Assembly (NCBI RefSeq): GCF_009296315.1
Contig: NZ_WHLY01000002.1
Location: forward strand, 6,360,501 to 6,424,500
Direction of reading: 5' to 3'
Origin: Salmonirosea aquatica
GTDB lineage: Bacteria > Bacteroidota > Bacteroidia > Cytophagales > Spirosomataceae
Length of the DNA stretch: 64,000 nucleotides
The translations under genes were made by a program, and so were the position numbers. The notes under the pieces were generated by a model. That model saw only the letters and a list, made by a program, of their open reading frames with translations, was not told the origin of the DNA and did not search any database. Shown here piece by piece: positions 1 to 64,000 of the stretch (position 1 is its first letter; each line of letters starts with the position of its first letter).

Positions 1-5
1 ATTCG

Positions 6-383
6 ATGAATCCCGAAAAGAACAAACGAAACGCCATTGCTTTTTATAAAACAGCCTACGAGGGGGAACCTCGCAAAGCCATTGAACACTATGTGGGTGA
101 TGACTATATTCAGCACAATCCCTCTGTTTCGGATGGTACTGAGGGATTTATTGCTTACTTTGAACGCATGGCGGAAGAGTACCCCGACAAAACCATCCAG
201 TTCGTCAGGGCCGTTGCCGAAGGAGATCTGGTGGCACTGCACACGCATCAGGTATGGCCCGGAAACGATCAGTATGTGACCATGGATTTCTTTCGATTTG
301 ATGAAAAGGGAAAAATTGTGGAGCATTGGGATGCCATCCAACAGGTACCTCCAGAAACAGCCAATGGAAATACGATGTACTGA
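6..383 (+). CDS. SnoaL-like/NTF2-fold protein
   Basis: A 125-residue single-domain protein with the look of the SnoaL-like (NTF2-fold) family: an N-terminal helix with AFYKTAYEG, then EHYVGDDYIQHNPSV, a central GDLVALHTHQ strand, a MDFFRFDEKGKIVEHWD strand pair and a short tail. The HxP and HWD elements line the pocket in this fold. Members are small soluble enzymes or binding proteins; no substrate can be assigned. The start at base 6 is the only in-frame ATG visible, but the reading frame reaches the window edge, so a few upstream residues cannot be excluded. It precedes the GH39 gene by 43 bp on the same strand. Confidence 0.8.
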   Translation: MNPEKNKRNAIAFYKTAYEGEPRKAIEHYVGDDYIQHNPSVSDGTEGFIAYFERMAEEYPDKTIQFVRAVAEGDLVALHTHQVWPGNDQYVTMDFFRFDEKGKIVEHWDAIQQVPPETANGNTMY

Positions 384-426
384 TGCCCAACCAAAAACCT
401 CATTGAAATCCCCTTACCTTTTCGAT

Positions 427-2127
427 ATGCCCCGAATTTCCGTTCAAGTAGTCGCTTTCTTTGCTTTCCTGGCTCTCCCTTTATCGTACGCCACGGCGCA
501 ACCTACCCCTAAACCCGTAATCATCGAGGTAGATTTGAATAAGGAAAAAGGCGAATCCAAACCCATTTGGGCGTGGTTTGGCTACGACGAGCCGAACTAT
601 ACTTACATGAAAGACGGGAAAAAACTCCTCACCGAACTCGCGCAGGCCAACCGGGTACCCGTGTACGTGCGGGCGCACAGTCTGCTGGTGACAGGCGACG
701 GCGAAGCGACCCTGAAATGGGGCTCGACCAATGCCTACACGGAAGATAAAAACGGCAATCCAGTATATGACTGGACGATCATCGACAAAATTTTCGATAC
801 CTACGTCGAGCGTGGCATGAAACCCCTGGCGCAAATTGGCTTCATGCCGGAGGCGCTTTCCACCAAGCCGGAGCCCTACCGGCACTACTGGAAGCCCGAC
901 AATAGCTATGGCGATATATTTACCGGCTGGGCTTACCCACCCAACGACTATAAGAAATTTGCCGAACTGGTGTACCAATGGGTCAGACACTCGGTGGAGC
1001 GATATGGAAAAGCTGAGGTGGAAAGCTGGTACTGGGAATTATGGAATGAGCCCGATATCCCCTACTGGAAAGGTACCACCGAGGAATACATCAAGCTCTA
1101 TGACTACACCGCCGATGCCGTCAAGCGGGCTCTGCCCACCGCCCGCATGGGTGGCCCCGAGGTAACGGGGCCCAATTCCGAGAAAGCAACCGCTTTTTTC
1201 CGGGCCTTTATGGATCATATCGTCAAGGGTAAAAATTACGTAACGGGTAAGACAGGCTCGCCCATTGACTTCATCACTTTTCACGCCAAAGGTTCACCCA
1301 GGGTAGTGGACGGCCACGTGCAGATGAACATGGGGGCGCAGTTGCGTAACATCGATAAGGGCTTCGAAATCGTAGCTTCCTACCCTACTCTCAAAAACCT
1401 GCCCATCGTCATCGGTGAGTCCGATCCCGAGGGCTGCGCCGCTTGCTCGGAAGATTTCCACCCTTCCAACGCCTACCGCAACGGTACGATGTACAGCAGC
1501 TATACGGCCGCTTCCTACGCCCGCAAGCAGGACATGGCCGAGGCGCGGGGTGTCAACCTGCTGGGTGCCGTCACCTGGGCTTTCGAGTTTGAAGATCAGC
1601 CCTGGTTCAGGGGTTTCCGCGACCTGGCTACCAACGGCGTGGACAAACCCGTACTCAATACTTTCCGGATGTTTGGGATGCTACCCGAGCGTCGGGTGGA
1701 GGTCAATCAGCGGGATCTGTCCTACTCGTTTCAGAAAGTAACCAAAGAAAGTGTGCGTGGTGAGGCCGATATCAATGGCTATGCTGCCAAAGGTACCCGC
1801 GAAGCCGCCGTGATGGTCTGGAATTACCACGACGACAATGTACCTGCCGCCGCGGCTCCGGTTTCGGTACAAATCAAAAATCTTACCGCCTCTCGCGTAC
1901 TGGTACAGCACTATCGCATCGACCAGGAACACAGCAATTCGTACGAAGCCTGGAAAAAAATGGGCTCGCCGCAAAAACCTACCCCCGAGCAAATCGCCTT
2001 GCTCGAAAAAGCCGGGCAGCTCGAGCTCCTCACTTCTCCCAAATGGATGAGTGTACAGAAAGGTAGCCTGGAATTACCGTTCGAGTTGCCCCGGCAGGGC
2101 GTTTCCCTGATCCGGGTTTCGTGGTAG
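427..2127 (+). CDS. secreted glycoside hydrolase family 39 (beta-xylosidase-like)
   Basis: A 566-residue exported glycosidase. The open frame extends further upstream, overlapping the previous gene, but the ATG at 427 is chosen because it gives a signal peptide (MPRISVQVV then FFAFLALPLSYATAQ). A TIM barrel follows; YWELWNEPD puts the acid/base Glu at about residue 208 and PIVIGESDPEG puts the nucleophile Glu near 331, the clan GH-A pattern of GH39. After about residue 400 a beta-rich C-terminal domain fits the GH39 layout. The family removes xylose or related sugars from oligosaccharide ends; the exact substrate is not readable here. A convergent lipoprotein gene lies 36 bp downstream. Confidence 0.85.
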   Translation: MPRISVQVVAFFAFLALPLSYATAQPTPKPVIIEVDLNKEKGESKPIWAWFGYDEPNYTYMKDGKKLLTELAQANRVPVYVRAHSLLVTGDGEATLKWGSTNAYTEDKNGNPVYDWTIIDKIFDTYVERGMKPLAQIGFMPEALSTKPEPYRHYWKPDNSYGDIFTGWAYPPNDYKKFAELVYQWVRHSVERYGKAEVESWYWELWNEPDIPYWKGTTEEYIKLYDYTADAVKRALPTARMGGPEVTGPNSEKATAFFRAFMDHIVKGKNYVTGKTGSPIDFITFHAKGSPRVVDGHVQMNMGAQLRNIDKGFEIVASYPTLKNLPIVIGESDPEGCAACSEDFHPSNAYRNGTMYSSYTAASYARKQDMAEARGVNLLGAVTWAFEFEDQPWFRGFRDLATNGVDKPVLNTFRMFGMLPERRVEVNQRDLSYSFQKVTKESVRGEADINGYAAKGTREAAVMVWNYHDDNVPAAAAPVSVQIKNLTASRVLVQHYRIDQEHSNSYEAWKKMGSPQKPTPEQIALLEKAGQLELLTSPKWMSVQKGSLELPFELPRQGVSLIRVSW

Positions 2128-2163
2128 GTACCTTGGGAAAGAAGGGCACTCTGAATTTTAAGC

Positions 2164-3390
2164 TTAATCTTTAAAAGCATTCTGAATTTCCGCCAGGGAA
2201 ACACCCAGGGTGCGTCGGGCCACCTGATCCAGTTCACTCGCATCGCCCGTCAGATGGATGACGCTGTGATTGTGGGTCAGTTTTTCACCCGGTTTCAGAA
2301 ATGCGGCGGGCGATACGCTCTCCAATTCATAAAAGGGTCCCATCTGGCTTCCGTCTTCGAGCGGCCCGTCGTTATAGGCATTTACAGCATCGCCATTCAA
2401 CGGTTCGTCCACCAGTTTCCATTCCTGATTGAGGTAGGTACCCTTTTGATCGACATTAAACACGGTCAACGTCAACACTTGGTTTTCGGCATCGTAGCTT
2501 CCGGCTATGGTTTTGGCCCGTTGCGGAGTCATGCCCAGTTTTCCCCGGCTTTTCCCGTCGGCTTTGAAATAAAGCACCCCTTCCTGGTACCTGACGCGAT
2601 CAGGTGGAATCTGACCAAAATAATCCGTGGTGGCTACCTTCCCGCTGGCTTCTTTGAGGTAGGGAATTACAATGGTCGTTTGGGCCGAAGGGGCAAACAT
2701 ATCGAGTACCCACAGGCAGGGAGCACCCGTCTGCTGATTCCAGGCTTCGGTTCCTAGATTGGTTAGGGAATTCTGGGTGCTGTACCCCACTGCTTTTATG
2801 TGAAGTAGATTCACTTCCAGCAAGTCGTTGATTCCGTCCTTGTTCAGGAGGCGCACCGAGCGTTCCACTTTCAGATCCAGTTTCGTGCCGGCATAGTTGG
2901 TCAGGTTCATGACTTTGTCCATGACCACTGCTTTGTCATTTTGTGAAACCACGTTCCAGGCTTCGGTATCGAAAGCCGGAGGAGTGTACCAGTTCTCAAA
3001 CTCCATGTTCACCCCGGGCTTGAAAAACAGCGAAAACTGCGCACCTTCCGGCCCCAGCCAAAGCCGGTTTTCGCCACCGTAGGCATTCATGTGGGCGTCT
3101 TTTTCTCCGCTGAATGCCTTGTAATTCACCCAGCCAAAACTTCGTCCCGTCGGTCCGTCGGCCGTGGACGTAAACACTTTGCCCTGGTACCTGCCCGAAA
3201 CCAGTACCTGAGCCGTGCGTGCGGTGTTGGTGAGTACGATAAGGCTACTGTCCTGTTTCTGTAAAAAATCCAGGTCATAACCAAAGCTGCCCGGGCTGTA
3301 TTCTTGCATGTTGGTTTCTGTCGGTTTGTCGTTGGTTGTGCAGGCCATCAGCCCTACGATACTTACTACAAATAAAAAGGTGGTCTTCAT
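2164..3390 (-). CDS. DUF6786-like lipoprotein, function unknown
   Basis: A 408-residue predicted lipoprotein: signal peptide MKTTFLFVVSIVGLMAC with the lipobox Cys at residue 17, so probably anchored to the outer membrane. The body is beta-rich, with repeated Trp/Gly patterns (SFGWVNY, ENRLWLGPEG) resembling the aldose-epimerase-like fold of DUF6786 proteins from Bacteroidota; this is a recollection of family style and not a search. No catalytic residues can be named. It is convergent with the GH39 gene, and a sugar-related role is only suggested by that neighbour. Confidence 0.65.
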   Translation of the reverse strand: MKTTFLFVVSIVGLMACTTNDKPTETNMQEYSPGSFGYDLDFLQKQDSSLIVLTNTARTAQVLVSGRYQGKVFTSTADGPTGRSFGWVNYKAFSGEKDAHMNAYGGENRLWLGPEGAQFSLFFKPGVNMEFENWYTPPAFDTEAWNVVSQNDKAVVMDKVMNLTNYAGTKLDLKVERSVRLLNKDGINDLLEVNLLHIKAVGYSTQNSLTNLGTEAWNQQTGAPCLWVLDMFAPSAQTTIVIPYLKEASGKVATTDYFGQIPPDRVRYQEGVLYFKADGKSRGKLGMTPQRAKTIAGSYDAENQVLTLTVFNVDQKGTYLNQEWKLVDEPLNGDAVNAYNDGPLEDGSQMGPFYELESVSPAAFLKPGEKLTHNHSVIHLTGDASELDQVARRTLGVSLAEIQNAFKD

Positions 3391-3586
3391 TTGATGTATG
3401 GGTAGGTTGCATGGGGAAAGATTTTCTCTGAACCCTGCGGGGCAGTTTTGTCGCCTCCTCCGGGTGTAAGTCTAGAAGAATTGCCTGGACCCATTCTTAC
3501 TGATTTCGTTGGATTTGTTTCTCAATTTTCCAAATTACCGGCAATACTCGCTTCAAACATATACTTTTATCCAAAAAATTTGACAA

Positions 3587-4336
3587 ATGAAAATTTTGCT
3601 TCGCATTCTGGGTGGCCTGGTAGCCCTACTTTTTCTGCTTTTCATCGGAGCCTACCTACTCTACAATGAACCGCTCCCCGAGGGTACCTCTGGCCCGGAG
3701 GCCGACCGTCTGGCGCGCAAAATGATGGCTGCGGTGCACAGTGGGGATCTGGATAATACGGACATTCTGACCTGGACTTTCAACGGTTCACATCATTACC
3801 TCTGGGACCGAAAACGGAATCTGGTCGAGGTAGTTTGGCGGGAGAATAAAGTCCTGCTGAACCTAGACGAATGGGAAAAAGGCAAGGCCTACGATGGCGG
3901 CGAAGAAGTTACTGATCGGGGGACGCTGGACAAGAAACGGGGAAAAGCCTGGGAGATTTTCTGCAACGATTCGTTCTGGTTCATTGCGCCTACGAAAGCA
4001 TTCGATGAAGGCGTGCAACGCTCGGTTGTCAAACAGGAAGACGGCTCCGATGCCCTACTCGTCACGTACACCAGCGGCGGCGTTACGCCCGGCGACTCTT
4101 ATTTGTGGCTGATGAATGCCAACGGTTTGCCCTATGCTTTCAAACTTTGGGTTTCCATCATTCCCATTGGCGGAATCAAAGCCACCTGGTCGGATTGGAA
4201 AACCCTGAAGAGTGGATTAAAAGTAGCCACGGTGCATGAACTGGGGCCCGTTCCGTTAACCATCACCGAAACGGCTTCGGGCACAAAATTTCAGGAACTG
4301 GGCAGGTCGGGCGATCCATTTGCGGCGGTCTTGTAA
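3587..4336 (+). CDS. membrane-anchored hypothetical protein
   Basis: A 249-residue protein with one N-terminal membrane helix (about residues 3-26, ILLRILGGLVALLFLLFIGA) followed by an extracytoplasmic domain. The domain contains Trp-rich strands (TDILTWTFNGSHHYLWDR, FCNDSFWFIAPTKAFDEG, SYLWLMNANGLPYAFKLW). This pattern recalls the half-barrel folds of LolA/LolB-type proteins, but no signature proves it. It stops 5 bp before the convergent M28 peptidase stop. Function unknown. Confidence 0.6.
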   Translation: MKILLRILGGLVALLFLLFIGAYLLYNEPLPEGTSGPEADRLARKMMAAVHSGDLDNTDILTWTFNGSHHYLWDRKRNLVEVVWRENKVLLNLDEWEKGKAYDGGEEVTDRGTLDKKRGKAWEIFCNDSFWFIAPTKAFDEGVQRSVVKQEDGSDALLVTYTSGGVTPGDSYLWLMNANGLPYAFKLWVSIIPIGGIKATWSDWKTLKSGLKVATVHELGPVPLTITETASGTKFQELGRSGDPFAAVL

Positions 4337-4341
4337 AGCCG

Positions 4342-5583
4342 CTAAAAGGTCACGCGGAAGGCTTTGCTCTCCTCACTGCGCCTGACCTCCACGTCGATGC
4401 TCTGGCCGCTCTCGAATTGCCCCAGCGATTTCATATAGTCCTGAATATCCTTGATCGGATACTCGCCCATTTTTACGATAATATCGCCCGTTGCCAGTCC
4501 CGCTTTGGCGGCCGGCCGGTTTTTGGTGACGCCGTCGATGCGTAGGCCGCGCCCGTTGAAACTATAATCGGGAATAATACCAAGCGTCACTTTGAAGCTC
4601 GTCTGCGCTTCCTGCGTGTGCGGGTTTCCTGCTTCGGTAAACGTGAGCATACCACCCTTTTTGTCCAGCTCTGTGACCAACCCGACTACCAAGCCCAGTA
4701 TTTTGCTGACGCCCGGTGCATTGATTTTATCCGCATCGTCGGTGACTTTATGGTAATCGGAATGTACCCCCGTGAAAAAGAACAGGACGGGTTTTTGTTG
4801 GAGATAAAAAGACGTGTGATCCGATGGCCCGATGCCCGACGAATCCACCGCAAATTTCAATGTGTTTTTAAGGGCCAGCGCGGGCAGAAGCGTTCCCCAG
4901 CTTGGACTGGTACCCCAGCCGCCAATGGTCAATCCTTTGCTTTCATCCAGGCGTCCAATCATATCCATGTTGATCATGAACGCCACCGATTCCATCGGAA
5001 TCGTGGGATGGCTGGTAAAAAACTTGGAGCCCAGCAGTCCTAACTCTTCGCCCGAAAAAGCAATGAAAAGTACGTTATATTTTTCCTTCACTTTGTTACC
5101 CGCAAAGTACCGGGCCAGTTCGATCAATCCCGCCGTACCCGAAGCATTGTCGTCTGCCCCGTTGTGAATCAGGTCCTCGCTGTCGGCCGTCAGTGAGCCC
5201 GTCTGGTAGCCTTTGCCCAGATGGTCATAATGCGCTCCAATCACAATCGTCTGATCAGAACCATTGTCCAGAAATCCCACCACATTGTGTGCCGTAACCT
5301 GATGCGGGATGCCTTCGTAATGGATTACGGTACCGAAAGGCTGAAAAAAGCTACCATTGCCGCCCTTAGGCTCCAGGCCAGCCCGCTTGAACCAACTGGC
5401 GATGTACCGGGCTGCTTTCATTTCACCTACCGTCGCCGTGCCCCGCCCTTCTAGCGAATCAGAAGCCAGTACCTGTATATGGGCAAGAATATCTTGGGAA
5501 GCGAGGTCCTGGGCGACAGCGCAAAGCGAAAATAAGAACACTCCCGCCCCAATGAAAAGGGTCCTGATGTTGTTGAATCTCAT
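4342..5583 (-). CDS. secreted M28 zinc aminopeptidase with C-terminal PDZ domain
   Basis: A 413-residue exported metallopeptidase. The signal peptide ends at CAVAQ (about residue 25). The M28 di-zinc site is complete: His118 and Asp120 in GAHYDH, Asp144 in GADDNASG, the catalytic pair Glu179-Glu180 in SGEELG, Asp207 in NMDMIGR and His278 in DYHKVTDD. Residues about 320-413 form a PDZ domain (GLRIDGVTKNRPAAKAGL, GDIIVKMGEYPI), a common arrangement in Bacteroidota M28 proteins. It probably trims peptides in the periplasm or outside the cell. The gene is convergent with the preceding membrane protein and downstream of a MerR-type gene on the same strand. Confidence 0.9.
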   Translation of the reverse strand: MRFNNIRTLFIGAGVFLFSLCAVAQDLASQDILAHIQVLASDSLEGRGTATVGEMKAARYIASWFKRAGLEPKGGNGSFFQPFGTVIHYEGIPHQVTAHNVVGFLDNGSDQTIVIGAHYDHLGKGYQTGSLTADSEDLIHNGADDNASGTAGLIELARYFAGNKVKEKYNVLFIAFSGEELGLLGSKFFTSHPTIPMESVAFMINMDMIGRLDESKGLTIGGWGTSPSWGTLLPALALKNTLKFAVDSSGIGPSDHTSFYLQQKPVLFFFTGVHSDYHKVTDDADKINAPGVSKILGLVVGLVTELDKKGGMLTFTEAGNPHTQEAQTSFKVTLGIIPDYSFNGRGLRIDGVTKNRPAAKAGLATGDIIVKMGEYPIKDIQDYMKSLGQFESGQSIDVEVRRSEESKAFRVTF

Positions 5584-5641
5584 TCGATGTACTCTTTAAA
5601 ATATAGTCTGGATTATTTTACGGTATTGATTAGCAAAACTT

Positions 5642-5992
5642 TCAGCTTTCACTCTTTGACCGCCCGCTTTCTTCGAGCGACTCTTTGATTTCTTCCAGAA
5701 ACGACCGTACCCGCTGCAGCCGGTGGATCAGGTTCTGGGCCGTTTCGCGGTGGTTCATCTGGTGTCGCGCGCCCTGCACCGTCCGGCCCTGATCGCGACG
5801 TTGGTGCAGGATTTTCCTGACGATTTCGATGTCTTCCTGCGTGTAACGGCGGCGGTTGCGGGAGTCACGCTTTGGGTTGAGATGCGGAAACTCTTTCTCC
5901 CAGAACCGTAGCGCCGAAGGGTTGCACCCTACGATCTCGGCCACTTCGTTAGTATCATAGTAGCGTTTATTCTTTTCTTCCATGCCATCCAT
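5642..5992 (-). CDS. MerR-family transcriptional regulator
   Basis: A 116-residue DNA-binding protein. The winged helix-turn-helix covers about residues 10-75: YYDTNEVAEIVGCNPSALRF is the recognition module and RRYTQEDIEIVRKI the wing and following helix. A short C-terminal coiled coil (LQRVRSFLEEIKESLEES) would serve dimerisation. No C-terminal effector domain or Cys cluster is present, so the inducer is unknown; this short form is widespread in Bacteroidota. An ATG at 5983 (MEEKNK) is an alternative start three codons in. It is divergent from alaS. Confidence 0.85.
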   Translation of the reverse strand: MDGMEEKNKRYYDTNEVAEIVGCNPSALRFWEKEFPHLNPKRDSRNRRRYTQEDIEIVRKILHQRRDQGRTVQGARHQMNHRETAQNLIHRLQRVRSFLEEIKESLEESGRSKSES

Positions 5993-6074
5993 TCATTCAA
6001 AGCGTTGCAGTATTCAAAAGTACAAAGCATTTCTCAACTCCACCCCTACCATTCCGAACAATCTGCATTTTCCC

Positions 6075-6082
6075 TACCTTTG
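6075..6082 (+). promoter_or_regulatory. candidate -7 promoter box TACCTTTG upstream of alaS
   Basis: TACCTTTG matches the Bacteroidota -7 consensus TAnnTTTG exactly. It lies in the 244-bp gap between the divergent MerR gene and alaS, about 155 bp before the alaS start. No TTTG -33 element is seen at 17-23 bp upstream, so this is a candidate only. Confidence 0.35.
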
Positions 6083-6236
6083 GGGTATATTGAGGCACAA
6101 AGTTTCAAAGGGGCATAGGCACAAAGGATCGCAGGTGAAATACGTATGTGATAAGGTACCTTGGTATTTATAGGTTCTGTGTCCAAAACCCCAACATTCA
6201 TTTTCAACTTTCCATTATCAATTTTCAATTAAATAA

Positions 6237-8888
6237 ATGACTTCGCATCAGATACGGCAGGCTTTCCTGGATTTTTTCAAAAGCAAACAACACCTCATCG
6301 TTCCATCCGCTCCGCTCGTGGCCAAGAGCGACCCTACCCTCATGTTCAACAATTCGGGGATGGCCCAGTTTAAGGATTTTTTCCTCGGCAATGGTACCCC
6401 TCCCGCCCGCCGCATCGCCGACACGCAGAAGTGTCTGCGCGTGAGCGGCAAGCACAACGATCTGGAAGACGTGGGGTTCGATACCTACCACCACACCATG
6501 TTCGAGATGCTGGGCAACTGGTCGTTTGGGGATTATTTCAAGAAAGAAGCCATTCAGTGGGCATGGGAACTGCTGACGGAGGTGTATCAACTTCCCAAAG
6601 ACCGCCTCTACGTATCGGTGTTTGAAGGAGATCAAAAGGATGGGGTACCCTTCGATCAGGAAGCCTGGGACCTGTGGAAACCGATTGTGGGCGAGGAAAG
6701 GATCATTTTGGGAAACAAGAAAGATAACTTTTGGGAAATGGGCGATACGGGTCCGTGCGGCCCCTGCTCCGAAATACACGTGGACCTGCGTCCTGAGGCC
6801 GAAGTGGCGGAGGTTTCGGGCAAATCGCTGGTAAATAATGATCACCCGCAGGTCGTCGAGATCTGGAACCTGGTGTTCATGCAATTCGAGCGTAAGGCCG
6901 ATGGTTCGCTGGTACCCTTGCCCGCCACGCACGTGGATACCGGCATGGGCTTCGAGCGGTTGTGCATGGCGATTCAGCGCAAAACCTCCAACTACGACAC
7001 GGACGTTTTCCAACCCACCATTCAGGTACTGGAGGAGTTTTCCAATAAAAAATACGGAGCCGAGCGCATGCCCGACATCGCCATGCGCGTCATTGCCGAC
7101 CACCTGCGGGCCGTGGCTTTTGCCATCGCCGACGGGCAGCTACCCTCCAACGTGCGGGCGGGCTACGTCATCCGCCGGATTTTGCGCCGCGCTATTCGCT
7201 ATGGCTACTCCTACCTTAATCTCACCGAGCCCTTCATCAACCGCCTTGTACCTACCCTTTCGGCGCAGTTTGCCGATGTGTTCCCCGGTCTGAAAGATCA
7301 GGAGGAGTTTGTGACGAAGGTGATCCTGGAAGAAGAGCGCTCCTTTTTACGAACATTAGAATCTGGTCTGAAACGACTCGACGTTATCACCAGCCAATTG
7401 CAGGCGCAGGGTACCTCCACCATTCCCGGCGACGAAGTGTTTGAACTGAGCGATACCTTCGGCTTTCCGATGGACCTCACGGCGCTGATTGCCCGGGAAA
7501 AAGGTTTGGAAATCGACGAAGCCGGATTTCAGCAGGCGCTGGCCCAGCAAAAAGCCCGTTCACGCTCCGACGCCGCCCGCGAAGCCAGCGACTGGGTGGA
7601 GGTGCAGGACAATGAGGGGGTACCTGTAGAATTCATGGGCTACGATTTTCACGAAACCCACAGCCACATTGTCAAGTACCGCAAGGTCAAAACCAAGAGC
7701 AGCGAGGAGTACCATATCGTACTGGACCGCACGCCGTTCTACGCCGAAATGGGCGGACAGGTAGGTGATACGGGTTCGCTGGAACTTCGTGTGGACGGTC
7801 AGCCCTTTATCGTGACGATTGCCGATACCAAGAAAGAGAACGACCTTTTCGTGCACATTTCTCGCGATAAAAATCTGGATGAGGTACTCCAAACTACCGA
7901 TTCCGTCACGGCCCGGATCGACACCCAGCGCCGCCATAAGATCATGGCCAATCACACCGCCACGCACCTGATGCTGTCGGCCATGCGCAAGGTATTGGGC
8001 GGCCACGTGAGTCAGAAGGGCTCTTACCTCGACGACAATTTCCTCCGCTTCGACTTCGCCCATTTTTCCAAAGTGACCGATGAGGAACTGCACCAGATCG
8101 AGGAAATGGTGAACGAAAAAATCCGGGAGAACATCGCGCTCAATGTCCAGACCAACGTCCCGATTCAAGAGGCATTAGCGATGGGCGTAACGGCTACCTT
8201 CGGTGAAAAGTACGGCGATTTTGTGCGCGTAGTCGCCTTCGACCCTGCCTACTCGCTGGAATTGTGCGGGGGTACCCACATCCCGGCTACTGGTGAAATC
8301 GGTCTGTTCAAATTTACGTCCGAAGGCTCCGTTTCGGCGGGGGTACGTCGCGTGGAAGCTATTACCGGCGAAGCCGCGCTGGAACGCCTGCGCGAGCAGG
8401 AAGTGACGCTGGCCCAGATCAAAGATCTGCTGAAAGGCCCGAAAGATCTGGCCAAAGCCGTCGAAGCCCTGCTGGAAGAACGCACGGTTCTGCAGAAAAA
8501 GGTGGAGGCCCTGGAAAACGAAAAAGTACAGCAATTGAAAGGTACCCTGCTCATGAAAGTCAAAGCTTCGAACGGCAAAAACCTGCTGATCGAGCGCGTG
8601 GAGGTACCCAACGCCGATGCCCTGAAACAACTGGCCTACGAACTCAGGACGCAGGTAGACAATCTGGTGGCCGTTTTCGCCACCGAACTCAACGGCAAAC
8701 CCCAGTTGGCGGTCTATATTGCCGAAAATCTTGTGCAGGAAAATAACCTCAACGCCGGACAAATCGTGAAAGAACTCGCCAAAGAAATACGCGGCGGCGG
8801 CGGCGGTCAGCCTTTCTTCGCCACCGCGGGCGGCTCCGATGCCAGCGGGCTGGAAAAGGCATTGGCGAAGGCGGAAGGGATGTTTTAA
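6237..8888 (+). CDS. alaS: alanyl-tRNA synthetase
   Basis: An 883-residue class II synthetase that charges tRNA-Ala in the cytoplasm. The N-terminal catalytic core shows [26 protein letters not shown] and KHNDLEDVG, with [13 protein letters not shown] further on. The editing domain, which clears mischarged Ser/Gly-tRNA-Ala, keeps both zinc-binding pairs: His573 and His577 (HTATH) and Cys677-His681 (CGGTH). A coiled coil (about 735-775) and a C-terminal [14 protein letters not shown] segment complete the C-Ala region. Length and domain order are standard. The ATG at 6237 follows an AT-rich leader with repeated CAATTTTCAATT-type words. Confidence 0.98.
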
Positions 8889-8927
8889 CGAGAAACCATT
8901 TTTTTTATTACAAAAAACAGGAACTTC

Positions 8928-9905
8928 ATGAAGAAAATACTTTCACTAGTTTTATTGTTTTTATTGGGAACATTTGCGTTCGCCCAAACCCCAAAAAATA
9001 CCTCCGGCAATCCCGTCTTTCCGGGTTGGTATGCCGATCCGGAAGGGATCATATTTGATAACAACTATTGGATCTATCCTACCTATTCGGCTCCCTACGA
9101 AAAGCAGGTGTTTTTTGATGCATTCTCTTCACCTGACCTTGTCAACTGGACCAAGCACGAGCATATTCTGGACACCACGAATGTCAAATGGGCCAAGCGG
9201 GCAGTATGGGCACCCGCCATCGTGCAGAAGGACGGAAAGTATTTCCTGTTTTTTGGAGCCAATGATATTCAGTCAGATAAAGAATACGGCGGCATTGGAG
9301 TAGCTGTGGCGGATAATCCCGCCGGGCCTTTTAAGGATCACTTGGGTAAGCCGCTCATTGACAAATTCTACAACGGTGCGCAGCCCATCGATCAGTTTGT
9401 GTTTCATGACAAAGACGGGCAATACTACATAATCTACGGTGGCTGGCGGCACTGCAACATCGCCAAACTCAACGCCGATTTTACGGGCTTTGTTCCCTTT
9501 CCCGACGGAAGTACCTTCAAGGAAATTACGCCCGAAAGCTACGTGGAGGGCCCGTTCATGTTCATCCGCGACGGCAAGTACTACTTCATGTGGTCGGAAG
9601 GTGGCTGGACCGGCCCCAACTATTCGGTAGCCTACGCCATCGCCGATTCACCGTTTGGTCCTTTCCAGCGCATCGGGAAAATCTTGCAGCAGGACCCCAA
9701 GGTAGCCACCGGCGCCGGGCATCATTCGGTGATTCAGGTACCTAACAAGGACCAATATTACATCGTCTACCACCGCCGCCCCCTGGGTGAAACCGACGGC
9801 AACCACCGCGTGACCTGTATCGATGAAATGTCGTTTGACCAAGACGGCAAGATCAATCCGGTGAAGATTACGAAGGAAGGGGTTGAGCGGCAGAGTTTGA
9901 AGTGA
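8928..9905 (+). CDS. secreted glycoside hydrolase family 43
   Basis: A 325-residue exported five-bladed beta-propeller glycosidase. The signal peptide ends at FAFAQ (residue 20). The catalytic triad fits GH43: general base Asp37 in WYADPEG, pKa-modulating Asp155 in AQPIDQF and general acid Glu207 in YVEGPF. GH43 enzymes release arabinose or xylose from plant polysaccharides; the subfamily cannot be read by eye. It starts 39 bp after alaS on the same strand, but a functional link to alaS is unlikely. Confidence 0.88.
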   Translation: MKKILSLVLLFLLGTFAFAQTPKNTSGNPVFPGWYADPEGIIFDNNYWIYPTYSAPYEKQVFFDAFSSPDLVNWTKHEHILDTTNVKWAKRAVWAPAIVQKDGKYFLFFGANDIQSDKEYGGIGVAVADNPAGPFKDHLGKPLIDKFYNGAQPIDQFVFHDKDGQYYIIYGGWRHCNIAKLNADFTGFVPFPDGSTFKEITPESYVEGPFMFIRDGKYYFMWSEGGWTGPNYSVAYAIADSPFGPFQRIGKILQQDPKVATGAGHHSVIQVPNKDQYYIVYHRRPLGETDGNHRVTCIDEMSFDQDGKINPVKITKEGVERQSLK

Positions 9906-9915
9906 TTTTTAGGCT

Positions 9916-9961
9916 TTTGCTAGTTGGAGGCTTGCTTTATTATAAGGTGTCAACTAGCAAA
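9916..9961. repeat. 11-bp inverted repeat downstream of GH43
   Basis: TTTGCTAGTTG (9916-9926) and its exact reverse complement CAACTAGCAAA (9951-9961) are separated by 24 bp, in the gap between the GH43 gene and the convergent Uma2-like gene. It may act as a weak terminator, but there is no U-tract directly after the stem. Confidence 0.4.
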
Positions 9962-10044
9962 CTTGCGGCAGCGTGAGGCTTTGCTCTTTTTAAACAATAT
10001 GTTGCTTACTTTCGGCAGCGGGTAAAATATCAACCCAAATTCCA

Positions 10045-10638
10045 TCATCCAAACACCTCTCCCAAATCCACTCGCAACTCAGGAAAAATAGCGGATTGCA
10101 CCACCTCCGTGGCGGGGCGGAGGCCGATGTAGTGTTCGTCTTCGTTAAGTACGTAAATCAGAACAACTTCATCGGCGGGCTGTACCAGCCAATATTCCCG
10201 GACGCCCGCTTCTTCGTACAATTCAAATTTTTCATTCATCTCGCGCTTGGTGTTGCCGGGTGAAAGAATTTCGATCACCAGATCGGGCGCGCCGTTGCAG
10301 CCTTGTTCGTCGAGCTTAGTTTCATCGCAGATGACACACAGATCCGGCTGCACCACGGTAAAGATTTCCTTACTGGCTTTTCGTGACTTTTTCCGGTTAT
10401 ATAGCCGCACGTCGAAGGGAGCATAGAAAAGCTGGCAGGATTCCTCCCGGAAAGCATGACCCATTTGCAAATGCAATCGTGCCGAAATTCTCTGATGCCG
10501 GACACTCGGAGCAGGCGTCATTTTGAGAATTTTGCCCCGAAGTAACTCCACCCGTTCCTGAAATTGCCATTTCAGATAATCGGCATATGAATAGGTACCG
10601 TCGAGGTCGAGCTGCGAGAGGTTAGTGATCGTGGACAT
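10045..10638 (-). CDS. Uma2-family (DUF820) putative endonuclease
   Basis: A 197-residue protein of the Uma2/DUF820 family, which has a PD-(D/E)XK nuclease fold. Visible landmarks are YSYADYLKWQFQERVELLRG (family N-terminus), VVQPDLCVICD, and the core APDLVIEILSPGNTKREMNEK followed by YEEAGVREYWLVQP. The Asp in QPDL and the D/E residues of DLVIEI are the presumed active site. Biological role is unknown for most members. It lies next to a toxin-antitoxin pair but on the opposite strand, with divergent promoters. Confidence 0.85.
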   Translation of the reverse strand: MSTITNLSQLDLDGTYSYADYLKWQFQERVELLRGKILKMTPAPSVRHQRISARLHLQMGHAFREESCQLFYAPFDVRLYNRKKSRKASKEIFTVVQPDLCVICDETKLDEQGCNGAPDLVIEILSPGNTKREMNEKFELYEEAGVREYWLVQPADEVVLIYVLNEDEHYIGLRPATEVVQSAIFPELRVDLGEVFG

Positions 10639-10748
10639 AGGTTCAAGGATTAATTACTCAAAAATACGACGAATAGTCCTGACTGACTGCATAATCCGAT
10701 GCTTTATCCTGTCTGGCTGCCAATAAGCGCGTTACGGCTACGTCTTCT

Positions 10749-10780
10749 TTTGCGTTATAATCAATTTCGCCCTATCTTCG
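10749..10780 (+). promoter_or_regulatory. candidate promoter of the xre-res pair
   Basis: TTTG at 10749-10752 and TATCTTCG at 10773-10780 are separated by 20 bp, matching the Bacteroidota sigma pattern TTTG-N17-23-TAnnTTTG with one mismatch in the -7 box. The antitoxin ATG is 16 bp further on. This is the best two-box promoter match in the window. Confidence 0.5.
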
Positions 10781-10796
10781 TTCATTCAATAAAATA

Positions 10797-11264
10797 ATGT
10801 ATCAGATGATACCTACCACCAAAACTACCACGGAGCATTACCGGAACCTGACTAACCTGCTGGGCAAGGAGTACGTGAAAGGAAAAGTAGAAAGCTCGTT
10901 CGATTTCCTGCTTATCGCTACCCAGGGAGTCAATGCCAACATTATCAAGAACTTCCGGGATGGCTTCAACCTATCTTTAGAAGCCACGGCCCGTATGCTG
11001 AACACCTCGGAACCGACGATTTACCGCTGGACGCGCGACAACCGGAACCTGGACCGCAACTTCACGATCAAGCTCTTTGAGGTGGCCGATCTGTTTCTGT
11101 ACGGCTCGGAAGTGTTTGGCAGTCAGGAGAATTTCTTCAAATGGCTCAACCTACCCAATGCCGCCCTCGGCGGCATGGAACCTCAGGCGCTGATCGAAAT
11201 TCCTGAAGGCATCTCCAAAGTGAAGGACATTCTGGGGCGCATCGAATACGGCGTGTATAGTTAG
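10797..11264 (+). CDS. Xre/ParS-type antitoxin
   Basis: A 155-residue antitoxin of the Xre/MbcA/ParS type. The central helix-turn-helix (about residues 60-82: LSLEATARMLNTSEPTIYRW) should bind the operon promoter. The C-terminal DUF2384-like toxin-binding part covers about 85-155, with LFEVADLFLYGSEVFGS and FFKWLNLPNAALGG. It precedes the RES toxin gene with only 2 bp between stop and start, the usual order. In this family the antitoxin covers the RES active site and autorepresses transcription. An ATG at 10806 is an alternative start. Confidence 0.9.
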   Translation: MYQMIPTTKTTTEHYRNLTNLLGKEYVKGKVESSFDFLLIATQGVNANIIKNFRDGFNLSLEATARMLNTSEPTIYRWTRDNRNLDRNFTIKLFEVADLFLYGSEVFGSQENFFKWLNLPNAALGGMEPQALIEIPEGISKVKDILGRIEYGVYS

Positions 11265-11266
11265 GG

Positions 11267-11719
11267 ATGCTGGTATACCGAATTACCGGAAAAAAGTACG
11301 CCCATGACCTGTCAGGGACGGGCGCGGCGCTGTTTGGCGGCCGCTGGAACCGCAAAGGCACCCCCGTTTTGTACACGGGTGGGACCCGGGAAATCGCGCT
11401 GCTGGAAACGGTTGTCCACACGCCGCCGCTGCTGGTTCCCGCGCTGGATCTGTTGATTCTGGAAATCCCCGACGATTCCATCACGGCCTTTACCGAAAAG
11501 CAGCTACCCAAAAACTGGCAAGACTACCCCGCACCGGCTGTTCTGGCGGAACTGGGTGAAAAATGGATACAGGGCGGAAAAACCATCGCCCTGAAGGTAC
11601 CTAGCAGCATTGTCCCGGCGGCCCACAATTATATCCTCAACTGCCGCCATCCCGATTACGCCCGCGTGAAACTGATCGAACGTACCCACTTTCGATTCGA
11701 TGGGCGTCTGGTGAAATGA
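11267..11719 (+). CDS. RES-domain toxin (NAD+ degrading)
   Basis: A 150-residue RES-domain protein and the toxin partner of the preceding antitoxin. It begins directly with the domain (MLVYRITGKKYAHDLSG), and the Arg-Glu-Ser signature residues are visible: Arg5 in YRIT, GGRWNRKG, a Glu in REIALLETVVH, and a Ser in KVPSSIVP, with NYILNCRHPDYARV closing the fold. Characterised RES toxins deplete NAD+ by phosphorolysis, giving growth arrest. No truncation is seen, so the pair is probably functional. Confidence 0.9.
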   Translation: MLVYRITGKKYAHDLSGTGAALFGGRWNRKGTPVLYTGGTREIALLETVVHTPPLLVPALDLLILEIPDDSITAFTEKQLPKNWQDYPAPAVLAELGEKWIQGGKTIALKVPSSIVPAAHNYILNCRHPDYARVKLIERTHFRFDGRLVK

Positions 11720-11816
11720 TTTATTTCCTCATAACTTCTGCCAAAAGTTCAGCCGTTCCCATCAATTTCCTATTTTTAGGCTCGTTCTATTTTCTGAACT
11801 TTTCAACCCCTCGATC

Positions 11817-12272
11817 ATGCAAAGCCAGGCCGAAACTCCCGCCGAATACATCGATTCCCTACCCGAGGACCGGAAAGAAGCATTGCAAAAACTCCGGGAA
11901 GTTATTTCCGAAAACCTGCCCGAAGGCTTTATGGAAACGATGAGTTACGGCATGATCGGCTACGTGGTACCGCATCTGGTGTACCCGCCGGGGTACCATT
12001 GCGATCCGAACTTACCCCTGCCTTTTATGAGCATAGCTTCGCAGAAAAACTTCGTGGCGGTGTACCACATGGGTATCTATGCGGATGAGAAATTGTTGGA
12101 ATGGTTTACCAGCGAGTACCCCCACTATTCCAAAACAAAACTGGATATGGGCAAAAGCTGTATGCGTTTCAAAAAGTTGGATCAGATTCCTTTTGCATTG
12201 ATTGGAGAATTGGCAGGCAAAATGAGCGCGCAGGAGTGGATCGGGTTATATGAAACCAAGTTCAAACGCTAA
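11817..12272 (+). CDS. DUF1801 domain protein
   Basis: A 151-residue cytoplasmic protein of the DUF1801 family, recognised by TPAEYIDSLPEDRKEALQ at the N-terminus, MSYGMIGY in the middle and the FVAVYHMGIYADEKLLEW and MGKSCMRFKKLDQIP segments. The fold is a small alpha/beta domain with no known enzymatic role. The gene follows the RES toxin by 97 bp and precedes the membrane protein by 23 bp, so it may be co-transcribed with the latter. Confidence 0.85.
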   Translation: MQSQAETPAEYIDSLPEDRKEALQKLREVISENLPEGFMETMSYGMIGYVVPHLVYPPGYHCDPNLPLPFMSIASQKNFVAVYHMGIYADEKLLEWFTSEYPHYSKTKLDMGKSCMRFKKLDQIPFALIGELAGKMSAQEWIGLYETKFKR

Positions 12273-12295
12273 CCTACCCTTTTCCCTCCTCTCCC

Positions 12296-12760
12296 ATGTA
12301 CCCCATTATTCTCGCCCTCCATTCGTTGGTACGTTGGCTGGTTCTGATCAGTCTGCTTTATGCCCTCTTCCTGGCGTACCGGGGCTGGCTGGGCCAGCGG
12401 ACTTTCACAAAACACGACGATACGGTCCGGCATACCACGGCTACCATCGCCCATCTCCAGTTTATGTTGGGCCTGACCCTTTATTTCATCAGTCCCATCG
12501 TCAATTACTTCCTGCATCACTTCCAGGAAGCCATGCACGAACGCCAAATCCGTTTTTTTGGCATGGAACACATCACTATGATGCTTATTGGCATCGCCCT
12601 GATTTCGGTAGGTTCGGCCAAGGCCAAACGCAAGGCCGAGGACCGCGACAAATTCAAAACGATGGCGATTTGGTTTACCATCGGTCTGCTCATCATTCTT
12701 TCATCAATTCCCTGGGCCTTCTCTCCGCTCATCAGTCGCCCGTATTTTCGGGGGTTTTGA
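12296..12760 (+). CDS. four-helix membrane protein, cytochrome b-like
   Basis: A 154-residue integral membrane protein with four predicted helices (about residues 3-28, 47-70, 88-108 and 122-145). Histidines occur within or at the ends of helices (His9, the IAHLQF His in helix 2, the GMEHITMM His in helix 3), a pattern that leads related Cytophagales proteins to be called cytochrome b-like. Heme binding is inference. Nothing else identifies its role. Confidence 0.6.
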   Translation: MYPIILALHSLVRWLVLISLLYALFLAYRGWLGQRTFTKHDDTVRHTTATIAHLQFMLGLTLYFISPIVNYFLHHFQEAMHERQIRFFGMEHITMMLIGIALISVGSAKAKRKAEDRDKFKTMAIWFTIGLLIILSSIPWAFSPLISRPYFRGF

Positions 12761-12826
12761 AAGGTACGGGAAAGTCCAAAGGCTTTATTGAATTAATTCA
12801 ACACGAAACAGAGTAACGTTAGCTTT

Positions 12827-13455
12827 TTAGAACCTACAGACCAATTGGGTTTGCAGACTTAGCTGATACGTTTGTTCGCTTGCCCGTGCACCAAACACAA
12901 AAGTAGGCTGGATGATACCCGCCAGGTGCTCATTGAATCGATACCGGGCCCCGGCTCCCACTAGATATTTGAGTTGCGGCTCTATCGCCAGATCAATCAA
13001 CACAATATTCTCACTGGGCTTTGGGTTGGAATGCTGAAAGTACATAAGCTTTTCCAAAAGCAGTCCAGCCGAAAAGTAGGGAGTTAAGCGCTTGTCTGTA
13101 CGCTGATAATGTACCAATAGGGGTACCTTAACAGTGTCATGGGTAAGCTTGGTAAGTGAGCCATAATCTACATTTCCGGCACTCTTCCATTCCAACCACA
13201 AGCCCGATGACACCGACCAGCGCGGCGCAAGCTGTGCGTGGAGTGAGGTACCGGCTCGGAATCCCGCCATATTCATAGTCTCAAACTGGGGGTTGTGGAC
13301 TTATACCGAAAAAATTCATTTAAGGGCGAAGCTTCCACCGACATAGAAAAGCGACTTTGTGCCAGCGTTCTTTTGCTCGCTCCTAGTAAAAGGGCGACAA
13401 TCCCGATTTGGATCAGTATGGACGGTGTCTTTCTTAAAAACATACCTTTATTCAT
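12827..13455 (-). pseudogene. frameshifted PorT-like outer-membrane beta-barrel
   Basis: Two abutting frames make one barrel protein. The first (13455 to 13273) has a signal peptide ending at TLAQ and the strand FSMSVEASPLNEFF, then stops. The second (13276 to 12827) continues with NMAGFRAGTSLHAQL and ends in LSLQTQLVCRF with a terminal Phe typical of barrels. Adding one base to the five-G run at 13288-13292 (C on the coding strand) joins them through TPQFETMNMAGF. The product is a paralogue of the upstream gene (shared FRxxT..L.AQ, WSxxSG.W, SPYFS.G and AGxxYR elements). Its start overlaps the upstream gene by 8 bp. It could be a true pseudogene, slippage or an assembly error. Confidence 0.75.
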
Positions 13456-14029
13456 CGGTCCGGGTTGAAAATTGATACAGCAGTTGGGCCTGCAGGCTCA
13501 GTTGCCTGTTACTCGGGTATAAAGTCCGGTCCAATTTACTAGGTGCCCCGAGGGTCAGAGCGGGTTGGACATTGAAGGTAAGATGCGTGTTGATTCGGTA
13601 CGAAAGACCTGCTGCCAAGAGTAGCCTGGCAATCAGCCCCTGTTCTTCCCGCTTCGACACCAGCAGGGTACCCCCTGAAAAATAAGGAGATACTTTACGG
13701 TCGGCAGGTCGAAAATTCAGCAGCAAAGGGATGGCTATATTACGCTGATTGATACGGTACGCGGAAGAGAAAATACCATCTCCTGCTTTGACCGATGCCG
13801 TTTCGTACCAAAATCCCGATGTAATTGACCATTTTTTGGTAAAATCGATTTGGGCCTGTAGGCCCAGGGCAATCCCGGTGCTGTACCGAAAACTGGCATC
13901 TGGCTGGCGAGGCTCTCCTGCGTAAGACGAAAAAGGAGCCAGCAACGGACCCATGCTTACCGTAGGCTGCGACTGAACCGGAAGGCACCCCCCAACCAAA
14001 ACTCCCGCTAGTATTAGAATGCGTTTCAT
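13448..14029 (-). CDS. PorT-like outer-membrane beta-barrel protein
   Basis: A 193-residue exported barrel protein. The signal peptide MKRILILAGVLVGGCLPVQS contains a possible lipobox Cys at residue 15, so it may be either cleaved or lipidated. Amphipathic strands follow (IALGLQAQIDFTKKWSITSG, YRINTHLTFNVQPALTLG), with a closing strand LSLQAQLLYQF. This is the PorT-family outer-membrane beta-barrel architecture of Bacteroidota; the cargo or partner is unknown. It is the first gene of a two-gene unit with the frameshifted paralogue. Confidence 0.75.
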   Translation of the reverse strand: MKRILILAGVLVGGCLPVQSQPTVSMGPLLAPFSSYAGEPRQPDASFRYSTGIALGLQAQIDFTKKWSITSGFWYETASVKAGDGIFSSAYRINQRNIAIPLLLNFRPADRKVSPYFSGGTLLVSKREEQGLIARLLLAAGLSYRINTHLTFNVQPALTLGAPSKLDRTLYPSNRQLSLQAQLLYQFSTRTDE

Positions 14030-14167
14030 AAAGATTCTTTTGCCAGGGAATGGATATATTTTGTAAATACAAGTTTACAAGCAAAAAATACAAAAACAAA
14101 TTCATACATTAAAAATGCCTTCCCATTCCCTTATTGGATGGAATTATTTCCCAAGAAAAATTGCACA

Positions 14168-15712
14168 ATGAAATTTTTAAAAAAATCCATTTTTATCTGG
14201 ATTCCAGTGACGATTGTGGCACTCCTGGCGTTCGGGGCCAGGTCCATCAAATACACTGGAACAGCCCAGGTACCACCTTCCACACGCCCTAACGTTCTCG
14301 TCATTCTGGCCGACGACCTGGGTTATGGGGATTTACAATGCTACAACTCCGATTCGCAGGTCAAAACCCCAAACCTGGATCGATTGAGCGCCGAGGGGCT
14401 TCGGTTTACCGACGCGCACTCCGGCTCGGCCGTATGCTCACCTACGCGTTATGGATTAGTGACAGGACGTTATGCCTTCCGATCGCCCTTGAAAAGAGGC
14501 GTGCTGGGTGGCTACTCGCCATCGCTGATCGAGGCCGACCGCTTTACGATTGCCGATTTACTGAAGCAGGCCGGGTACCAGACGAGTGTCATCGGTAAGT
14601 GGCATTTGGGTCTGGATTGGCCCAAAATTCCCGGTGCCCAACCCGAACCGCCGCATGAACCGCACCAATGGCCCAAGGGAGATAATCTGAATATTGAAGC
14701 CGACCTCACACAAGGTCCCAAGGAGTTAGGTTTTGAATATAGCTACATCATTCCCTCTTCGCTGGATATTCCACCCTACCTGTATTTGGAAAACGGCCAG
14801 CCCAGCAGCCGGGAAATCGTAGAAATTGCAGGGAGCGACCAGCCCCGGGGTGTTTACTGGCGGACGGGTAAAGGTTCGAAAGATTTTAAGCTGAAAGAAA
14901 CGCTGGATCAGCTGGGTACCAAAGCGCAGGAGTTTCTGGTAGAAAGACGCAAAAATCCGAAGCCCTTTTTATTATACCTACCCCTCACCAGCCCCCACAC
15001 GCCCTGGTTGCCCGCCGAGCAGTTTCGGGGAAGATCCGGCGCGGGTACCTATGGTGATTTTGTGGCCCATACCGATGCCGTGGTAGGTAGGGTACTGAAA
15101 ACGCTGGATAGTCTGAGGCTGAAAGATAATACCCTGGTCGTATTTACCTCCGACAACGGTGCCGACTGGAAACCGGGCGACAAGGAAAAGTACCCGCTCC
15201 ATAAAGCCAACGGCATATTGAGGGGAGAAAAATCGGATATCTGGGAAGGTGGTCACCGGGTACCCTTCATCGTTCGCTGGCCGAATACTATCAAACAGCC
15301 CCGCCAATCGGACCAGCTGCTGTGTCTGAACGACCTCATGGCTACCCTGGCCAGCCTGACTCAACAAAAATTGCCGGCTGATGCGGGACAGGACAGCTTC
15401 GATTTCTCCCCCATCCTGCTCCATGAAAAGTATCCCACTCCCATTCGGAACAGCTTGATCCACCATTCCATCGAAGGTATGTTTTCGATCCGACAGGGCA
15501 AGTGGAAGTATGTGGCCGGGCAAGGTAGTGGCGGCTGGTCCAAGGACGAATCAGCGACGAAAGATTTACCCGAGCAACTCTACGACCTGGAGGCTGATCC
15601 AGGCGAAACCCGAAATGTAATTCAGGCCAATCCCGCCATAGCCCAACAACTCAAAGCATTGCTGGAAAAGCAGAAAAAGCAGGGCTACACACGAAAAGGG
15701 GCTTCGGCCTAA
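14168..15712 (+). CDS. arylsulfatase-type sulfatase
   Basis: A 514-residue sulfatase of the alkaline-phosphatase superfamily. The ATG at 14168 is preferred over 14138 because it starts directly with a signal/anchor (MKFLKKSIFIWIPVTIVALL). ILADDLGYGD carries the metal-binding aspartates, and VCSPTRYGLVTGRY carries the Cys (about residue 90) that is converted to formylglycine, so a separate maturase is required. GKWHLG and VFTSDNGAD are further active-site elements. It hydrolyses sulfate esters, probably on sulfated polysaccharides, in the periplasm. The C-terminal YDLEADPGETRNV is typical. Confidence 0.92.
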   Translation: MKFLKKSIFIWIPVTIVALLAFGARSIKYTGTAQVPPSTRPNVLVILADDLGYGDLQCYNSDSQVKTPNLDRLSAEGLRFTDAHSGSAVCSPTRYGLVTGRYAFRSPLKRGVLGGYSPSLIEADRFTIADLLKQAGYQTSVIGKWHLGLDWPKIPGAQPEPPHEPHQWPKGDNLNIEADLTQGPKELGFEYSYIIPSSLDIPPYLYLENGQPSSREIVEIAGSDQPRGVYWRTGKGSKDFKLKETLDQLGTKAQEFLVERRKNPKPFLLYLPLTSPHTPWLPAEQFRGRSGAGTYGDFVAHTDAVVGRVLKTLDSLRLKDNTLVVFTSDNGADWKPGDKEKYPLHKANGILRGEKSDIWEGGHRVPFIVRWPNTIKQPRQSDQLLCLNDLMATLASLTQQKLPADAGQDSFDFSPILLHEKYPTPIRNSLIHHSIEGMFSIRQGKWKYVAGQGSGGWSKDESATKDLPEQLYDLEADPGETRNVIQANPAIAQQLKALLEKQKKQGYTRKGASA

Positions 15713-15714
15713 AC

Positions 15715-15757
15715 GAACCTGCGAGGGTACAGGAGTACAGGGTACCCTCACAGGTTC
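15715..15757. terminator. stem-loop between convergent genes, containing GGTACC
   Basis: GAACCTGCGAGGGTAC (15715-15730) pairs with GTACCCTCACAGGTTC (15742-15757) with one mismatch and an 11-base loop. It sits between the stops of the sulfatase and the convergent small lipoprotein gene, so it could terminate both. It lacks a clear U-tract. Confidence 0.5.
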
Positions 15758-15763
15758 TGCTCA

Positions 15764-16048
15764 TCAGTTCGGGCAGGGCTCAGCCAAAAATTCATCCAGA
15801 GATTTCTTATCTGCGGCTGAGTAGAAGTTCGCGCAGCTTTTATAAAAATCCCGGACGGTATTTTTGTAGGCTTCACAGTTGGCCTTCGTGGGGGCTCCTC
15901 CATAGACAACAGCCGCATCCACTACTTTTTGGGAGTTAGCCGAGCAGTTGGCTGGGGTTGGCGCTGTATCTTTACCACCGCAACCCGTAACCAGCATAAT
16001 TCCGAAATAGGCCGCAAAGACGGCTAATGTTTTCGTTGTGTTTTTCAT
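15764..16048 (-). CDS. small Cys-containing lipoprotein
   Basis: A 94-residue predicted lipoprotein: the signal peptide runs to LVTGC, with the lipidated Cys at about residue 23. The mature part is helical and contains four further cysteines (NCSANS, NCEAYK, SCANFY, EPCPN), spaced so that two disulfides could form. This pattern is seen in short helical envelope proteins of unknown role. No function assigned. Confidence 0.6.
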   Translation of the reverse strand: MKNTTKTLAVFAAYFGIMLVTGCGGKDTAPTPANCSANSQKVVDAAVVYGGAPTKANCEAYKNTVRDFYKSCANFYSAADKKSLDEFLAEPCPN

Positions 16049-16217
16049 AGCATTCCTTTTTTTGAACTAAAAGTAGTGGTGTCTACCGCTCATAGCAAGC
16101 CAGAAGCACGTCCATCTAGTGAACGGTTGGCGATACTGAGTAAACGGTCGGGAACCGGACTACTCCGCGATGTTCACACAATAGGACTACTTACCAAATG
16201 ATTTATATCTCTGAACC

Positions 16218-17144
16218 ATGAAAAAAACTGGCGTTTTACTTTCCTTATCCCTACTCCTTTTTCAACTCGCCTTGGCCCAGAGCCGACAGCTTTGCGTGAC
16301 TGTGGATGATTTACCCACGGTGGCCTACGGCGAAGGGAATCACGAAGAAATAACCCGCAAGCTGCTGGCTAACTTTCAGAAATACAGCATCCCGGCTATC
16401 GGATTTGTGAATGAAAGCAAGCTCTATGAAGGAGGCAAAATACAAACAGACCACGTGGCCCTGCTTCGGCAATGGCTTGACAAGGGTTATGAGTTAGGCA
16501 ACCACACCTTCGGCCATGTCGATTACCATGAGGTACCTTTTGCCGAATTTTCGACCGACTTGCTCAAAGGCGAACAAATCACCCCGCCCCTGAGCAAAGC
16601 CGCTGGATTGCCGTGGCGGTACTTCCGACATCCTTACCTGCATATTGGCAAAAACCAGGCTTCCTACGATTCGCTGGCTGTTTTTCTGGACGACCACGGC
16701 TACATTGAAGCACCCGTGACCATTGACAATACCGATTATCTGTTTGCCAAAGCGTATTCCAACGCCCATAAAGTCAACGACAAGGCAGCAATGAAGCGGA
16801 TTGGCACCGATTACGTAGCCTATATGGAAGAAAAGGCGAAATTCTATGAGGCGTCCAGTTTAAAGCTTTTCGACCGGGAAATTCCGCAGGTACTCCTCAT
16901 CCACGCCAGTCTGCTGAATGCCGATTATCTGGGCGAGCTGGCCGCCATGTACCAGCGTCGGGGCTATCAATTCATTAGCTTACCCGTTGCTTTGCAAGAT
17001 GCTGCCTACCGGGAAAAAATCACCAAATTTGGCAGCTACGGGATTTCCTGGCTCGATCGCTGGGCGCTCAGCCGTGGGGTACCCCGCGATTTTTTCGCCA
17101 ACGACCCCGAAACACCGGCGTACATCGTGGAAGCGTCGAACTAG
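16218..17144 (+). CDS. secreted polysaccharide deacetylase (NodB/CE4)
   Basis: A 308-residue exported deacetylase. The signal peptide ends at LALAQ (residue 20). The NodB homology domain keeps the catalytic base region Asp30-Asp31 (VTVDDLP) and the metal-binding His96 and His100 (GNHTFGHVDY). The RYFRHPYLH segment supplies the Arg/Pro groove and LLIHASLLNADYLGEL the C-terminal His motif. CE4 enzymes remove N- or O-acetyl groups from chitin-like polymers, peptidoglycan or xylan; the substrate is not evident. Confidence 0.88.
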   Translation: MKKTGVLLSLSLLLFQLALAQSRQLCVTVDDLPTVAYGEGNHEEITRKLLANFQKYSIPAIGFVNESKLYEGGKIQTDHVALLRQWLDKGYELGNHTFGHVDYHEVPFAEFSTDLLKGEQITPPLSKAAGLPWRYFRHPYLHIGKNQASYDSLAVFLDDHGYIEAPVTIDNTDYLFAKAYSNAHKVNDKAAMKRIGTDYVAYMEEKAKFYEASSLKLFDREIPQVLLIHASLLNADYLGELAAMYQRRGYQFISLPVALQDAAYREKITKFGSYGISWLDRWALSRGVPRDFFANDPETPAYIVEASN

Positions 17145-17198
17145 AATCAGTACGTCGTACCAATCCCCCTAAGAGGGTACCCTCACAATTTTAAATGA

Positions 17199-17741
17199 AT
17201 GGAAACTGTAAAAAATAAAAAACGGATTTTAGCCATTTCGGGCAGTACTCGTCGTAACTCGTCCAACGAATTGATTCTGAAATTCATTGGTCAGCACTAC
17301 GCCGATGTACTGGAAGTCGAGCTGTACGAAGGAATCGACTTGCTGCCTCATTTTAATCCCGATCTGGTTAAAGAAAATCCTCCCGCCGTGGTAATTGAAT
17401 TCCGAGAGAAAATCCAGGCCGCCGACGGTATTCTGATATGTACGCCCGAGTATGTATTTAGCTTGCCGGGTAGTATGAAAAATGCGCTGGAATGGACAGT
17501 ATCCACGACGGTTTTTTCCGACAAACCCACTGCATTCATCGTAGCTTCTGCATCGGGTGCTGAGGCTTTTCAATCGCTGAACCTGATTCTGACCACGATT
17601 CAGGCAAAAATTGCCCTTGACTCCCGCTTGCTTATCCAGGGCGTCAAGGGGAAAGTAGGACCACTTGGCCAGATTAACGATTCTGCTACACGTCAGGGGA
17701 TTGACACTTTGGTAAACTCTTTGCTGAATTCGATCGATTAA
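17199..17741 (+). CDS. NAD(P)H-dependent FMN reductase
   Basis: A 180-residue flavodoxin-fold oxidoreductase. The FMN phosphate loop is ISGSTRRNSSNELI (about residues 13-26), and CTPEYVFSLPGSMKNALEW is the second flavin-binding signature of the YieF/ChrR-like NADPH-dependent FMN reductase family. Such proteins reduce quinones, chromate or azo compounds using flavin. The gene stands alone between the deacetylase and a barrel gene. Confidence 0.88.
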   Translation: METVKNKKRILAISGSTRRNSSNELILKFIGQHYADVLEVELYEGIDLLPHFNPDLVKENPPAVVIEFREKIQAADGILICTPEYVFSLPGSMKNALEWTVSTTVFSDKPTAFIVASASGAEAFQSLNLILTTIQAKIALDSRLLIQGVKGKVGPLGQINDSATRQGIDTLVNSLLNSID

Positions 17742-17989
17742 CACAAACTGCTGGAATAGCTCGTCAAATTGTAAGACTCCTCCCAAAAAGTGTAGAACAA
17801 TTACCCCTCATTTTGAAGGGTATTATATTTTCCACATTTGGCAAATTATCGTAATGTTCTTAAAATCAGATTTTTAAATACGGTTTTACAAAATCACCTA
17901 CCTTCTTGGAACAGGAATTTGTCCTATCCTCCCTAACATACGTCATTCGTATGGCCATAAAACCAGTATTCATTTATCGTATTAATTGC

Positions 17990-18631
17990 ATGAAAAAAAT
18001 CCTTCTTTGTTCCGCACTCGTGCTTGGAATCTCAGGGATAAGCTTTGCCCAGGAGAATGTTTCCATCGGGCCCATTGTCGGCGTATCAGTTGCCAATTTG
18101 CGGGGCGACATCGCTAACAATGACTGGAAAGCCGGCCTTACTATCGGGGGCTTTTACAATTATAGTTCTCGAACCGGACTCGGGTTCAGTGGTCAGGTGC
18201 TTTATACCCAACTCGGGGCGCAGGTACTGGACAAAACCAACGACATCCGGCTCAATTATCTGCAGGTACCTTTGTTATTGACCTACTTTCTGGGAGAATA
18301 CGGAAATCCCATCCGGCCGAAATTGTTCATCGGTCCGCATGTCAATTTTCTCCTCAACGCCAAAGACCGTAATGGAAACGACCTGTATGGAGAAAGCAAT
18401 AATCGCAATTACAATCCCGTTGATGTCGGACTTACGGCGGGAGTCGGCCTGAATTACCGGATCAAAAATAAGGTTTGGCTCAACACCGATATTCGGTATG
18501 GCCTGGGCCTGGTGGATATCACGAAATCCAATTCCACCAGCATCATGAATCATAATATTGGCGTCAATTTGGGCATTTCCTTCCCTTTTGGCACCTATAA
18601 CAAAAATACGGGTACCCTAAGAGCCCGATAA
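17990..18631 (+). CDS. PorT-like outer-membrane beta-barrel protein
   Basis: A 213-residue exported barrel protein. The longer frame from 17906 is rejected because the ATG at 17990 gives a clean signal peptide (MKKILLCSALVLGISGISFAQ). Strands such as VSIGPIVGVSVANL, TGLGFSGQVLYTQLG, IRLNYLQVPLLLTYFLG and VWLNTDIRYGLGL give the PorT-like outer-membrane barrel pattern, and the protein ends in the polar tail GTYNKNTGTLRAR. Function unknown. A strong intrinsic terminator follows. Confidence 0.78.
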   Translation: MKKILLCSALVLGISGISFAQENVSIGPIVGVSVANLRGDIANNDWKAGLTIGGFYNYSSRTGLGFSGQVLYTQLGAQVLDKTNDIRLNYLQVPLLLTYFLGEYGNPIRPKLFIGPHVNFLLNAKDRNGNDLYGESNNRNYNPVDVGLTAGVGLNYRIKNKVWLNTDIRYGLGLVDITKSNSTSIMNHNIGVNLGISFPFGTYNKNTGTLRAR

Positions 18632-18663
18632 AGAAACGCCATATATCCATATCTGAAAGACAG

Positions 18664-18693
18664 AGAAGGAGTTCCGATTGGGCTCCTTTTTTT
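18664..18693 (+). terminator. intrinsic terminator after barrel gene
   Basis: AAGGAG (18666-18671) pairs with CTCCTT (18683-18688) across an 11-base loop and runs into a T-tract ending at 18693. It lies 33 bp downstream of the barrel stop codon on the same strand. Confidence 0.75.
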
Positions 18694-18860
18694 ATTTGTG
18701 CTCCGTCTGAAAAGAACAAATCTCAAATTATAAGCCCGGAGATAAATAAACCAAACCGATTGGTATTGCTTTTCTATAGATTACACCTATAATTCAGGAC
18801 TTTTCTGAATTCCTTTTAGGTAGATTTACTACGACCTTCACCAACCATCCAGGATTCCCT

Positions 18861-19793
18861 TTGAATATCCAGCAATTAGAATACATCGTGGCAGTCGATC
18901 GGTATCGCCATTTTGTGCAGGCTGCCGAGCACTGCCATGTCACCCAGCCTACCCTTTCGATGATGATCCGTAAGCTGGAGGACGAACTGGGTGTCAAAAT
19001 ATTCGACCGCGCCCGGCAGCCCATACTACCCACCGAAATCGGCGTGCGGGTCATCGCGCAGGCTCAGGTCATTTTACGGGAATCCGCCCGTCTGGCCGAG
19101 TTGGCCAATCAATACAAAGATCTGATGGCGGGTGAGCTCCGGGTAGGCATTATTCCTACCATCGCCCCTTATCTGTTGCCCCAGTTCATCCAGAATTTTA
19201 TGGAAAAATACCCGGCAATTCACTTACAGATCACGGAGATGATTACCGATCGGGTACTGCACGAATTGAAAAGCGGCACGATCGACGTGGGCATTGTGGC
19301 TACTCTGGCCGAGGGAAACACCTTTCAAAGTGCCCCGCTCTACCGCGAGAAGTTGTTTGTGTATGCTTCCGAACGGATCGTCCTATACGAAAAAAAGTAC
19401 ATCCTTCCCGAAGATATCGATCCGAACGAATTATGGCTTCTGGAAGAAGGACATTGTTTCCGGACCCAAATTCAGAAACTGTGCGAACTCAGCCGAACCG
19501 GACCCACCGGCCACAGCCTAAGCTATCGGGCGGGGAATATCGAAACGCTGATCCGGATGGTGGAGCGCAGCGGGGGGCTCACCATCATTCCTGAACTGGC
19601 CGTCCTGGACCTGGTACCTTCCCGGCTGGCTCACGTGCGGGAGTTCCAGGCTCCGGCCCCGGCGCGGGAAATTCATCTCATTTATAACCGGGAACACGTC
19701 AAAACCCGGTTAATCGAAGTTTTGCGGGAGGACATATTGACCCACATTCCCGAAGAAATGAAGCTCAAAACCGAAAGTCTTCGGGTACTATAA
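18861..19793 (+). CDS. oxyR: LysR-family peroxide sensor OxyR
   Basis: A 310-residue LysR-type regulator starting with TTG at 18861 (MNIQQLEYIV); no in-frame ATG fits the family start. The N-terminal HTH (about 18-37) includes QAAEHCHVTQPTLSMMIRKL. The inducer domain carries EEGHCFRTQIQKLCELS, in which Cys199 and Cys208 have the spacing and numbering of the redox disulfide pair of E. coli OxyR. It should therefore sense H2O2 by disulfide formation and activate catalase/peroxidase genes; none of these lie in the window. Its stop overlaps the convergent esterase stop by 6 bp. Confidence 0.92.
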   Translation: MNIQQLEYIVAVDRYRHFVQAAEHCHVTQPTLSMMIRKLEDELGVKIFDRARQPILPTEIGVRVIAQAQVILRESARLAELANQYKDLMAGELRVGIIPTIAPYLLPQFIQNFMEKYPAIHLQITEMITDRVLHELKSGTIDVGIVATLAEGNTFQSAPLYREKLFVYASERIVLYEKKYILPEDIDPNELWLLEEGHCFRTQIQKLCELSRTGPTGHSLSYRAGNIETLIRMVERSGGLTIIPELAVLDLVPSRLAHVREFQAPAPAREIHLIYNREHVKTRLIEVLREDILTHIPEEMKLKTESLRVL

Positions 19794-21329
19794 TTTGGGT
19801 TTGGCGGGTTTTACAGGGGCTTCAAAACTGTTGGAACCCCGGACTTTAAGCTTGCGGCGATAGATTTTGCCCCCGGCCGCCACGTAGAGTTCATTAAATT
19901 CCGGCCCTCCCAGAACCACATGATCGGCCTTTTCTTCGGGGGTAGGTATGATTAAATTGACCCGACCCGTTTGGTCCAGTACCTGCACACCCAAGGCGGT
20001 AGCCACATACACCCGGCCGTCCCGGTCGCACACCACATCGGTGGCCCCGGCGTTGTCGGCCGTATCCGGCGCATGAAGCCAGCCGTAACGTTGCCCGTAC
20101 CTGAAGGTACCATCGGGCTGTACCTGGTACACCCACACCCAATGCGAGGCGGCATCCGTAGCGTACAATTGTGTCTGATCGGGTGAAAGAGTGGCTCCCC
20201 CTACCTTGATACCTGGGTTACCCACCAGTTTCGGGCGCACGGGGATGGGCGGCAGGCTGTCCAGTTCAGCCAATTTTCCATCGGCTCCAAAGCCACTGGC
20301 TTTTTTGCCTTTGGCATTCTGAAAATACACGTCGCCGGCCGTCGTAATGCCAATCTTATCGTATCCTTTGATCATTTCGCCCATGGGCTCCCAATCGACA
20401 TTGGGAATAAGTACCTCCGTAAACATCTGGTTTTTGGAAGCTCCGGCTTCGATGGGAGTGGGCCAGCCTTTCCAGAGGTACCGCATGGCCTCGGGGAAAA
20501 TAGCAGAACCGTGCCGCCCGTTATGCGCGCCGGTACCCCACACGTGATCCACCTCGTAGCCCGCAAACGTAAGCGCGCGCAGTATGGTCTGATTGGCCAT
20601 CCACCAGTCGCCCGCGTAGATGTTCAGGTCGTTTTCGCCATCTTGCAGGAAAATCCGCAACGGCTTCGGTTCATACTTGCGGATCAGCGTCGGGTAGCGG
20701 TCGGCCCCGCGTAGCCCCACGTAGGTACCTATGGCGCTGAACACCCGCGAAAAAGCATCGGGCCGCTCCCAGGCCGCGGTGAAGGCACACACCGCCCCGC
20801 TGCTCGACCCACCGATGGCGCGGTCGTTGCCGTTTTTGGACAGCACGATGGCCCGCCCGTCGGAGGTTTTCTGCTTTTCTACTTCCGGCAGAATTTCGTC
20901 TAGAATAAAGCGAGCATAGGCATCACCCAGCCCGTCGTACTCGAAGCTGCGATTGAAGCGATCAAGCGCTTCGTCGGGCTTTTGGGACAGCACCCGACCC
21001 GGCGTCACGAACACGCCAATGGTGACTGGCATCTCTTTCTGATGGATCAGGTTATCAAAAACCGTCGGTGCGTTCCACTGAATACCGTCCTGATTGACAT
21101 ACACGCAGGCAGGTCGCTGCGGATCGTACTGCGCCGGGACGTACACCCAGTACTCCCGCCAGGTACCGGGGAAGATTTTGGATTGATCGAAGGTAAACTT
21201 CAAGATTTCGCCCTTAGGTACCCCCGGCTGAACCAGCGAAGCCGAATCGACGGGGTACTCTTCGAAGGTACCTTGAGCCATGAGTGAGGCCGAGCAAAAA
21301 GCAATTATGATCAGAAAGAGGTATTTCAT
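19788..21329 (-). CDS. esterase fused to beta-propeller (SMP-30-like)
   Basis: A 513-residue exported two-domain protein. The ATG at 21329 gives a signal peptide (MKYLFLIIIAFCSASLMAQ); the longer frame from 21374 has no such start. Residues about 30-300 form an alpha/beta hydrolase of the Fes/enterochelin- or feruloyl-esterase type, with the nucleophile Ser in GGSSSGAVCAF, an acid in QDGENDLNIYAGD and a His in GTGAHNGRHGS. The C-terminal part is a six-bladed SMP-30/gluconolactonase-like propeller (GGATLSPDQTQLYATDA, GATDVVCDRDGRVYVATALG). It probably hydrolyses a carbohydrate-linked ester outside the cytoplasm. Confidence 0.85.
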   Translation of the reverse strand: MKYLFLIIIAFCSASLMAQGTFEEYPVDSASLVQPGVPKGEILKFTFDQSKIFPGTWREYWVYVPAQYDPQRPACVYVNQDGIQWNAPTVFDNLIHQKEMPVTIGVFVTPGRVLSQKPDEALDRFNRSFEYDGLGDAYARFILDEILPEVEKQKTSDGRAIVLSKNGNDRAIGGSSSGAVCAFTAAWERPDAFSRVFSAIGTYVGLRGADRYPTLIRKYEPKPLRIFLQDGENDLNIYAGDWWMANQTILRALTFAGYEVDHVWGTGAHNGRHGSAIFPEAMRYLWKGWPTPIEAGASKNQMFTEVLIPNVDWEPMGEMIKGYDKIGITTAGDVYFQNAKGKKASGFGADGKLAELDSLPPIPVRPKLVGNPGIKVGGATLSPDQTQLYATDAASHWVWVYQVQPDGTFRYGQRYGWLHAPDTADNAGATDVVCDRDGRVYVATALGVQVLDQTGRVNLIIPTPEEKADHVVLGGPEFNELYVAAGGKIYRRKLKVRGSNSFEAPVKPAKPKL

Positions 21330-21702
21330 ATCTTTTGGGGTTGGATGCTGCTTTTGAAAGTCGGTGAGGTGCATTTTTTACCTGAAAGGTAATGATATAG
21401 AATTGGAAGTAAAAAGGTAGAAACCGAACCCTGGGCTCTCTTTTTTACCCCCTTTCGACAAAGCTCAGTATATACTTTTTCATGTGCTTATTGACGGCTA
21501 TGGGTAGGAATAATGAAGTGGTACTAAAAACAGCTCAGACCATGCATCGGGAGACAACAATACAAAAAGTACGACATCAAAAGTACAAGAGAAAATAAGG
21601 AAAGTACCAAAAATTACTGCAAAACTTGCGTATATGCAAGAGTTATGCGGCACCATAGGGCGACAGCCACTATTGATGGATGAATATAGTCTTAAAGTAA
21701 TT

Positions 21703-21728
21703 GCCCCAGCGGGGCCATCTGTTAATAG
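21703..21728 (+). repeat. REP-like unit A (hairpin plus CTGTTAATAG)
   Basis: GCCCC-AGC-GGGGC (21703-21715) forms a 5-bp stem with a 3-base loop, followed by CATCTGTTAATAG. The same hairpin-then-GTTAATA layout recurs in unit B and, reversed, in unit C. Confidence 0.6.
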
Positions 21729-21751
21729 TTCAGGTGAATGTATTTTATCAC

Positions 21752-21797
21752 CACCCCGGAGGGGTCGACCCCTCCGGGGTGTAAAGACTGGTTAATA
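21752..21797 (+). repeat. REP-like unit B: 30-bp perfect palindrome plus GTTAATA
   Basis: CACCCCGGAGGGGTC and its exact reverse complement abut at 21752-21781 to make a 30-bp perfect palindrome, followed by TAAAGACTGGTTAATA. It is the strongest hairpin of the cluster and, with units A and C, suggests a dispersed REP-like family. No RAYT transposase is in the window. Confidence 0.7.
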
Positions 21798-21808
21798 AGG
21801 ACATTTAC

Positions 21809-21833
21809 TATTAACCGCCGACGCCTCTGGCGT
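21809..21833 (-). repeat. REP-like unit C, inverted
   Basis: Read on the minus strand, ACGCC-AGA-GGCGT (21821-21833) is followed by GGTTAATAG, the same order as units A and B in opposite orientation. It lies just before the AT-rich gene at 21880. Confidence 0.5.
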
Positions 21834-21879
21834 GAAACTTAGGTACTTTATAAGTTAATTCACTCCTCTATAATAAAGA

Positions 21880-22482
21880 ATGACAGAACAAAAAAACATA
21901 TTCCTTGACAAAGATTTAAGATGCGGTGGCTTCTATGAACTTGCTATTCAGGTTTGCCCAAGTATTGACAATAACCCAATAAAACTCTACACTGACTTTA
22001 TTTGGACACTTAATAATGTTTCAGGACCTTTTGACGAAGACTTTAATAGTATACAAACAGACATTGAAAATTTTCAACACCGTGGACTTATAAGACTTGA
22101 CAATTTTGTCATTCCATTTACGACTTATAATGTTCGAGAAACAGAACCAATTGATATAGGCTTTAATTGGTTTGACATCTGTTTTTATACAGCAGCGATT
22201 GAATACGTTTTTGGATCAGAGTATCAGACTTGGACGGAAAATCCAAAAGTCCCAAAAGAATTGACCGACTTTTTCACCAAGACATTGAAAGACTTGTATA
22301 AAATATTTCCATTTGAACTTGCAATGTTAGACTTTGAGGTTTCGGGGCAGTATTACATAGATGATTTATCCAAACCTCTGACAAACAATTGGTCAATTTC
22401 CACTTTTTACTTGGGACAAAAAAGCTATGGCTTAATAGCAACTGAAAATAGAAAATTCATAAAACGGATTGAAGAACTTTGA
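21880..22482 (+). CDS. hypothetical protein in AT-rich island
   Basis: A 200-residue soluble acidic protein, not recognised. It is rich in Phe, Asp, Asn and Tyr (FDICFYTAAIEYVFG, FTKTLKDLYKIFPFELAM). Its codons are strongly AT-biased compared with neighbours (many AAA, ATA, TTA) and it lacks GGTACC, which points to horizontal acquisition. It is followed directly by an attC-like inverted structure, as a cassette gene would be. Confidence 0.65.
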   Translation: MTEQKNIFLDKDLRCGGFYELAIQVCPSIDNNPIKLYTDFIWTLNNVSGPFDEDFNSIQTDIENFQHRGLIRLDNFVIPFTTYNVRETEPIDIGFNWFDICFYTAAIEYVFGSEYQTWTENPKVPKELTDFFTKTLKDLYKIFPFELAMLDFEVSGQYYIDDLSKPLTNNWSISTFYLGQKSYGLIATENRKFIKRIEEL

Positions 22483-22503
22483 AGGAAAAATAGAATAGCG
22501 ACC

Positions 22504-22635
22504 GCATAACATGGGTTTTGCGTCAGGCGGGGTGACGTGCAAACTTGGAACTTTGTACTTCTATTCAAGTTGAGTTCTGGTTGACAGTTTTGTGCTCCGA
22601 AACCCGCCCGAACTCAAAGCCCAAAAACGTTAGCT
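22504..22635 (+). repeat. attC-like recombination site (candidate)
   Basis: A 132-bp imperfect inverted structure. The outer ends are GCATAAC (22504-22510) and GTTAGCT (22629-22635), each one base from the RYYYAAC and GTTRRRY core sites of integron attC. Inner arms GGCGGGGT (22526-22533) and ACCCGCC (22602-22608) can pair with one bulged G, as L-boxes would. It lies just after the stop of one AT-rich gene and before another, the cassette layout. No integrase is in the window, and pairing next to the core sites is weak. Confidence 0.4.
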
Positions 22636-22696
22636 GTAATTACAAACGACTTTGTTATAAATATTCATAACTAATCCTGAACAGAATATTAAACAG

Positions 22697-23329
22697 ATGA
22701 TCAATAAGTATTCGGTTTTAATATACTTGGCTACTTCGGTAGTATTAATGATTATAGCATCGTTTTCCTATCCAGGCGGTTCATTGCTTGACAAAAACTC
22801 TATTGGATTTGACTGGTCAAAAAATTTTGTAAGTAATTTGTTTGCAGCAAATGCGATAAATGGTTCAGAAAACCCTGGTAGGATATGGGCAATTATTGGA
22901 ATGGCATTCCATTCGGTTGGTTATGGAATGTTTTTTATCAATATGTCTAAAAAGATACATTCAAGGCCATGGGATAATATTCTAAAATTTATTGGCATTA
23001 TCAACATAATCTTTATTTTCTTAATCGCAACACCCTTGCACGACTTAGGAGCAATATCAATCGTCTTTACATTATTTGGTTTGTTTACTATTACAGTGTT
23101 TATCCTAAAATCAAAACTTCATTTTCTCAAAGTTTTCTGTATTATTTGTTTAATGACTTATTACTGCTTTTTTTTCGTATTTAGTTTTGGTTATTGGATT
23201 CTGGCAGCTATAATGCAGAAAGTATATGTTATTAGTTCGATGCTGTTAGTCTTAGGCTTAGAGTATTTCACCAAATATGAAGACTACATACCAATTAAAT
23301 CAGGAGAGCAAAAAATATTGAACTCCTAA
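22697..23329 (+). CDS. multi-pass membrane protein in AT-rich island
   Basis: A 210-residue, very hydrophobic protein with about six predicted membrane helices, for example VLIYLATSVVLMIIASFSY at the N-terminus, IIGMAFHSVGYGMFFI and VYVISSMLLVLGLEYF near the end. It resembles DUF998-like small membrane proteins in general shape, but I cannot assign a family. Base composition is about one-third GC and there is no GGTACC. It follows the attC-like site by about 60 bp, so it could be a second cassette gene. Confidence 0.6.
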   Translation: MINKYSVLIYLATSVVLMIIASFSYPGGSLLDKNSIGFDWSKNFVSNLFAANAINGSENPGRIWAIIGMAFHSVGYGMFFINMSKKIHSRPWDNILKFIGIINIIFIFLIATPLHDLGAISIVFTLFGLFTITVFILKSKLHFLKVFCIICLMTYYCFFFVFSFGYWILAAIMQKVYVISSMLLVLGLEYFTKYEDYIPIKSGEQKILNS

Positions 23330-23475
23330 CATTGGGATTGAGTGTTGTAGCCTCTTGCCTTTATAACGTGAAAAATAGAATAAGAAAACAGTTATTAGGG
23401 TATAAAAATTCAATATATGCAAAAATTATTGACGCATTTAAGGCAGAAAACAGTACTAATAAAAAATATAAAACA

Positions 23476-24066
23476 ATGCAAACTGAAAATTTATTAAAAC
23501 AAGTAAACTTTATCAAAGAAATTGATAAATTAAAATATATTCAACGTAAAACTAAATTATTCAACAGCAATCGGAACGAAAATGACGCTGAGCATAGTTG
23601 GCATTTAGCCATGATGACTATTGTGTTAGCGGAGCATTCGGATAAACCCATTGATGTGCTTAAAGTGTTGAAAATGGTTTTAATCCACGACATCGTAGAA
23701 ATTGATGCGGGTGATACGTTTATTTACGACACGGCAAAAAGCCATACCAACACTGAGGAAGAATTGATGGCCGCAAAACGAATTTTTGGTCTTTTACCAG
23801 CCGAACAAGCCGAAGAATTCATTACCATCTGGACGGAATTCGAAGAAGGAATTACCGATGAAGCAAAATTTGCCAGATCGATGGATCGGTTTGAACCCTT
23901 ACTCCAAAACACATCGAACAATGGGGGAACCTGGGCAGAATTTGATGTACCCTATCAAAAAGTTTACGATAAGAAAAAGGCCATTAAAAATGGTTCAGCG
24001 ACCCTTTGGAACTACGCAGAGAATTTGATTAATGAAAGTGTGGACAAAGGCATTTTAAAAAAATAA
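23476..24066 (+). CDS. HD-domain hydrolase (YfbR/HDDC2-like)
   Basis: A 196-residue HD-superfamily phosphohydrolase. The frame opens at 23332, but the ATG at 23476 (MQTENLLKQVNFIKEIDKLK) begins at the conserved domain. Metal ligands are visible: His in NDAEHSWHLA, His-Asp in LIHDIVEIDAGD and Asp in SMDRFEPLLQ. The family includes 5'-deoxynucleotidases such as YfbR, which act on dNMPs; that activity is inferred. The upstream half is AT-rich like the island, while the 3' half drifts toward host composition. Confidence 0.82.
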   Translation: MQTENLLKQVNFIKEIDKLKYIQRKTKLFNSNRNENDAEHSWHLAMMTIVLAEHSDKPIDVLKVLKMVLIHDIVEIDAGDTFIYDTAKSHTNTEEELMAAKRIFGLLPAEQAEEFITIWTEFEEGITDEAKFARSMDRFEPLLQNTSNNGGTWAEFDVPYQKVYDKKKAIKNGSATLWNYAENLINESVDKGILKK

Positions 24067-24179
24067 TTGATGTACTCCGAAAAAACCCGCAATCAACAAT
24101 GAAGCCCTAAAGACAAGGTACCTCCCACCCACATTCCCAATCCTTAGCCTTCTTCCCACGCCAATCCGCGGCAAAGCCG

Positions 24180-24187
24180 TATCTTTG
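24180..24187 (+). promoter_or_regulatory. candidate -7 box TATCTTTG upstream of DEAD-box gene
   Basis: TATCTTTG matches TAnnTTTG exactly, 40 bp before the helicase start. It overlaps a CTTTGTGCCTTT word that recurs elsewhere in the window, so the match may come from that repeat rather than from a promoter. Confidence 0.35.
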
Positions 24188-24227
24188 TGCCTTTCTCTAC
24201 GTAGCGTACTGCGTTTACCGGCTCAAT

Positions 24228-25472
24228 ATGAAGTTTGAAGATTATTCCATTGCGTTTGAAATCAAGAAAAACCTGGCCAAAATGGGCTTTAACCGCCCTA
24301 CGGATATTCAGTTTAAGGCCATCCCATCCATTCTGAAAGGGGAAGACGTGCTGGCGATAGCCCAGACAGGTACCGGCAAGACGGCGGCCTTTGCCATTCC
24401 AGTCGTCAGCCAGATCCACGAACGGAAGCAGTACGCCCGCACCGAAGGCATCCGCTGCGTGGTGATGGTACCTACCCGCGAGCTGGCGTTGCAAATCACC
24501 GAAGTATTCGACCAGATAGCCCGGCATACACGCGTCAAGACGGTCTGCGTTTTTGGCGGAGTGGATCAGGAGCCGCAGATTGCGCGGCTGGACAAGGGCG
24601 TGGATATCCTCATCACCACGCCGGGCCGCATGTTCGACCTCACCAGTCAGGGCCACATCGACCTCAGCCGGGTGGAGGTACTCATTCTCGACGAAGCCGA
24701 CCAGATGCTGGCGCTGGGTTTTTATAAAGACATCGAGGATTTGATCAAAAAACTCCCCCGCAAACGGCAGACGTTGTTTTTCTCGGCGACCATCGACGAC
24801 AAAATAAAGAAGCTGGCCTACTCGATTGTCAGCAAACCCATCCGCATCGAGATTGCGCCTAAAGACCGGGTGTCCAAAAACATCACGCACTCGGTGGCGC
24901 ACATTCCAATGGACGACAAGCGTTTTTTCCTCGAACGGATCATCAAACAAAATCCGGAAAGTAAAATTCTGGTGTTTGTGCGTACCAAGGTCCGGGCCGA
25001 GCGGGTGGCCGCCGCCCTGACGCGCATGGGACTCGAAAATCAGACCATCCACGGCGACAAGGAACAAACTGACCGCCTGAAAGTGATGCAAAATTTCAAG
25101 AGAGGTACCTTCCGCGTGATGATCGCCACGGACGTCAGCGCGCGTGGCATCGACATTCCTGAGGTAGATTTTGTGATCAATTATGACCTACCCGAAGAAA
25201 CTGAAAAGTACGTGCACCGGGTGGGGCGTACCGGCCGGGGGGTACATAAGGGCCGAGCGGTTTCGTTCAGCAGCCCCGAGGAGCAACCGCTGCTGGAGGC
25301 CATCGAAGGATTTCTGGGGTATCCTATCAATGTGCTGGAAATCCCCAAAGAAGATTACGAGCAAACCATCGACCTGACTCAGGACAATATCACCTTCGAT
25401 TTGAAAGGACTTTTGAAGGAAGTGGAAGAACAAGAGGAGCGGAAGAAGAAAAAAGGGAAGAAAAAGAAGTAA
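24228..25472 (+). CDS. DEAD-box ATP-dependent RNA helicase (RhlE-like)
   Basis: A 414-residue helicase. Motifs appear in order: Q motif region FNRPTDIQ, motif I AQTGTGKT (45-52), Ia PTRELALQ, DEAD at 155-158, SAT at 186-188, then ARGIDIPEVDFVINYDLP and HRVGRTGR in the second RecA domain. A basic tail (EERKKKKGKKKK) should bind RNA non-specifically. It unwinds structured RNA in ribosome assembly or RNA decay. The closest common label in Bacteroidota is RhlE-like; an exact orthologue is not claimed. Confidence 0.93.
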   Translation: MKFEDYSIAFEIKKNLAKMGFNRPTDIQFKAIPSILKGEDVLAIAQTGTGKTAAFAIPVVSQIHERKQYARTEGIRCVVMVPTRELALQITEVFDQIARHTRVKTVCVFGGVDQEPQIARLDKGVDILITTPGRMFDLTSQGHIDLSRVEVLILDEADQMLALGFYKDIEDLIKKLPRKRQTLFFSATIDDKIKKLAYSIVSKPIRIEIAPKDRVSKNITHSVAHIPMDDKRFFLERIIKQNPESKILVFVRTKVRAERVAAALTRMGLENQTIHGDKEQTDRLKVMQNFKRGTFRVMIATDVSARGIDIPEVDFVINYDLPEETEKYVHRVGRTGRGVHKGRAVSFSSPEEQPLLEAIEGFLGYPINVLEIPKEDYEQTIDLTQDNITFDLKGLLKEVEEQEERKKKKGKKKK

Positions 25473-25600
25473 GCTGTTTTAGCTATTGGCCGATTGCTGA
25501 TAGCTATTGGCTTTTTTTGCTCGTCTGCGGCTAGAATTGTGGCACCTAGTACACAAACCGGAATAAAAAGCTATCAGCCAATAGCCATTAGCTAACAGCC
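25472..25600. repeat. large imperfect inverted repeat / bidirectional terminator
   Basis: The gap between two convergent genes holds words of the AGCTATTGGC type (25491-25513 and their complement at 25569-25588) that form an imperfect stem of about 35 bp. A run of seven T follows the left arm (25512-25518) and a run of A precedes the right arm (25564-25568), so U-tracts would follow the stem on both strands. This fits a shared terminator built from repeat words. Confidence 0.55.
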
Positions 25601-25602
25601 CT

Positions 25603-27723
25603 CTATACCCCCTTCATACTCAATGCAATCCGCTTTCGCGCCAAATCTATCTCCGTTACCCGTACCTTGACCGTTTGCTGCAAGCGGACCACTTCATTGG
25701 GATCTTTGACAAAGCGGTCGGCGAGTTGAGATACATGGACGAGGCCGTCCTGCTTCACGCCAATGTCCACAAAGGCCCCGAAAGCGGTGATGTTGGTTAC
25801 GATGCCGGGAAGTATCATCCCTTCGCGCAAATCGTCGACGGTGCGTACCTGTGCATCGAAAGCAAAGGTTTCTCGCTCGGCGCGCGGATCACGGGCGGGT
25901 TTTTCCAGTTCTTTCAGAATATCCTGCAAGGTAGGTAGGCCAATGTCGTCCGTGACGTAGCGACTGGGTTGAATCTGTTTCCGCAGCGCTTGATCCTGCA
26001 TCAGTTGGGGTATCGTGGCGTTCAAGTCTTTGGCCATTTGGGCCACTAGTTCGTAGCGTTCGGGATGCACGGCGCTGTTGTCCAGCGGATTTTTACTTCC
26101 CTCGATCCGCAGAAATCCGGCCGCCTGTTCAAAAGCTTTCGCTCCCAGGCGGGGTACCTTAAGGAGTTGCGCGCGGGACTGAAAACCACCCGCTTTGGCC
26201 CGGTAGTCCACGATGTTCTGCGCCAGCGCCGGGCCAAGTCCCGAAACATACCTTAGCAAATGCTTACTGGCCGTGTTGAGATTGACGCCCACGGAATTCA
26301 CGCAACTTTCCACTACGGTATCGAGGGTACCTTTCAAAGCAGATTGATCCACATCGTGCTGGTACTGCCCTACCCCAATGGACTTCGGGTCAATCTTGAC
26401 CAACTCCGCAAGTGGGTCCATCAAACGGCGACCAATCGAAATAGAGCCGCGCACGGTGACGTCCTTGTCGGGAAATTCCTCCCGGGCCACGTCGGAGGCC
26501 GAGTAAATGGAAGCTCCTTGTTCGCTCACCATATATACCTCCACCGCTCGCTCTTTGCCTAATGTGACCAGCAGTTTTCGGGTAAAATCTTCCGTTTCGC
26601 GACCCGCCGTACCGTTGCCGATCGCAACGGCTTCAATTTTTTCCGATTCCAGCAACCGTCGAAGTACCGTCTGTGCTTCGGTAGGCTTGTCGAACGGATA
26701 GATGACGGTATCCCGGATCAAGGTACCCTGCTCATCCAGCACCACCACTTTACAGCCCGTCCGAAAGCCGGGGTCGATGGCCAATACCCGCTTTTGCCCC
26801 AAGGGTGCGGCCAGCAGTAATTGCCGCAGGTTCTCGGCGAATATTTTGATGGCGTAAGCATCGGCTTTTTCCCGGGACAGGTTGGCAAATTCCGTTTCGA
26901 TGGCAGGTTTCAGAAGCCGTTTGTAGCTGTCTTTCAGTGCCAGTTCGATTTGCTCCTTGCCCAGGGGCGGACCGATCACAAATTGTCGACTCAGCGCGGA
27001 AATTGCCCGGTCTTCATCCGGCGAGATGCTGACACTCAGGTACCCTTCCTCCTCACCCCGGCGCAAAGCCAGCAAGCGGTGCGAAGGAATGCGGGCCAGG
27101 GGTTCCGAGAAATCGAAGTAGTCGCGGTACTTGGCACCCTCTTCTTCCTTTTTCTTCTTGACTTTGGCTATGATTACGGCATCCCGTTCAAAGAAGTTGC
27201 GCAGTCGGTTGCGGGCGTCGGCATTTTCGCTGATCCACTCGGCCATGATGTCGCGCGCGCCCTGCAAGGCATCCTCGACGGTAGGTACCTCTTTGTTCAA
27301 AAAAGCAGTAGCTTTTCGTTCCGGGTTCATTTCCTGGCCTTTAAAAATCGTCAGGGCCAGCGGTTCCAGGCCGCGCTCTACCGCCTGAACTGCCCGGGTT
27401 TTACGTTTTTGCTTGTAAGGCAGGTACAGATCTTCCAGCTCTGTCAGGCTGAAAACGCCTTCGATTTTTTTTCGTAGTTCGGCAGTCAGTTTTCCCTGTT
27501 CATCAATGGCTTTCAGAATGGCTTCGCGACGTTTTTCCACTTCCTGCTGTTTCTGCCAGGCATCTTTGAGGGTACCTATCTCCACTTCGTCCAGCCCGCC
27601 GGTAGCTTCTTTGCGGTAACGGGCAATGAACGGCAGCGTGGCGCCTTCCTCGAAAAGTTGAATAGTGTTTCGAACTTGCTTTTCTGAGATACCCGTCTGC
27701 CGGGCTATGTGGGAAAAATTCAT
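25603..27723 (-). CDS. Tex-family S1 RNA-binding protein
   Basis: A 706-residue Tex protein. Domains in order: N-terminal helical part (MNFSHIARQTGISEKQVRNT), the YqgF-like RNase H fold with RVLAIDPGFRTGCKVVV, helix-hairpin-helix motifs (YVSGLGPALAQNIVDYRA and a second at PRLGAKAFEQAAGFLRI), and a C-terminal S1 domain (GIVTNITAFGAFVDIGVKQD, ending RIALSMKGV). Tex binds nucleic acid and affects transcription and RNA processing. Length is normal. It lies downstream of the UvrD-type helicase gene on the same strand with a 48-bp gap. Confidence 0.95.
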   Translation of the reverse strand: MNFSHIARQTGISEKQVRNTIQLFEEGATLPFIARYRKEATGGLDEVEIGTLKDAWQKQQEVEKRREAILKAIDEQGKLTAELRKKIEGVFSLTELEDLYLPYKQKRKTRAVQAVERGLEPLALTIFKGQEMNPERKATAFLNKEVPTVEDALQGARDIMAEWISENADARNRLRNFFERDAVIIAKVKKKKEEEGAKYRDYFDFSEPLARIPSHRLLALRRGEEEGYLSVSISPDEDRAISALSRQFVIGPPLGKEQIELALKDSYKRLLKPAIETEFANLSREKADAYAIKIFAENLRQLLLAAPLGQKRVLAIDPGFRTGCKVVVLDEQGTLIRDTVIYPFDKPTEAQTVLRRLLESEKIEAVAIGNGTAGRETEDFTRKLLVTLGKERAVEVYMVSEQGASIYSASDVAREEFPDKDVTVRGSISIGRRLMDPLAELVKIDPKSIGVGQYQHDVDQSALKGTLDTVVESCVNSVGVNLNTASKHLLRYVSGLGPALAQNIVDYRAKAGGFQSRAQLLKVPRLGAKAFEQAAGFLRIEGSKNPLDNSAVHPERYELVAQMAKDLNATIPQLMQDQALRKQIQPSRYVTDDIGLPTLQDILKELEKPARDPRAERETFAFDAQVRTVDDLREGMILPGIVTNITAFGAFVDIGVKQDGLVHVSQLADRFVKDPNEVVRLQQTVKVRVTEIDLARKRIALSMKGV

Positions 27724-27771
27724 GGAAAATGCTTTAAGACGTAGGCAACAGCTCAGCTATTGCCTACCTTT

Positions 27772-30700
27772 TCAATTTACATGTATGGTACCTATTTTTT
27801 GATAAAGAAATACGCCTGGCCCTAGGATCCCTCCACTACTCCAGCCATTCCACCGCCGAATTCTCAAGGGTGAGGAGTGCCCCCGACAAAGCGGATGCCC
27901 CATCGACTGGTACGCTTGCAAGGCTCTACCGAGTTGGCGACGGGAATCGTCGCTACCCGTACCGGCCACGACATTCATGAGTGCTTCGCTACCATCGGGC
28001 AAGGACACCAGCCGGTCGGCGATGAGGATTTTGCCTTTGGGGAGCAGAAATTCTCGCTTCAGACGAATCTTGGCATTGGGGGCAAAGTAGGGTGAAAGGG
28101 ATTCAAGATTGAGCAATTCGGCCAGGGTACCCTGCAACCGCCCGGCTTCGCTGGCCTCCACAATGCCTTCGGTGGTCAATTGTCGGACTACCTTGGGAAT
28201 ATCCTGCTGAGTGCCGATCAGCGACAGCGCATAGCGCATTTTTTGCAGACGATCCTTCTTTTTTTCGAAAGTCTCCACGTCGAATATCCGGTCGGCCATC
28301 CGGCGCAGCCGCAGGCGGTCGGTACGGTCGGTACTGATGATAGTTTGCAGAGGAAAGCCTAAAGCGTCCCCTTTGGCGTGGCTATGGAAAATATCGCCCT
28401 GTCCCTCCCACAGTATGTACTGGCTTTGGGTCGGGTTCCAGGGTACCGGCGAAGCGGGGCTATTCAGATAGTCGTACAGCCAGCGATTTACCGCATTTTT
28501 GCTTTTTGAACTGTTCCAGTTTTCCGAATTCTTTGCCAGGATATACAACCGCTGTACTGGCCGGGTGAAGGCCACATAAAGTAAATTCAGATTTTCGAGT
28601 AAAGTGCGGGTCAGTTCATCGGCATAGTCAGGAGCCAGGGCCGTTTCCGAAAGTTCTTTCACCACCGAAACTACCGAACTATTCAGACGCCTGACTACTA
28701 TTTCCTCATCAGGTACCCCACTTTCAATAGTAAGCTCGGGCGCATCGACGTGCTCCATATCCACCCAAATCCGATCGCGGGTAGGATTGGACGTAAATTG
28801 CCAGTCGCAATTGGGTACGATCACCACGGGGTACTCCAGCCCTTTTGATTTATGGATCGTTGTGATGCGGAGGGCGTCCGCATTGGCGGGCACGGTGATG
28901 GAAATCTTGGCTTTGGCGGTTTCCCAGTAAGCCAGGAAGTCGGCCAGGTGATTGCTGCGCCGGGTACCGAATTCAAGAATCGCATCCATGAACCGGAACA
29001 GATAGGGGCCTTCGACCTGCGCATCGAACAGTTTGAAGCTCGTGATCAGCTTTTCGCATAATTCGTATACGCCCAACTGCCGTAAGCGGAAGGCACTCAG
29101 ATTCACCTCAAAAGCCTCGAAATAATGCAGAAACGAACCCGTGTCGCGTTCATTGCACATCCGGCGGATCTGCTCGTGCTGGGCAGAATCGGGGATTTTG
29201 GCCAAAATGACCCGATGAAAGAGGTAGGCTGCCTCGTACCTCGCCAGCGCGTGGTCGGGAGTCTGCAGTACCTGCATGAACGACACCAGCAGGTTGACCG
29301 TTTGGGAGTAAGTCAGCAGCAGGGAATCATCCGAGATTAGGGGGGTACCCCGTTCTTTCAAAGCCCCGGCAATGGCTGCTGCTTCGGTCTTTTTGCGGCA
29401 CAGAATGGCGACATCGCGCCAGTCGTAGCCTTTCACCCTCAGCTCGTCCACGAGCTCTAGGGTACGTTGTACCATTGGATCGACCGGGTTGGTGTCCGTT
29501 TCCTCCTGTTCCTGGAAAATGTTGATAAACTCGATCTGAATATGGCCGTGGGTACGTACGTCAGCGGTCATTTCCTGCTGAAAATGCTCATCAAATACCT
29601 GACCGACGGACGGATTCTCGTGCTGAACCGAATCCGCGATTTGCCGGAAAAAGCCGTTGTTAAAGGTCGTGACCTCGCGGAAGCTGCGGCGGTTGGTACG
29701 CAGATGCGCTACTTCAAGATTACTTTCCACGCCAAAGAGTCGCTCTTCGGTAAAGGGGCTATCGCCCAGAATCCCGGCGAGTTGGCCGATCTGGTTTTTC
29801 GACAGGTGGAGAATGAGATCCATATCGCCGCCCCGAAACCGGTAGATCGACTGCTTAGCATCGCCTACGATGAGGTTAAAATGCCCAAAACCCAGCGCAT
29901 TATCGATCAGCGGCAGCAGGTTAGCGAATTGGAGTTTGGAAGTATCCTGAAATTCGTCAACGAGAATATGGTTATACTTTTCGCCCAGCCGCTCGAATAT
30001 GAAAGGTACCGGCTCGCGGGCCACAATTTCCAGTACTTTCCGGTTGAAGTCGGAGATATGTACCTGGTTACCCTGCTTCAACAGGGCATCGAATTCTTTT
30101 CTGATTTCGCCCAGCAGGGACAGATTATACAGGTGCTTTTCGATTTGTTTAAAAAGAAAATACCGCTCCCGCTGCTGGGTTTGATGGGACAAGATACAGT
30201 GGTAAAGCTCTTCCAGTTTTCCTTTGATTTCCCCGATTCTAGCCTGATTGGCTTTGGTGGCTTTGCTGCCATTCCATTTGTCTTCTTCCAGATTCTTTAT
30301 AACCGAATCAGTCGCTAGTTTTTCCCACCATTCCTCGTTGTCCTCTATATCTGGGTTGAACTTTTGAAAATGCCCGATGATCCCCCTCTGCCCCCCGGCA
30401 AAATCACTCGTCTCCAATCCATTTTGTTGTACCAGAGCCACGGCTTCCCGCGCCAGTACCTTGCAGTAGGTATCCTGCGTGATGGAATCGAGGGTCTGTT
30501 TCATTTTTCCGCGAATGCCGATCCAGTCGGACATGGTCAGGTCTTTTACCTTCTGCATCGCTAGGTAGCTTTTCTCATTCAGCAGGTCGTAAGCGGCCTT
30601 ACGAATCCGGTGCGGCAGGCTACCCCAGCTTTTGCCCTCTTCGGCGCTTTCGCGGTAGTAGGTTTCGACCACTTCGGTCAGGATAGCTTCCCCTTCCTGG

Positions 30701-31227
30701 CCAATGCGGGCCAGCATCCGGTCGACCGCGTTGGCCAGCTGGTCGCTGTCTACCTGGGTTTCGAAGGCGAAAGGAATACCCAGTTCGTCCGTGAAGCTGC
30801 TTACGAGCCGCTGCGTAAACTTGTCGATGGTCATTACCGAAAAATCGGAGTACCGGTGCAGAATTTTTCGGAAAAGCTTCTGCGACCGAATCCGGTAGAG
30901 TTCGAGAGTTTGAGCGAATAAATCGGAATCGTCAGCTATTCCAGGGTACAGCTCCGTCACCAGATCGCGTAGCATGGGGTGTTTTTGCCCTTCCGGCGAA
31001 GAAAAGGCGCGCAGCATGGTCATGATACGCTCCTTCATTTCGCTGGCTGCGGCATTGGTAAACGTTACCGCTAGAATAGAACGAAAGTAGGTATCCGAAT
31101 CCGCCTGTAAGGCCAGCTTCAGGTATTCTTTGGTAAGGGTGTAGGTTTTTCCCGAACCGGCGGAGGAACTGTATACTTTGAACAATTGATAGTTGACAGT
31201 TGACAGTTGACAGTTGACAGTTGACAT
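27772..31227 (-). CDS. UvrD/AddA-like helicase, C-terminus frameshifted
   Basis: A superfamily 1 helicase of about 1150 residues, of the exodeoxyribonuclease V beta/AddA type used in recombination repair. Motif I is SSAGSGKTYT near the N-terminus, motif II HILVDEFQDTSKLQ, with QSIYRFRGGD and TTIHKSKGLEYPVV further on. The ATG at 31227 precedes 14 residues encoded by a heptamer array; TTG at 31185 directly before FKVYSS is the alternative start. The last 42 residues read as out-of-frame sequence. One extra G in the run at 27898-27901 would give MGASALSGALLTLENSAVE and a stop at 27836. The AddA nuclease signature DYKTG is replaced by VAGTG. Confidence 0.85.
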   Translation of the reverse strand: MSTVNCQLSTVNYQLFKVYSSSAGSGKTYTLTKEYLKLALQADSDTYFRSILAVTFTNAAASEMKERIMTMLRAFSSPEGQKHPMLRDLVTELYPGIADDSDLFAQTLELYRIRSQKLFRKILHRYSDFSVMTIDKFTQRLVSSFTDELGIPFAFETQVDSDQLANAVDRMLARIGQEGEAILTEVVETYYRESAEEGKSWGSLPHRIRKAAYDLLNEKSYLAMQKVKDLTMSDWIGIRGKMKQTLDSITQDTYCKVLAREAVALVQQNGLETSDFAGGQRGIIGHFQKFNPDIEDNEEWWEKLATDSVIKNLEEDKWNGSKATKANQARIGEIKGKLEELYHCILSHQTQQRERYFLFKQIEKHLYNLSLLGEIRKEFDALLKQGNQVHISDFNRKVLEIVAREPVPFIFERLGEKYNHILVDEFQDTSKLQFANLLPLIDNALGFGHFNLIVGDAKQSIYRFRGGDMDLILHLSKNQIGQLAGILGDSPFTEERLFGVESNLEVAHLRTNRRSFREVTTFNNGFFRQIADSVQHENPSVGQVFDEHFQQEMTADVRTHGHIQIEFINIFQEQEETDTNPVDPMVQRTLELVDELRVKGYDWRDVAILCRKKTEAAAIAGALKERGTPLISDDSLLLTYSQTVNLLVSFMQVLQTPDHALARYEAAYLFHRVILAKIPDSAQHEQIRRMCNERDTGSFLHYFEAFEVNLSAFRLRQLGVYELCEKLITSFKLFDAQVEGPYLFRFMDAILEFGTRRSNHLADFLAYWETAKAKISITVPANADALRITTIHKSKGLEYPVVIVPNCDWQFTSNPTRDRIWVDMEHVDAPELTIESGVPDEEIVVRRLNSSVVSVVKELSETALAPDYADELTRTLLENLNLLYVAFTRPVQRLYILAKNSENWNSSKSKNAVNRWLYDYLNSPASPVPWNPTQSQYILWEGQGDIFHSHAKGDALGFPLQTIISTDRTDRLRLRRMADRIFDVETFEKKKDRLQKMRYALSLIGTQQDIPKVVRQLTTEGIVEASEAGRLQGTLAELLNLESLSPYFAPNAKIRLKREFLLPKGKILIADRLVSLPDGSEALMNVVAGTGSDDSRRQLGRALQAYQSMGHPLCRGHSSPLRIRRWNGWSSGGILGPGVFLYQKIGTIHVN
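31183..31224 (-). repeat. heptamer array (TCAACTG)n at helicase N-terminus
   Basis: Six 7-bp units, 42 bp in all: four perfect CAGTTGA copies (31197-31224) followed by TAGTTGA and CAATTGA on the plus strand. On the coding strand it directly follows an ATG (31225-31227) and is in frame as exactly 14 codons. Gain or loss of one unit would shift the frame if that ATG is used. Confidence 0.9.
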
Positions 31228-31281
31228 CCGTTTTGTACGGTCCGACAGCATCAACTCAATTTAGCAATTCGACAATTTACG

Positions 31282-31305
31282 AAAAAAGCAGGCTTTCGCC
31301 TGCCT
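31282..31305 (-). terminator. intrinsic terminator of barrel gene
   Basis: GCAGGC (31288-31293) and GCCTGC (31298-31303) form a 6-bp GC-rich stem with a TTTC loop. On the minus strand the stem is followed by TTTTTT. It lies about 80 bp after the stop of the minus-strand barrel gene and before the helicase. Confidence 0.75.
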
Positions 31306-31380
31306 TGTTCAATAGAAAGAATCATGTACACCCCATCGGGCCGCAGGTAGGTCCTGTATGCCAAAGTAGGGTACCTTGCC

Positions 31381-31905
31381 TCACAAATTCAGCCGTACCC
31401 CGCCTGAAACATTAGGACTTGTGAAGAAAGGCCCAGGCAGGAGCTCGATGTAAAGCCCGCCTTCCAGGAATATCGACAGGCGGCCGTCGGGGAGAAAAAA
31501 CTCGAAGCCGCCCAAACCGGAGCCTCCCAGAGAGACATTTTTCTGATAGTTAATTTTCTGATTCTGCTGGTTGTCAGGATAGTATCGACGGCTGTTGACC
31601 TGGGGACCAAAACCGTAGTAAATGTGCGCCTTCTCGGAATTGAAAAGCGCATTGTGCCACAAATAATGCGCCTGGAACGAAAATCCAACACTTCGGTACA
31701 CTCCCTGCCGGTATTCGCGGTTGTTGGATAAAATACCCCCGTATGAACCTACCGTAACGTCGATGGCATTGACATTATTGAAATATTTCCGGATGTTGAC
31801 TCCCGATGGCTCACCCAGTTTTACGCCGACGGCCCAGTTGTCATATTGAGCCTGAGCCAGCGTGAAAGTAAAAATACAAAGCAGGGTAAGAATTATTTTT
31901 TTCAT
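31381..31905 (-). CDS. outer-membrane beta-barrel-like protein
   Basis: A 174-residue exported protein. The signal peptide MKKIILTLLCIFTFTLAQAQ is clear, and the rest is short amphipathic strands (WAVGVKLGEPSGVNIRKYF, INAIDVTVG-like, AHIYYGFGPQV, LSIFLEGGLYIEL) ending in VSGGVRLNL. This suggests a small barrel or barrel-like envelope protein. No partner or substrate is evident. It sits between hisC and the helicase with its own terminator. Confidence 0.65.
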   Translation of the reverse strand: MKKIILTLLCIFTFTLAQAQYDNWAVGVKLGEPSGVNIRKYFNNVNAIDVTVGSYGGILSNNREYRQGVYRSVGFSFQAHYLWHNALFNSEKAHIYYGFGPQVNSRRYYPDNQQNQKINYQKNVSLGGSGLGGFEFFLPDGRLSIFLEGGLYIELLPGPFFTSPNVSGGVRLNL

Positions 31906-31959
31906 AGCAATTTAAGTTTGACAGAACCTACTCCATGACAGGATTAGGGAAAAAGACCA

Positions 31960-33033
31960 CTATGCAATAACGGAATTTTGTTGAAATTTCTTTAATGCTT
32001 TCAGCAAAACCTCATTTTCAGCTTCGGTTCCTACGGTGATACGAAGGCAACCCGCACAAAGGGTCACTTTGCTCCGATCCCGGACGATGATGCGTTCATC
32101 GATCAGGTATTTCATGGTTCCCGCAGCGTTATCGAACTCCACCAGAAGGAAATTAGCGTCGCTGGGATGAATTTTCACAACCCCGGGCAACGTGCTCAGC
32201 GCCTGTGCCAAATTTTCCCGATCCGCCAGAATCTGCTTCACAAGTTCATTCTTGGTTTGCACATGGTCTAGCGCCTGGTACAGTAAATGCTGCGTGGGCC
32301 CGCTCAGATTGTAAGGCGGCTTGATCTTGTCCAGAATCGCGATCAACTCGGATGAAGCAAAACACATGCCCAACCGCAGGGAAGCAAGCCCCCAGGCTTT
32401 GGAAAAAGTCTGGAGTACCACCAGATTCGGGAATTCATCAAGCCGCTGATTCCAGGAAGTGATGGCGGCAAAATCAATGTAGGCTTCATCTACCACCACC
32501 AGTCCGTCGAAGGCATCAAGCAGCGTTTCAATGGCCTCAGGCTGTACCAGATTGCCCGAAGGATTATTGGGAGAGCATACCCAGATTAGTTTTGTATCCG
32601 GCCGAATAGCATTAAGTACCTTCTCAGTGTCGATCTGAAAATCGGTTGTGAGGGGTACCTTGATGATCTCCACATCGTTGATCGCCGCACTTACCTCATA
32701 CATTCCGTAAGTGGGTGGCAGTATGATCAGCGAATCCTGTCCCGGCGTACAGGTAGCCCGGACCAGCAGATCGATGGCTTCATCGCTCCCGTTGCCCAGG
32801 AAAATCTGTTCGGGTTTTACGCCTTTGATGGGTGCAAGTTTCTCTTTGGCCAGTACCTGATGCGGATCGGGGTAGCGGTTATAGTCTTTGGACAGTACGG
32901 ACCCCAGTGGATTCTCATTGGCATCCAGAAATACGCCGATCTTGCCCGTATACTCATCGCGCGCCGAGGAGTAGGGAGTCAGGTCGAAAATGTGGGGGCG
33001 AATGACGCGCCGGAGGTCAAAGGATTTTTTCAT
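31960..33033 (-). CDS. hisC: histidinol-phosphate aminotransferase
   Basis: A 357-residue PLP enzyme that converts imidazole acetol-phosphate to histidinol phosphate. The cofactor Lys212 lies in FSKAWGLASLRLG; GNGSDEAIDLL, PNNPSG and VVDEAYIDFA are the other fold-type I aminotransferase signatures. The gene overlaps hisD by 4 bp (33030-33033), indicating translational coupling. It is the last gene of the his run. Confidence 0.95.
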   Translation of the reverse strand: MKKSFDLRRVIRPHIFDLTPYSSARDEYTGKIGVFLDANENPLGSVLSKDYNRYPDPHQVLAKEKLAPIKGVKPEQIFLGNGSDEAIDLLVRATCTPGQDSLIILPPTYGMYEVSAAINDVEIIKVPLTTDFQIDTEKVLNAIRPDTKLIWVCSPNNPSGNLVQPEAIETLLDAFDGLVVVDEAYIDFAAITSWNQRLDEFPNLVVLQTFSKAWGLASLRLGMCFASSELIAILDKIKPPYNLSGPTQHLLYQALDHVQTKNELVKQILADRENLAQALSTLPGVVKIHPSDANFLLVEFDNAAGTMKYLIDERIIVRDRSKVTLCAGCLRITVGTEAENEVLLKALKKFQQNSVIA

Positions 33034-34313
33034 GCGTTTCTATCGGAAATCAGGGAATTCAACCGGATGCTGACCGCTTTTTTGTGCGCCTGCAGCGATT
33101 CGGCCTCAGCCATCGCTTCAACGGTGGGGCCGAGGTTTTTGATGCCTGATTCGGTAATGTGCTGTACCGTAATTTTCTTAACGAAGCTATCCAGCGACAC
33201 GCCGCTGTAGGCACGGGCAAAGCCGTTGGTCGGGAGGGTGTGGTTGGTACCCGAAGCGTAGTCGCCGCACGATTCAGGCGTATAGTTACCCAGGAATATC
33301 GACCCTGCGTTCGTGATTTTTTCGGATACCTGCTCGGCATCTTTAACGCTCAGAATCAGGTGCTCGGCCGCATATTCGTTCAACAGGTCGATTGCCTCCT
33401 CCGGGGTTTCCACCAGTATCGCCTTGCTGTTTTCGATAGCCTTGCGGGCCATGTCCCGCCGGGGAAGGGCTTCCAGTTGGGATGAAAGGGTGATATTCAC
33501 ACTACTCAGAAGTTTCTTACTGGTTGACACCAGCAGCACCTGACTATCGGCCCCGTGTTCCGCCTGGGAAAGCAAATCAGCCGCCACGAACGAAGGTACC
33601 GCCGTGTCATCCGCGTAGATAGCCACCTCGGAAGGCCCGGCGGGCATATCGATGGCGATCCCTTCCTTGCTGGCCAGCATTTTGGCCGCCGTAACGTACT
33701 GGTTACCAGGCCCGAATATCTTATACACTTTCGGTATGCTTTCAGTACCGTAGGCCAGAGCGGCAATGGCCTGCGCCCCCCCTACCCTAAAAGCCTTCGT
33801 TACGCCCACTAAACGGGCGGCGTACAGGATGGCCGGGTGATCGCTGGGTGTGCACAGGACCATCTCGCGGCAACCCGCCAATTGGGCGGGAATTCCCAGC
33901 ATCAGGACGGTGCTGAACAGCGGTGCCGTACCACCGGGAATGTAAATACCTACCTTTTCGATGCCCACGCTTTTGCGCCAGCAGGTAACACCCGGCATGG
34001 TTTCGATCTTCTCGACCGGCTGGCGCTGCGCTTCGTGAAATTTCTTGATATTCTGATAGGCCTGTTGGATGGCCTTCTTCAAATTTCCATCCAGGGTACC
34101 CTCCGCTTCATCAAAGGCGGCCTCCGGAAAAGCAATCTCCCCGAGTTCCTGCCGGTCAAATTCTAGGGCAAAATCCCGCAGCGCCTGGTCACCTTCCTGG
34201 CGAACCCGCTGCATGATCGGTGCCACCTTCTGTTCGATGTCGGCCAGATCCAGGGTAAGCCTCGCCAGCAGATAGGGCCATTCCGTGCGCTTGGGAAACG
34301 AAAGTATTTTCAT
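33030..34313 (-). CDS. hisD: histidinol dehydrogenase
   Basis: A 427-residue zinc- and NAD-dependent enzyme catalysing the last two oxidation steps of histidine synthesis. Signatures seen: YIPGGTAPLFSTVLMLGIPA, GVTKAFRVGGAQAIAALAYG, IFGPGNQYVTAAKML, IDMPAGPSEVAIYAD, SQAEHGADSQ and the metal/catalytic His region of GTNHTLPT. Length is standard. It is followed by hisC with a 4-bp overlap and preceded by hisG with a 104-bp gap. Confidence 0.96.
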   Translation of the reverse strand: MKILSFPKRTEWPYLLARLTLDLADIEQKVAPIMQRVRQEGDQALRDFALEFDRQELGEIAFPEAAFDEAEGTLDGNLKKAIQQAYQNIKKFHEAQRQPVEKIETMPGVTCWRKSVGIEKVGIYIPGGTAPLFSTVLMLGIPAQLAGCREMVLCTPSDHPAILYAARLVGVTKAFRVGGAQAIAALAYGTESIPKVYKIFGPGNQYVTAAKMLASKEGIAIDMPAGPSEVAIYADDTAVPSFVAADLLSQAEHGADSQVLLVSTSKKLLSSVNITLSSQLEALPRRDMARKAIENSKAILVETPEEAIDLLNEYAAEHLILSVKDAEQVSEKITNAGSIFLGNYTPESCGDYASGTNHTLPTNGFARAYSGVSLDSFVKKITVQHITESGIKNLGPTVEAMAEAESLQAHKKAVSIRLNSLISDRNA

Positions 34314-34417
34314 GGATTTATTTTGGGCGAAATGCGTACCCTTTGATCGCTGCTTTACTTAACCGTTCGGTGCGACCCGGTAAAAATCAAAGGTCGACAA
34401 TCGTACGTCATTTTATA

Positions 34418-35278
34418 CTACAAAATCATTTTTTCAATGGGAATCACCAGAATCCCCTCGGCTCCAGCCAGACGGATTTTCTCGATATTTTCCCAAAAAT
34501 CATTCTCATTGATCACCGAATGAATCGAACACCAGCCTTCGGTCGCCAACGGCATCACAGTAGGCGATTTCATGCCGGGTAGGAAACGTGTCACGGCTTC
34601 CACCGCTTCGTTGGGGCAGTTCAGCAGGATGTACTTATGGTTTTTGGCCGTCTGCACCGACTTGATCCTAAACAAGAGCTGATCCAGCAAATTCTGCTGA
34701 GTGCCGTTCAGATTGCGGCTGGCGATCATCACGGCCTCCGAACGGAAAATCACCTCGACTTCCTGCAGGCCATTGCTCAGCAGGGTACTTCCCGAGCTGA
34801 CAATGTCGCAGACCGCCTCGGCCAGGCCAATGCTGGGGGCTATTTCCACCGAGCCACTGATTTCGTGAATTTGCGCCGACACTCCATTTTCAGCCAGATA
34901 GGTACCCAACAAACGGGGATAGGACGTGGCAATGCTTTTGCCGTCCAGGTCATGAATGGATGTGTAAGGTACTCCCCTGGGAATACCAATGGATAGGCGG
35001 CATTTGGAAAAGCCCAGTCGATGTACCGTATCCACCTCGCGGTTTGTTTCTACCGATACATTTTCGCCCACGATACCGATATGGGCCACGCCATCTTCCA
35101 CGTAGCCGGGGATGTCGTCGTCACGGAGGAACAATATTTCGGCGGGGAAGTTCGAGGCGGCGGTTTTGAGTTTTCCCGCTCCGCTATCGAAGCGAATCCC
35201 GCATTCTTTGATCAATTTGAGCGAATCCTCACTGAGTCGCCCGGATTTCTGTACGGCAATGCGTAGTACTTCGTTCAT
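34418..35278 (-). CDS. hisG: ATP phosphoribosyltransferase, long form
   Basis: A 286-residue HisG, the first and committed enzyme of histidine synthesis. The catalytic half shows LRIAVQKSGRLSEDSLKL, DIPGYVEDGVAHIGIVGENV and the PRPP-binding segment CDIVSSGSTLLSNGLQEV. The C-terminal extension to residue 286 is the HisG_C allosteric domain of the long form, which gives feedback inhibition by histidine and does not need HisZ. The next gene upstream on the same strand is hisS, 37 bp away. Confidence 0.95.
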   Translation of the reverse strand: MNEVLRIAVQKSGRLSEDSLKLIKECGIRFDSGAGKLKTAASNFPAEILFLRDDDIPGYVEDGVAHIGIVGENVSVETNREVDTVHRLGFSKCRLSIGIPRGVPYTSIHDLDGKSIATSYPRLLGTYLAENGVSAQIHEISGSVEIAPSIGLAEAVCDIVSSGSTLLSNGLQEVEVIFRSEAVMIASRNLNGTQQNLLDQLLFRIKSVQTAKNHKYILLNCPNEAVEAVTRFLPGMKSPTVMPLATEGWCSIHSVINENDFWENIEKIRLAGAEGILVIPIEKMIL

Positions 35279-35315
35279 TGTATTGGCTTTCGGCTATTGG
35301 CTGTCGGCTGTTGAA

Positions 35316-36704
35316 TCAACTGCCCAGACCCGCCTTGACTAGTTCAATAATTTCGTTGACAGAGACGGCATTTTGCTCGCCCGTTTTCATATTTTTCAGG
35401 GTCAAAAGTCCCGTTTCCATTTCCTGGGAGCCAATCAGTACTACGTAGGGTACCTGCTTGCGATCGGCATAATCGAGTTGCTTTTTCAGCTTTACGGCAT
35501 CGGGGTACATCTCGGCATTGATTCCCGCATCGCGCAAACTTTTCAAAATCCGTAACCCGTACCGTCCAGCGGCTTCATCGAAGTTGGTTAGCAGAACGCG
35601 GGTAGTGATGGATTGGTCGGCCGGAAACAGGTCAAGTTCTTCCATGACATCATAAATCCGGTCCACACCCAGCGAAATACCTACGCCCGACAAGCCCGGT
35701 ACCCCGAAGGTACCCGTCAGGTTGTCGTAGCGTCCGCCCCCACTGATGCTGCCGATATGCACGGGGGTACCATCGGGTTGGTGGGCTTTCACTTCAAAAA
35801 TGGCGCCGGTATAGTACGAAAGCCCTCGCGCCAGCGTAACATCAAATTGAAGCTGGGGGTTTTCCAGTCCAAAATCTTCGACCATACTCCACACCTGCTT
35901 CAATTCCTCAATGCCTTTCAGGGCTATTTCAGACGAACTGAGCCAGTTTTTCAAAATTGCAAAAGGTTGTTTTTCGCTTGAAATGTCAAAAATAGGGGTC
36001 AGCTTCGAGGTACCTTCTTCGGTAAAGCCCCGCTCGTGCAATTCCTGCATCACTTTTTCCCGGCCAATCTTGTCGAGTTTGTCGATAGCCACACACAATG
36101 GCCCTTCGAGGCCGGGCGCACCGATCACCTCGGCAATTCCGGTCAAAATTTTACGATTGTTAATCTTGACCGTAAAATGCTGAATACCCAAATTCCGCAG
36201 ACTTTCGTGCAGCATCATTACGATTTCGGCTTCACACAGCAGCGAATCCGTGCCGACCACGTCGGCGTCGCATTGGTAGAATTCCCGGTACCTTCCTTTC
36301 TGGGGTCGGTCGGCCCGCCAAACGGGTTGAATCTGGTAGCGCTTGAAAGGCATGGCCAGGGTGCCCCGGTTCATGACAACATAGCGCGCAAAGGGTACCG
36401 TCAAATCGTAGCGCAGTCCTTTTTCGGCGATTTTAGTGGTAAGTTGTTTGGCATCGCCTTGCCAGTCCTGCGCAGTAAGCTTGGCCGAAAATTCGCCTGA
36501 ATTCAGGATTTTGAATAACAGCTGATCGCCCTCCTCTCCGTATTTTCCCATCAGTACCGATAGGTTCTCGATGGTAGGGGTTTCGAGGGGCTGGAAGCCG
36601 AAGCGCTGAAAGGTCTGGCGTATGGTGTCGAGGATAAACGTCCGTTTGACCATTTGTTCGGGGCCAAAGTCGCGCGTACCACGGGCAAGGCTGGGTTTTG
36701 ACAT
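35316..36704 (-). CDS. hisS: histidyl-tRNA synthetase
   Basis: A 462-residue class II synthetase. Motif 2 and the HisA signatures are visible: RYDLTVPFARYVVMNRG, FKRYQIQPVWRADRPQKGR, YREFYQCDADVVG, and GGRYDNLTGTFG later, with an anticodon-binding alpha/beta domain at the C-terminus (TTRVLLTNFDEAAG, KKQLDYADRKQVPYVVLIG). It lies upstream of hisG on the same strand, so histidine synthesis and charging genes may be co-transcribed. Confidence 0.97.
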   Translation of the reverse strand: MSKPSLARGTRDFGPEQMVKRTFILDTIRQTFQRFGFQPLETPTIENLSVLMGKYGEEGDQLLFKILNSGEFSAKLTAQDWQGDAKQLTTKIAEKGLRYDLTVPFARYVVMNRGTLAMPFKRYQIQPVWRADRPQKGRYREFYQCDADVVGTDSLLCEAEIVMMLHESLRNLGIQHFTVKINNRKILTGIAEVIGAPGLEGPLCVAIDKLDKIGREKVMQELHERGFTEEGTSKLTPIFDISSEKQPFAILKNWLSSSEIALKGIEELKQVWSMVEDFGLENPQLQFDVTLARGLSYYTGAIFEVKAHQPDGTPVHIGSISGGGRYDNLTGTFGVPGLSGVGISLGVDRIYDVMEELDLFPADQSITTRVLLTNFDEAAGRYGLRILKSLRDAGINAEMYPDAVKLKKQLDYADRKQVPYVVLIGSQEMETGLLTLKNMKTGEQNAVSVNEIIELVKAGLGS

Positions 36705-36775
36705 AACGGGGGTGGCTACGGGCTAAAAGCGATGGCCGGTCGGCGTTCCGCTGATAGCATTCCTCTAATTTTGGG

Positions 36776-36783
36776 CAAAGGTA
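36776..36783 (-). promoter_or_regulatory. candidate -7 box TACCTTTG of hisS
   Basis: On the minus strand TACCTTTG matches TAnnTTTG exactly, about 72 bp before the hisS start. No clear -33 TTTG is present. Confidence 0.4.
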
Positions 36784-36836
36784 GGGAGCATGGGCAACTT
36801 TTCGCCCTATGTCTGCTTTTTTTAATTATAAACCGC

Positions 36837-36844
36837 TACTTTTG
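36837..36844 (+). promoter_or_regulatory. candidate -7 box TACTTTTG of small basic protein
   Basis: TACTTTTG matches TAnnTTTG exactly, 32 bp before the ATG at 36877. Upstream is a T-rich stretch instead of a clear TTTG -33 element. Confidence 0.45.
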
Positions 36845-36876
36845 CGGTTCTTTAACAAAAAACAAGACAGACTACC

Positions 36877-37035
36877 ATGGGAGTAACGGATTTGAAACGC
36901 AAAGGGCAGAAAAACAAGACAAGGGCCAATAATCGGACGGCCCAAATCAAGGATTTGCTCCGTAAGCCGGACATCAAGAACGTGGACGTTGAAGCCATCA
37001 AAGCCGAATTTGCGGCCAAGAATACGAAAAAATAA
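36877..37035 (+). CDS. small basic conserved protein (52 aa)
   Basis: A 52-residue highly basic protein beginning MGVTDLKRKGQKNKTRANNR and ending in KAEFAAKNTKK. It is shorter than a usual 60-residue cutoff but is supported by a promoter-like TACTTTTG box, a compact frame from 36877 to 37035 and a composition typical of nucleic-acid-binding or ribosome-associated small proteins. I recall similar short proteins in other Cytophagales genomes, but function is unknown. It is divergent from hisS and convergent with the next gene. Confidence 0.65.
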   Translation: MGVTDLKRKGQKNKTRANNRTAQIKDLLRKPDIKNVDVEAIKAEFAAKNTKK

Positions 37036-37080
37036 GCCGAAGGGACTATTTAAGGACGATACACGTGGAAAGAAGCTCTG

Positions 37081-37458
37081 TCAATTGGATTTGGTGGAGC
37101 TTTTTCTTTTCCGGTCGCGTGAGCGCTTGTTGCGTTCGCGGCTCGACAGCTTGGTTTCCAGCTTGCGGATACTCCTCCGGGTTTCGCGGCGCACATCCAC
37201 CAGTACCCGGTATCGGATTGCCTGACCAAAAATACAGAGCCCGCCGTTGATCAGAACCAGACTATAGGTACCCAGAAGCACCCATTCGATGGTGGGGCTG
37301 CCGGTGTGTTTCAAGTGCCCGGCCTCACTGAATACGCACAGGCCATAGCCTACCAGCACCAGGCCCAGCGGCGCCAGGAGCATCCACTTGGTTTGGGTAG
37401 ACATGTTGGAAATCAATTTCTTTCCGGGGGGGGTAGCGTCAGATTTATCTAAATACAT
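37081..37458 (-). CDS. two-helix membrane protein with basic tail
   Basis: A 125-residue protein with two predicted membrane helices (about residues 26-44 WMLLAPLGLVLVGYGLCVF-like and 58-80 IEWVLLGTYSLVLINGGLCI) and a strongly charged C-terminal tail rich in Arg, Lys and Ser (ERNKRSRDRKRKSSTKSN). The start at 37458 has a TATTTTTG box 25 bp upstream; an ATG at 37404 (MSTQTKW) is an alternative. Function unknown. Confidence 0.6.
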   Translation of the reverse strand: MYLDKSDATPPGKKLISNMSTQTKWMLLAPLGLVLVGYGLCVFSEAGHLKHTGSPTIEWVLLGTYSLVLINGGLCIFGQAIRYRVLVDVRRETRRSIRKLETKLSSRERNKRSRDRKRKSSTKSN

Positions 37459-37483
37459 TCTTGGATCGTTTTGTGTGAATAAT

Positions 37484-37491
37484 CAAAAATA
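37484..37491 (-). promoter_or_regulatory. candidate -7 box TATTTTTG
   Basis: On the minus strand TATTTTTG matches TAnnTTTG exactly and lies about 25 bp before the start of the two-helix membrane protein. No -33 match was identified. Confidence 0.3.
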
Positions 37492-37514
37492 ATAGGATTC
37501 CTACGAAATAGCGC

Positions 37515-38279
37515 ATGAAAACCATCATAAGCTTTGTACTGAGGCATTTTCCGCGTCCTTTCCTGCAACGGATCGGTCATTGGTCGGCTCGGTTTCTGGG
37601 CATTTTTCATCCGGGCAATGCAGTGGAATGCCCGGTCTGCGACCATCAGTACGGCAAATTCTTGCCCTACGGCCGCAAAGGTCGCGACAACGCCCTGTGT
37701 CCCAACTGCCTGGCGCTGGAACGTCATCGCCTGATGTACCTCTACCTCAAACGGAAAACCAACTTCTTCACCGCTCCGCTCAAAGTACTGCACGTAGCGC
37801 CCGAATACTGCTTCATTGACCGCTTCGAGCGTATGAATAATCTGGACTACATCACGGCCGACATCGAATCGCCGCTCGCCAAGGTAAAAATGGACATTCA
37901 TGCCATCCCTTTTCCGGACAACACCTTCGACGTAGCTTTTTGCAACCACGTCATGGAGCACGTGGACGATTATGTAAAGGCTACCAGCGAACTGCATCGG
38001 GTGCTCAAGCCGGGCGGCTGGGCCATCATTCAGTCCCCGCAGGATTTGGCTCGCGCCACCACGTACGAAGACGACAGTATCACTGATCCGCAGGAACGGG
38101 AGAAGCATTTTTGGCAGAACGACCATTTACGGCTGTTTGGGCGGGATTACGCACAAGAACTAGCCAAAGGCGGATTCAAGGTCAAAGAAGATCGCTTTGT
38201 GATGGACGAACTCACCCAGGAAGAGGTAAAACGGTACGCATTACCCGCCGGCGAATTGATCTATTACTGCGTCAAATAG
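37515..38279 (+). CDS. SAM-dependent methyltransferase with zinc-ribbon N-terminus
   Basis: A 254-residue class I methyltransferase. The N-terminal part holds two Cys pairs (ECPVCDHQ and LCPNCLALERHRLMYLYL), a zinc-ribbon-like element found in one group of envelope- or glycan-linked methyltransferases. The core has a Methyltransf_11-like pattern: KVLHVAPEYCFI, DIESPLAKVKMDIHAIPF, DNTFDVAFCNHVMEHVDD and ELHRVLKPGGWAIIQ. The acceptor is unknown. A convergent GT2 gene ends 9 bp downstream, consistent with a surface-glycan context. Confidence 0.85.
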   Translation: MKTIISFVLRHFPRPFLQRIGHWSARFLGIFHPGNAVECPVCDHQYGKFLPYGRKGRDNALCPNCLALERHRLMYLYLKRKTNFFTAPLKVLHVAPEYCFIDRFERMNNLDYITADIESPLAKVKMDIHAIPFPDNTFDVAFCNHVMEHVDDYVKATSELHRVLKPGGWAIIQSPQDLARATTYEDDSITDPQEREKHFWQNDHLRLFGRDYAQELAKGGFKVKEDRFVMDELTQEEVKRYALPAGELIYYCVK

Positions 38280-38288
38280 TCACTTGCC

Positions 38289-39257
38289 TCAGAAAATACG
38301 GCGGGCACCTTCCCTCAGGAACCCAGTACCATAGCCGAATAATTGCACAAAAGAGGCCCCTATACTTAAAAATGCGACGGCCAGGCTCTTGTTTTTAACA
38401 AGGGAGTCCAGGAAAATTGTTCCGACAAAAAGCCCCAATACCGCCAGCGATATCCAGAAAAAAGGGCTAAATGCGAAGTACCATAGCGGAATAAATCCAC
38501 AAAATACAACAAAAAACGCCGGAAAAGCGTGAACTGGCTTGATAAGACCAAGCCCGGGATGCAGCTCGTCAAGTAAAAAACGGGTGCGGCCAAAGGAGTG
38601 CACCTGCTTCCAGAAATCACGAAAGGTACCCCTCCGTTTGTGGTATACGTAAGCGTCGGGAATTAGGCCCATGCGGTAATTATGGCTCCGCAAGCGGATG
38701 CCCAGTTCAATATCTTCCCCCATGTCACGCTTGGCAAAACCACCTGTTTCCTGGAATACCCGCCGCGACATCCCCATATTGAAGCTACGGGGCTGAAAAG
38801 CTCCTCCCGCATTTTTGGTTTTCCCCCGGATACCCCCCGTCGTGAAAAATGACGTCATGGCGTAGCTGATGGCTTTTTGAAGGGTAGTGAAATTAGCATC
38901 GGCCCGGTCGGGGCCGCCATACGCATCGAGAAATTCCCGGCTGAGGCGCTGGTCGACGGTAGTAAGGTAGTGGGGCGGGATGATGGTATCCGAATCGAAC
39001 ACGATCAGGTAGTCGCCCTTGGCCTTGCTGAAACCGTAATTGCGGGCAAAACCCTGTCCGACGTTTTCGATAAAAAAATAGTGAATGTCGAGTCGGGTAT
39101 TGTACTTGTCTACGATCTCCCAAGCCGTCCTGGTCGAGCCATCCTCCACCACAATGACCTCGAAGTCGCGGTACTGCTGCCGGGTAAGGCTTTCCAGCAG
39201 TTCGTCCAGTTCTTCGGGACGATTAAAAACGGGTACTACAATGGAGTAGGTACGCAA
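38289..39257 (-). CDS. glycosyltransferase family 2
   Basis: A 322-residue GT-A fold transferase. The N-terminus SIVVPVFNRPEELDELLESL and VIVVEDGST bind the nucleotide sugar; the DxD-type motif is FDSDTIIPP; GGFAKRDMGEDIELGIRL supplies the catalytic-base ED motif. Two to three hydrophobic helices near the C-terminus (about 240-320) would hold it on the inner membrane. Donor and acceptor are unknown. Upstream lies a word repeat (CAGTTGACAG). Confidence 0.88.
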   Translation of the reverse strand: MRTYSIVVPVFNRPEELDELLESLTRQQYRDFEVIVVEDGSTRTAWEIVDKYNTRLDIHYFFIENVGQGFARNYGFSKAKGDYLIVFDSDTIIPPHYLTTVDQRLSREFLDAYGGPDRADANFTTLQKAISYAMTSFFTTGGIRGKTKNAGGAFQPRSFNMGMSRRVFQETGGFAKRDMGEDIELGIRLRSHNYRMGLIPDAYVYHKRRGTFRDFWKQVHSFGRTRFLLDELHPGLGLIKPVHAFPAFFVVFCGFIPLWYFAFSPFFWISLAVLGLFVGTIFLDSLVKNKSLAVAFLSIGASFVQLFGYGTGFLREGARRIF

Positions 39258-39337
39258 ATTAGTGGTCAGTTGACAGGGGACAGTTGACAGTGTTTTCTAT
39301 CTTGTACGTCAACTCTTCCCCTTGTATTGCGATTTGT

Positions 39338-40639
39338 TCACGGGTGTTCAGCCAGAATCTCTTTCAGGGATTCTTCATTTGCCCGCATGATTTCCTCCAG
39401 ATGGCTATCCTCTAAGGCCGTGGACAGGAACATACTCTCGAATTGGGAAGCTCCCAGGTAAATTCCCCGATTGAGCATGGCGTGGAAGTATTTGCCATAC
39501 AATCCCAGATCCGATGATTTGGCGGAAGGGAAATCACGTACGACCTGATCGGTGAAGAACAATGTGTACATCGAGCCGATCTGGTTGACGGTGTAGTTCA
39601 ATCCTAACTTCTCCATGCTCGCCCTAAAACCCTGCGCCAGCTTCACTCCCGATTGATCCAGTTGCAGATATATTTCCTGATGCGTGTCCAGGTAGTCGAG
39701 CATCGCCAGGCCGGCTGCCATCGCAATGGGATTTCCCGACAGGGTACCTGCCTGATACACGGGACCAGCGGGTGAGACGTAATTCATGATTTCTTCTTTT
39801 CCGCCATACGCTCCCACGGGCATACCTCCCCCGATGATTTTACCCAGGGTTGTCATGTCGGGTAGTACACCGAAACGCTCCTGGGCACCGCCTTTCGAAA
39901 GTCGGAAACCGGTCATCACTTCATCAAAAATATAGATGATTCCTTCTTTGTCACAGATAGACCGTAATCCTTCCAAAAAGCCTGTTTCGGGCAGGACGCA
40001 TCCCATGTTGCCCACGACGGGCTCAATGATGATGGCAGCAATTTGGCCGGGATTGGCATCGACCAACAGCTGCACCGCTTCCAGGTTGTTGTAGGGTGCG
40101 GTCAGGGTGTCCTGAGCTACCCCTTTGGGTACCCCGGGGCTGTCGGGGGTACCAAAGGTAACCGCCCCGCTGCCTGCCGCAATCAGGAAGCTATCCGCAT
40201 GACCGTGGTAGCACCCCTCAAACTTTATGATTTTGTCGCGCCCCGTGAAGCCCCGGGCCACCCGGATGGCTGACATGGTGGCTTCGGTACCTGAATTCAC
40301 CATACGCACTTTCTCGACCGAAGGTACCATACCGACGATGCGCTCAGCCATTTCCACCTCCCGCCGGGTCGGAGCACCAAACGAAAAGGAATGCTGGACG
40401 GCATCCGAAACCGCTTTTTCCACCAATTCGTGCCCGTGGCCCAAAATCATCGGACCCCAGGAATTGATCAGCTCAAGGTACCGGTTGCCGTCTTCGTCAA
40501 AAATATAAGGTCCTTTGGCCGACTTGATAAAAAGAGGGGTACCTCCTACGGCCTTAAAGGCACGAACGGGCGAATTGACGCCGCCTGGAATGAACTGATT
40601 GGCTTTTTCGAAAAGTGCCTGACTGGTGGGAATATTCAT
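39338..40639 (-). CDS. hemL: glutamate-1-semialdehyde 2,1-aminomutase
   Basis: A 433-residue PLP enzyme that makes 5-aminolevulinate for heme in the C5 pathway. The cofactor Lys267 lies in TTLGKIIGGGMPVGAYGG; VNSGTEATMSAIRVARGFTG and FDEVMTGFR are family signatures, and GGVNSPVRAF is the conserved N-terminus. Length is standard. Other heme genes are not in the window. Confidence 0.97.
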   Translation of the reverse strand: MNIPTSQALFEKANQFIPGGVNSPVRAFKAVGGTPLFIKSAKGPYIFDEDGNRYLELINSWGPMILGHGHELVEKAVSDAVQHSFSFGAPTRREVEMAERIVGMVPSVEKVRMVNSGTEATMSAIRVARGFTGRDKIIKFEGCYHGHADSFLIAAGSGAVTFGTPDSPGVPKGVAQDTLTAPYNNLEAVQLLVDANPGQIAAIIIEPVVGNMGCVLPETGFLEGLRSICDKEGIIYIFDEVMTGFRLSKGGAQERFGVLPDMTTLGKIIGGGMPVGAYGGKEEIMNYVSPAGPVYQAGTLSGNPIAMAAGLAMLDYLDTHQEIYLQLDQSGVKLAQGFRASMEKLGLNYTVNQIGSMYTLFFTDQVVRDFPSAKSSDLGLYGKYFHAMLNRGIYLGASQFESMFLSTALEDSHLEEIMRANEESLKEILAEHP

Positions 40640-40715
40640 ACGATTGGTAAGCGAATGGCTGGTAAGAAAGTATTTAGGGATAGCTAATTACAGCGGAAAC
40701 TTTTGGCTAGAAGGG

Positions 40716-42428
40716 TCAATTGGGCCAGGGTACCCAGCGCGTGTCGTTGTATTCGAGAATGGCGGAAACGGAATTTTCGCGTGACTTGGTATAATCAAAG
40801 CCCGAAAGCAGGTAATCGTCCACATATTTCCGGAGCTCAATTCCGTCTTTCATGCGCTCGTTGTACTTGCCGATCATGCGCCCAAAAAACAGAAGTTGAT
40901 CATACCCCTGGTACGAATACACAGAAGGTAGGGTGTTGGTTTTGTCAAAATAGTCTTTCTGGAAAGTTTTGACGCTATCTTTCATAATATCCACGTAGTC
41001 CGTTTCGATCAGGTACAGATTTCCGCCGTAGCCGGTGGGCCGCACTCGATTGAAATCAAAACTGTTGGCTACCGCGATGACCAGAATTCCGTTCAGCTGC
41101 CGACCCGCCAGTACGTTCATGAGCGAAGGTCCTGCTTTTGAATCGGTGGAAAACAGTACCACATGGTTAGGTTTCTCCTTTTCAAAATTCGACATCTGCT
41201 CATTCAACACCGAAGCCGAACCATCTATTTCCTTTATTTCCAGTACTTTTCCCCCCGCACGAATCAATTCGCTGCGGTAGGCGAAAGCCATGGACGAATC
41301 CTTGGCGTTGTGGCCATAGTAAATGGCCGCCAGGGGTAACCGGTTTTTGGTTTTGGCAAGCCGGACGGCCTGTCGGACCTGGGTTTGCAGAGAAGGGTGC
41401 GCGAGGTACACCAGTTTGCCATTGACCAGTATACTGCTATCCGTAGCCAGGGGATTGAGCAGGGCAATGTTGTTAAGATTGGCGTAGTCGGCTACCATCT
41501 CGAAAGTCTGTGAGTAGAGTGGGCCGAAAATAAGGTCCGCCTGCCGGAAATGTACATTGTTCACCATTTCCAGGATCTTATCCTCTTCATTTCCCACGTC
41601 GTAGGCCTGGATATTGATCAGGATACCTTCGGATTTGAGCTGCTGACGGGCCACCTGCATGCCGGAATAATAGTCGTAGGCGTACTGATTGGGCAGATAC
41701 CGCTTGTTGGCTTTCAATTCGTCCAATCGAAAGGGAAACAGTACCGCCAAGTTATAGTACCCCTTCGTCCATTTCTTTTCGTAGGGTGGATTTTTGGTAG
41801 CAGTAGGATCTACGGCTGTCGGTTCCGGCTTGGCTACTTCGATACCGTACTGATTGGTCAGCCGATCGGATAGTTCCAGATCGGCTTTGGAAGACGAGGA
41901 TTTCTGGATCAATTGCACCAGTGCCAGCGCCACCACGCGGTCGTTGGGATATTCCGAATTCAATGATTTCAGCACCTGCAGGTCTTTCTGTCCCGCAAGA
42001 AAATGTTGTTTGATTCCCTGAACGTCTTTACCCAGCGAAGGATCTCCAATCCGGTTGAGGAAGTCGAAGGCGCGCCGGAAGTCTCCCAGTTCGAAATAAT
42101 TATTGGCTAGCAGGTAGTAAGCTTCGTCGCGCTGGGGCCAGGTGGCATAGCGGGTCAGCAACTGGCGCAGCATCAGGTTGCTTTCGTTGTACCGCTTCAT
42201 CATATGGGCCGACAGGGCATAGTAGAAATGAGCCAGCGGCGCGTAGGTATCATTGGCATTGCTGGAGGTAATATCACCGAACTCCCGCATGGCCGCTTCG
42301 AATTTCCCCTGGCGGTAAAAGCTCATGCCCTCCATAAACTTGCGTTCCGGCTGATCGAAAAGCTGGGCCTGTGCCTCCACCGCAATCAGTGCAAAACAGG
42401 CAAAAAGTACATTACGAAACCGAGTCAT
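40716..42428 (-). CDS. TPR plus periplasmic-binding-fold protein (LpoA-like)
   Basis: A 570-residue exported protein. After the signal peptide (ends EAQAQ, residue 22) come helical TPR-like repeats (ERKFMEGMSFYRQGKFEAAM, DEAYYLLANNYFELGDFRRA), then from about residue 215 a type 1 periplasmic binding fold (NLAVLFPFRLDE, ADLIFGPLYSQTFEMVADYA, LAAIYYGHNAKDSSMAFAYR). This order resembles penicillin-binding-protein activators such as LpoA and Leu/Ile/Val-binding proteins. No transport genes are adjacent, so an activator or sensor role is more likely than uptake, but this is inference. Confidence 0.8.
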   Translation of the reverse strand: MTRFRNVLFACFALIAVEAQAQLFDQPERKFMEGMSFYRQGKFEAAMREFGDITSSNANDTYAPLAHFYYALSAHMMKRYNESNLMLRQLLTRYATWPQRDEAYYLLANNYFELGDFRRAFDFLNRIGDPSLGKDVQGIKQHFLAGQKDLQVLKSLNSEYPNDRVVALALVQLIQKSSSSKADLELSDRLTNQYGIEVAKPEPTAVDPTATKNPPYEKKWTKGYYNLAVLFPFRLDELKANKRYLPNQYAYDYYSGMQVARQQLKSEGILINIQAYDVGNEEDKILEMVNNVHFRQADLIFGPLYSQTFEMVADYANLNNIALLNPLATDSSILVNGKLVYLAHPSLQTQVRQAVRLAKTKNRLPLAAIYYGHNAKDSSMAFAYRSELIRAGGKVLEIKEIDGSASVLNEQMSNFEKEKPNHVVLFSTDSKAGPSLMNVLAGRQLNGILVIAVANSFDFNRVRPTGYGGNLYLIETDYVDIMKDSVKTFQKDYFDKTNTLPSVYSYQGYDQLLFFGRMIGKYNERMKDGIELRKYVDDYLLSGFDYTKSRENSVSAILEYNDTRWVPWPN

Positions 42429-42479
42429 AGGGACTTTTGTCGGGGTGATGGTTTAACCAGTAAAATACGAAAAGACTGG

Positions 42480-42526
42480 CAATCTAAAAAACAGGGGTAC
42501 CGTTTGCCAAGCAAAACGCTACCCCT
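42480..42526 (-). terminator. intrinsic terminator of yidC
   Basis: Arms AGGGGTA (42493-42499) and TACCCCT (42520-42526), extended by CCGTTT and AAAACG inside, form a stem. On the minus strand it runs into TTTTTT. It follows the yidC stop (42548) by about 22 bp. One arm contains a GGTACC. Confidence 0.75.
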
Positions 42527-42547
42527 ACCTTTCAAATTGGATGACTA

Positions 42548-44407
42548 TCAATTTTTTGATTTACGTTTTCCCTGTTTTCTCTCAAGCTCAGCCTGCTTCT
42601 TTTTGGCTTCCTCCCCGGCTTGCAGCGTTTTTTCCAGGTACTGTTGAAACTTCGACTGCTTCTTTTGTCCGTTGGCATTCTTGGCACGGTTCTCATCAAG
42701 AATCCGCTTGATCTTGTCCTCATCTACAAACCGGCGGATGATCAACTGCTGGCCAATGGTAACGACGTTCGAGACAAAATAGTAGAAGGTAAGACCCGCC
42801 GGAAAATTATTCAGCACGAACATGAACATCAGAGGCATGACGTAGCTCAGGAACTTCATGTTCACGGGTCCCGGCTGGGTCGGCGTCATCTGATTGTTAT
42901 AGTAGGCATAGGCAATGCTGGAGGCGGTCATCATTAGTGTGAATAAACTCACATGACTACCATAAAAGGGCAATGTAAAGGGTAGCTTGATGAAAGAATC
43001 GTAGGTCGAAAGATCTTTGGCCCATAGAAACGACTCCTGACGCAGTTCGATCAGATTGGGAAACAGGAAGAACAGTGAAAACAGGATGGGCATGGTAGCC
43101 AGCACGGGCACACAACCGCTGAGCGGACTCACGCCTACCTGCTGATAGAGCTTCATCTGATCCTGCTGTTGTTTGGCCATGTCATCCCCGTTCTTTTCCT
43201 TTAGTTCGGCCAGTTCGGGGGCCAGTACCCGCATCTTGGCCATACTCACGTACGATTTGTAGGTGAGGGGAGTCAGCAGGGTTTTGACGATCAGCACCAG
43301 GCAAATGATGAGGATACCGTAGTTGGAGAAAACATTTTCCAGCAGAGTAAAGAGGGGTACCAGAAAATACTTGTTGATGGGTTTAAGAAAAGCATAACCC
43401 AGGTACACGTTTTCGTCAAAGTTCTCGATGGGTAAGTTTTTCAGTATCTGGTAGTCGTTAGGGCCTAGATAATACTGGAATCGGGCAGTGCCATCCTGTG
43501 CAGCCGCGGAAGCCAGGGTAGCTTTCACGTCGAGGGTTTTCACGATCGTGCTGTCGGCAGGATTGACCTTCGCTTCCAGTTTGACATCCTGTAAAGGTGC
43601 ATTTTTGGCGATCAGGCCGGCCAGAAAGTACTTATGCTTCATGGTAAACCACTGCACCGGACTTTCGGCATCGGCTTCCACATTACTGTCGGGGGTCGGC
43701 GACAGGCTCTCCAACTCGTCGGTATAATAGTTGATGGTAACGACCTTGCGGTTTTCCTGCATGTCGTTCTCGAACTGGAGCATGTCGTTTTGCCAGTTGA
43801 ACAACATCGGCTTATCTGCTTGTCCTACCCCCTGGTTCTTGATTCCATAATCGATCACATAACCTGATCCCCGTACCAGATACGTTTGCTCAACAAACTG
43901 ATTATCAGATAAAGCCAAACGATACGTGACCAGGGCCGAATCATTTTCCGCCAGGGTACGGTTGGTGGCCGTGGTAGTGAAATAGAGATTGGCCAGATCC
44001 ATATTTCCCCGCTGGGTGGGCAGTTGGAGCTGAAAGCGGCTGTGCTTATCCGATATTAGATAGAGTGGCTTCTGATCATAGGTTTTGTATTTTTTCAACA
44101 TCACCTCCTTCATCACTCCTCCTTTATTCGAGAATACTACCCGAACATCGTTGGTTTCGATCGTCAGATCCTGCGCCTGCCCCTGGGCTGCTGTCGCAAA
44201 ATCACCATAGGTTTCTTTGAGTCGGGCGGTATCCGGCGCGGTGGCCGCCGCAGGTCCATAGAGGGTATCGGACACGGCAGGGGCCGGGGTAGCCTGGGTA
44301 ACTTGTTCCTGCGTGACAGGGGTAGGTTCTTCCCGCGGCACCAACACCTGGTACCCGATCAGCATGAGCAGAATGAGCACCAGGCCAATAACTTGATTTC
44401 TTTCCAT
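42548..44407 (-). CDS. yidC: membrane protein insertase YidC
   Basis: A 619-residue inner-membrane insertase. It has an N-terminal helix (VIGLVLILLMLIGYQVLV), a large periplasmic beta domain (about 60-350) and the conserved Oxa1/YidC core from about 370 (NYGILIICLVLIVKTLLTPL, YKSYVSMAKMRVLAPELAEL, GVSPLSGCVPVLATMPILFS). The basic C-terminus (KKKQAELERKQGKRKSKN) would contact the ribosome. Length fits Bacteroidota YidC. A TACCTTTG box lies about 97 bp upstream of its start. Confidence 0.97.
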   Translation of the reverse strand: MERNQVIGLVLILLMLIGYQVLVPREEPTPVTQEQVTQATPAPAVSDTLYGPAAATAPDTARLKETYGDFATAAQGQAQDLTIETNDVRVVFSNKGGVMKEVMLKKYKTYDQKPLYLISDKHSRFQLQLPTQRGNMDLANLYFTTTATNRTLAENDSALVTYRLALSDNQFVEQTYLVRGSGYVIDYGIKNQGVGQADKPMLFNWQNDMLQFENDMQENRKVVTINYYTDELESLSPTPDSNVEADAESPVQWFTMKHKYFLAGLIAKNAPLQDVKLEAKVNPADSTIVKTLDVKATLASAAAQDGTARFQYYLGPNDYQILKNLPIENFDENVYLGYAFLKPINKYFLVPLFTLLENVFSNYGILIICLVLIVKTLLTPLTYKSYVSMAKMRVLAPELAELKEKNGDDMAKQQQDQMKLYQQVGVSPLSGCVPVLATMPILFSLFFLFPNLIELRQESFLWAKDLSTYDSFIKLPFTLPFYGSHVSLFTLMMTASSIAYAYYNNQMTPTQPGPVNMKFLSYVMPLMFMFVLNNFPAGLTFYYFVSNVVTIGQQLIIRRFVDEDKIKRILDENRAKNANGQKKQSKFQQYLEKTLQAGEEAKKKQAELERKQGKRKSKN

Positions 44408-44503
44408 TAGTAGGCAATGAATTATAAAAAAGTAGTCTCAAATCCGGGATTAGAGGTACGCAGCGAACTAATATACTTTCTGCGATTGCCGGATTTGGGA
44501 CTG

Positions 44504-44511
44504 CAAAGGTA
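44504..44511 (-). promoter_or_regulatory. candidate -7 box TACCTTTG of yidC
   Basis: The minus strand carries an exact TAnnTTTG match about 97 bp before the yidC start, in the gap to pyrG. No clear -33 element. Confidence 0.4.
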
Positions 44512-44560
44512 AGGAAGATTTTTATGGATTGGGATTATTGTTCGTGATGATTCCATTAAC

Positions 44561-46207
44561 CTACTGCATCACAGCGCGTTTCTGCAAAGAGTAAGCCAAA
44601 GCGGATTCCACAAAATTCACAAACAGGGGGTGAGGGCTCATTACGGTACTTTTTAATTCGGGATGGAACTGAACTCCGATAAAAAACGGATGATTCGGCA
44701 ACTCCATCATCTCCACCAGGTTGTTTTCGGGATTGATGCCCGTGGCTTTCATACCCCCCTCTTCAAAAGCCTTGAGGTAGGCGTTGTTGAACTCGTACCG
44801 GTGGCGGTGCCGCTCAGTAATGCTGGTTTTTCCGTAGATCCGGTGGGCCATCGAATCTTTCTTAATCTTGCACGTATAGGCTCCCAGACGCATGGTACCC
44901 CCTTTATTGGTCACATCCTTCTGGTCATCCATCAGGTTGATCACAGCATGCTTGGCCTCTTTATCCATTTCATAGGAATGCGCTCCTTCAAGCCCCAGCA
45001 CATTACGGGCAAATTCGATCACGGCCATCTGCATACCCAGACAAATCCCAAAGAAGGGAATACCGTTTTCACGTACGTAGCGAATCGCCTCAATTTTACC
45101 CTCGATTCCCCGCTCCCCAAAGCCCGGCGCTACCAGTACTCCATCCAGGTCGGAAAGTTTTTCAATGGCATTTTCCGGCGTAAGCGACTCGGAATGAATC
45201 CATTCGATATGGACCTTACACTCATTGACGGCACCCGCATGAATAAATGATTCGGCGATGGATTTATAGGCATCGTGCAATTCGACGTACTTACCTACCA
45301 GTCCAATCCGGATTGAATCGGTTGGATTTTTAAGCTTGGAAATGAAATCCTTCCACGAATCCAGCTCAGCGTCCTGATCATTGTAAATATCGAGCATATA
45401 CAACGCCCGCTGGTCCAGGCGCTCTTTACGCATGAGCAGGGGTACATCATAGATGGTTTCGGCATCCATGGCTTCGATTACGGAATTAACCTGGACGTTA
45501 CAGAAAAGCGCGATTTTCTTGCGCAGGTCGGTCGGTAGTGGATGTTCGGTGCGGCACACCAGAATATCGGGCTGAATACCCGCTTCCTGCAACATGCGCA
45601 CCGAGTGCTGGGTAGGTTTGGTTTTGAGCTCACCCGCCGACGACAGGTAAGGAATCAGCGTAAGGTGAATAATCAGGGTATCGTTTTCACCCAATTCAAA
45701 CTTGATCTGCCGTACGGCCTCGATGAAAGGCAGCGACTCGATGTCGCCCACACAGCCGCCGATTTCGGTAATGACTACATCATACTCCCCGGTTTCCCCG
45801 AGCAGCATCATGTTTTTCTTGATCTCGTCGGTGATATGGGGTACCACCTGCACGGTGCGGCCCAGAAAATCACCGCGCCGCTCGCGCATGATGACGTTGT
45901 AGTAGATACGGCCCGTGGTGACATTGTTGGCCTGGGAAGTACGGACATTCAGAAAACGCTCGTAGTGCCCCAGGTCGAGATCGGTCTCGGCCCCATCGTC
46001 CGTGACGTAGCACTCCCCGTGTTCGTAGGGATTGAGTGTACCCGGATCTACATTGATGTAGGGATCGAATTTCTGAATGGTGACTGAAAGCCCTCTGGAT
46101 TGCAGTAATTTGGCCAGTGAGGAGGCAATGATACCCTTGCCTAGTGATGAAGTGACGCCGCCCGTAACGAAAATGTACTTAGCGGTCTTTTGCCCGTTAG
46201 AAGCCAT
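44561..46207 (-). CDS. pyrG: CTP synthase
   Basis: A 548-residue enzyme converting UTP to CTP with glutamine. The ATG at 46207 (MASNGQKTAKYIFVTGGV) is chosen over 46243 because a TACCTTTG promoter box overlaps the longer start. The synthase half shows GGVTSSLGKGIIASSLAKLL and ETDLDLGHYERF; the glutamine amidotransferase half has the nucleophile Cys in PFFGICLGMQMAV and the His-Glu pair near the C-terminus (GVQFHPELKS). Length is standard. Confidence 0.97.
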   Translation of the reverse strand: MASNGQKTAKYIFVTGGVTSSLGKGIIASSLAKLLQSRGLSVTIQKFDPYINVDPGTLNPYEHGECYVTDDGAETDLDLGHYERFLNVRTSQANNVTTGRIYYNVIMRERRGDFLGRTVQVVPHITDEIKKNMMLLGETGEYDVVITEIGGCVGDIESLPFIEAVRQIKFELGENDTLIIHLTLIPYLSSAGELKTKPTQHSVRMLQEAGIQPDILVCRTEHPLPTDLRKKIALFCNVQVNSVIEAMDAETIYDVPLLMRKERLDQRALYMLDIYNDQDAELDSWKDFISKLKNPTDSIRIGLVGKYVELHDAYKSIAESFIHAGAVNECKVHIEWIHSESLTPENAIEKLSDLDGVLVAPGFGERGIEGKIEAIRYVRENGIPFFGICLGMQMAVIEFARNVLGLEGAHSYEMDKEAKHAVINLMDDQKDVTNKGGTMRLGAYTCKIKKDSMAHRIYGKTSITERHRHRYEFNNAYLKAFEEGGMKATGINPENNLVEMMELPNHPFFIGVQFHPELKSTVMSPHPLFVNFVESALAYSLQKRAVMQ

Positions 46208-46240
46208 AAGACGTTGCTTTTTTTCTTTGATTACGGGAAA

Positions 46241-46248
46241 CAAAGGTA
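46241..46248 (-). promoter_or_regulatory. candidate -7 box TACCTTTG of pyrG
   Basis: The minus strand has an exact TAnnTTTG match 34 bp before the chosen pyrG start, which argues that the longer frame beginning at 46243 is not translated. Confidence 0.5.
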
Positions 46249-46286
46249 CTAAAAAGCAATGGGCTTTTGGCTATTCGTTTCTGGTT

Positions 46287-47450
46287 TTATGACAAATGAT
46301 CCTTAAAGCTCTCGTACCCATAGCTTCGCACCAGGCGAAAACTTTCGTCGGCTTGCCAGATCCCGATGGAAGGCAGATTCACGCCATTGAAGGTCGTCGT
46401 CTTCACCATCGTGTAGTGAATCATATCTTCAAAAATCAGTTGATCACCTACCGCCAGGGGTTTATCAAACGAATAATCACCCATGAAGTCGCCCGCCAGG
46501 CAAGTCATGCCCCCTAGGCGGTAGGTTGGCTTACCAGCCACAGGTTCGTGGTGAGCCCCTACGATGTAGGGTTTGTAGGGCATTTCGAGCGTGTCGGGCA
46601 TGTGGGCGGCGAAGGAAACGTCCAGCACCGCCACCTGAATGCCCTGACTATCCATGATATCCAGTACCGTAGACACCAGGGTACCTGTCCGCCAGGCAAT
46701 GGCCGAGCCCGGTTCCAGAATCACCTCGAGATCGTATTTTTCCCGAATTCCTCTCACCAACCGCACTAGCCGGGCAATGTCGTAGCCCTCGCGGGTCATC
46801 AGGTGGCCGCCGCCCATGTTGAGCCATTTGGCTTGGTGAAGCAGATCGCCAAATTTGGCTTCCAGCGCGGCCAACGTACGTTCCAGCGTGTCTGAACCAT
46901 TTTCACAGAGGGTATGAAAATGAATTCCCTCCACCCCTTCGGGCAAGGTACCCCCAAATTTATCCCAGGTTTCGCCCAGCCGGGAACCAGGTACACAAGG
47001 ATTGTACATATTGGCTTCCACTTCCGAATATTGCGGATTGACCCGAATCCCCATAGAAATTTTCTGTTCGGGATTTTGGGCATTGTAGTCCCCTACCCGA
47101 TCCTTAAACCGATTGAACTGACTGAGTGTGTTGAATGTAATATGGCTGCTGCGTTGCAGCACCTCGTCGAACTCCCGGTCCAAATAGGCCGGAATGTAGG
47201 TGTGCGCTTTGACGCCCAGAAAATCGTTGATCAGTTTTATTTCGTTCAGCGAACTCGCTGTGGCCCCACTCAGGTACTCCCCCACGATCGGAAAAACACT
47301 ATACATGGAAAAGGCCTTCAACGCCAGAATGATGGTACAGCCTGCCTCCTTCTGCACGCGGTCGATAAGTTCCAGATTGGCGCGGAGCAGTTTTTCGTCC
47401 AGTACGTAACAAGGGGAAGGTACTTTGGTATAATCGATGGACGGCTTCAT
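46287..47450 (-). CDS. nspC: carboxynorspermidine decarboxylase
   Basis: A 387-residue PLP enzyme of the alanine racemase/group IV decarboxylase fold that completes the alternative spermidine or norspermidine pathway. The ATG at 47450 (MKPSIDYTKVPSPCYVLDE) is chosen over 47540, which would add a repeat-derived leader. The cofactor Lys45 lies in ILALKAFS; HFHTLCEN, WLNMGGGH, EPGSAIAW and GMTCLAGDFMGDY are active-site blocks. The partner carboxynorspermidine dehydrogenase is not in the window. A 20-bp inverted repeat flanks the divergent promoter region. Confidence 0.93.
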   Translation of the reverse strand: MKPSIDYTKVPSPCYVLDEKLLRANLELIDRVQKEAGCTIILALKAFSMYSVFPIVGEYLSGATASSLNEIKLINDFLGVKAHTYIPAYLDREFDEVLQRSSHITFNTLSQFNRFKDRVGDYNAQNPEQKISMGIRVNPQYSEVEANMYNPCVPGSRLGETWDKFGGTLPEGVEGIHFHTLCENGSDTLERTLAALEAKFGDLLHQAKWLNMGGGHLMTREGYDIARLVRLVRGIREKYDLEVILEPGSAIAWRTGTLVSTVLDIMDSQGIQVAVLDVSFAAHMPDTLEMPYKPYIVGAHHEPVAGKPTYRLGGMTCLAGDFMGDYSFDKPLAVGDQLIFEDMIHYTMVKTTTFNGVNLPSIGIWQADESFRLVRSYGYESFKDHLS

Positions 47451-47451
47451 T

Positions 47452-47625
47452 AGATAGGAGATATGAATTATTAGATATTTATGAGAATCGCTCGTAGCCA
47501 ATAAGAGTTTTCCTGAAATAGGAAGGTACCAGCTATTCAAACCAAGAAGCAGAATTAGCTACTTTTGTTGCAAAAATAGCCGCCGATCGTGACCTAACCT
47601 ATCTCATAATTCATATCTCCTATCT
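47452..47625. repeat. 20-bp inverted repeat flanking divergent promoters
   Basis: AGATAGGAGATATGAATTAT at 47452-47471 is an exact reverse complement of the 20 bp at 47606-47625. One copy ends 2 bp before the nspC start, the other 14 bp before the exonuclease start. The arms belong to a family of TCATATCTCC-type words. Confidence 0.85.
47560..47567 (+). promoter_or_regulatory. candidate -7 box TACTTTTG of exonuclease gene
   Basis: An exact TAnnTTTG match 73 bp before the start at 47640, between the arms of the 20-bp inverted repeat. No -33 TTTG is evident. Confidence 0.4.
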
Positions 47626-47639
47626 CATATCTACAAAAA

Positions 47640-48224
47640 ATGCCTTTCCTTGTCCTCGATATTGAAATGACGGGCCCCGAGCCCGGCTGGAATGAAATCA
47701 TCCAATTGGGCGCCGAACTCTTTGACGATCAATGGAACGCCCTGGGTACCTACCTGCAGAATGTGTATCCCGAAAATGAGGAAGCCTTTACGGCCAAATC
47801 GGAAGAAGTGCATGGTCTTTCGCTGGACGATCTGGAAGACGCTCCAATGATTTACGATGTGATTCCCGAATTTGAAAAATGGATCAAGTCCAAAACCAAC
47901 GGCGGGCCGCTTTCCAAAGTAATCATCTGCGGTCAGAGCGTGATATATGACATCAATTTCTTACGCTTTGCCTACCGGAACGAGAAAATGCACTGGCCCT
48001 ATAACAACAAAATGCTGGATCTGCACACGGTTTCCTACCTGTATTTTATGATATTGGAAAAGAACGGCATCTCGGTACCCCGGTCCCTGAGCCTAGGGGC
48101 GGTATCGGGCTTTTTTGGATTTGAGCGTGAAGAGGATACCCACAATGCCCTGGAAGACGCTCAGTTGACCGCCCGGTGTTTCAAGGCAATTTTCACCAAG
48201 CTCAAGGACGTAAAAATGGCTTAA
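47640..48224 (+). CDS. DEDDh 3'-5' exonuclease
   Basis: A 194-residue exonuclease of the DEDDh (RNase T/DnaQ-like) family. All acidic ligands are present: Asp7 and Glu9 in VLDIEMTG, Asp104 in VIYDINFLRFA, and His168 and Asp173 in THNALEDAQL. It removes nucleotides from DNA or RNA 3' ends with two metal ions. No extra domain is attached, so the exact substrate is open. Divergent from nspC; the bestrophin gene follows 5 bp after its stop. Confidence 0.88.
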   Translation: MPFLVLDIEMTGPEPGWNEIIQLGAELFDDQWNALGTYLQNVYPENEEAFTAKSEEVHGLSLDDLEDAPMIYDVIPEFEKWIKSKTNGGPLSKVIICGQSVIYDINFLRFAYRNEKMHWPYNNKMLDLHTVSYLYFMILEKNGISVPRSLSLGAVSGFFGFEREEDTHNALEDAQLTARCFKAIFTKLKDVKMA

Positions 48225-48229
48225 AACCT

Positions 48230-49126
48230 ATGGTTGATTACAATCCCAAGGAGTGGTTCCGGTTCATTTTCTTTTTCCCGCGGGCCGATACGGTACGCAA
48301 GCTTCTGCCGCTGCTGATTTCGATCGGGGTATATGCTACCCTGCTCGCCTATCTCATCATCGACTATTGGAAAATCGGCCAAAATTCGGATTTAAAAAAT
48401 GTCTCCCTGATGCATTCGCTGTTGGGGTTCGTCATTTCATTACTGCTGGTATTCCGAACGAACACCGCCTATGACCGCTGGTGGGAAGGCCGTAAGCAAT
48501 GGGGTACCCTGGTCAATATCAGCCGCAACCTGGCTTTGAAAATGGATGCGCTGCTGGATGAAAACGATCGGGAAAACAGAACCTATTTTCACGCTACCAT
48601 ACCCAATTTCGCTTTTTCGCTCAAAAACCATTTGCGGAAGAAGTACCTGCCCTCAGAGTTTGAAGATAGTGCCGCTTTTCCGCTTAGTGCGATCCAAAGC
48701 CAGGAGCACGTCCCGTTGCAATTTTCATCGGCAATTTCAAAGAAAGTCATTCAACTGCAAAAGAAAGGGGTACTTCTGCCGGAACACCTGCTGCTGATCA
48801 AGCCCGAACTCGAAGCCTTCATGAATATCTGCGGGGCCTGCGAGCGCATCAAGAATACGCCGATCCCCTTCTCATACAGCTCGTTTCTCAAAAAATTCAT
48901 CTTCACATACTGCATAACCCTACCCCTCGGCTTCGTATTCAGCCTGCACTATCTGGTGGTACCTTTTGTTATGTTCGTTTTTTACATCCTGGGTAGCCTG
49001 GAAGTCATTGCCGAAGAAATTGAAGATCCGTTCGGAACGGATGCGAACGATCTGCCGACTGATACGATTTGCCGTACCATCCGCACGTCGATCCAGCAAT
49101 TGCTCAATGAGGTACCTAATCAATAA
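48230..49126 (+). CDS. bestrophin-family ion channel
   Basis: A 298-residue inner-membrane protein of the bestrophin/UPF0187 family. The ATG at 48230 (MVDYNPKEWFRFIFFFP) is preferred to 48176, which lies in the preceding gene. Helices appear at about 23-45 (LLPLLISIGVYATLLAYLII), 55-75 and 215-260, with the family signatures FRTNTAYDRWWEGRKQWG and EEIEDPFGTDANDLP. Bacterial homologues conduct cations or anions as pentamers. Its stop overlaps the convergent GH113 gene by 7 bp. Confidence 0.88.
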   Translation: MVDYNPKEWFRFIFFFPRADTVRKLLPLLISIGVYATLLAYLIIDYWKIGQNSDLKNVSLMHSLLGFVISLLLVFRTNTAYDRWWEGRKQWGTLVNISRNLALKMDALLDENDRENRTYFHATIPNFAFSLKNHLRKKYLPSEFEDSAAFPLSAIQSQEHVPLQFSSAISKKVIQLQKKGVLLPEHLLLIKPELEAFMNICGACERIKNTPIPFSYSSFLKKFIFTYCITLPLGFVFSLHYLVVPFVMFVFYILGSLEVIAEEIEDPFGTDANDLPTDTICRTIRTSIQQLLNEVPNQ

Positions 49127-50159
49127 GTGGTTTTTCCATAGTACTCTCCCATCACAACCTGCGCCTGTTTGTTTTGGGGTGAAAAAGGATCACGAGCCCG
49201 GTCGCCGCTCCGCAGATTGGGAAACCACTTCCAGGCAAAACCCCCGGCCATCCAGTCACTGGTCCACACTTCGCCAAACAGTACTTCGTAGGCTCTGGCC
49301 TGCAGTGCTTCATTCTCGGCAGCACCGCGTTCGGATTCCCAGGGACGCCGGGTGGCGTAGTCGCTGCTTGTATAGCCATATTCGGTGAACAGAATCGGCT
49401 TTTGCACTTTGGCCGCTAACTTCGCCATGGCTTTGAGGTGTTTCTGCCACCCTTTTTTCAGTTCCGGCAAGTCGGGGACTGCTCCTCTGAAAGGGGGAAG
49501 TACGCGTCGATGCCTATGAAATCCAGCTCCTGCCAGAAAGGTACCTCCTGGTACACATCCCAGTTTTCGGCATAGGTGAGCTGCCCTTTATAGATTTTCT
49601 TAATGTCCCGGATAATCTGGAACCAGAACTGCGGGCGTTTCTTCACGAAGGTTTGCATTTCGGTACCAATGCAATACAGTTCGACATGCGTGGTATCGGC
49701 AATACGGGCAAAATTCAAAAGATATTCTCCGTACCCTTTTTCAAAAGTCTTCCAGTCTTCCTCGTTGGTCAGGTCGTAGTGCCCCGTGAAAGTACCGTGC
49801 CCAATCCACATATGCGGCTTCAGCATCACTTTCAGCCCTTGGGCGTGGGCCATCTGCACGCAGTGCGCCACTCCCAGGGGCGATTCACCCCACCATTTCC
49901 ACTGGTTGTTTTTACCGTATACAAAATTGGGGGTACCTCCCTCGGTAAAACCATAGGGCATCAGGGCTACCCATTCGGCGTTAATTTGTTTGACCGGCAC
50001 ATAGGTGGTATCGGCCAGCGAATCACGCGGAGCCACGAACGAGACGCCTTTTATTTTTGCCCCATTATAGCGGTAGGGCTTGTCCGATGAGACCGATGAG
50101 CAGGAAATAAAATTTCCTGCCAAAATACTGATCCAAATGGTAACAATCAGGTGATTCAT
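49120..50159 (-). pseudogene. frameshifted GH113-like glycosidase lipoprotein
   Basis: Two overlapping frames encode one GH113 beta-mannanase-like enzyme. The first, from the ATG at 50159, has a lipoprotein signal (lipobox NFISC) and the acid/base Glu in CIGTEMQTF, then stops after DAYFPLSEEQSPT. The second (49470 to 49120) begins inside LPELKKGWQKH and holds the nucleophile Glu in ILFTEYGYTS. One extra base in the four-G run at 49474-49477 would join them through SPDLPELKK. As read, the nucleophile is lost, so the product would be inactive. Assembly error, slippage or true decay cannot be told apart here. Confidence 0.78.
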
Positions 50160-50508
50160 AAAACGTACGGCCACGAGGATACTTGATTTGGGATAGGAAA
50201 TCAGTCTATCTGCTTTCATTGCAGATATCAAGATTGCAAAAAATTTTCAAGCTCTAAAATTTACCTTTTTTCAAATAACACTTTCATAAAAGGGTCATTT
50301 TCTCTTATTTTTTGCAAAAACGCAATAAAGTAGTTTGCAAAACAACAGTTTCAGTCGGAAAAATGGATAATATTCTGTATATTATCACTAAATCATCACG
50401 AATCCAACTAATATTCCGAATTTGATTATAATATAAAATTATATTTTATTTGACCTCGGGCCAATTATAGTATAATGGCCTAACAACTCACCTAATCAAC
50501 ATACAAAC
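50160..50508. other. 349-bp AT-rich intergenic region with candidate promoter
   Basis: No gene is seen. The stretch is very AT-rich. TTTG at 50421-50424 and TTTATTTG at 50445-50452, 20 bp apart, resemble the Bacteroidota promoter with one mismatch, 57 bp before the secreted protein start at 50509. There is no GGTACC. Confidence 0.4.
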
Positions 50509-50925
50509 ATGAAAAAGCTACTATATAGCGCCTTAGCGGTCGCAACATTTCTATTTATCGCCAATACCGTATCGGCCCAGAGCAATACAATAGTCGATCC
50601 CGGCTATTCGGTAAACAACTATAAGCATCCCAATAAAGCAAAAAAGGCCAAAGCCATGCAGGCTGCTCCGGAAGGAACGGCAGCCAATGCCATTGTGGAG
50701 CCTCGCCGGGGCAATCGCTTTAGTCACACACCGAAATATGCATCCCGGCCAGGCTCTCGCGTCTTGTTGGGAACAGAATCGGGCCGGGAAGTATACCTGA
50801 ACCCATTCCATTCACCGCACCACTACAAAACTCCCGGCAGTACCGTAATGCCTGAGACAGCTGAAAAGCGATATGCAATAAAACAGACTCCAGCTCGTCA
50901 GGATAGCACCATGCGGCTTGACTGA
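50509..50925 (+). CDS. small secreted protein with three degenerate repeats
   Basis: A 138-residue exported protein of unknown function. The signal peptide ends at TVSAQ (residue 24). The mature part shows three loose repeats: IVDPGYSVNNYKHPNKAKKA, IVEPRRGNRFSHTPKYASRP and VYLNPFHSPHHYKTPGST, each with a His/Tyr-Lys-x-Pro core and many basic residues. Low complexity and a high Pro/His/Lys content suggest an unstructured envelope or surface protein. A GC-rich hairpin follows its stop. Confidence 0.6.
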   Translation: MKKLLYSALAVATFLFIANTVSAQSNTIVDPGYSVNNYKHPNKAKKAKAMQAAPEGTAANAIVEPRRGNRFSHTPKYASRPGSRVLLGTESGREVYLNPFHSPHHYKTPGSTVMPETAEKRYAIKQTPARQDSTMRLD

Positions 50926-50966
50926 AGTAGTGTTTCAAACACTTTGGAGGAGGTTCATGTATTGTA

Positions 50967-50998
50967 GCAGCGCCCGGCCAATTCTGGCCGGGCGCTGC
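50967..50998. terminator. GC-rich hairpin between convergent genes
   Basis: GCAGCGCCCGGCCA (50967-50980) and TGGCCGGGCGCTGC (50985-50998) form a perfect 14-bp stem with an ATTC loop, between the small secreted protein and the convergent isomerase-like gene. There is no U-tract on either side, so it may block transcription from both sides or have another role. Confidence 0.6.
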
Positions 50999-51012
50999 CG
51001 TTATAAGGGCAT

Positions 51013-51933
51013 TTATCCCAAAAACTGGCTCACGTAATTGCGGCTTGTCAGGATCGCCGACTTCACATCGGTTATATTGGTTTCGTAGGCTTTATCCTCT
51101 ACCTCGATCACCACGGGCCCCCGGTAGCGCACGTCGGTGAGTGCGGCGAAGAAATCGCGCCATCGCACGTCGCCCAGTCCGGGCAGTTTGGGCGAATGAT
51201 ATTCCAATGGATTGGCCATGATGCCCACCTGATCCAGCTTATCCTTATACACTTTCACATCTTTCAGGTGAATGTGGTGCAGCCGCTCCCGGAACTGGTA
51301 GATAGGCTTGATCTCATCCATCATTTGCCAGATCATATGCGAGGGGTCGTAGTTCAATCCGAACGCCCGGCTAGGGATAATCTCAAACATCCGGTTCCAG
51401 ACCGCTGGGCTGATCGCCAGATTTTTACCGCCCGGCCATTCGTCGTTCGTAAAGAACATGGGGCAATTCTCAATGGCCAGCTTGATGTTATTATCCTCGG
51501 CTACCTTCACGATGCCCGGCCATACCTCGGCAAAGGTCTTGAGATTGTCAGTAATGTTTTTGGCCGGGTCACGGCCTACAAAGGTTGTTACTGTGGGTAC
51601 CCCAAGCTTGGCCGCTCCCCGGATCACTTCTTTGATATGCTCCACAAAATAACTCGCTTTTTTCGGTTCCGGATCAAGCGGATTGGGATAGTACCCCAGC
51701 GCCGAAATGCCCACATTGGCCGTGCGCAGCGTGTGCCGAATGTCCTTTACTTTTGAACCGTCGAGTTTCATTACGTCGATGTGCGATACTCCCGCGTAGC
51801 GCCGGGCGTCTGCATTATCCTTGGGCCAGCACATGACCTCCACACAACCGAAACCATGCTGAGCCGCGAAATCGACCATATGCTCGAAACTGAAATCGGC
51901 GAGTATAGCGCTGTTGAAACCTAGTTGAAACAT
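51013..51933 (-). CDS. sugar-phosphate isomerase/epimerase-like TIM barrel
   Basis: A 306-residue TIM-barrel protein of the xylose isomerase-like/IolE group. The ATG at 51933 (MFQLGFNSAILADFSFE) is chosen because homologues start there; the longer frame to 52008 adds a non-conserved leader. Metal-binding acids and histidines appear in LAIENCPMFFTNDEW, LNYDPSHMIWQ, HIHLKDVKVY and VVIEVEDKAYE. The family isomerises or epimerises sugars and inositols. Substrate unknown. It is divergent from the coiled-coil module. Confidence 0.85.
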   Translation of the reverse strand: MFQLGFNSAILADFSFEHMVDFAAQHGFGCVEVMCWPKDNADARRYAGVSHIDVMKLDGSKVKDIRHTLRTANVGISALGYYPNPLDPEPKKASYFVEHIKEVIRGAAKLGVPTVTTFVGRDPAKNITDNLKTFAEVWPGIVKVAEDNNIKLAIENCPMFFTNDEWPGGKNLAISPAVWNRMFEIIPSRAFGLNYDPSHMIWQMMDEIKPIYQFRERLHHIHLKDVKVYKDKLDQVGIMANPLEYHSPKLPGLGDVRWRDFFAALTDVRYRGPVVIEVEDKAYETNITDVKSAILTSRNYVSQFLG

Positions 51934-52165
51934 GCCGTTGAGAAGATTAGGTTGAAAAACCGTCCATTTTTTACAAGGGATCATCAGACCCCGCAACCGC
52001 TCATCCAAATCGGATATTGAAAAATCCTCGCAGGTTTAGTAATATTGACATACCAAAACAACGCTGGAGCAGGGAAAGACGGGGTAAATATACTCCCCTT
52101 CCTTTTGGAAGCAAAAGCGAACCGACTGGTTATTTACTTACCATTACGCCTAAACCACTACTAAA

Positions 52166-52846
52166 ATGCCTGAATCTGAAAAGAGTTTGGGAGATAAACT
52201 GCTGGGCTTTTTTATTAAGGATCCAGAAGGCAAATCCCCTACCCCTACCCCTTCCGAGCCAATTGCTCCGGCAGTCCCTCCGGCACAGACCCCGAATGTC
52301 GTCAATGCGGCGGGTACCGCCGAGGTAGACCGCAAGTTTGTGGAACATTTTGTCGAGCTACTCGAAAAAGCCAACCTACCTGGCCCCGACTACTTTGAAT
52401 TCAAACAAGCCCTGAAAAGCATGGAAGGATTGGGGTTGAGCGAAGAAAAACAGTACCAGGCCTCCTGGGCTAGCTTCAAGGCCATGGCTCAGGGTGTTCG
52501 GGATACTTCGATCCTGTCCACTTCCGCCAACCAGTATGTGGGTGTGCTGGATCGTGACCGGACCAGCTTTCTGAAAGATGTGGAAAAAGCGATCAGCGAC
52601 CGCGTAGGCAGCCTCAATCAGGAGCTCAACAAGTTGCAGGAGGACAATAAAACCTATGCCCGGCAGATCGTGGAGTTGCAGGAAAAAATCAACGCCAACA
52701 ACGGACGGCTGGAGAAGATCAATGGCGATATTCAGGAACAAAGCGCGAAAATCAACGCCAATCGCGATAGTTACGACATCACCTACCATAGCATGGTGGA
52801 GCAGATCAATTCTGATTTGGCAAAGATTAAGAAATATTTGAACTAG
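52166..52846 (+). CDS. soluble coiled-coil protein, first gene of envelope module
   Basis: A 226-residue protein with no signal peptide or membrane helix. A Pro/Thr-rich linker (about 22-50) is followed by a helical domain (about 50-130) and a long coiled coil (about 145-215; NQELNKLQEDNKTYARQIVE, LQEKINANNGRLEKINGDIQ). Not recognised as a named family. It is the first of four same-strand genes and likely a cytoplasmic partner of the membrane coiled-coil protein, inferred from layout only. The gap to the next gene is 124 bp. Confidence 0.6.
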   Translation: MPESEKSLGDKLLGFFIKDPEGKSPTPTPSEPIAPAVPPAQTPNVVNAAGTAEVDRKFVEHFVELLEKANLPGPDYFEFKQALKSMEGLGLSEEKQYQASWASFKAMAQGVRDTSILSTSANQYVGVLDRDRTSFLKDVEKAISDRVGSLNQELNKLQEDNKTYARQIVELQEKINANNGRLEKINGDIQEQSAKINANRDSYDITYHSMVEQINSDLAKIKKYLN

Positions 52847-52970
52847 ATTTTATGAGTGTATGAGTTGAAAGGTTTACGAGTCAGAAAAAGACTTTTATAC
52901 CCTAGCACTTGGACTCCTACACTCCCAATCCGCAAGAGCGGACCCTTTATACACTTTAAACTCCAAAACA

Positions 52971-53981
52971 ATGGCTGACTTTTCTCAAATAGGTGGTTCC
53001 GCAGAGGATACCAAAAAGTCGTACTGGTCGAAGCCAGAAGGTATTACGTCCATGCTCTTTCTGGGCGCGGCAGGTGCTTTGATTCTCTATTACTGGAATA
53101 TCATCGCGCTGTTTCTCATTGAAGTAACGCAGAACACCCTGTACCTGGGCATTCTGCTGGCGGCCCTGGCTGGGCTCATCTTCCTGTTTACCAGCCGCGA
53201 TGTACGTACGGCGGTGTTCTTTCTGTTCAAGACGCTCATGCGCAAAATCACGGGTACCATTGTCAAGCTGGACCCGATCGCGATTATGAAAATTTATATC
53301 AGCGACCTGAAAGACAAGCGCGAGAAAATGCAGGGGCAGATCAACACCCTGGCCGGACAACTTGTACGTCTCAATAAGAAAATCAATGAGAACAACGAGA
53401 TGATCAAGCAGAAGTTTGCTGAAGCCAACAAGGCCAGCGAACTCTCGCACAAGCCCGGGATGCGCGAAACCGCCCAACTGGCCACTATTGAAGGTGCGGG
53501 CCTGCAGGAGATGAACGAGAAACTTTTCCCGCTCCAACGCAACATGAAGACCATTCTGGAATTCATGGAAAAAGTGAACAAAAGCGCCGACTATATTATC
53601 AAGGAAACCGAAATCAAGGTCAAGTTGAAGGAGACGGAGTATAAGATCGTCAAGGAAAGTTCGAACGCCCTGCGCACGGCCATTAGTATTTTCAAAGGCA
53701 ACCCTGACAAGAAATTCTACTTCGACGAGTCGATGGAGTACATTCAGGATGACATGAGCCGCAAGCTGGGCGAAATGAAACGGGCGATGGATCTGTCGAT
53801 GGATTTCATCAACGGCGTGGACGTGCAGAACGGCATACTTTCCGACAAAGGACAAAAAATGCTCGAAGCCTACAATCAGGGGCAATTCACCCTGGTCAAC
53901 CTCGACGCCCCCGATCCCGTACCGGCTACTATCAACCTTAACCCTCCCAAAGACTCCAATTACCGGGGGCTTTTGGATTAA
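52971..53981 (+). CDS. membrane coiled-coil protein, PspA-like organisation
   Basis: A 336-residue protein with two membrane helices near the N-terminus (about 28-48 and 52-72) and a long helical part. DPIAIMKIYISDLKDKREKM followed by QINTLAGQLVRLNKKINENN recalls the DPxxMLxQxIRDME start of PspA/IM30, but without the rest of that signature. Further coiled coil lies at about 190-235. It would sit on the inner membrane with the helical body in the cytoplasm. Named family unknown; a membrane-stress or scaffolding role is inference. Confidence 0.6.
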   Translation: MADFSQIGGSAEDTKKSYWSKPEGITSMLFLGAAGALILYYWNIIALFLIEVTQNTLYLGILLAALAGLIFLFTSRDVRTAVFFLFKTLMRKITGTIVKLDPIAIMKIYISDLKDKREKMQGQINTLAGQLVRLNKKINENNEMIKQKFAEANKASELSHKPGMRETAQLATIEGAGLQEMNEKLFPLQRNMKTILEFMEKVNKSADYIIKETEIKVKLKETEYKIVKESSNALRTAISIFKGNPDKKFYFDESMEYIQDDMSRKLGEMKRAMDLSMDFINGVDVQNGILSDKGQKMLEAYNQGQFTLVNLDAPDPVPATINLNPPKDSNYRGLLD

Positions 53982-54078
53982 GAAAGGCTTAACGGGAAAC
54001 GGGCAATCTATAAAAAACTTTGTGTCTTTGCCCCTCTGTGCCTCCCTTTTAAATTTTTAACTCTCAATTTTCCATTAA

Positions 54079-55101
54079 ATGAAACGACTTACTGTAGCCG
54101 GGCGCCTGCTCATAACCGCCCTCATTCTTGCCGCTCTATACTTTGGATTCAAATATTTCGGGGGCCAGAAAGCTCTGGAATCCATGACCGATCGTACCCG
54201 TACCGAATCGGCGGAAGGTACCAGTGAATCGGAATACAAAACACCGGAACCCGGTTCCACGTCCAGCCCCGATAACGAAGCCTCCGATGTCGCAAGTTCT
54301 TCGTTTGATTACACGGCACCGGAGCCCGTCAATGGTACCCTCAAAGGGGTGGTAGAATTGGGTGCCAGCGGGTTCAACTCGTTCATCATCAAAGTGGATT
54401 CGCAAAAGCGCTGGAAACTGGAAAAAGCCGAGTTCGGCAACAGCCTCGTCACCGAAAACATGGCTACCGATGCCGATATCCGCATGGGTTTGAAAAAATA
54501 CATCGGCAGTATGCTCGACTTCGGCGTAAGCGGCAAGAATATCCATTTCGTAGTAAGTTCAGGCGCGGCGAAGGCTGATGTCACGCAGAAAATAACCAAA
54601 GCCCTGCGGGATTTGGGCTACCAGGTCAATCAGGTGACACCCGAGCAAGAGGGCCAGCTGGGCTTTAAATCGGCACTGCCCGAACTGTACGACCAGCGGG
54701 CTTTCGTAACCGATATTGGCTCGGGTAATACCAAAATTTCGTGGATGGAGAACAACCGCGTACGGGCCATCGAGACCTACGGGGCCAAGTACTATCAGGA
54801 CAACGTGGATGATTCAAAGGTTTACAATGAGGTACTTGCCAAAGCCAAGCAAGTCCCGACCGACCGGCGGAAGACTTGTTTCATCATCGGAGGGGTACCT
54901 TTCGAAATGGCTAAGGAAGTGCGCAAAGGAAAAGAGCGTTACACCGTCCTGAGCGCCCCTGACGCGTACAAACTCGAAAACGCCAAATCCAAGGCCGGCA
55001 TCAATATTTACAAAGCCATCGCCGACGCTACGGGTACCAACCAGTTCGTATTCGACTGGGACGCGAACTTTACCATCGGATTCCTGCTTTCGCTTCCGTG
55101 A
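54079..55101 (+). CDS. membrane-anchored Ppx/GppA-like protein
   Basis: A 340-residue protein with one N-terminal helix (about 10-27), a Ser/Thr/Pro-rich linker (32-80) and a Ppx/GppA-like actin-fold domain. The phosphate-1 motif is VELGASGFNSF (about 92-102), a SSGAAKADV segment matches the Ppx TSALRxA strand, PEQEGQLGF (188-196) sits where the catalytic Glu loop lies, and DIGSGNTKIS (212-221) is the phosphate-2 motif. The positive N-terminus suggests the domain is outside the cytoplasm, where ATP or GTP is scarce, so a binding or structural role is possible. Polyphosphate or (p)ppGpp hydrolysis is not shown. Confidence 0.65.
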   Translation: MKRLTVAGRLLITALILAALYFGFKYFGGQKALESMTDRTRTESAEGTSESEYKTPEPGSTSSPDNEASDVASSSFDYTAPEPVNGTLKGVVELGASGFNSFIIKVDSQKRWKLEKAEFGNSLVTENMATDADIRMGLKKYIGSMLDFGVSGKNIHFVVSSGAAKADVTQKITKALRDLGYQVNQVTPEQEGQLGFKSALPELYDQRAFVTDIGSGNTKISWMENNRVRAIETYGAKYYQDNVDDSKVYNEVLAKAKQVPTDRRKTCFIIGGVPFEMAKEVRKGKERYTVLSAPDAYKLENAKSKAGINIYKAIADATGTNQFVFDWDANFTIGFLLSLP

Positions 55102-55109
55102 TCAATTTA

Positions 55110-55145
55110 GAACGGGCGGTCCGCCGCGCGGCGGACCGCCCGTTC
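55110..55145. repeat. 36-bp perfect palindrome
   Basis: GAACGGGCGGTCCGCCGC and its exact reverse complement abut without a loop at 55110-55145, 8 bp after the Ppx-like stop and 12 bp before the next ATG. It is very GC-rich and has no U-tract. It could form a hairpin in mRNA or a cruciform in DNA. Confidence 0.85.
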
Positions 55146-55156
55146 CATCCTTCCTT

Positions 55157-55657
55157 ATGACCCTGAACGACGTTTTCAATTCCCTTGAACGGAATCCTCT
55201 GCCTATTCTGATGTATTTCGTGGCTTTGCCACTTCTGGCCTGGATCATGGGAGCAGCGGTTCAGGACAGGCAGGACATCAGTACGTGGAAGTACCTCTAT
55301 GCCGTGCTGGTGTATGCCGTCTGCATTCCGGGAATTTTCGCCATGACGCTCAACGTGTACCTTTTCCTTTTCGAGCGCCAGAGCATTTGGCAGGCCGACT
55401 TGCTCTTGCAATTTCTGCCCATCCTCTCGATGGTGTTGACTCTGATACTGATCAAGAGCAAAATTTCGTTCGACTTCATTCCTGGTTTTGGTAAAATAGC
55501 GGGCTTCCTCACGCTCATAACCGCGCTCATCGGCATTATGTGGTTTTTTGATCGTCTGCACCTCATTGCCTTCACGTATGTACCCTTTTCAGCTTTACTG
55601 ATCGGCTTTGTACTGGTACTGCTGCTCATCCGATTCGCCTGGAGCAAGCTGTTCTGA
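55157..55657 (+). CDS. five-helix membrane protein of envelope module
   Basis: A 166-residue integral membrane protein with about five helices (roughly 15-35, 48-70, 80-98, 110-130, 138-160), for example PILMYFVALPLLAWIMG and SALLIGFVLVLLLIRFAW. No family recognised. It is the last of the four-gene run, separated from the Ppx-like gene by the 36-bp palindrome. Such small multi-pass proteins often complete membrane complexes; no biochemical role is visible. Confidence 0.6.
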   Translation: MTLNDVFNSLERNPLPILMYFVALPLLAWIMGAAVQDRQDISTWKYLYAVLVYAVCIPGIFAMTLNVYLFLFERQSIWQADLLLQFLPILSMVLTLILIKSKISFDFIPGFGKIAGFLTLITALIGIMWFFDRLHLIAFTYVPFSALLIGFVLVLLLIRFAWSKLF

Positions 55658-55728
55658 GTCAAAAGTCAGCTCCAGTAAAGCTGTACAGGGTTTTTCATTT
55701 CATGTTTCACTAGCAAATTCAATACGCG

Positions 55729-57257
55729 TTGACCAGGAAAAATCTACTTCTTCTCGGCTTCATCATTCTAAAGATAGCCCTCCATTATTTCCTGATCAAT
55801 CCTGAGTACCAGCTCCACCGGGACGAGTACCTGCATCTCGACCAGGGGTACCATCTGGCCTGGGGTTACGTGTCGGTGCCCCCGGCTACCTCCTGGGTTT
55901 CCTACCTCATTTCAGTGCTCGGGGGGGAGTTTTCTGGGTTCATTTTTTTCCGGCGCTCTTTGGGGCACTGACGTTGCTGGTGGTATGGAAAACCATTGAA
56001 TTGTTGAATGGGAGCTTGTACGCGCTTGTTTTGGGAGCCGTTTGCGTTCTATTTTCGGTGCTGCTGCGGATTAATATGCTCTACCAGCCCAACACCCTCG
56101 ATGTTTTACTTTGGACTACCCTGTACTTCACCCTGGTCCATTATATCAAGTCCGAAAACCCGAAGTGGCTCTACGCAGCCGCGGTGTCCTTTGCCCTTGG
56201 TTTTTTGAACAAATACAACATAGCCTTTCTTGTTATGGGCTTTCTACCTGCCCTGCTCTTGACGCCCCATCGGAAGGTGCTTGCTAACAAACACGTATAT
56301 TTTTCGATGGGTCTGGCTTTGCTACTCATTTCACCCAACCTGGTCTGGCAATACACACACGATTTTCCCGTCGTTCAGCACATGAACGAGCTGGCTCGTA
56401 CGCAATTGGTCAATGTCCAGCGGTTGGATTTTTTGAAAGAGCAGCTGATTTTTTTCATCGGTTCTTTTTATGTAATCGTAGCGGCTTGGGTTTCATTTTT
56501 CACCTACCGCCCCTTTGCAACCTACCGGATTTTCTTCTGGGCCTACGTGTTCACATTAGGTACCTTTATTATCCTCAAAGCCAAGGGGTACTATGCCATC
56601 GGCCTGTACCCCATCCTCATCGCCTTTGGGGTGGTATACCTTGAATACCTGTTGCAAGCGGGCTGGCGCAGGTACCTTCGGCCCCTTGCCCTGTTCCTGC
56701 CTATTCTGGTTATCATTCGCTTATTCCCGGTCATTTTCCCCACGGCCAGTCCGGCCGAGATTCACCGCAATTCGGCACGCTACGAATCACTCGGACTGTT
56801 GCGCTGGGAAGATGGAAAAAACCACTACCTACCTCAGGATTTTGCCGATATGCTGGGTTGGAAAGAATTGGCCCACAAAGTAGATAGCGCCAGTGCGCTG
56901 GTGGAGGGTAAGGGACGTACCCTGATCCTTACCGATAACTACGGGCAGGCGGGAGCCATTAATTTTTATTCAAAAAACAAGAATCACCGCGCGGTTTCGC
57001 TCAACGCCGATTATATCGACTGGATTGACCTTTCCACAAAAATCGATCATCTGGTTCTGATTCAGGAAGCTTCTGATACCGATAAAGGCCGGGAGCGGGA
57101 AAAACCGTTTTTCGAGAAAATCCGTTATATCGGCAAAATTGAAGATCAGTTTGCCCGTGAAAAAGGTACCAGTATCTACCTGCTGGAAAACGCCCGGGTC
57201 GATATCAATAAAATCCTTCGCCAGGAAATTCGCGAACGGAAGCATGGGAATGACTGA
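55729..57257 (+). pseudogene. frameshifted GT39-type membrane glycosyltransferase
   Basis: Two frames encode one multi-helix GT39/ArnT-like transferase. The first begins at TTG 55729 (MTRKNLLLLGFIILKIALHY) and carries the family's acidic loop HRDEYLHLDQGYHLAWGY with PP. It breaks just after a seven-G run (55921-55927). One extra G would restore SVLGGVFWVHFFPALFGALT and join the second frame, from 55974 or earlier, to 57257. The rest has about eight more helices and a soluble C-terminal domain. The family transfers a sugar from a lipid-phosphate donor outside the inner membrane. The G-run could be assembly error or a phase-variable tract. Confidence 0.78.
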
Positions 57258-58071
57258 CAAGCTGGCCCTTACTATTTTCATCCTCCTGTTTTGCCTCATC
57301 AGCTGCCAACCCGCCGATCCGCTGCTGGCCACCTGGAAAATCGTGCGCGTCAGCTACGAGCCCAGTGGCCGGGCCACGCCCGAAGCCCTCGCGCGCGGTC
57401 GGCAAATACAGGCCATGAGTGCAGGGCTGCAAAATTCCACCTTTGCCCTGTACGAAGGTCAACGCTCCGCTTTTTTCTCCACCAAAACTCCTTATCGACA
57501 AGGTACCTGGTCGGTGGAAGGCGATCGCTTGCGGCTACAAATGAGTGAAAATGGAGCCGCTTATGAATTCGAAATCGCCGAACGCGATGAAAATACGCTG
57601 ATATTGATTCTTTTGGATACCCGCACAAGCGATGGCGAACTGGTGGTGAGCTGCCGGAAAAGCAGACAGTACATTCATGATGGGGTGGATTTGCTTTCGC
57701 CCGAAGCTAACACCTGGCGTGTCAAACCCACCCGGAAAGAAACGCCGGAACAGGTCAAAGCGCGGGCCATCCAGCACCTGGATTATCTGATCACGTATTT
57801 TGAGGGAGTGAAAGAAAACAAGCAGGGGTACTTTGAAATCGGTATAATCAGTTCGCCTTTTGTCTTTTATGCCCATGGACTGGGGCTGAGCCGGGAAACT
57901 GCCACCGCCCAACGGTGGCGAGAATCTTTCTACGACGAACAAAATGCCGCCCAGGGCTTCGACTACCTCAGGGCAGCGTTACGCAGCCTGAAAAAATATC
58001 CCAAAGCCGATACCTTTACCGAGGAGTACCTGCTGGCTTTCCGAAACATGCGCGCCTATTTTGATCAATGA
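57250..58071 (+). CDS. lipocalin-like lipoprotein, unknown function
   Basis: A 273-residue predicted lipoprotein (signal MTDKLALTIFILLFCLISC). The ATG at 57250 is chosen for the signal peptide; 57244 is an equal alternative. Residues about 25-140 look like a lipocalin-type barrel (PLLATWKIVRVSYEPSG, YRQGTWSVEGDRLRLQMSEN), and the C-terminal half is helical. It overlaps the transferase gene by 8 bp and the next gene by 11 bp, so the three are likely one transcription unit. Function unknown. Confidence 0.6.
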   Translation: MTDKLALTIFILLFCLISCQPADPLLATWKIVRVSYEPSGRATPEALARGRQIQAMSAGLQNSTFALYEGQRSAFFSTKTPYRQGTWSVEGDRLRLQMSENGAAYEFEIAERDENTLILILLDTRTSDGELVVSCRKSRQYIHDGVDLLSPEANTWRVKPTRKETPEQVKARAIQHLDYLITYFEGVKENKQGYFEIGIISSPFVFYAHGLGLSRETATAQRWRESFYDEQNAAQGFDYLRAALRSLKKYPKADTFTEEYLLAFRNMRAYFDQ

Positions 58072-58735
58072 GTTCTACATACAGCTGACGGTGACTGACG
58101 AGCAGAAAGCGTACGCCCGGAAGCTCGTGGAGTATTCGCTCACCCACCACCGTGTAGCCAATATCTGGGACAAAGCCTCTGATAAAAAGAACCACACCCG
58201 GCTGCTACGCTTCACGGGTACCTTGGGCGAGGTGGTTTTTGCCGACCTGTACCAGTTGCCCCGCCCCATGCGCTCCTTTGGCGCCACGGATGGCCAGGAT
58301 TGGGGCCAGGATTTCGTGCTACGGACCGACGGGGGCTTATTTTCGCTCGATGTAAAATCCATGAAGCGACAAACGGGTGTACTCGGCGCTGATTATGTCC
58401 TGAACATTCCCTCTACACAATTGCATAAGCCCAACTCCCGCACCACCCATTATTTTTGTCTGTCGTTCCACCAGTCCGAGCAGGTAGGTACCGTGGCATC
58501 CCTATTGGGGTTCGTTGACAAACAGGCGGTGGAGGCTGGAAAACTGGGTATTCTGTATCCCGCAGGTACCCGGCGCATCCGCGCCGACCGCACCGAATTC
58601 GTTTTTCAGGAGGGTACCTACGAAATTGTTTTCGGGGACATCAGTGCCCCTTATGTTACGGATCGCATCCGAAGTTTGCCGGGTTTTCAGGTTCGATTTC
58701 TGAAACCTGTCACCTCAGGTACTAAGCATCAATAA
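58061..58735 (+). CDS. unknown protein with PD-(D/E)XK-like motif
   Basis: A 224-residue soluble protein starting with TTG at 58061, inside the end of the preceding gene. I do not recognise a family. The block DWGQDFVLRTDGGLFSLDVK contains a D-Xn-DxK arrangement like the PD-(D/E)XK nuclease core, and the helical N-terminus (DEQKAYARKLVEYSL) precedes it. Restriction-type or repair nuclease activity is possible but unproven. The 11-bp overlap suggests translational coupling. Confidence 0.5.
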   Translation: MINEFYIQLTVTDEQKAYARKLVEYSLTHHRVANIWDKASDKKNHTRLLRFTGTLGEVVFADLYQLPRPMRSFGATDGQDWGQDFVLRTDGGLFSLDVKSMKRQTGVLGADYVLNIPSTQLHKPNSRTTHYFCLSFHQSEQVGTVASLLGFVDKQAVEAGKLGILYPAGTRRIRADRTEFVFQEGTYEIVFGDISAPYVTDRIRSLPGFQVRFLKPVTSGTKHQ

Positions 58736-58852
58736 CCCCCGTTATATAACCTGCCTCGTAGCCTGGCTTGCACAAATTTTATCGGTCAATGAGTAAATTG
58801 CGGCAATCCATGAATTTTGTGAGGTATCGGATGATCCATCACACTCAACTGC

Positions 58853-59506
58853 ATGTCGTTTTCACTCCCCAATTCTGTCCGGTTGGACCGCGTTCAACAA
58901 AAGACAATCCGCGAGTACATTCGCAACAGAGGTCTCTTTATTTGCTCTGATTTTGACAATCTTAAAACCACCTGTTTCAAGCCTGCCGAAAGGGAAACCT
59001 ACCATATCCATACGAAATCTTTCGAGGTAGATGCTGATCTGGACCAGGTCTGGAACACCTATCTGAGTATTTCGCCCAAAGAAACCTGGCGCTGTAGAAC
59101 GGTGAGTTTTGGGTGTATGTACTGCAAAAAGAGTAAAGCAATCACTTACGCCAAAGACGAATACAAGGGCTTGCGCGAGGGTCAGGTACTTTTCCTGAAC
59201 GTAGGGTTGTTCTGGGGCATGGTGAACATAGCCGTCGCTCATCAGATCACCCGCATCGAACCCGTAGAGAAGTACATCGAGTTCTCGTATATTGAAGGTG
59301 GTGAAACCGAAGGCAGCCAGCGACTTAGCTTCTCCCAGACCTCCCAGGGCACGACTGAAATCGTTCACAAAACAACCTATCGCGGCAAAACCAAATCACT
59401 TTTTCGGGAAAAAACGCTGTATCCCATTCTTCACGCCAGGGTCATTTCCGCTTTTCACTGGAATGTAAAACAAAAAGTAATTGCCGGAACCGTCAGCCCC
59501 GCCTAA
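58853..59506 (+). CDS. SRPBCC-like hypothetical protein
   Basis: A 217-residue protein of uncertain family. FEVDADLDQVWNTYLSISP is like the start of SRPBCC/START-type helix-grip domains, and later strands (KYIEFSYIEGGETEGSQRL, GTTEIVHKTTYRGK) would form the antiparallel sheet. A CMYCKK pair gives two cysteines near position 87. Ligand and role unknown. It is followed by a strong hairpin. Confidence 0.55.
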   Translation: MSFSLPNSVRLDRVQQKTIREYIRNRGLFICSDFDNLKTTCFKPAERETYHIHTKSFEVDADLDQVWNTYLSISPKETWRCRTVSFGCMYCKKSKAITYAKDEYKGLREGQVLFLNVGLFWGMVNIAVAHQITRIEPVEKYIEFSYIEGGETEGSQRLSFSQTSQGTTEIVHKTTYRGKTKSLFREKTLYPILHARVISAFHWNVKQKVIAGTVSPA

Positions 59507-59540
59507 AAAAAAGAAAGCCTCAAGCGAGGCTTTCTTTCCC
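59504..59540. terminator. strong bidirectional hairpin terminator
   Basis: AAGAAAGCCTC (59511-59521) and GAGGCTTTCTT (59526-59536) form a perfect 11-bp stem with an AAGC loop. An A-run before it and a T-rich stretch after it would give U-tracts on both strands. It begins at the stop of the SRPBCC-like gene. Confidence 0.85.
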
Positions 59541-59742
59541 AATCAATTACCTATGATAAAAATCTTCAGTTAAAATCAGACGATAAGCTAGCACAAATTC
59601 TGGCACAATTTGAGGCCGTTTTTTGTACACGTGTACTAAGGAGACGAAAAACTGATCAACATACCCTAGCCCTAATTCAGTTTTTTTTAAAGAAAATGGA
59701 CAGGGTTTACTTCCAAATACCGAAATTTCCGCCACAGCTCTC

Positions 59743-60717
59743 ATGTTTCACAAACTGTTTTTGAGTGCACTGATTTTACTGGCTAGCGTGTGTAACGCGC
59801 AGGTACGGGTCATTCTGGATGCTGATCTTGATTCTGATGTGGACGACGTGCAGGCCTTGGCGATGCTGCACGCCTACCGGCAGGCCGGGCTCGTCGACCT
59901 ACTTGGCGTAGTGGTAACGAGCGACGATTCCTACTCGTTTGCCTGCGCGGATGCCATCAACACGTTCTACGGACAGCCGGGAATACCGATTGGCTTCCTG
60001 AAAAATCAGGATTCTTTGCGCAGTTTTTCAAAATATACCCGACAGGTTGCCGAAGAATTCCCACACGCGATTACGAAAGTGGAACAGACTACTGAATCGG
60101 CAGTTTTGTACCGTCAGCTCCTGGCGTCCAGTCCTGACAACTCGGTAGTAGTGATTACAATCGGTCATCTGACGAGTCTGCAAAATCTTTTGCAATCATC
60201 GGCTGACACGCTTTCGGAGCTGACAGGGCAGGAATTGGTGAAGAAAAAAGTGAAACGGTGGCTCTGCATGGGTGGGCAATATCCGGCGGGGAAGGAAGCC
60301 AATTTCTATCGTCCCGATCCGCAATCGACCGTATATTGTCTGGATGCGTGGGAGCAGGAAGTGGTGTTTTGTGGATGGGAAGTCGGCAAGGAAATCCTGA
60401 CCGGGGGTACCTTCCTGCGTGATCAACTACCGGAGCACCATCCGGTGTACCGCGCCTACCAGCTTTACAATAATTTTGCCGGTCGCCCTGCCTGGGATCA
60501 GGTAGCCGTGCTACTGCTGGATGAAAAAGCGGATCAATATTTTGAATTAGAAAGCGAGGGTTACGTTGCGGTAGCCCCCGACGGCAGCAATGTGTGGAAA
60601 ACTGGCGAGAAAAAAGCGGGAAAGAAACACGCCTACGTCAAAATCAAACAAGGTACCCCTCCCGGCACGATTGCCCGGTACATCGACTCATTAGTAGTAC
60701 CCCCCAAAAAAGAATAA
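59743..60717 (+). CDS. secreted nucleoside hydrolase-like protein
   Basis: A 324-residue exported protein of the inosine-uridine nucleoside hydrolase fold. The signal peptide ends at VCNAQ (residue 20). The Ca-binding Asp cluster is DADLDSDVDD (about 26-35), the family signature, and ITIGHLTSLQNLL is a second block. It may release ribose from nucleosides or related glycosides in the periplasm. The gene is convergent with blaR1, whose stop lies 4 bp away. Confidence 0.85.
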   Translation: MFHKLFLSALILLASVCNAQVRVILDADLDSDVDDVQALAMLHAYRQAGLVDLLGVVVTSDDSYSFACADAINTFYGQPGIPIGFLKNQDSLRSFSKYTRQVAEEFPHAITKVEQTTESAVLYRQLLASSPDNSVVVITIGHLTSLQNLLQSSADTLSELTGQELVKKKVKRWLCMGGQYPAGKEANFYRPDPQSTVYCLDAWEQEVVFCGWEVGKEILTGGTFLRDQLPEHHPVYRAYQLYNNFAGRPAWDQVAVLLLDEKADQYFELESEGYVAVAPDGSNVWKTGEKKAGKKHAYVKIKQGTPPGTIARYIDSLVVPPKKE

Positions 60718-60721
60718 TGCC

Positions 60722-62686
60722 TCACCGCTGGGCGAAATCCGGCCTACCCTGCACCTCGGCGGGCGGACGCGTTTCGATCCACCACAGTTTATCGAGTTTG
60801 GGGGCGTAATAGCGGGCGAGTTTGTTTTTCAAAATTGCTACCCGCACAATTTCCTCTTTCAGCGGCACCAGGTTGCTGCTGGTACCCAGCACCTGCCGAA
60901 ACCCATCCAGCATGTAGGGTTCGTTTTGTAAAGTATCTATGTCAAAATTCGTAACTGCGACCCATTCCACAGTATTCTCATTGACCAGTTCAGCGGGTGG
61001 TGTATCTTTAAAATTGACAAAAGTTTGGTAGTAAATCTTCTTCGGAACTTTTGCACTTGTAAGAGGATTGCTATTTTGCCCAAAGCCAAGGGCGATTGGT
61101 CTTTGCTTGAATTCCCGGTTTACTTCTTCATACGTAGCTTGTTTGCCGTCAAGGTAGAATTCGGTCATTCCCTCGTACCCAATCAACTCCCGTTCTTTGT
61201 TAAAGTACCCCTCCCTGAATTTGGTGATGATATCACGCGGCTTCCAGTAAGCCTTTTTAAAATCTATTTTCAGGGTATGTTCGGCGGTGAATTTAGGCAA
61301 GTTCGCCAGCAGGAGTTGTTTAACCGTACTCGGTTCGTAGTCGACTGGGGTACCTACCGGATAGTTCGGTGGAAATACCAGATAATAATCCTGCCGAAGC
61401 CGATCCATCAAATTTTCAGTCAGGATAGCTACCTTGAACTCTGCACTTATTAATGGATTATGGCTGGCAAAGACGTTACTGCCCCACCAAAGTTCTTTAT
61501 ATTTCTTATCCTTCGGTTGAAGGCTATATGAAATATCCTCCTGCTCCTGCTCACGTATGTCTACTTTCCAGAAATAAAAACCATCGGCATCGGTATAGAT
61601 TGTCCCCAGTACTTTTGGTTCCGGTTGCTTTTCTGCATTCATCACAAAAGGCGCATGTTCCTTCTCTTCAAGTGGAACATTGGCCAGAGGCTGACCCGTG
61701 GCGCCATCGATAAGGATTCCGGCCAGGTATGCGTAATTCGCTTCAACTGTTTGTAAGGTACCTTGAGGCGATTCCTTTTGGGCCAAAGCTTCGATATCGG
61801 TCCTGAACATCGCCAGCAATACCAGCATCATAGGTAATGCAAAGAAGAAGCGAACCATATATACTTTGGCAGTTTCCCTACGGTTCATCATGATGATCCG
61901 TTGCTTCAACGACGAGAAATTGAACTGGTTGGCCAGGCGAAATTCAGGTACCCCTGACACCTTTAAAAGCAAGAACTGGTACGCCCGCGCATCCACGCCG
62001 TTTTCGAGCACCGCGCGATCGGCAATGAATTCCAGATTCTGGCGGATGGCGTGACGAATCAGCCACGCGAAGGGATTATACCAGTTCAGGACACAAAGTA
62101 CCTCCCCGAAAAGAATGTCGAACGTGTGCCGCTGCCGCACATGCACCAGTTCGTGCAGCATGATTTCCTGCAACTCACTTTCCTGATGTAAGGTAGGATT
62201 GATGAAAATGGCATTGCCAAACGAAAAAGGCACGATATTCCGCTCGACGTGGTAGATTTTCACACTTTCCTCCGACACCAAACGCGCCCGCCGCTTGATT
62301 CGCAGGTAGGCTACCCCATGCAGCAGCAACCGCAAAAACATGAAAACCACACCCGCAAGAAGCAAGAGCAAAACCCAGTCGCCCCAGGCAAGCTCTGACT
62401 CAGCCACAATCGCCCCCGGTGTTTCAAAAGCTGGTACCGGCCCGGGAGTACTCAGACTTTGGATCGTGGGTAGGTGTTGCACCAGAGGTACCTTGTCCAG
62501 ATCGGTCTGTGGAAGTGCCCGGTTCAGGTCGATGAAAGGAATGAAGAACGAAAGGGCAGAGTATTTCAGCAGGTACCAGCGGTTTTCGGTGTAAAAAGTA
62601 TGACGGCGCAACACCAGCTGGTAAAAAAGCCCGACCACCGCCAGGCTAATGGATAGTTTGAGGAGATAGTCGAAAATGGGCGACAT
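60722..62686 (-). CDS. BlaR1-type M56 sensor peptidase
   Basis: A 654-residue membrane protein with four N-terminal helices and a cytoplasmic zinc peptidase loop: His178, Glu179 and His182 in MLHELVHVRQ. After the last helix (about 290-305) comes an extracytoplasmic part with a carboxypeptidase-regulatory-like domain (about 325-390; AYLAGILIDGATGQPLANVP) and a larger unknown region, rather than a penicillin-binding domain. By family, a signal outside triggers the M56 loop, which leads to cleavage of the BlaI repressor. It follows blaI on the same strand with a 43-bp gap. The inducer is unknown. Confidence 0.88.
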   Translation of the reverse strand: MSPIFDYLLKLSISLAVVGLFYQLVLRRHTFYTENRWYLLKYSALSFFIPFIDLNRALPQTDLDKVPLVQHLPTIQSLSTPGPVPAFETPGAIVAESELAWGDWVLLLLLAGVVFMFLRLLLHGVAYLRIKRRARLVSEESVKIYHVERNIVPFSFGNAIFINPTLHQESELQEIMLHELVHVRQRHTFDILFGEVLCVLNWYNPFAWLIRHAIRQNLEFIADRAVLENGVDARAYQFLLLKVSGVPEFRLANQFNFSSLKQRIIMMNRRETAKVYMVRFFFALPMMLVLLAMFRTDIEALAQKESPQGTLQTVEANYAYLAGILIDGATGQPLANVPLEEKEHAPFVMNAEKQPEPKVLGTIYTDADGFYFWKVDIREQEQEDISYSLQPKDKKYKELWWGSNVFASHNPLISAEFKVAILTENLMDRLRQDYYLVFPPNYPVGTPVDYEPSTVKQLLLANLPKFTAEHTLKIDFKKAYWKPRDIITKFREGYFNKERELIGYEGMTEFYLDGKQATYEEVNREFKQRPIALGFGQNSNPLTSAKVPKKIYYQTFVNFKDTPPAELVNENTVEWVAVTNFDIDTLQNEPYMLDGFRQVLGTSSNLVPLKEEIVRVAILKNKLARYYAPKLDKLWWIETRPPAEVQGRPDFAQR

Positions 62687-62729
62687 GGCGGTAAACTTTA
62701 AGGGTGAATATATCCAGGGCTGAATTCAA

Positions 62730-63092
62730 TCAGCTCTTTTTTCCTTCAATCAAATCGATGATTTCTTTCAATTCTTCGGTGGATATTTTGTTTTTCTCCA
62801 CAAAGAAATTGACCAACTCTTTGTAGGAGTTTTCAAAGTAATCTTTCACCACCCCACCCAGAAATTTGTGTTTGTAGGCTTCTTCGGAGATTTCCGGCGC
62901 GTAAAGCAGCGTATTCCCGACCATCCGGCTGACTACGTACCCTTTCTTTTCAAGATTCTTGATCGTCGAAGCCAGGGTGGTGTAAGGTGGAATCGGTTCG
63001 TCCAGGTACTCCATAAATGCCTTGATGTTTCCCTCGCCCGTGCGCCAGACGGCGCGCATGGCATCTTCTTCCTGCTGAGTTAATTTTTCCAT
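62730..63092 (-). CDS. BlaI/MecI-family repressor
   Basis: A 120-residue repressor. The winged helix (about 1-80) shows LTQQEEDAMRAVWRTGEGNI, PPYTTLASTIKNLEKKGYV and RMVGNTLLYAPEIS; the C-terminus (about 80-120) is a dimerisation helix set. Two operator-like palindromes lie just upstream of its start, consistent with autoregulation of blaI-blaR1. The M56 protein encoded downstream is the expected cleaving protease. Confidence 0.92.
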   Translation of the reverse strand: MEKLTQQEEDAMRAVWRTGEGNIKAFMEYLDEPIPPYTTLASTIKNLEKKGYVVSRMVGNTLLYAPEISEEAYKHKFLGGVVKDYFENSYKELVNFFVEKNKISTEELKEIIDLIEGKKS

Positions 63093-63093
63093 A

Positions 63094-63139
63094 TCTACGA
63101 TCTTTTCGTAAATCTACGAATATTTCGTAGATATGCAAA
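63094..63139 (-). promoter_or_regulatory. blaI operators and promoter
   Basis: TCTACGAA-TAT-TTCGTAGA (63113-63131) is a perfect 8-bp inverted repeat. A second, weaker TACGA-N5-TCGTA copy lies at 63096-63110, just before the blaI start. On the minus strand TTTG (63136-63139) and TAGATTTA (63109-63116), 19 bp apart, form a promoter with one mismatch, so bound BlaI would block it. Confidence 0.75.
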
Positions 63140-63182
63140 TGAATTTATGTAAAATATGGACATTTGGCGCAGTCGGGGAAAC

Positions 63183-63216
63183 AAAAAAGCCGCCCCAGCG
63201 AGCGGAACGGCTTTTC
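63183..63216 (-). terminator. intrinsic terminator of DUF885 peptidase gene
   Basis: AAAAGCCG (63185-63192) and CGGCTTTT (63208-63215) form an 8-bp stem with a 15-base loop; on the minus strand the right arm ends in a T-run. It lies 36 bp after the DUF885 stop, separating that gene from blaI. Confidence 0.75.
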
Positions 63217-63251
63217 TGAATTAACGATTTGCAGCAATGCCTGCTGTCAAA

Positions 63252-64000
63252 TCATTTCTCGAACTCATAAAACTTCCACTGGGTCTGGTAATCAGGAGTC
63301 AAAGGCTGATTGGTGAGGGTAGCCCGTACCATTTCGATGGGCATATTATTCTCGCGCATGACCGCTTCATGAAACTGCTGGAAAGTCATTTTACCACTAT
63401 CCACCAGTTCCTTTTTGAGACTAAAAATCTGCAACCCGCCAATCAGGTAAGCCACCTGATACAAGGGACTGTACCCGCCCTCGAACGAACGCCGCACCTC
63501 GCCTTCAGCGTTGGCCCGTTCGTGCCCGACACGATCCACCAGAAAGTCAATGCACTCCTGGGGTGTCCACTTGCCCAGGTGGTAGTTGAGCGAGAAAATA
63601 ATGCGCGCGCAGCGGTGCATGCGCCAGAACAACATCCCGATGCGTTCTTCGGGGGTTTTGGCAAAACCTTTGTCATACAGCAGTAGCTCCCAGTACAGCG
63701 CCCATCCCTCCGTCCAGAAAGGAGTACGGAATTCGTTGCGGTAGGATTTATAGCGGCTGCTCATGTAGTACTGCAGGTGGTGACCAGGTACCAGCTCGTG
63801 CTGCACCGTAGGCCGCGAAAAGTAGGGGTTGTTCCCGCGCATGCTCATGAGCTTGTCTTCGTGCTCCATCGTATGGGTCGGGTAGGATATGATGATATCC
63901 CGGCCACCGAGGAAAAAAGGATTCACCAGCTGCCGCTCGGGAGTCATCATTTGCATTCCCCAGGTTTCATCGGCGATTTCGGGGTACTGATACAGGTTAT
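63252..64000 (-). CDS. DUF885-family peptidase, 5' end outside window
   Basis: The C-terminal part (about 249 residues) of a DUF885 zinc-peptidase-like protein; the reading frame stays open to the window edge, so the N-terminus is missing. The metal-binding motif is QHELVPGHHLQYY, a HExxxGHH form typical of the family, with the WTEGWALYWELLLYDKGF block next and YQVAYLIGGLQIFSLKKEL near the end. Family members are secreted or cytoplasmic carboxypeptidase-like enzymes of poorly known role. It has its own terminator. Confidence 0.82.
   Translation of the reverse strand, partial: NLYQYPEIADETWGMQMMTPERQLVNPFFLGGRDIIISYPTHTMEHEDKLMSMRGNNPYFSRPTVQHELVPGHHLQYYMSSRYKSYRNEFRTPFWTEGWALYWELLLYDKGFAKTPEERIGMLFWRMHRCARIIFSLNYHLGKWTPQECIDFLVDRVGHERANAEGEVRRSFEGGYSPLYQVAYLIGGLQIFSLKKELVDSGKMTFQQFHEAVMRENNMPIEMVRATLTNQPLTPDYQTQWKFYEFEK

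Follow-up and report, generated by a model that had tools for sequence, protein, structure and literature searches.

A PspA-like membrane protein and an anchored Ppx-fold protein in a putative envelope-sensing locus of Salmonirosea aquatica

Polymers of PspA/ESCRT-III proteins repair membranes and are of ancient origin, and to our knowledge it is poorly known in most bacteria how these proteins sense trouble outside the membrane. Comparative genomics has described homologues of PspA/Snf7 that bear transmembrane (TM) helices and whose genes share operons with those for an ABC importer (ATPase and permease) and for a PBPB-OmpA protein; a coiled-coil companion gene is mentioned there for Bacteroidetes, and an AAA+ ATPase is also named for such operons (Ravi 2024, PMC11237479). 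The main text of that survey holds no mention of Ppx, GppA, or polyphosphate.

Here, we analyzed a locus of Salmonirosea aquatica within a stretch of 64,000 nucleotides, hereafter the window (contig NZ_WHLY01000002.1, positions 6,360,501 to 6,424,500), with the following features:

52166..52846, + strand: g1, 226 aa, no TM helix, coiled coil (ORF; 27 relatives aligned)
52971..53981, + strand: g2, 336 aa, TM helices at about 32-50 and 56-74, then a coiled coil with DPIAIMKIYISDL
54079..55101, + strand: g3, 340 aa, a single N-terminal TM helix, Ppx/GppA-like
55110..55145, no strand: perfect palindrome of 36 nt between g3 and g4
55157..55657, + strand: g4, 166 aa, five TM helices (ORF)

All four plus-strand ORFs are present at exactly the positions given in the first-pass annotation, and their translations bear out the protein types assigned there: a soluble coiled coil for g1, and two and five TM helices for g2 and g4. 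The intergenic gaps of 124 (g1-g2), 97 (g2-g3), and 55 nt (g3-g4) do not prove a single transcript for g1-g4, which stays putative; scans for promoters and terminators found matches in excess of those in shuffled sequences, yet none of these set the limits of an operon. The palindrome is a possible attenuator or terminator hairpin lacking a T tail.

Like the published operons (Ravi 2024, PMC11237479), the locus encodes a TM-bearing, PspA/ESCRT-III-like protein, whose homologues in the same order have ABC/OmpA partners in 14 of 26 loci; unlike them, the window contains no ABC/OmpA genes and has a Ppx-fold protein instead. The earlier remark that none of the four proteins matches a characterized system is right only in part: the combination of TM-bearing PspA/Snf7 with ABC/OmpA proteins is published (PMC11237479). 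Literature searches found neither a group of exported Ppx proteins nor a tie between such proteins and a PspA-like scaffold. The reading that we favor, with a probability of roughly 0.43, is a two-compartment envelope-sensing unit, in which a sensor in the periplasm would recognize a phosphate-rich ligand and be wired to a PspA-like scaffold.

The two-helix membrane protein and its coiled-coil companion

The two hydrophobic helices of g2 lie in a region that is kept in its relatives and are followed by a PspA/IM30-like helical domain, a variable linker, and a conserved C-terminal peptide (Y..L[LF], present in 20 of 21 relatives). The predicted cytoplasmic part looks like a divergent PspA/IM30 domain of the ESCRT-III superfamily. 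It resembles PspA/Vipp1 (IM30; PF04012) in its N-terminal helix, the DP motif, and the long helical hairpin in equal register, and differs from it in the integral two-TM anchor that precedes the helix and in lying below PF04012 detection in the window, with no match at E-values up to 10, so that the profile cut-off for PspA/IM30 is missed. With its two TM helices, g2 also departs from the definition of PspA as a peripheral protein without TM segments.

Several comparisons nevertheless point to PspA. In profile-profile alignment (hhalign), g2 and PspA matched with a probability of 92.9 (E 3.8e-7) over 88 columns, in register and with DP on DP; the coiled-coil controls reached probabilities of 44.6 (g1-g2) and 24.6 (g1-PspA). 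The g2 profile scored 41.8 bits against six PspA proteins, compared with at most 4.1 bits for 30 block shuffles and -2.6 in reverse, and PF04012 was matched by nine of 21 g2 relatives (E up to 0.1; best E 4.2e-8), while other families matched at most four members; the PspA-like start ascribed to g2 at first sight is borne out by these results. Six weak matches of the g2 profile in the phylum, which were selected for reading and Pfam scanning (others were left aside, including a 923-residue frame in G471), all proved to be PspA above the Pfam cut-off. The PF04012 matches in the organism's own genome include neither g2 of the window nor any true PspA, and a sequence search of the PDB with the g2 profile (E up to 1) returned coiled-coil or helical proteins, the best at E 0.023, and no PspA. 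The structure model of g2 is weak (pLDDT 66, pTM 0.42): all of the top ten Foldseek matches were Vipp1, a PspA family member, at E-values of 4e-3 or above and rmsd values of 17-42 Å, and VIA-align ranked BAR domains as high as Vipp1 (Z 11.6 vs 10.5). XpaC and TelA, which are linked to toxic anion resistance, have two-TM coiled-coil layouts similar to that of g2; a relation to them was dropped, as neither family appeared in the Pfam and NCBIfam scans.

Alignment of 27 relatives of g1 revealed a conserved, amphipathic-looking N-terminus (SLGDKLLGFFI), a variable Pro-rich linker, a helical region with a GPDYFEF motif, and a C-terminal coiled coil. In a scan of contigs, which covered the top 80 among at least 560 g2 loci and hence is biased to near relatives, 77 of the 79 loci with room for it have g1 immediately 5' of g2. 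By this gene order g1 is a near-constant partner of g2, and the pair is the apparent core of the unit. An MIT-like domain in g1 as binder of the C-terminal peptide of g2 stays a guess; a Pfam scan of the 27 g1 members had mostly coiled-coil families and no MIT among the 25 of 164 families listed.

The anchored Ppx-fold protein

The third protein consists of an N-terminal TM anchor (MKRLTVAGR...), a low-complexity linker, and a Ppx/GppA-fold domain at about residues 85-340, and with 340 aa in all it is too short to hold the domains found at the C-terminus of long PPX proteins. Its description as a membrane-anchored Ppx/GppA-like protein is weak by family profile, with PF02541 scores of 24.6 and 25.1 bits below the cut-off of 27, compared with 176.5 and 112.3 bits for two Ppx proteins of the ordinary type that this genome also encodes, and clear by predicted fold: the model of residues 85-340 matched the PPX/GppA of Helicobacter pylori with Z 23.0 (VIA-align, rmsd 3.1, 251 aligned residues), and Foldseek gave E 1.3e-12, which clearly indicates the two-subdomain ASKHA fold of Ppx. 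At the sequence level, a PDB search with the g3 profile gave no match at E-values up to 0.01, the single g3 sequence of the window reached Aquifex PPX at E 0.14, and hhalign aligned g3 weakly with three ordinary Ppx proteins (probability 36) and strongly with the exported set (probability 97.9).

Activity of the PPX of Escherichia coli depends on E121, D143, and E150 (PMC5417653) and that of Deinococcus on D7, E114, D136, and E143 (PMC11234463). The catalytic Glu, whose conservation had been left for checking, is kept in g3 as E191, which corresponds to E121 in E. coli and E114 in Deinococcus and is invariant in all 38 rows of the alignment, as is the loop residue D212. Its partner in the second loop, the Glu of DIGGGSTE (E150 and E143, respectively), is however Lys219 in the window and Lys in 95 of 96 g3-related proteins, whereas all 38 ordinary Ppx proteins have Glu there, and the first-loop Asp of Ppx is aligned with a Glu (E93). 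The 31 ordinary Ppx proteins chosen as the best PF02541 matches above the cut-off in the same genome and 18 relatives are hence typical ones. Within Bacteroidota, g3 falls into a group of presumably exported Ppx-fold proteins with a Glu-to-Lys exchange; the Ppx tree, built from every fourth g3 and every second ordinary row, is unrooted and its bootstrap support unsettled.

Export is suggested by the N-terminus, which is hydrophobic in 96 of 96 g3-related proteins compared with four of 38 ordinary Ppx proteins. The homologues of g3 include lipoprotein and signal-peptide forms, with lipobox-like ends in the four f26 homologues (three of them by pattern match), and no g1-g2 pair lies beside the lipoprotein forms. 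A predicted N-terminal membrane anchor is common to g3 and the solute-binding/OmpA proteins (SBP-OmpA) of sister operons: N-terminal pairs of the two scored 44.2 on average (n = 176, max 107), compared with 21.7 for pairs of SBP-OmpA and controls (n = 671, max 43). This comparison omits g3 of L056 and SBP-OmpA of L063, where ORFs overlap, and its controls include the two SBP-OmpA proteins (L069, L076) that have the other type of solute-binding family. Because the anchor also serves these solute-binding/OmpA proteins, we infer that the Ppx/GppA-fold domain of g3 is probably extracytoplasmic and lies in the periplasm, and together with the lipoprotein and signal-peptide homologues this supports the outward orientation proposed for it earlier; the charge rule for topology was uninformative (36 of 72).

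Some NTPDases are secreted, and g3 might by analogy be a working periplasmic phosphohydrolase that scavenges polyphosphate, pyrophosphate, or nucleotides, with g1-g2 only holding it at the membrane. The invariance of E191 and D212 fits such a role, as do the NTPDases that rank after Ppx in the fold search with g3 (Z up to 17.6). The exchange for Lys of the loop-2 Glu that E. coli and Deinococcus PPX need (PMC5417653, PMC11234463) speaks against it, and gene context beyond g4 carries little weight either way; we consider this reading unlikely.

Gene neighborhoods across the order and beyond

Two samples were compared: 118 genomes of the order with 26 g2 loci, the window included, and the 80 contig loci of the scan described above. 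Among the 26 loci of the order, SBP-OmpA accompanies g2 in 14 (with the permease in 13 of them), g3 in 11, and both in two of these, and in three loci neither adjoins g2 and g3 lies elsewhere in the genome. By these counts g3 is apparently one of two partners of g1-g2 in the order. In the contig scan, g3 is next after g2 in 61 of 78 loci with room for it and is followed by g4 in 40 of these 61, so that the linkage of the genes exceeds chance. In the order, g4 occurs in six of 118 genomes and is by this distribution an optional partner; in G010 it adjoins a divergent g2 and g3 is not there. Pfam and NCBIfam scans of g4 gave no match. Co-occurrence of the four families is near-constant for g1 and g2 and partial for g3 and g4, and the four-gene module claimed at first is not fixed.

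Alternatively, g1-g2 might maintain the membrane in the manner of PspA, with g3 and g4 as frequent neighbors outside any common complex. In line with that explanation, 17 of the 78 loci, several from Arcicella or other Cytophagales and also from Saprospiraceae, have neither g3 beside g2 nor the ABC set, ten of 11 loci in other families of the class hold neither partner, and g3 occurs without g2 in genomes G004 and G055. It accounts poorly for the association within the order, where 14 of 17 g3-positive genomes carry g2 compared with 25 of all 118 genomes (Fisher p 4e-9, kinship ignored), for the anchor that g3 has in common with the other partner, and for the g1 homologue that still adjoins g3 in G004 and G055; we regard it as improbable.

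Genes for all three kinds of protein in the TerY-phosphorylation triad (vWA, PP2C, and kinase) adjoin g3-g1 in G004 and G055, two genomes of one genus; of the loci compared, L060 and L061 alone have them, and the five scanned proteins that flank the module in the window include none. The window ORFs at 46000-62000 gave no match to one Walker A motif; among eight g3-type loci this motif had matches in three (L047, L051, L052), kilobases from g2, and among 13 ABC-type loci, besides the ABC ATPase, in L059, L068, and L074 only, away from g2.

In a further reading, the unit would be a remnant of the ABC-importer operon or a variant form of it, with g3 as solute-binding protein and g4 or a distant transporter as permease. 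The common anchor and the single row g1-g2-g3-SBP/OmpA-permease-ATPase in G024 and G040 speak for this; we hold it to be very improbable given that g4 matches no family, that none of the 80 contig loci matched the SBP, permease, or ATPase profiles, and that SBP-OmpA is missing from the organism's own genome, where all 16 matches lie inside the OmpA-side residues 443-593.

A possible outside-in sensor

In the envelope-sensing unit that we favor, g2 is predicted to cross the inner membrane twice, with its PspA/ESCRT-III-like helical domain following the second helix into the cytoplasm, and g1 is its near-constant companion, which would form a g1-g2 assembly with it. The shared anchor may dock on the TM hairpin of g2, through which a periplasmic domain, either the solute-binding protein with its ABC importer or, as in the window, the Ppx fold, would report its ligand to g1-g2, which might then stabilize or remodel the inner membrane. 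The ligand of g3 would most likely be phosphate-rich, such as polyphosphate, pyrophosphate, or a released nucleotide, and because Lys stands for the water-binding Glu, binding would be more likely than hydrolysis. An accessory membrane subunit is the presumable role of g4. Extended further, exported Bacteroidota Ppx-fold proteins would have become metal-independent (poly)phosphate receptors by one Glu-to-Lys exchange, and the Cytophagales receptor, with its anchor interchangeable with SBP/OmpA, would drive a transmembrane ESCRT-III/PspA member from the periplasm; this broader proposal is speculative and we hold it to be doubtful.

The four genes suggest an envelope sensor made of known parts in a new combination. 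The exported Ppx group, with its clean active-site swap, appears to represent an enzyme fold recruited for extracytoplasmic work and would caution against naming exopolyphosphatases from fold alone. A TM-anchored PspA with a linked, exchangeable periplasmic domain offers a direct route to test outside-in control and, if the broader proposal is true, would be an ESCRT-like machine of bacteria that senses its ligand from the outside in.

The four genes and their surroundings

The first-pass annotation described four genes on one strand that encode a soluble, a two-helix, a membrane-anchored and a five-helix protein; all four were confirmed on the + strand, and this layout of transmembrane (TM) segments was borne out by hydrophobicity:

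g1, 52166-52846, + strand: coiled-coil protein, no TM segment
g2, 52971-53981, + strand: PspA-like protein, two TM segments
g3, 54079-55101, + strand: Ppx/GppA-fold protein, one N-terminal TM segment
g4, 55157-55657, + strand: five-TM protein

The intergenic gaps measure 124 (g1/g2), 97 (g2/g3) and 55 nt (g3/g4). Against Pfam and NCBIfam, g1 and g2 gave only matches far under the cut-off, chiefly to coiled coils, and g4 gave none; g3 scored 24.6 bits with PF02541 (Ppx-GppA; cut-off 27). Both the identity of the genes and the export of g3 have good support. In a second, wider scan (genome_contigs), the closest named organism for g2 was Persicitalea jodogahamensis (92%), which places the window near Spirosomataceae within Bacteroidota.

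Between g3 and g4 lies a perfect 36-nt palindrome (55110-55145; 18-nt arms, no loop), the longest fully complementary one among five listed; its 16-base core has no second copy with up to two mismatches within the window. The PMT_2 glycosyltransferase-like gene after g4 (55729-57257, PF13231 on its second part) reads as a pair of ORFs, each in its own frame, that join near a seven-G run; the split may reflect sequencing error, a pseudogene or phase variation. Upstream of g1 is a divergent TIM-barrel gene (51013-52008, AP_endonuc_2), and many Dyadobacter loci have a 306-aa ORF of similar length upstream of g1 on the same strand.

Conservation and partners of the g1-g2 pair

In a sample of the order comprising 118 genomes, g2 was found in 25, g3 in 17 and g4 in 6; 14 of the 17 with g3 also carry g2 (Fisher p 4e-9, without correction for kinship). 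Of the remaining three, G010 has a divergent g2 adjoining g4, and G004 and G055 have no g2 by profile. The wider scan detected g2 relatives at no fewer than 560 loci. In the best 80, which were kept for neighbourhood counts, g1 lies directly upstream of g2 in 77 of 79 loci with room, g3 comes next after g2 in 61 of 78 with room, and 40 of these 61 have g4 behind g3. The 17 loci without g3 beside g2, judged on the locus only, include records from Saprospiraceae, Arcicella, a Flectobacillus and other Cytophagales. Co-occurrence and gene order thus identify g1-g2 as the core, g3 as a lineage-bound partner and g4 as an optional one, so that the suggested four-gene unit holds for its first pair and only partly for the rest.

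The neighbourhoods of all 26 g2 loci of the order sample, the window counted in, were read. g3 occurs at 11, and downstream of g2 in 14 lies a solute-binding/OmpA protein (SBP-OmpA) of about 470–600 residues, in which one N-terminal TM segment is combined with solute-binding and OmpA parts. Family scans of two such proteins detected OmpA (L058) and NMT1 plus OmpA (L076); profiles made from five of the proteins served to assign the others. An ABC permease is also present in 13 of the 14 loci, the remaining one (L068) stopping at a contig end. Both partners stand in one row, g1-g2-g3-SBP/OmpA-permease-ATPase, in L058 and L059 (one genus); neither is found in L070-L072, the same genomes carrying g3 elsewhere (L054-L056). 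The window's own genome lacks SBP-OmpA: the 16 matches found with that protein all fall in its OmpA side (residues 443-593). Genome G060 holds both variants, namely g1-g2-g3 (L051) and, around another g2, SBP-OmpA, permease and ATPase (L073). The either-or choice between the two partners is limited to the order sample, since of eleven loci that belong to further families in the class (L194-L204) ten have neither partner and one (L203) has the ABC set, and the SBP, permease and ATPase profiles matched none of the best 80 of at least 560 genome_contigs loci.

In G004 and G055, genomes of one genus, genes for a vWA protein, a PP2C phosphatase and a protein kinase directly precede g3-g1 in one row without g2 (L060 5097-10843; L061 2637-8254). 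The TerY-phosphorylation triad, which PMC4978471 discusses as part of a stress-response machinery, is composed of these three kinds of gene; the row amounts to a hint, seen in two genomes of this genus.

Relation of g2 and g3 to PspA and Ppx

The g2 profile aligned with six Bacteroidota PspA proteins over 88 columns (Prob 92.9, E 3.8e-7) with the DP motif in register. Each of the six exceeds the PF04012 cut-off, but they had been picked up by the g2 profile itself, and independent tests were therefore added. A Pfam scan of 21 g2 members found PF04012 in 9 (best 4.2e-8) and every other family in at most 4, and the g2 profile scored 41.8 bits on PspA, against -2.6 for its reversed form and at most 4.1 for 30 block-shuffled versions. 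The ten best Foldseek matches of the g2 model were all Vipp1. Several results weigh against PspA kinship: the model is of low quality (pLDDT 66, pTM 0.42), those ten matches have rmsd 17–42 Å, no Foldseek E lies below 1e-3, and BAR domains do as well as Vipp1 in VIA-align (Z 11.6 vs 10.5). The window g2 has no match to PF04012, and a PDB sequence search with the g2 profile returned no PspA. We consider that g2 probably belongs to the PspA/ESCRT-III superfamily as a diverged member with a TM anchor, in keeping with the PspA-like start first noticed. In 20 of the 21 relatives aligned, a variable linker leads to a C-terminus that carries Y..L[LF]. In g1, a conserved amphipathic-looking N-terminus stands ahead of a variable linker; both ends resemble docking elements.

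Loci of other Bacteroidota families (L205, L206, L208-L211) have a true PspA, behind which there mostly come a small helical protein and one of about 294–306 aa with one or two TM segments. They recall the three-gene Bacteroidetes neighbourhoods in Ravi et al. 2024 (PMC11237479). That paper also describes, from comparative genomics, PspA/Snf7 homologues that bear a TM segment and share operons with an ABC ATPase, a permease and a PBPB-OmpA protein, so that the core of the finding is of a kind already known. The initial statement that no characterised system matches is half right. Neither Ppx, GppA nor polyphosphate is mentioned in the main text of that paper. Searches of open-licence papers on exported or membrane-anchored exopolyphosphatases and on PspA with polyphosphate turned up nothing that, judged by title or abstract, touches this module, an absence that is weak evidence.

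Fold comparison of the g3 model (pLDDT 77, pTM 0.68) points to Ppx/GppA (Foldseek E 1.3e-12; VIA-align Z 23.0, rmsd 3.1, 251 aligned). The catalytic Glu, whose conservation was to be checked, is invariant (E191), as is the loop Asp D212, in 38 aligned rows. The second phosphate loop ends in Glu in 38 of 38 ordinary Ppx proteins (31 via PF02541 and 7 from the weak hits of the exported-set profile) but in Lys in 95 of 96 g3-related proteins, eight DIGAQTTK-kind motifs and that of L157 being read by eye. In the single non-Lys case (Spirosoma telluris, L140 8034-8891) the g3 frame is broken before this loop. Glu and Lys rows are split by a 100/100 branch in a 64-row tree with unsettled bootstrap and unknown root. 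Ala at D7, E114, D136 or E143 lowers the activity of Deinococcus PPX (PMC11234463), and E. coli PPX retains a residual level after changes at E121, D143 and E150 (PMC5417653). Because g3 aligns Lys at the E143/E150 position and Glu at D7, we expect catalysis to be lost or altered and anion binding to be kept.

Location of g3 and proposed role

OmpA and solute-binding domains function in the periplasm. The first 45 residues of 11 SBP-OmpA, 16 g3 and 61 control ORFs starting with a TM helix were compared. SBP-g3 pairs (n=176) scored 44.2 on average (maximum 107) vs 21.7 (43) for SBP-control pairs (n=671), whose top-scoring controls are SBP-OmpA proteins with a different kind of solute-binding part (L069, L076), and 22.5 (67) for g3-control pairs (n=976). 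The seven best matches of the window g3 anchor are all SBP-OmpA anchors, and g3 of L052 aligns with SBP-OmpA of L058 over 37 residues without a gap. Through this common anchor, g3 and SBP-OmpA would dock to one membrane partner, most simply the g2 hairpin.

That g3 lies outside the inner membrane is well supported, as three lines agree: the anchor held in common with proteins that act in the periplasm, lipobox-like N-terminal ends in homologues of family f26, and signal-sequence-like starts in the wider related set. The two g3 homologues each of f26 genomes G418 and G202 end their N-termini in motifs such as FFFSC (3/4 by script pattern, the fourth by eye), and a hydrophobic N-terminus within 60 residues occurs in 96 of 96 unique g3-related proteins vs 4 of 38 ordinary Ppx. 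The charge rule was no help (36 of 72). The Ppx-like domain thus appears to face outward, as originally proposed from the sequence.

The lipoprotein-type f26 homologues lie about 5.7 kb apart (L248 5386-6342 and 11116-12024; L249 5535-6476 and 11204-12166), with an MscS-like gene (by eye) between them and no adjoining g1 or g2. The wider exported Ppx-fold set (L240-L242, L244, L256-L273) has signal-sequence-like starts and, in some, TPR repeats; of 395 Bacteroidota genomes, 47 give a match to its profile, though some of the matches are ordinary Ppx or g3.

The unit is likely a TM-anchored PspA-like scaffold with a periplasmic Ppx-fold partner that bears a group-defining Glu-to-Lys change. Our best guess at its role, at a probability of roughly 0.4, is that g3 may sense a phosphate-rich ligand in the periplasm and be wired to the g1-g2 scaffold in the inner membrane.
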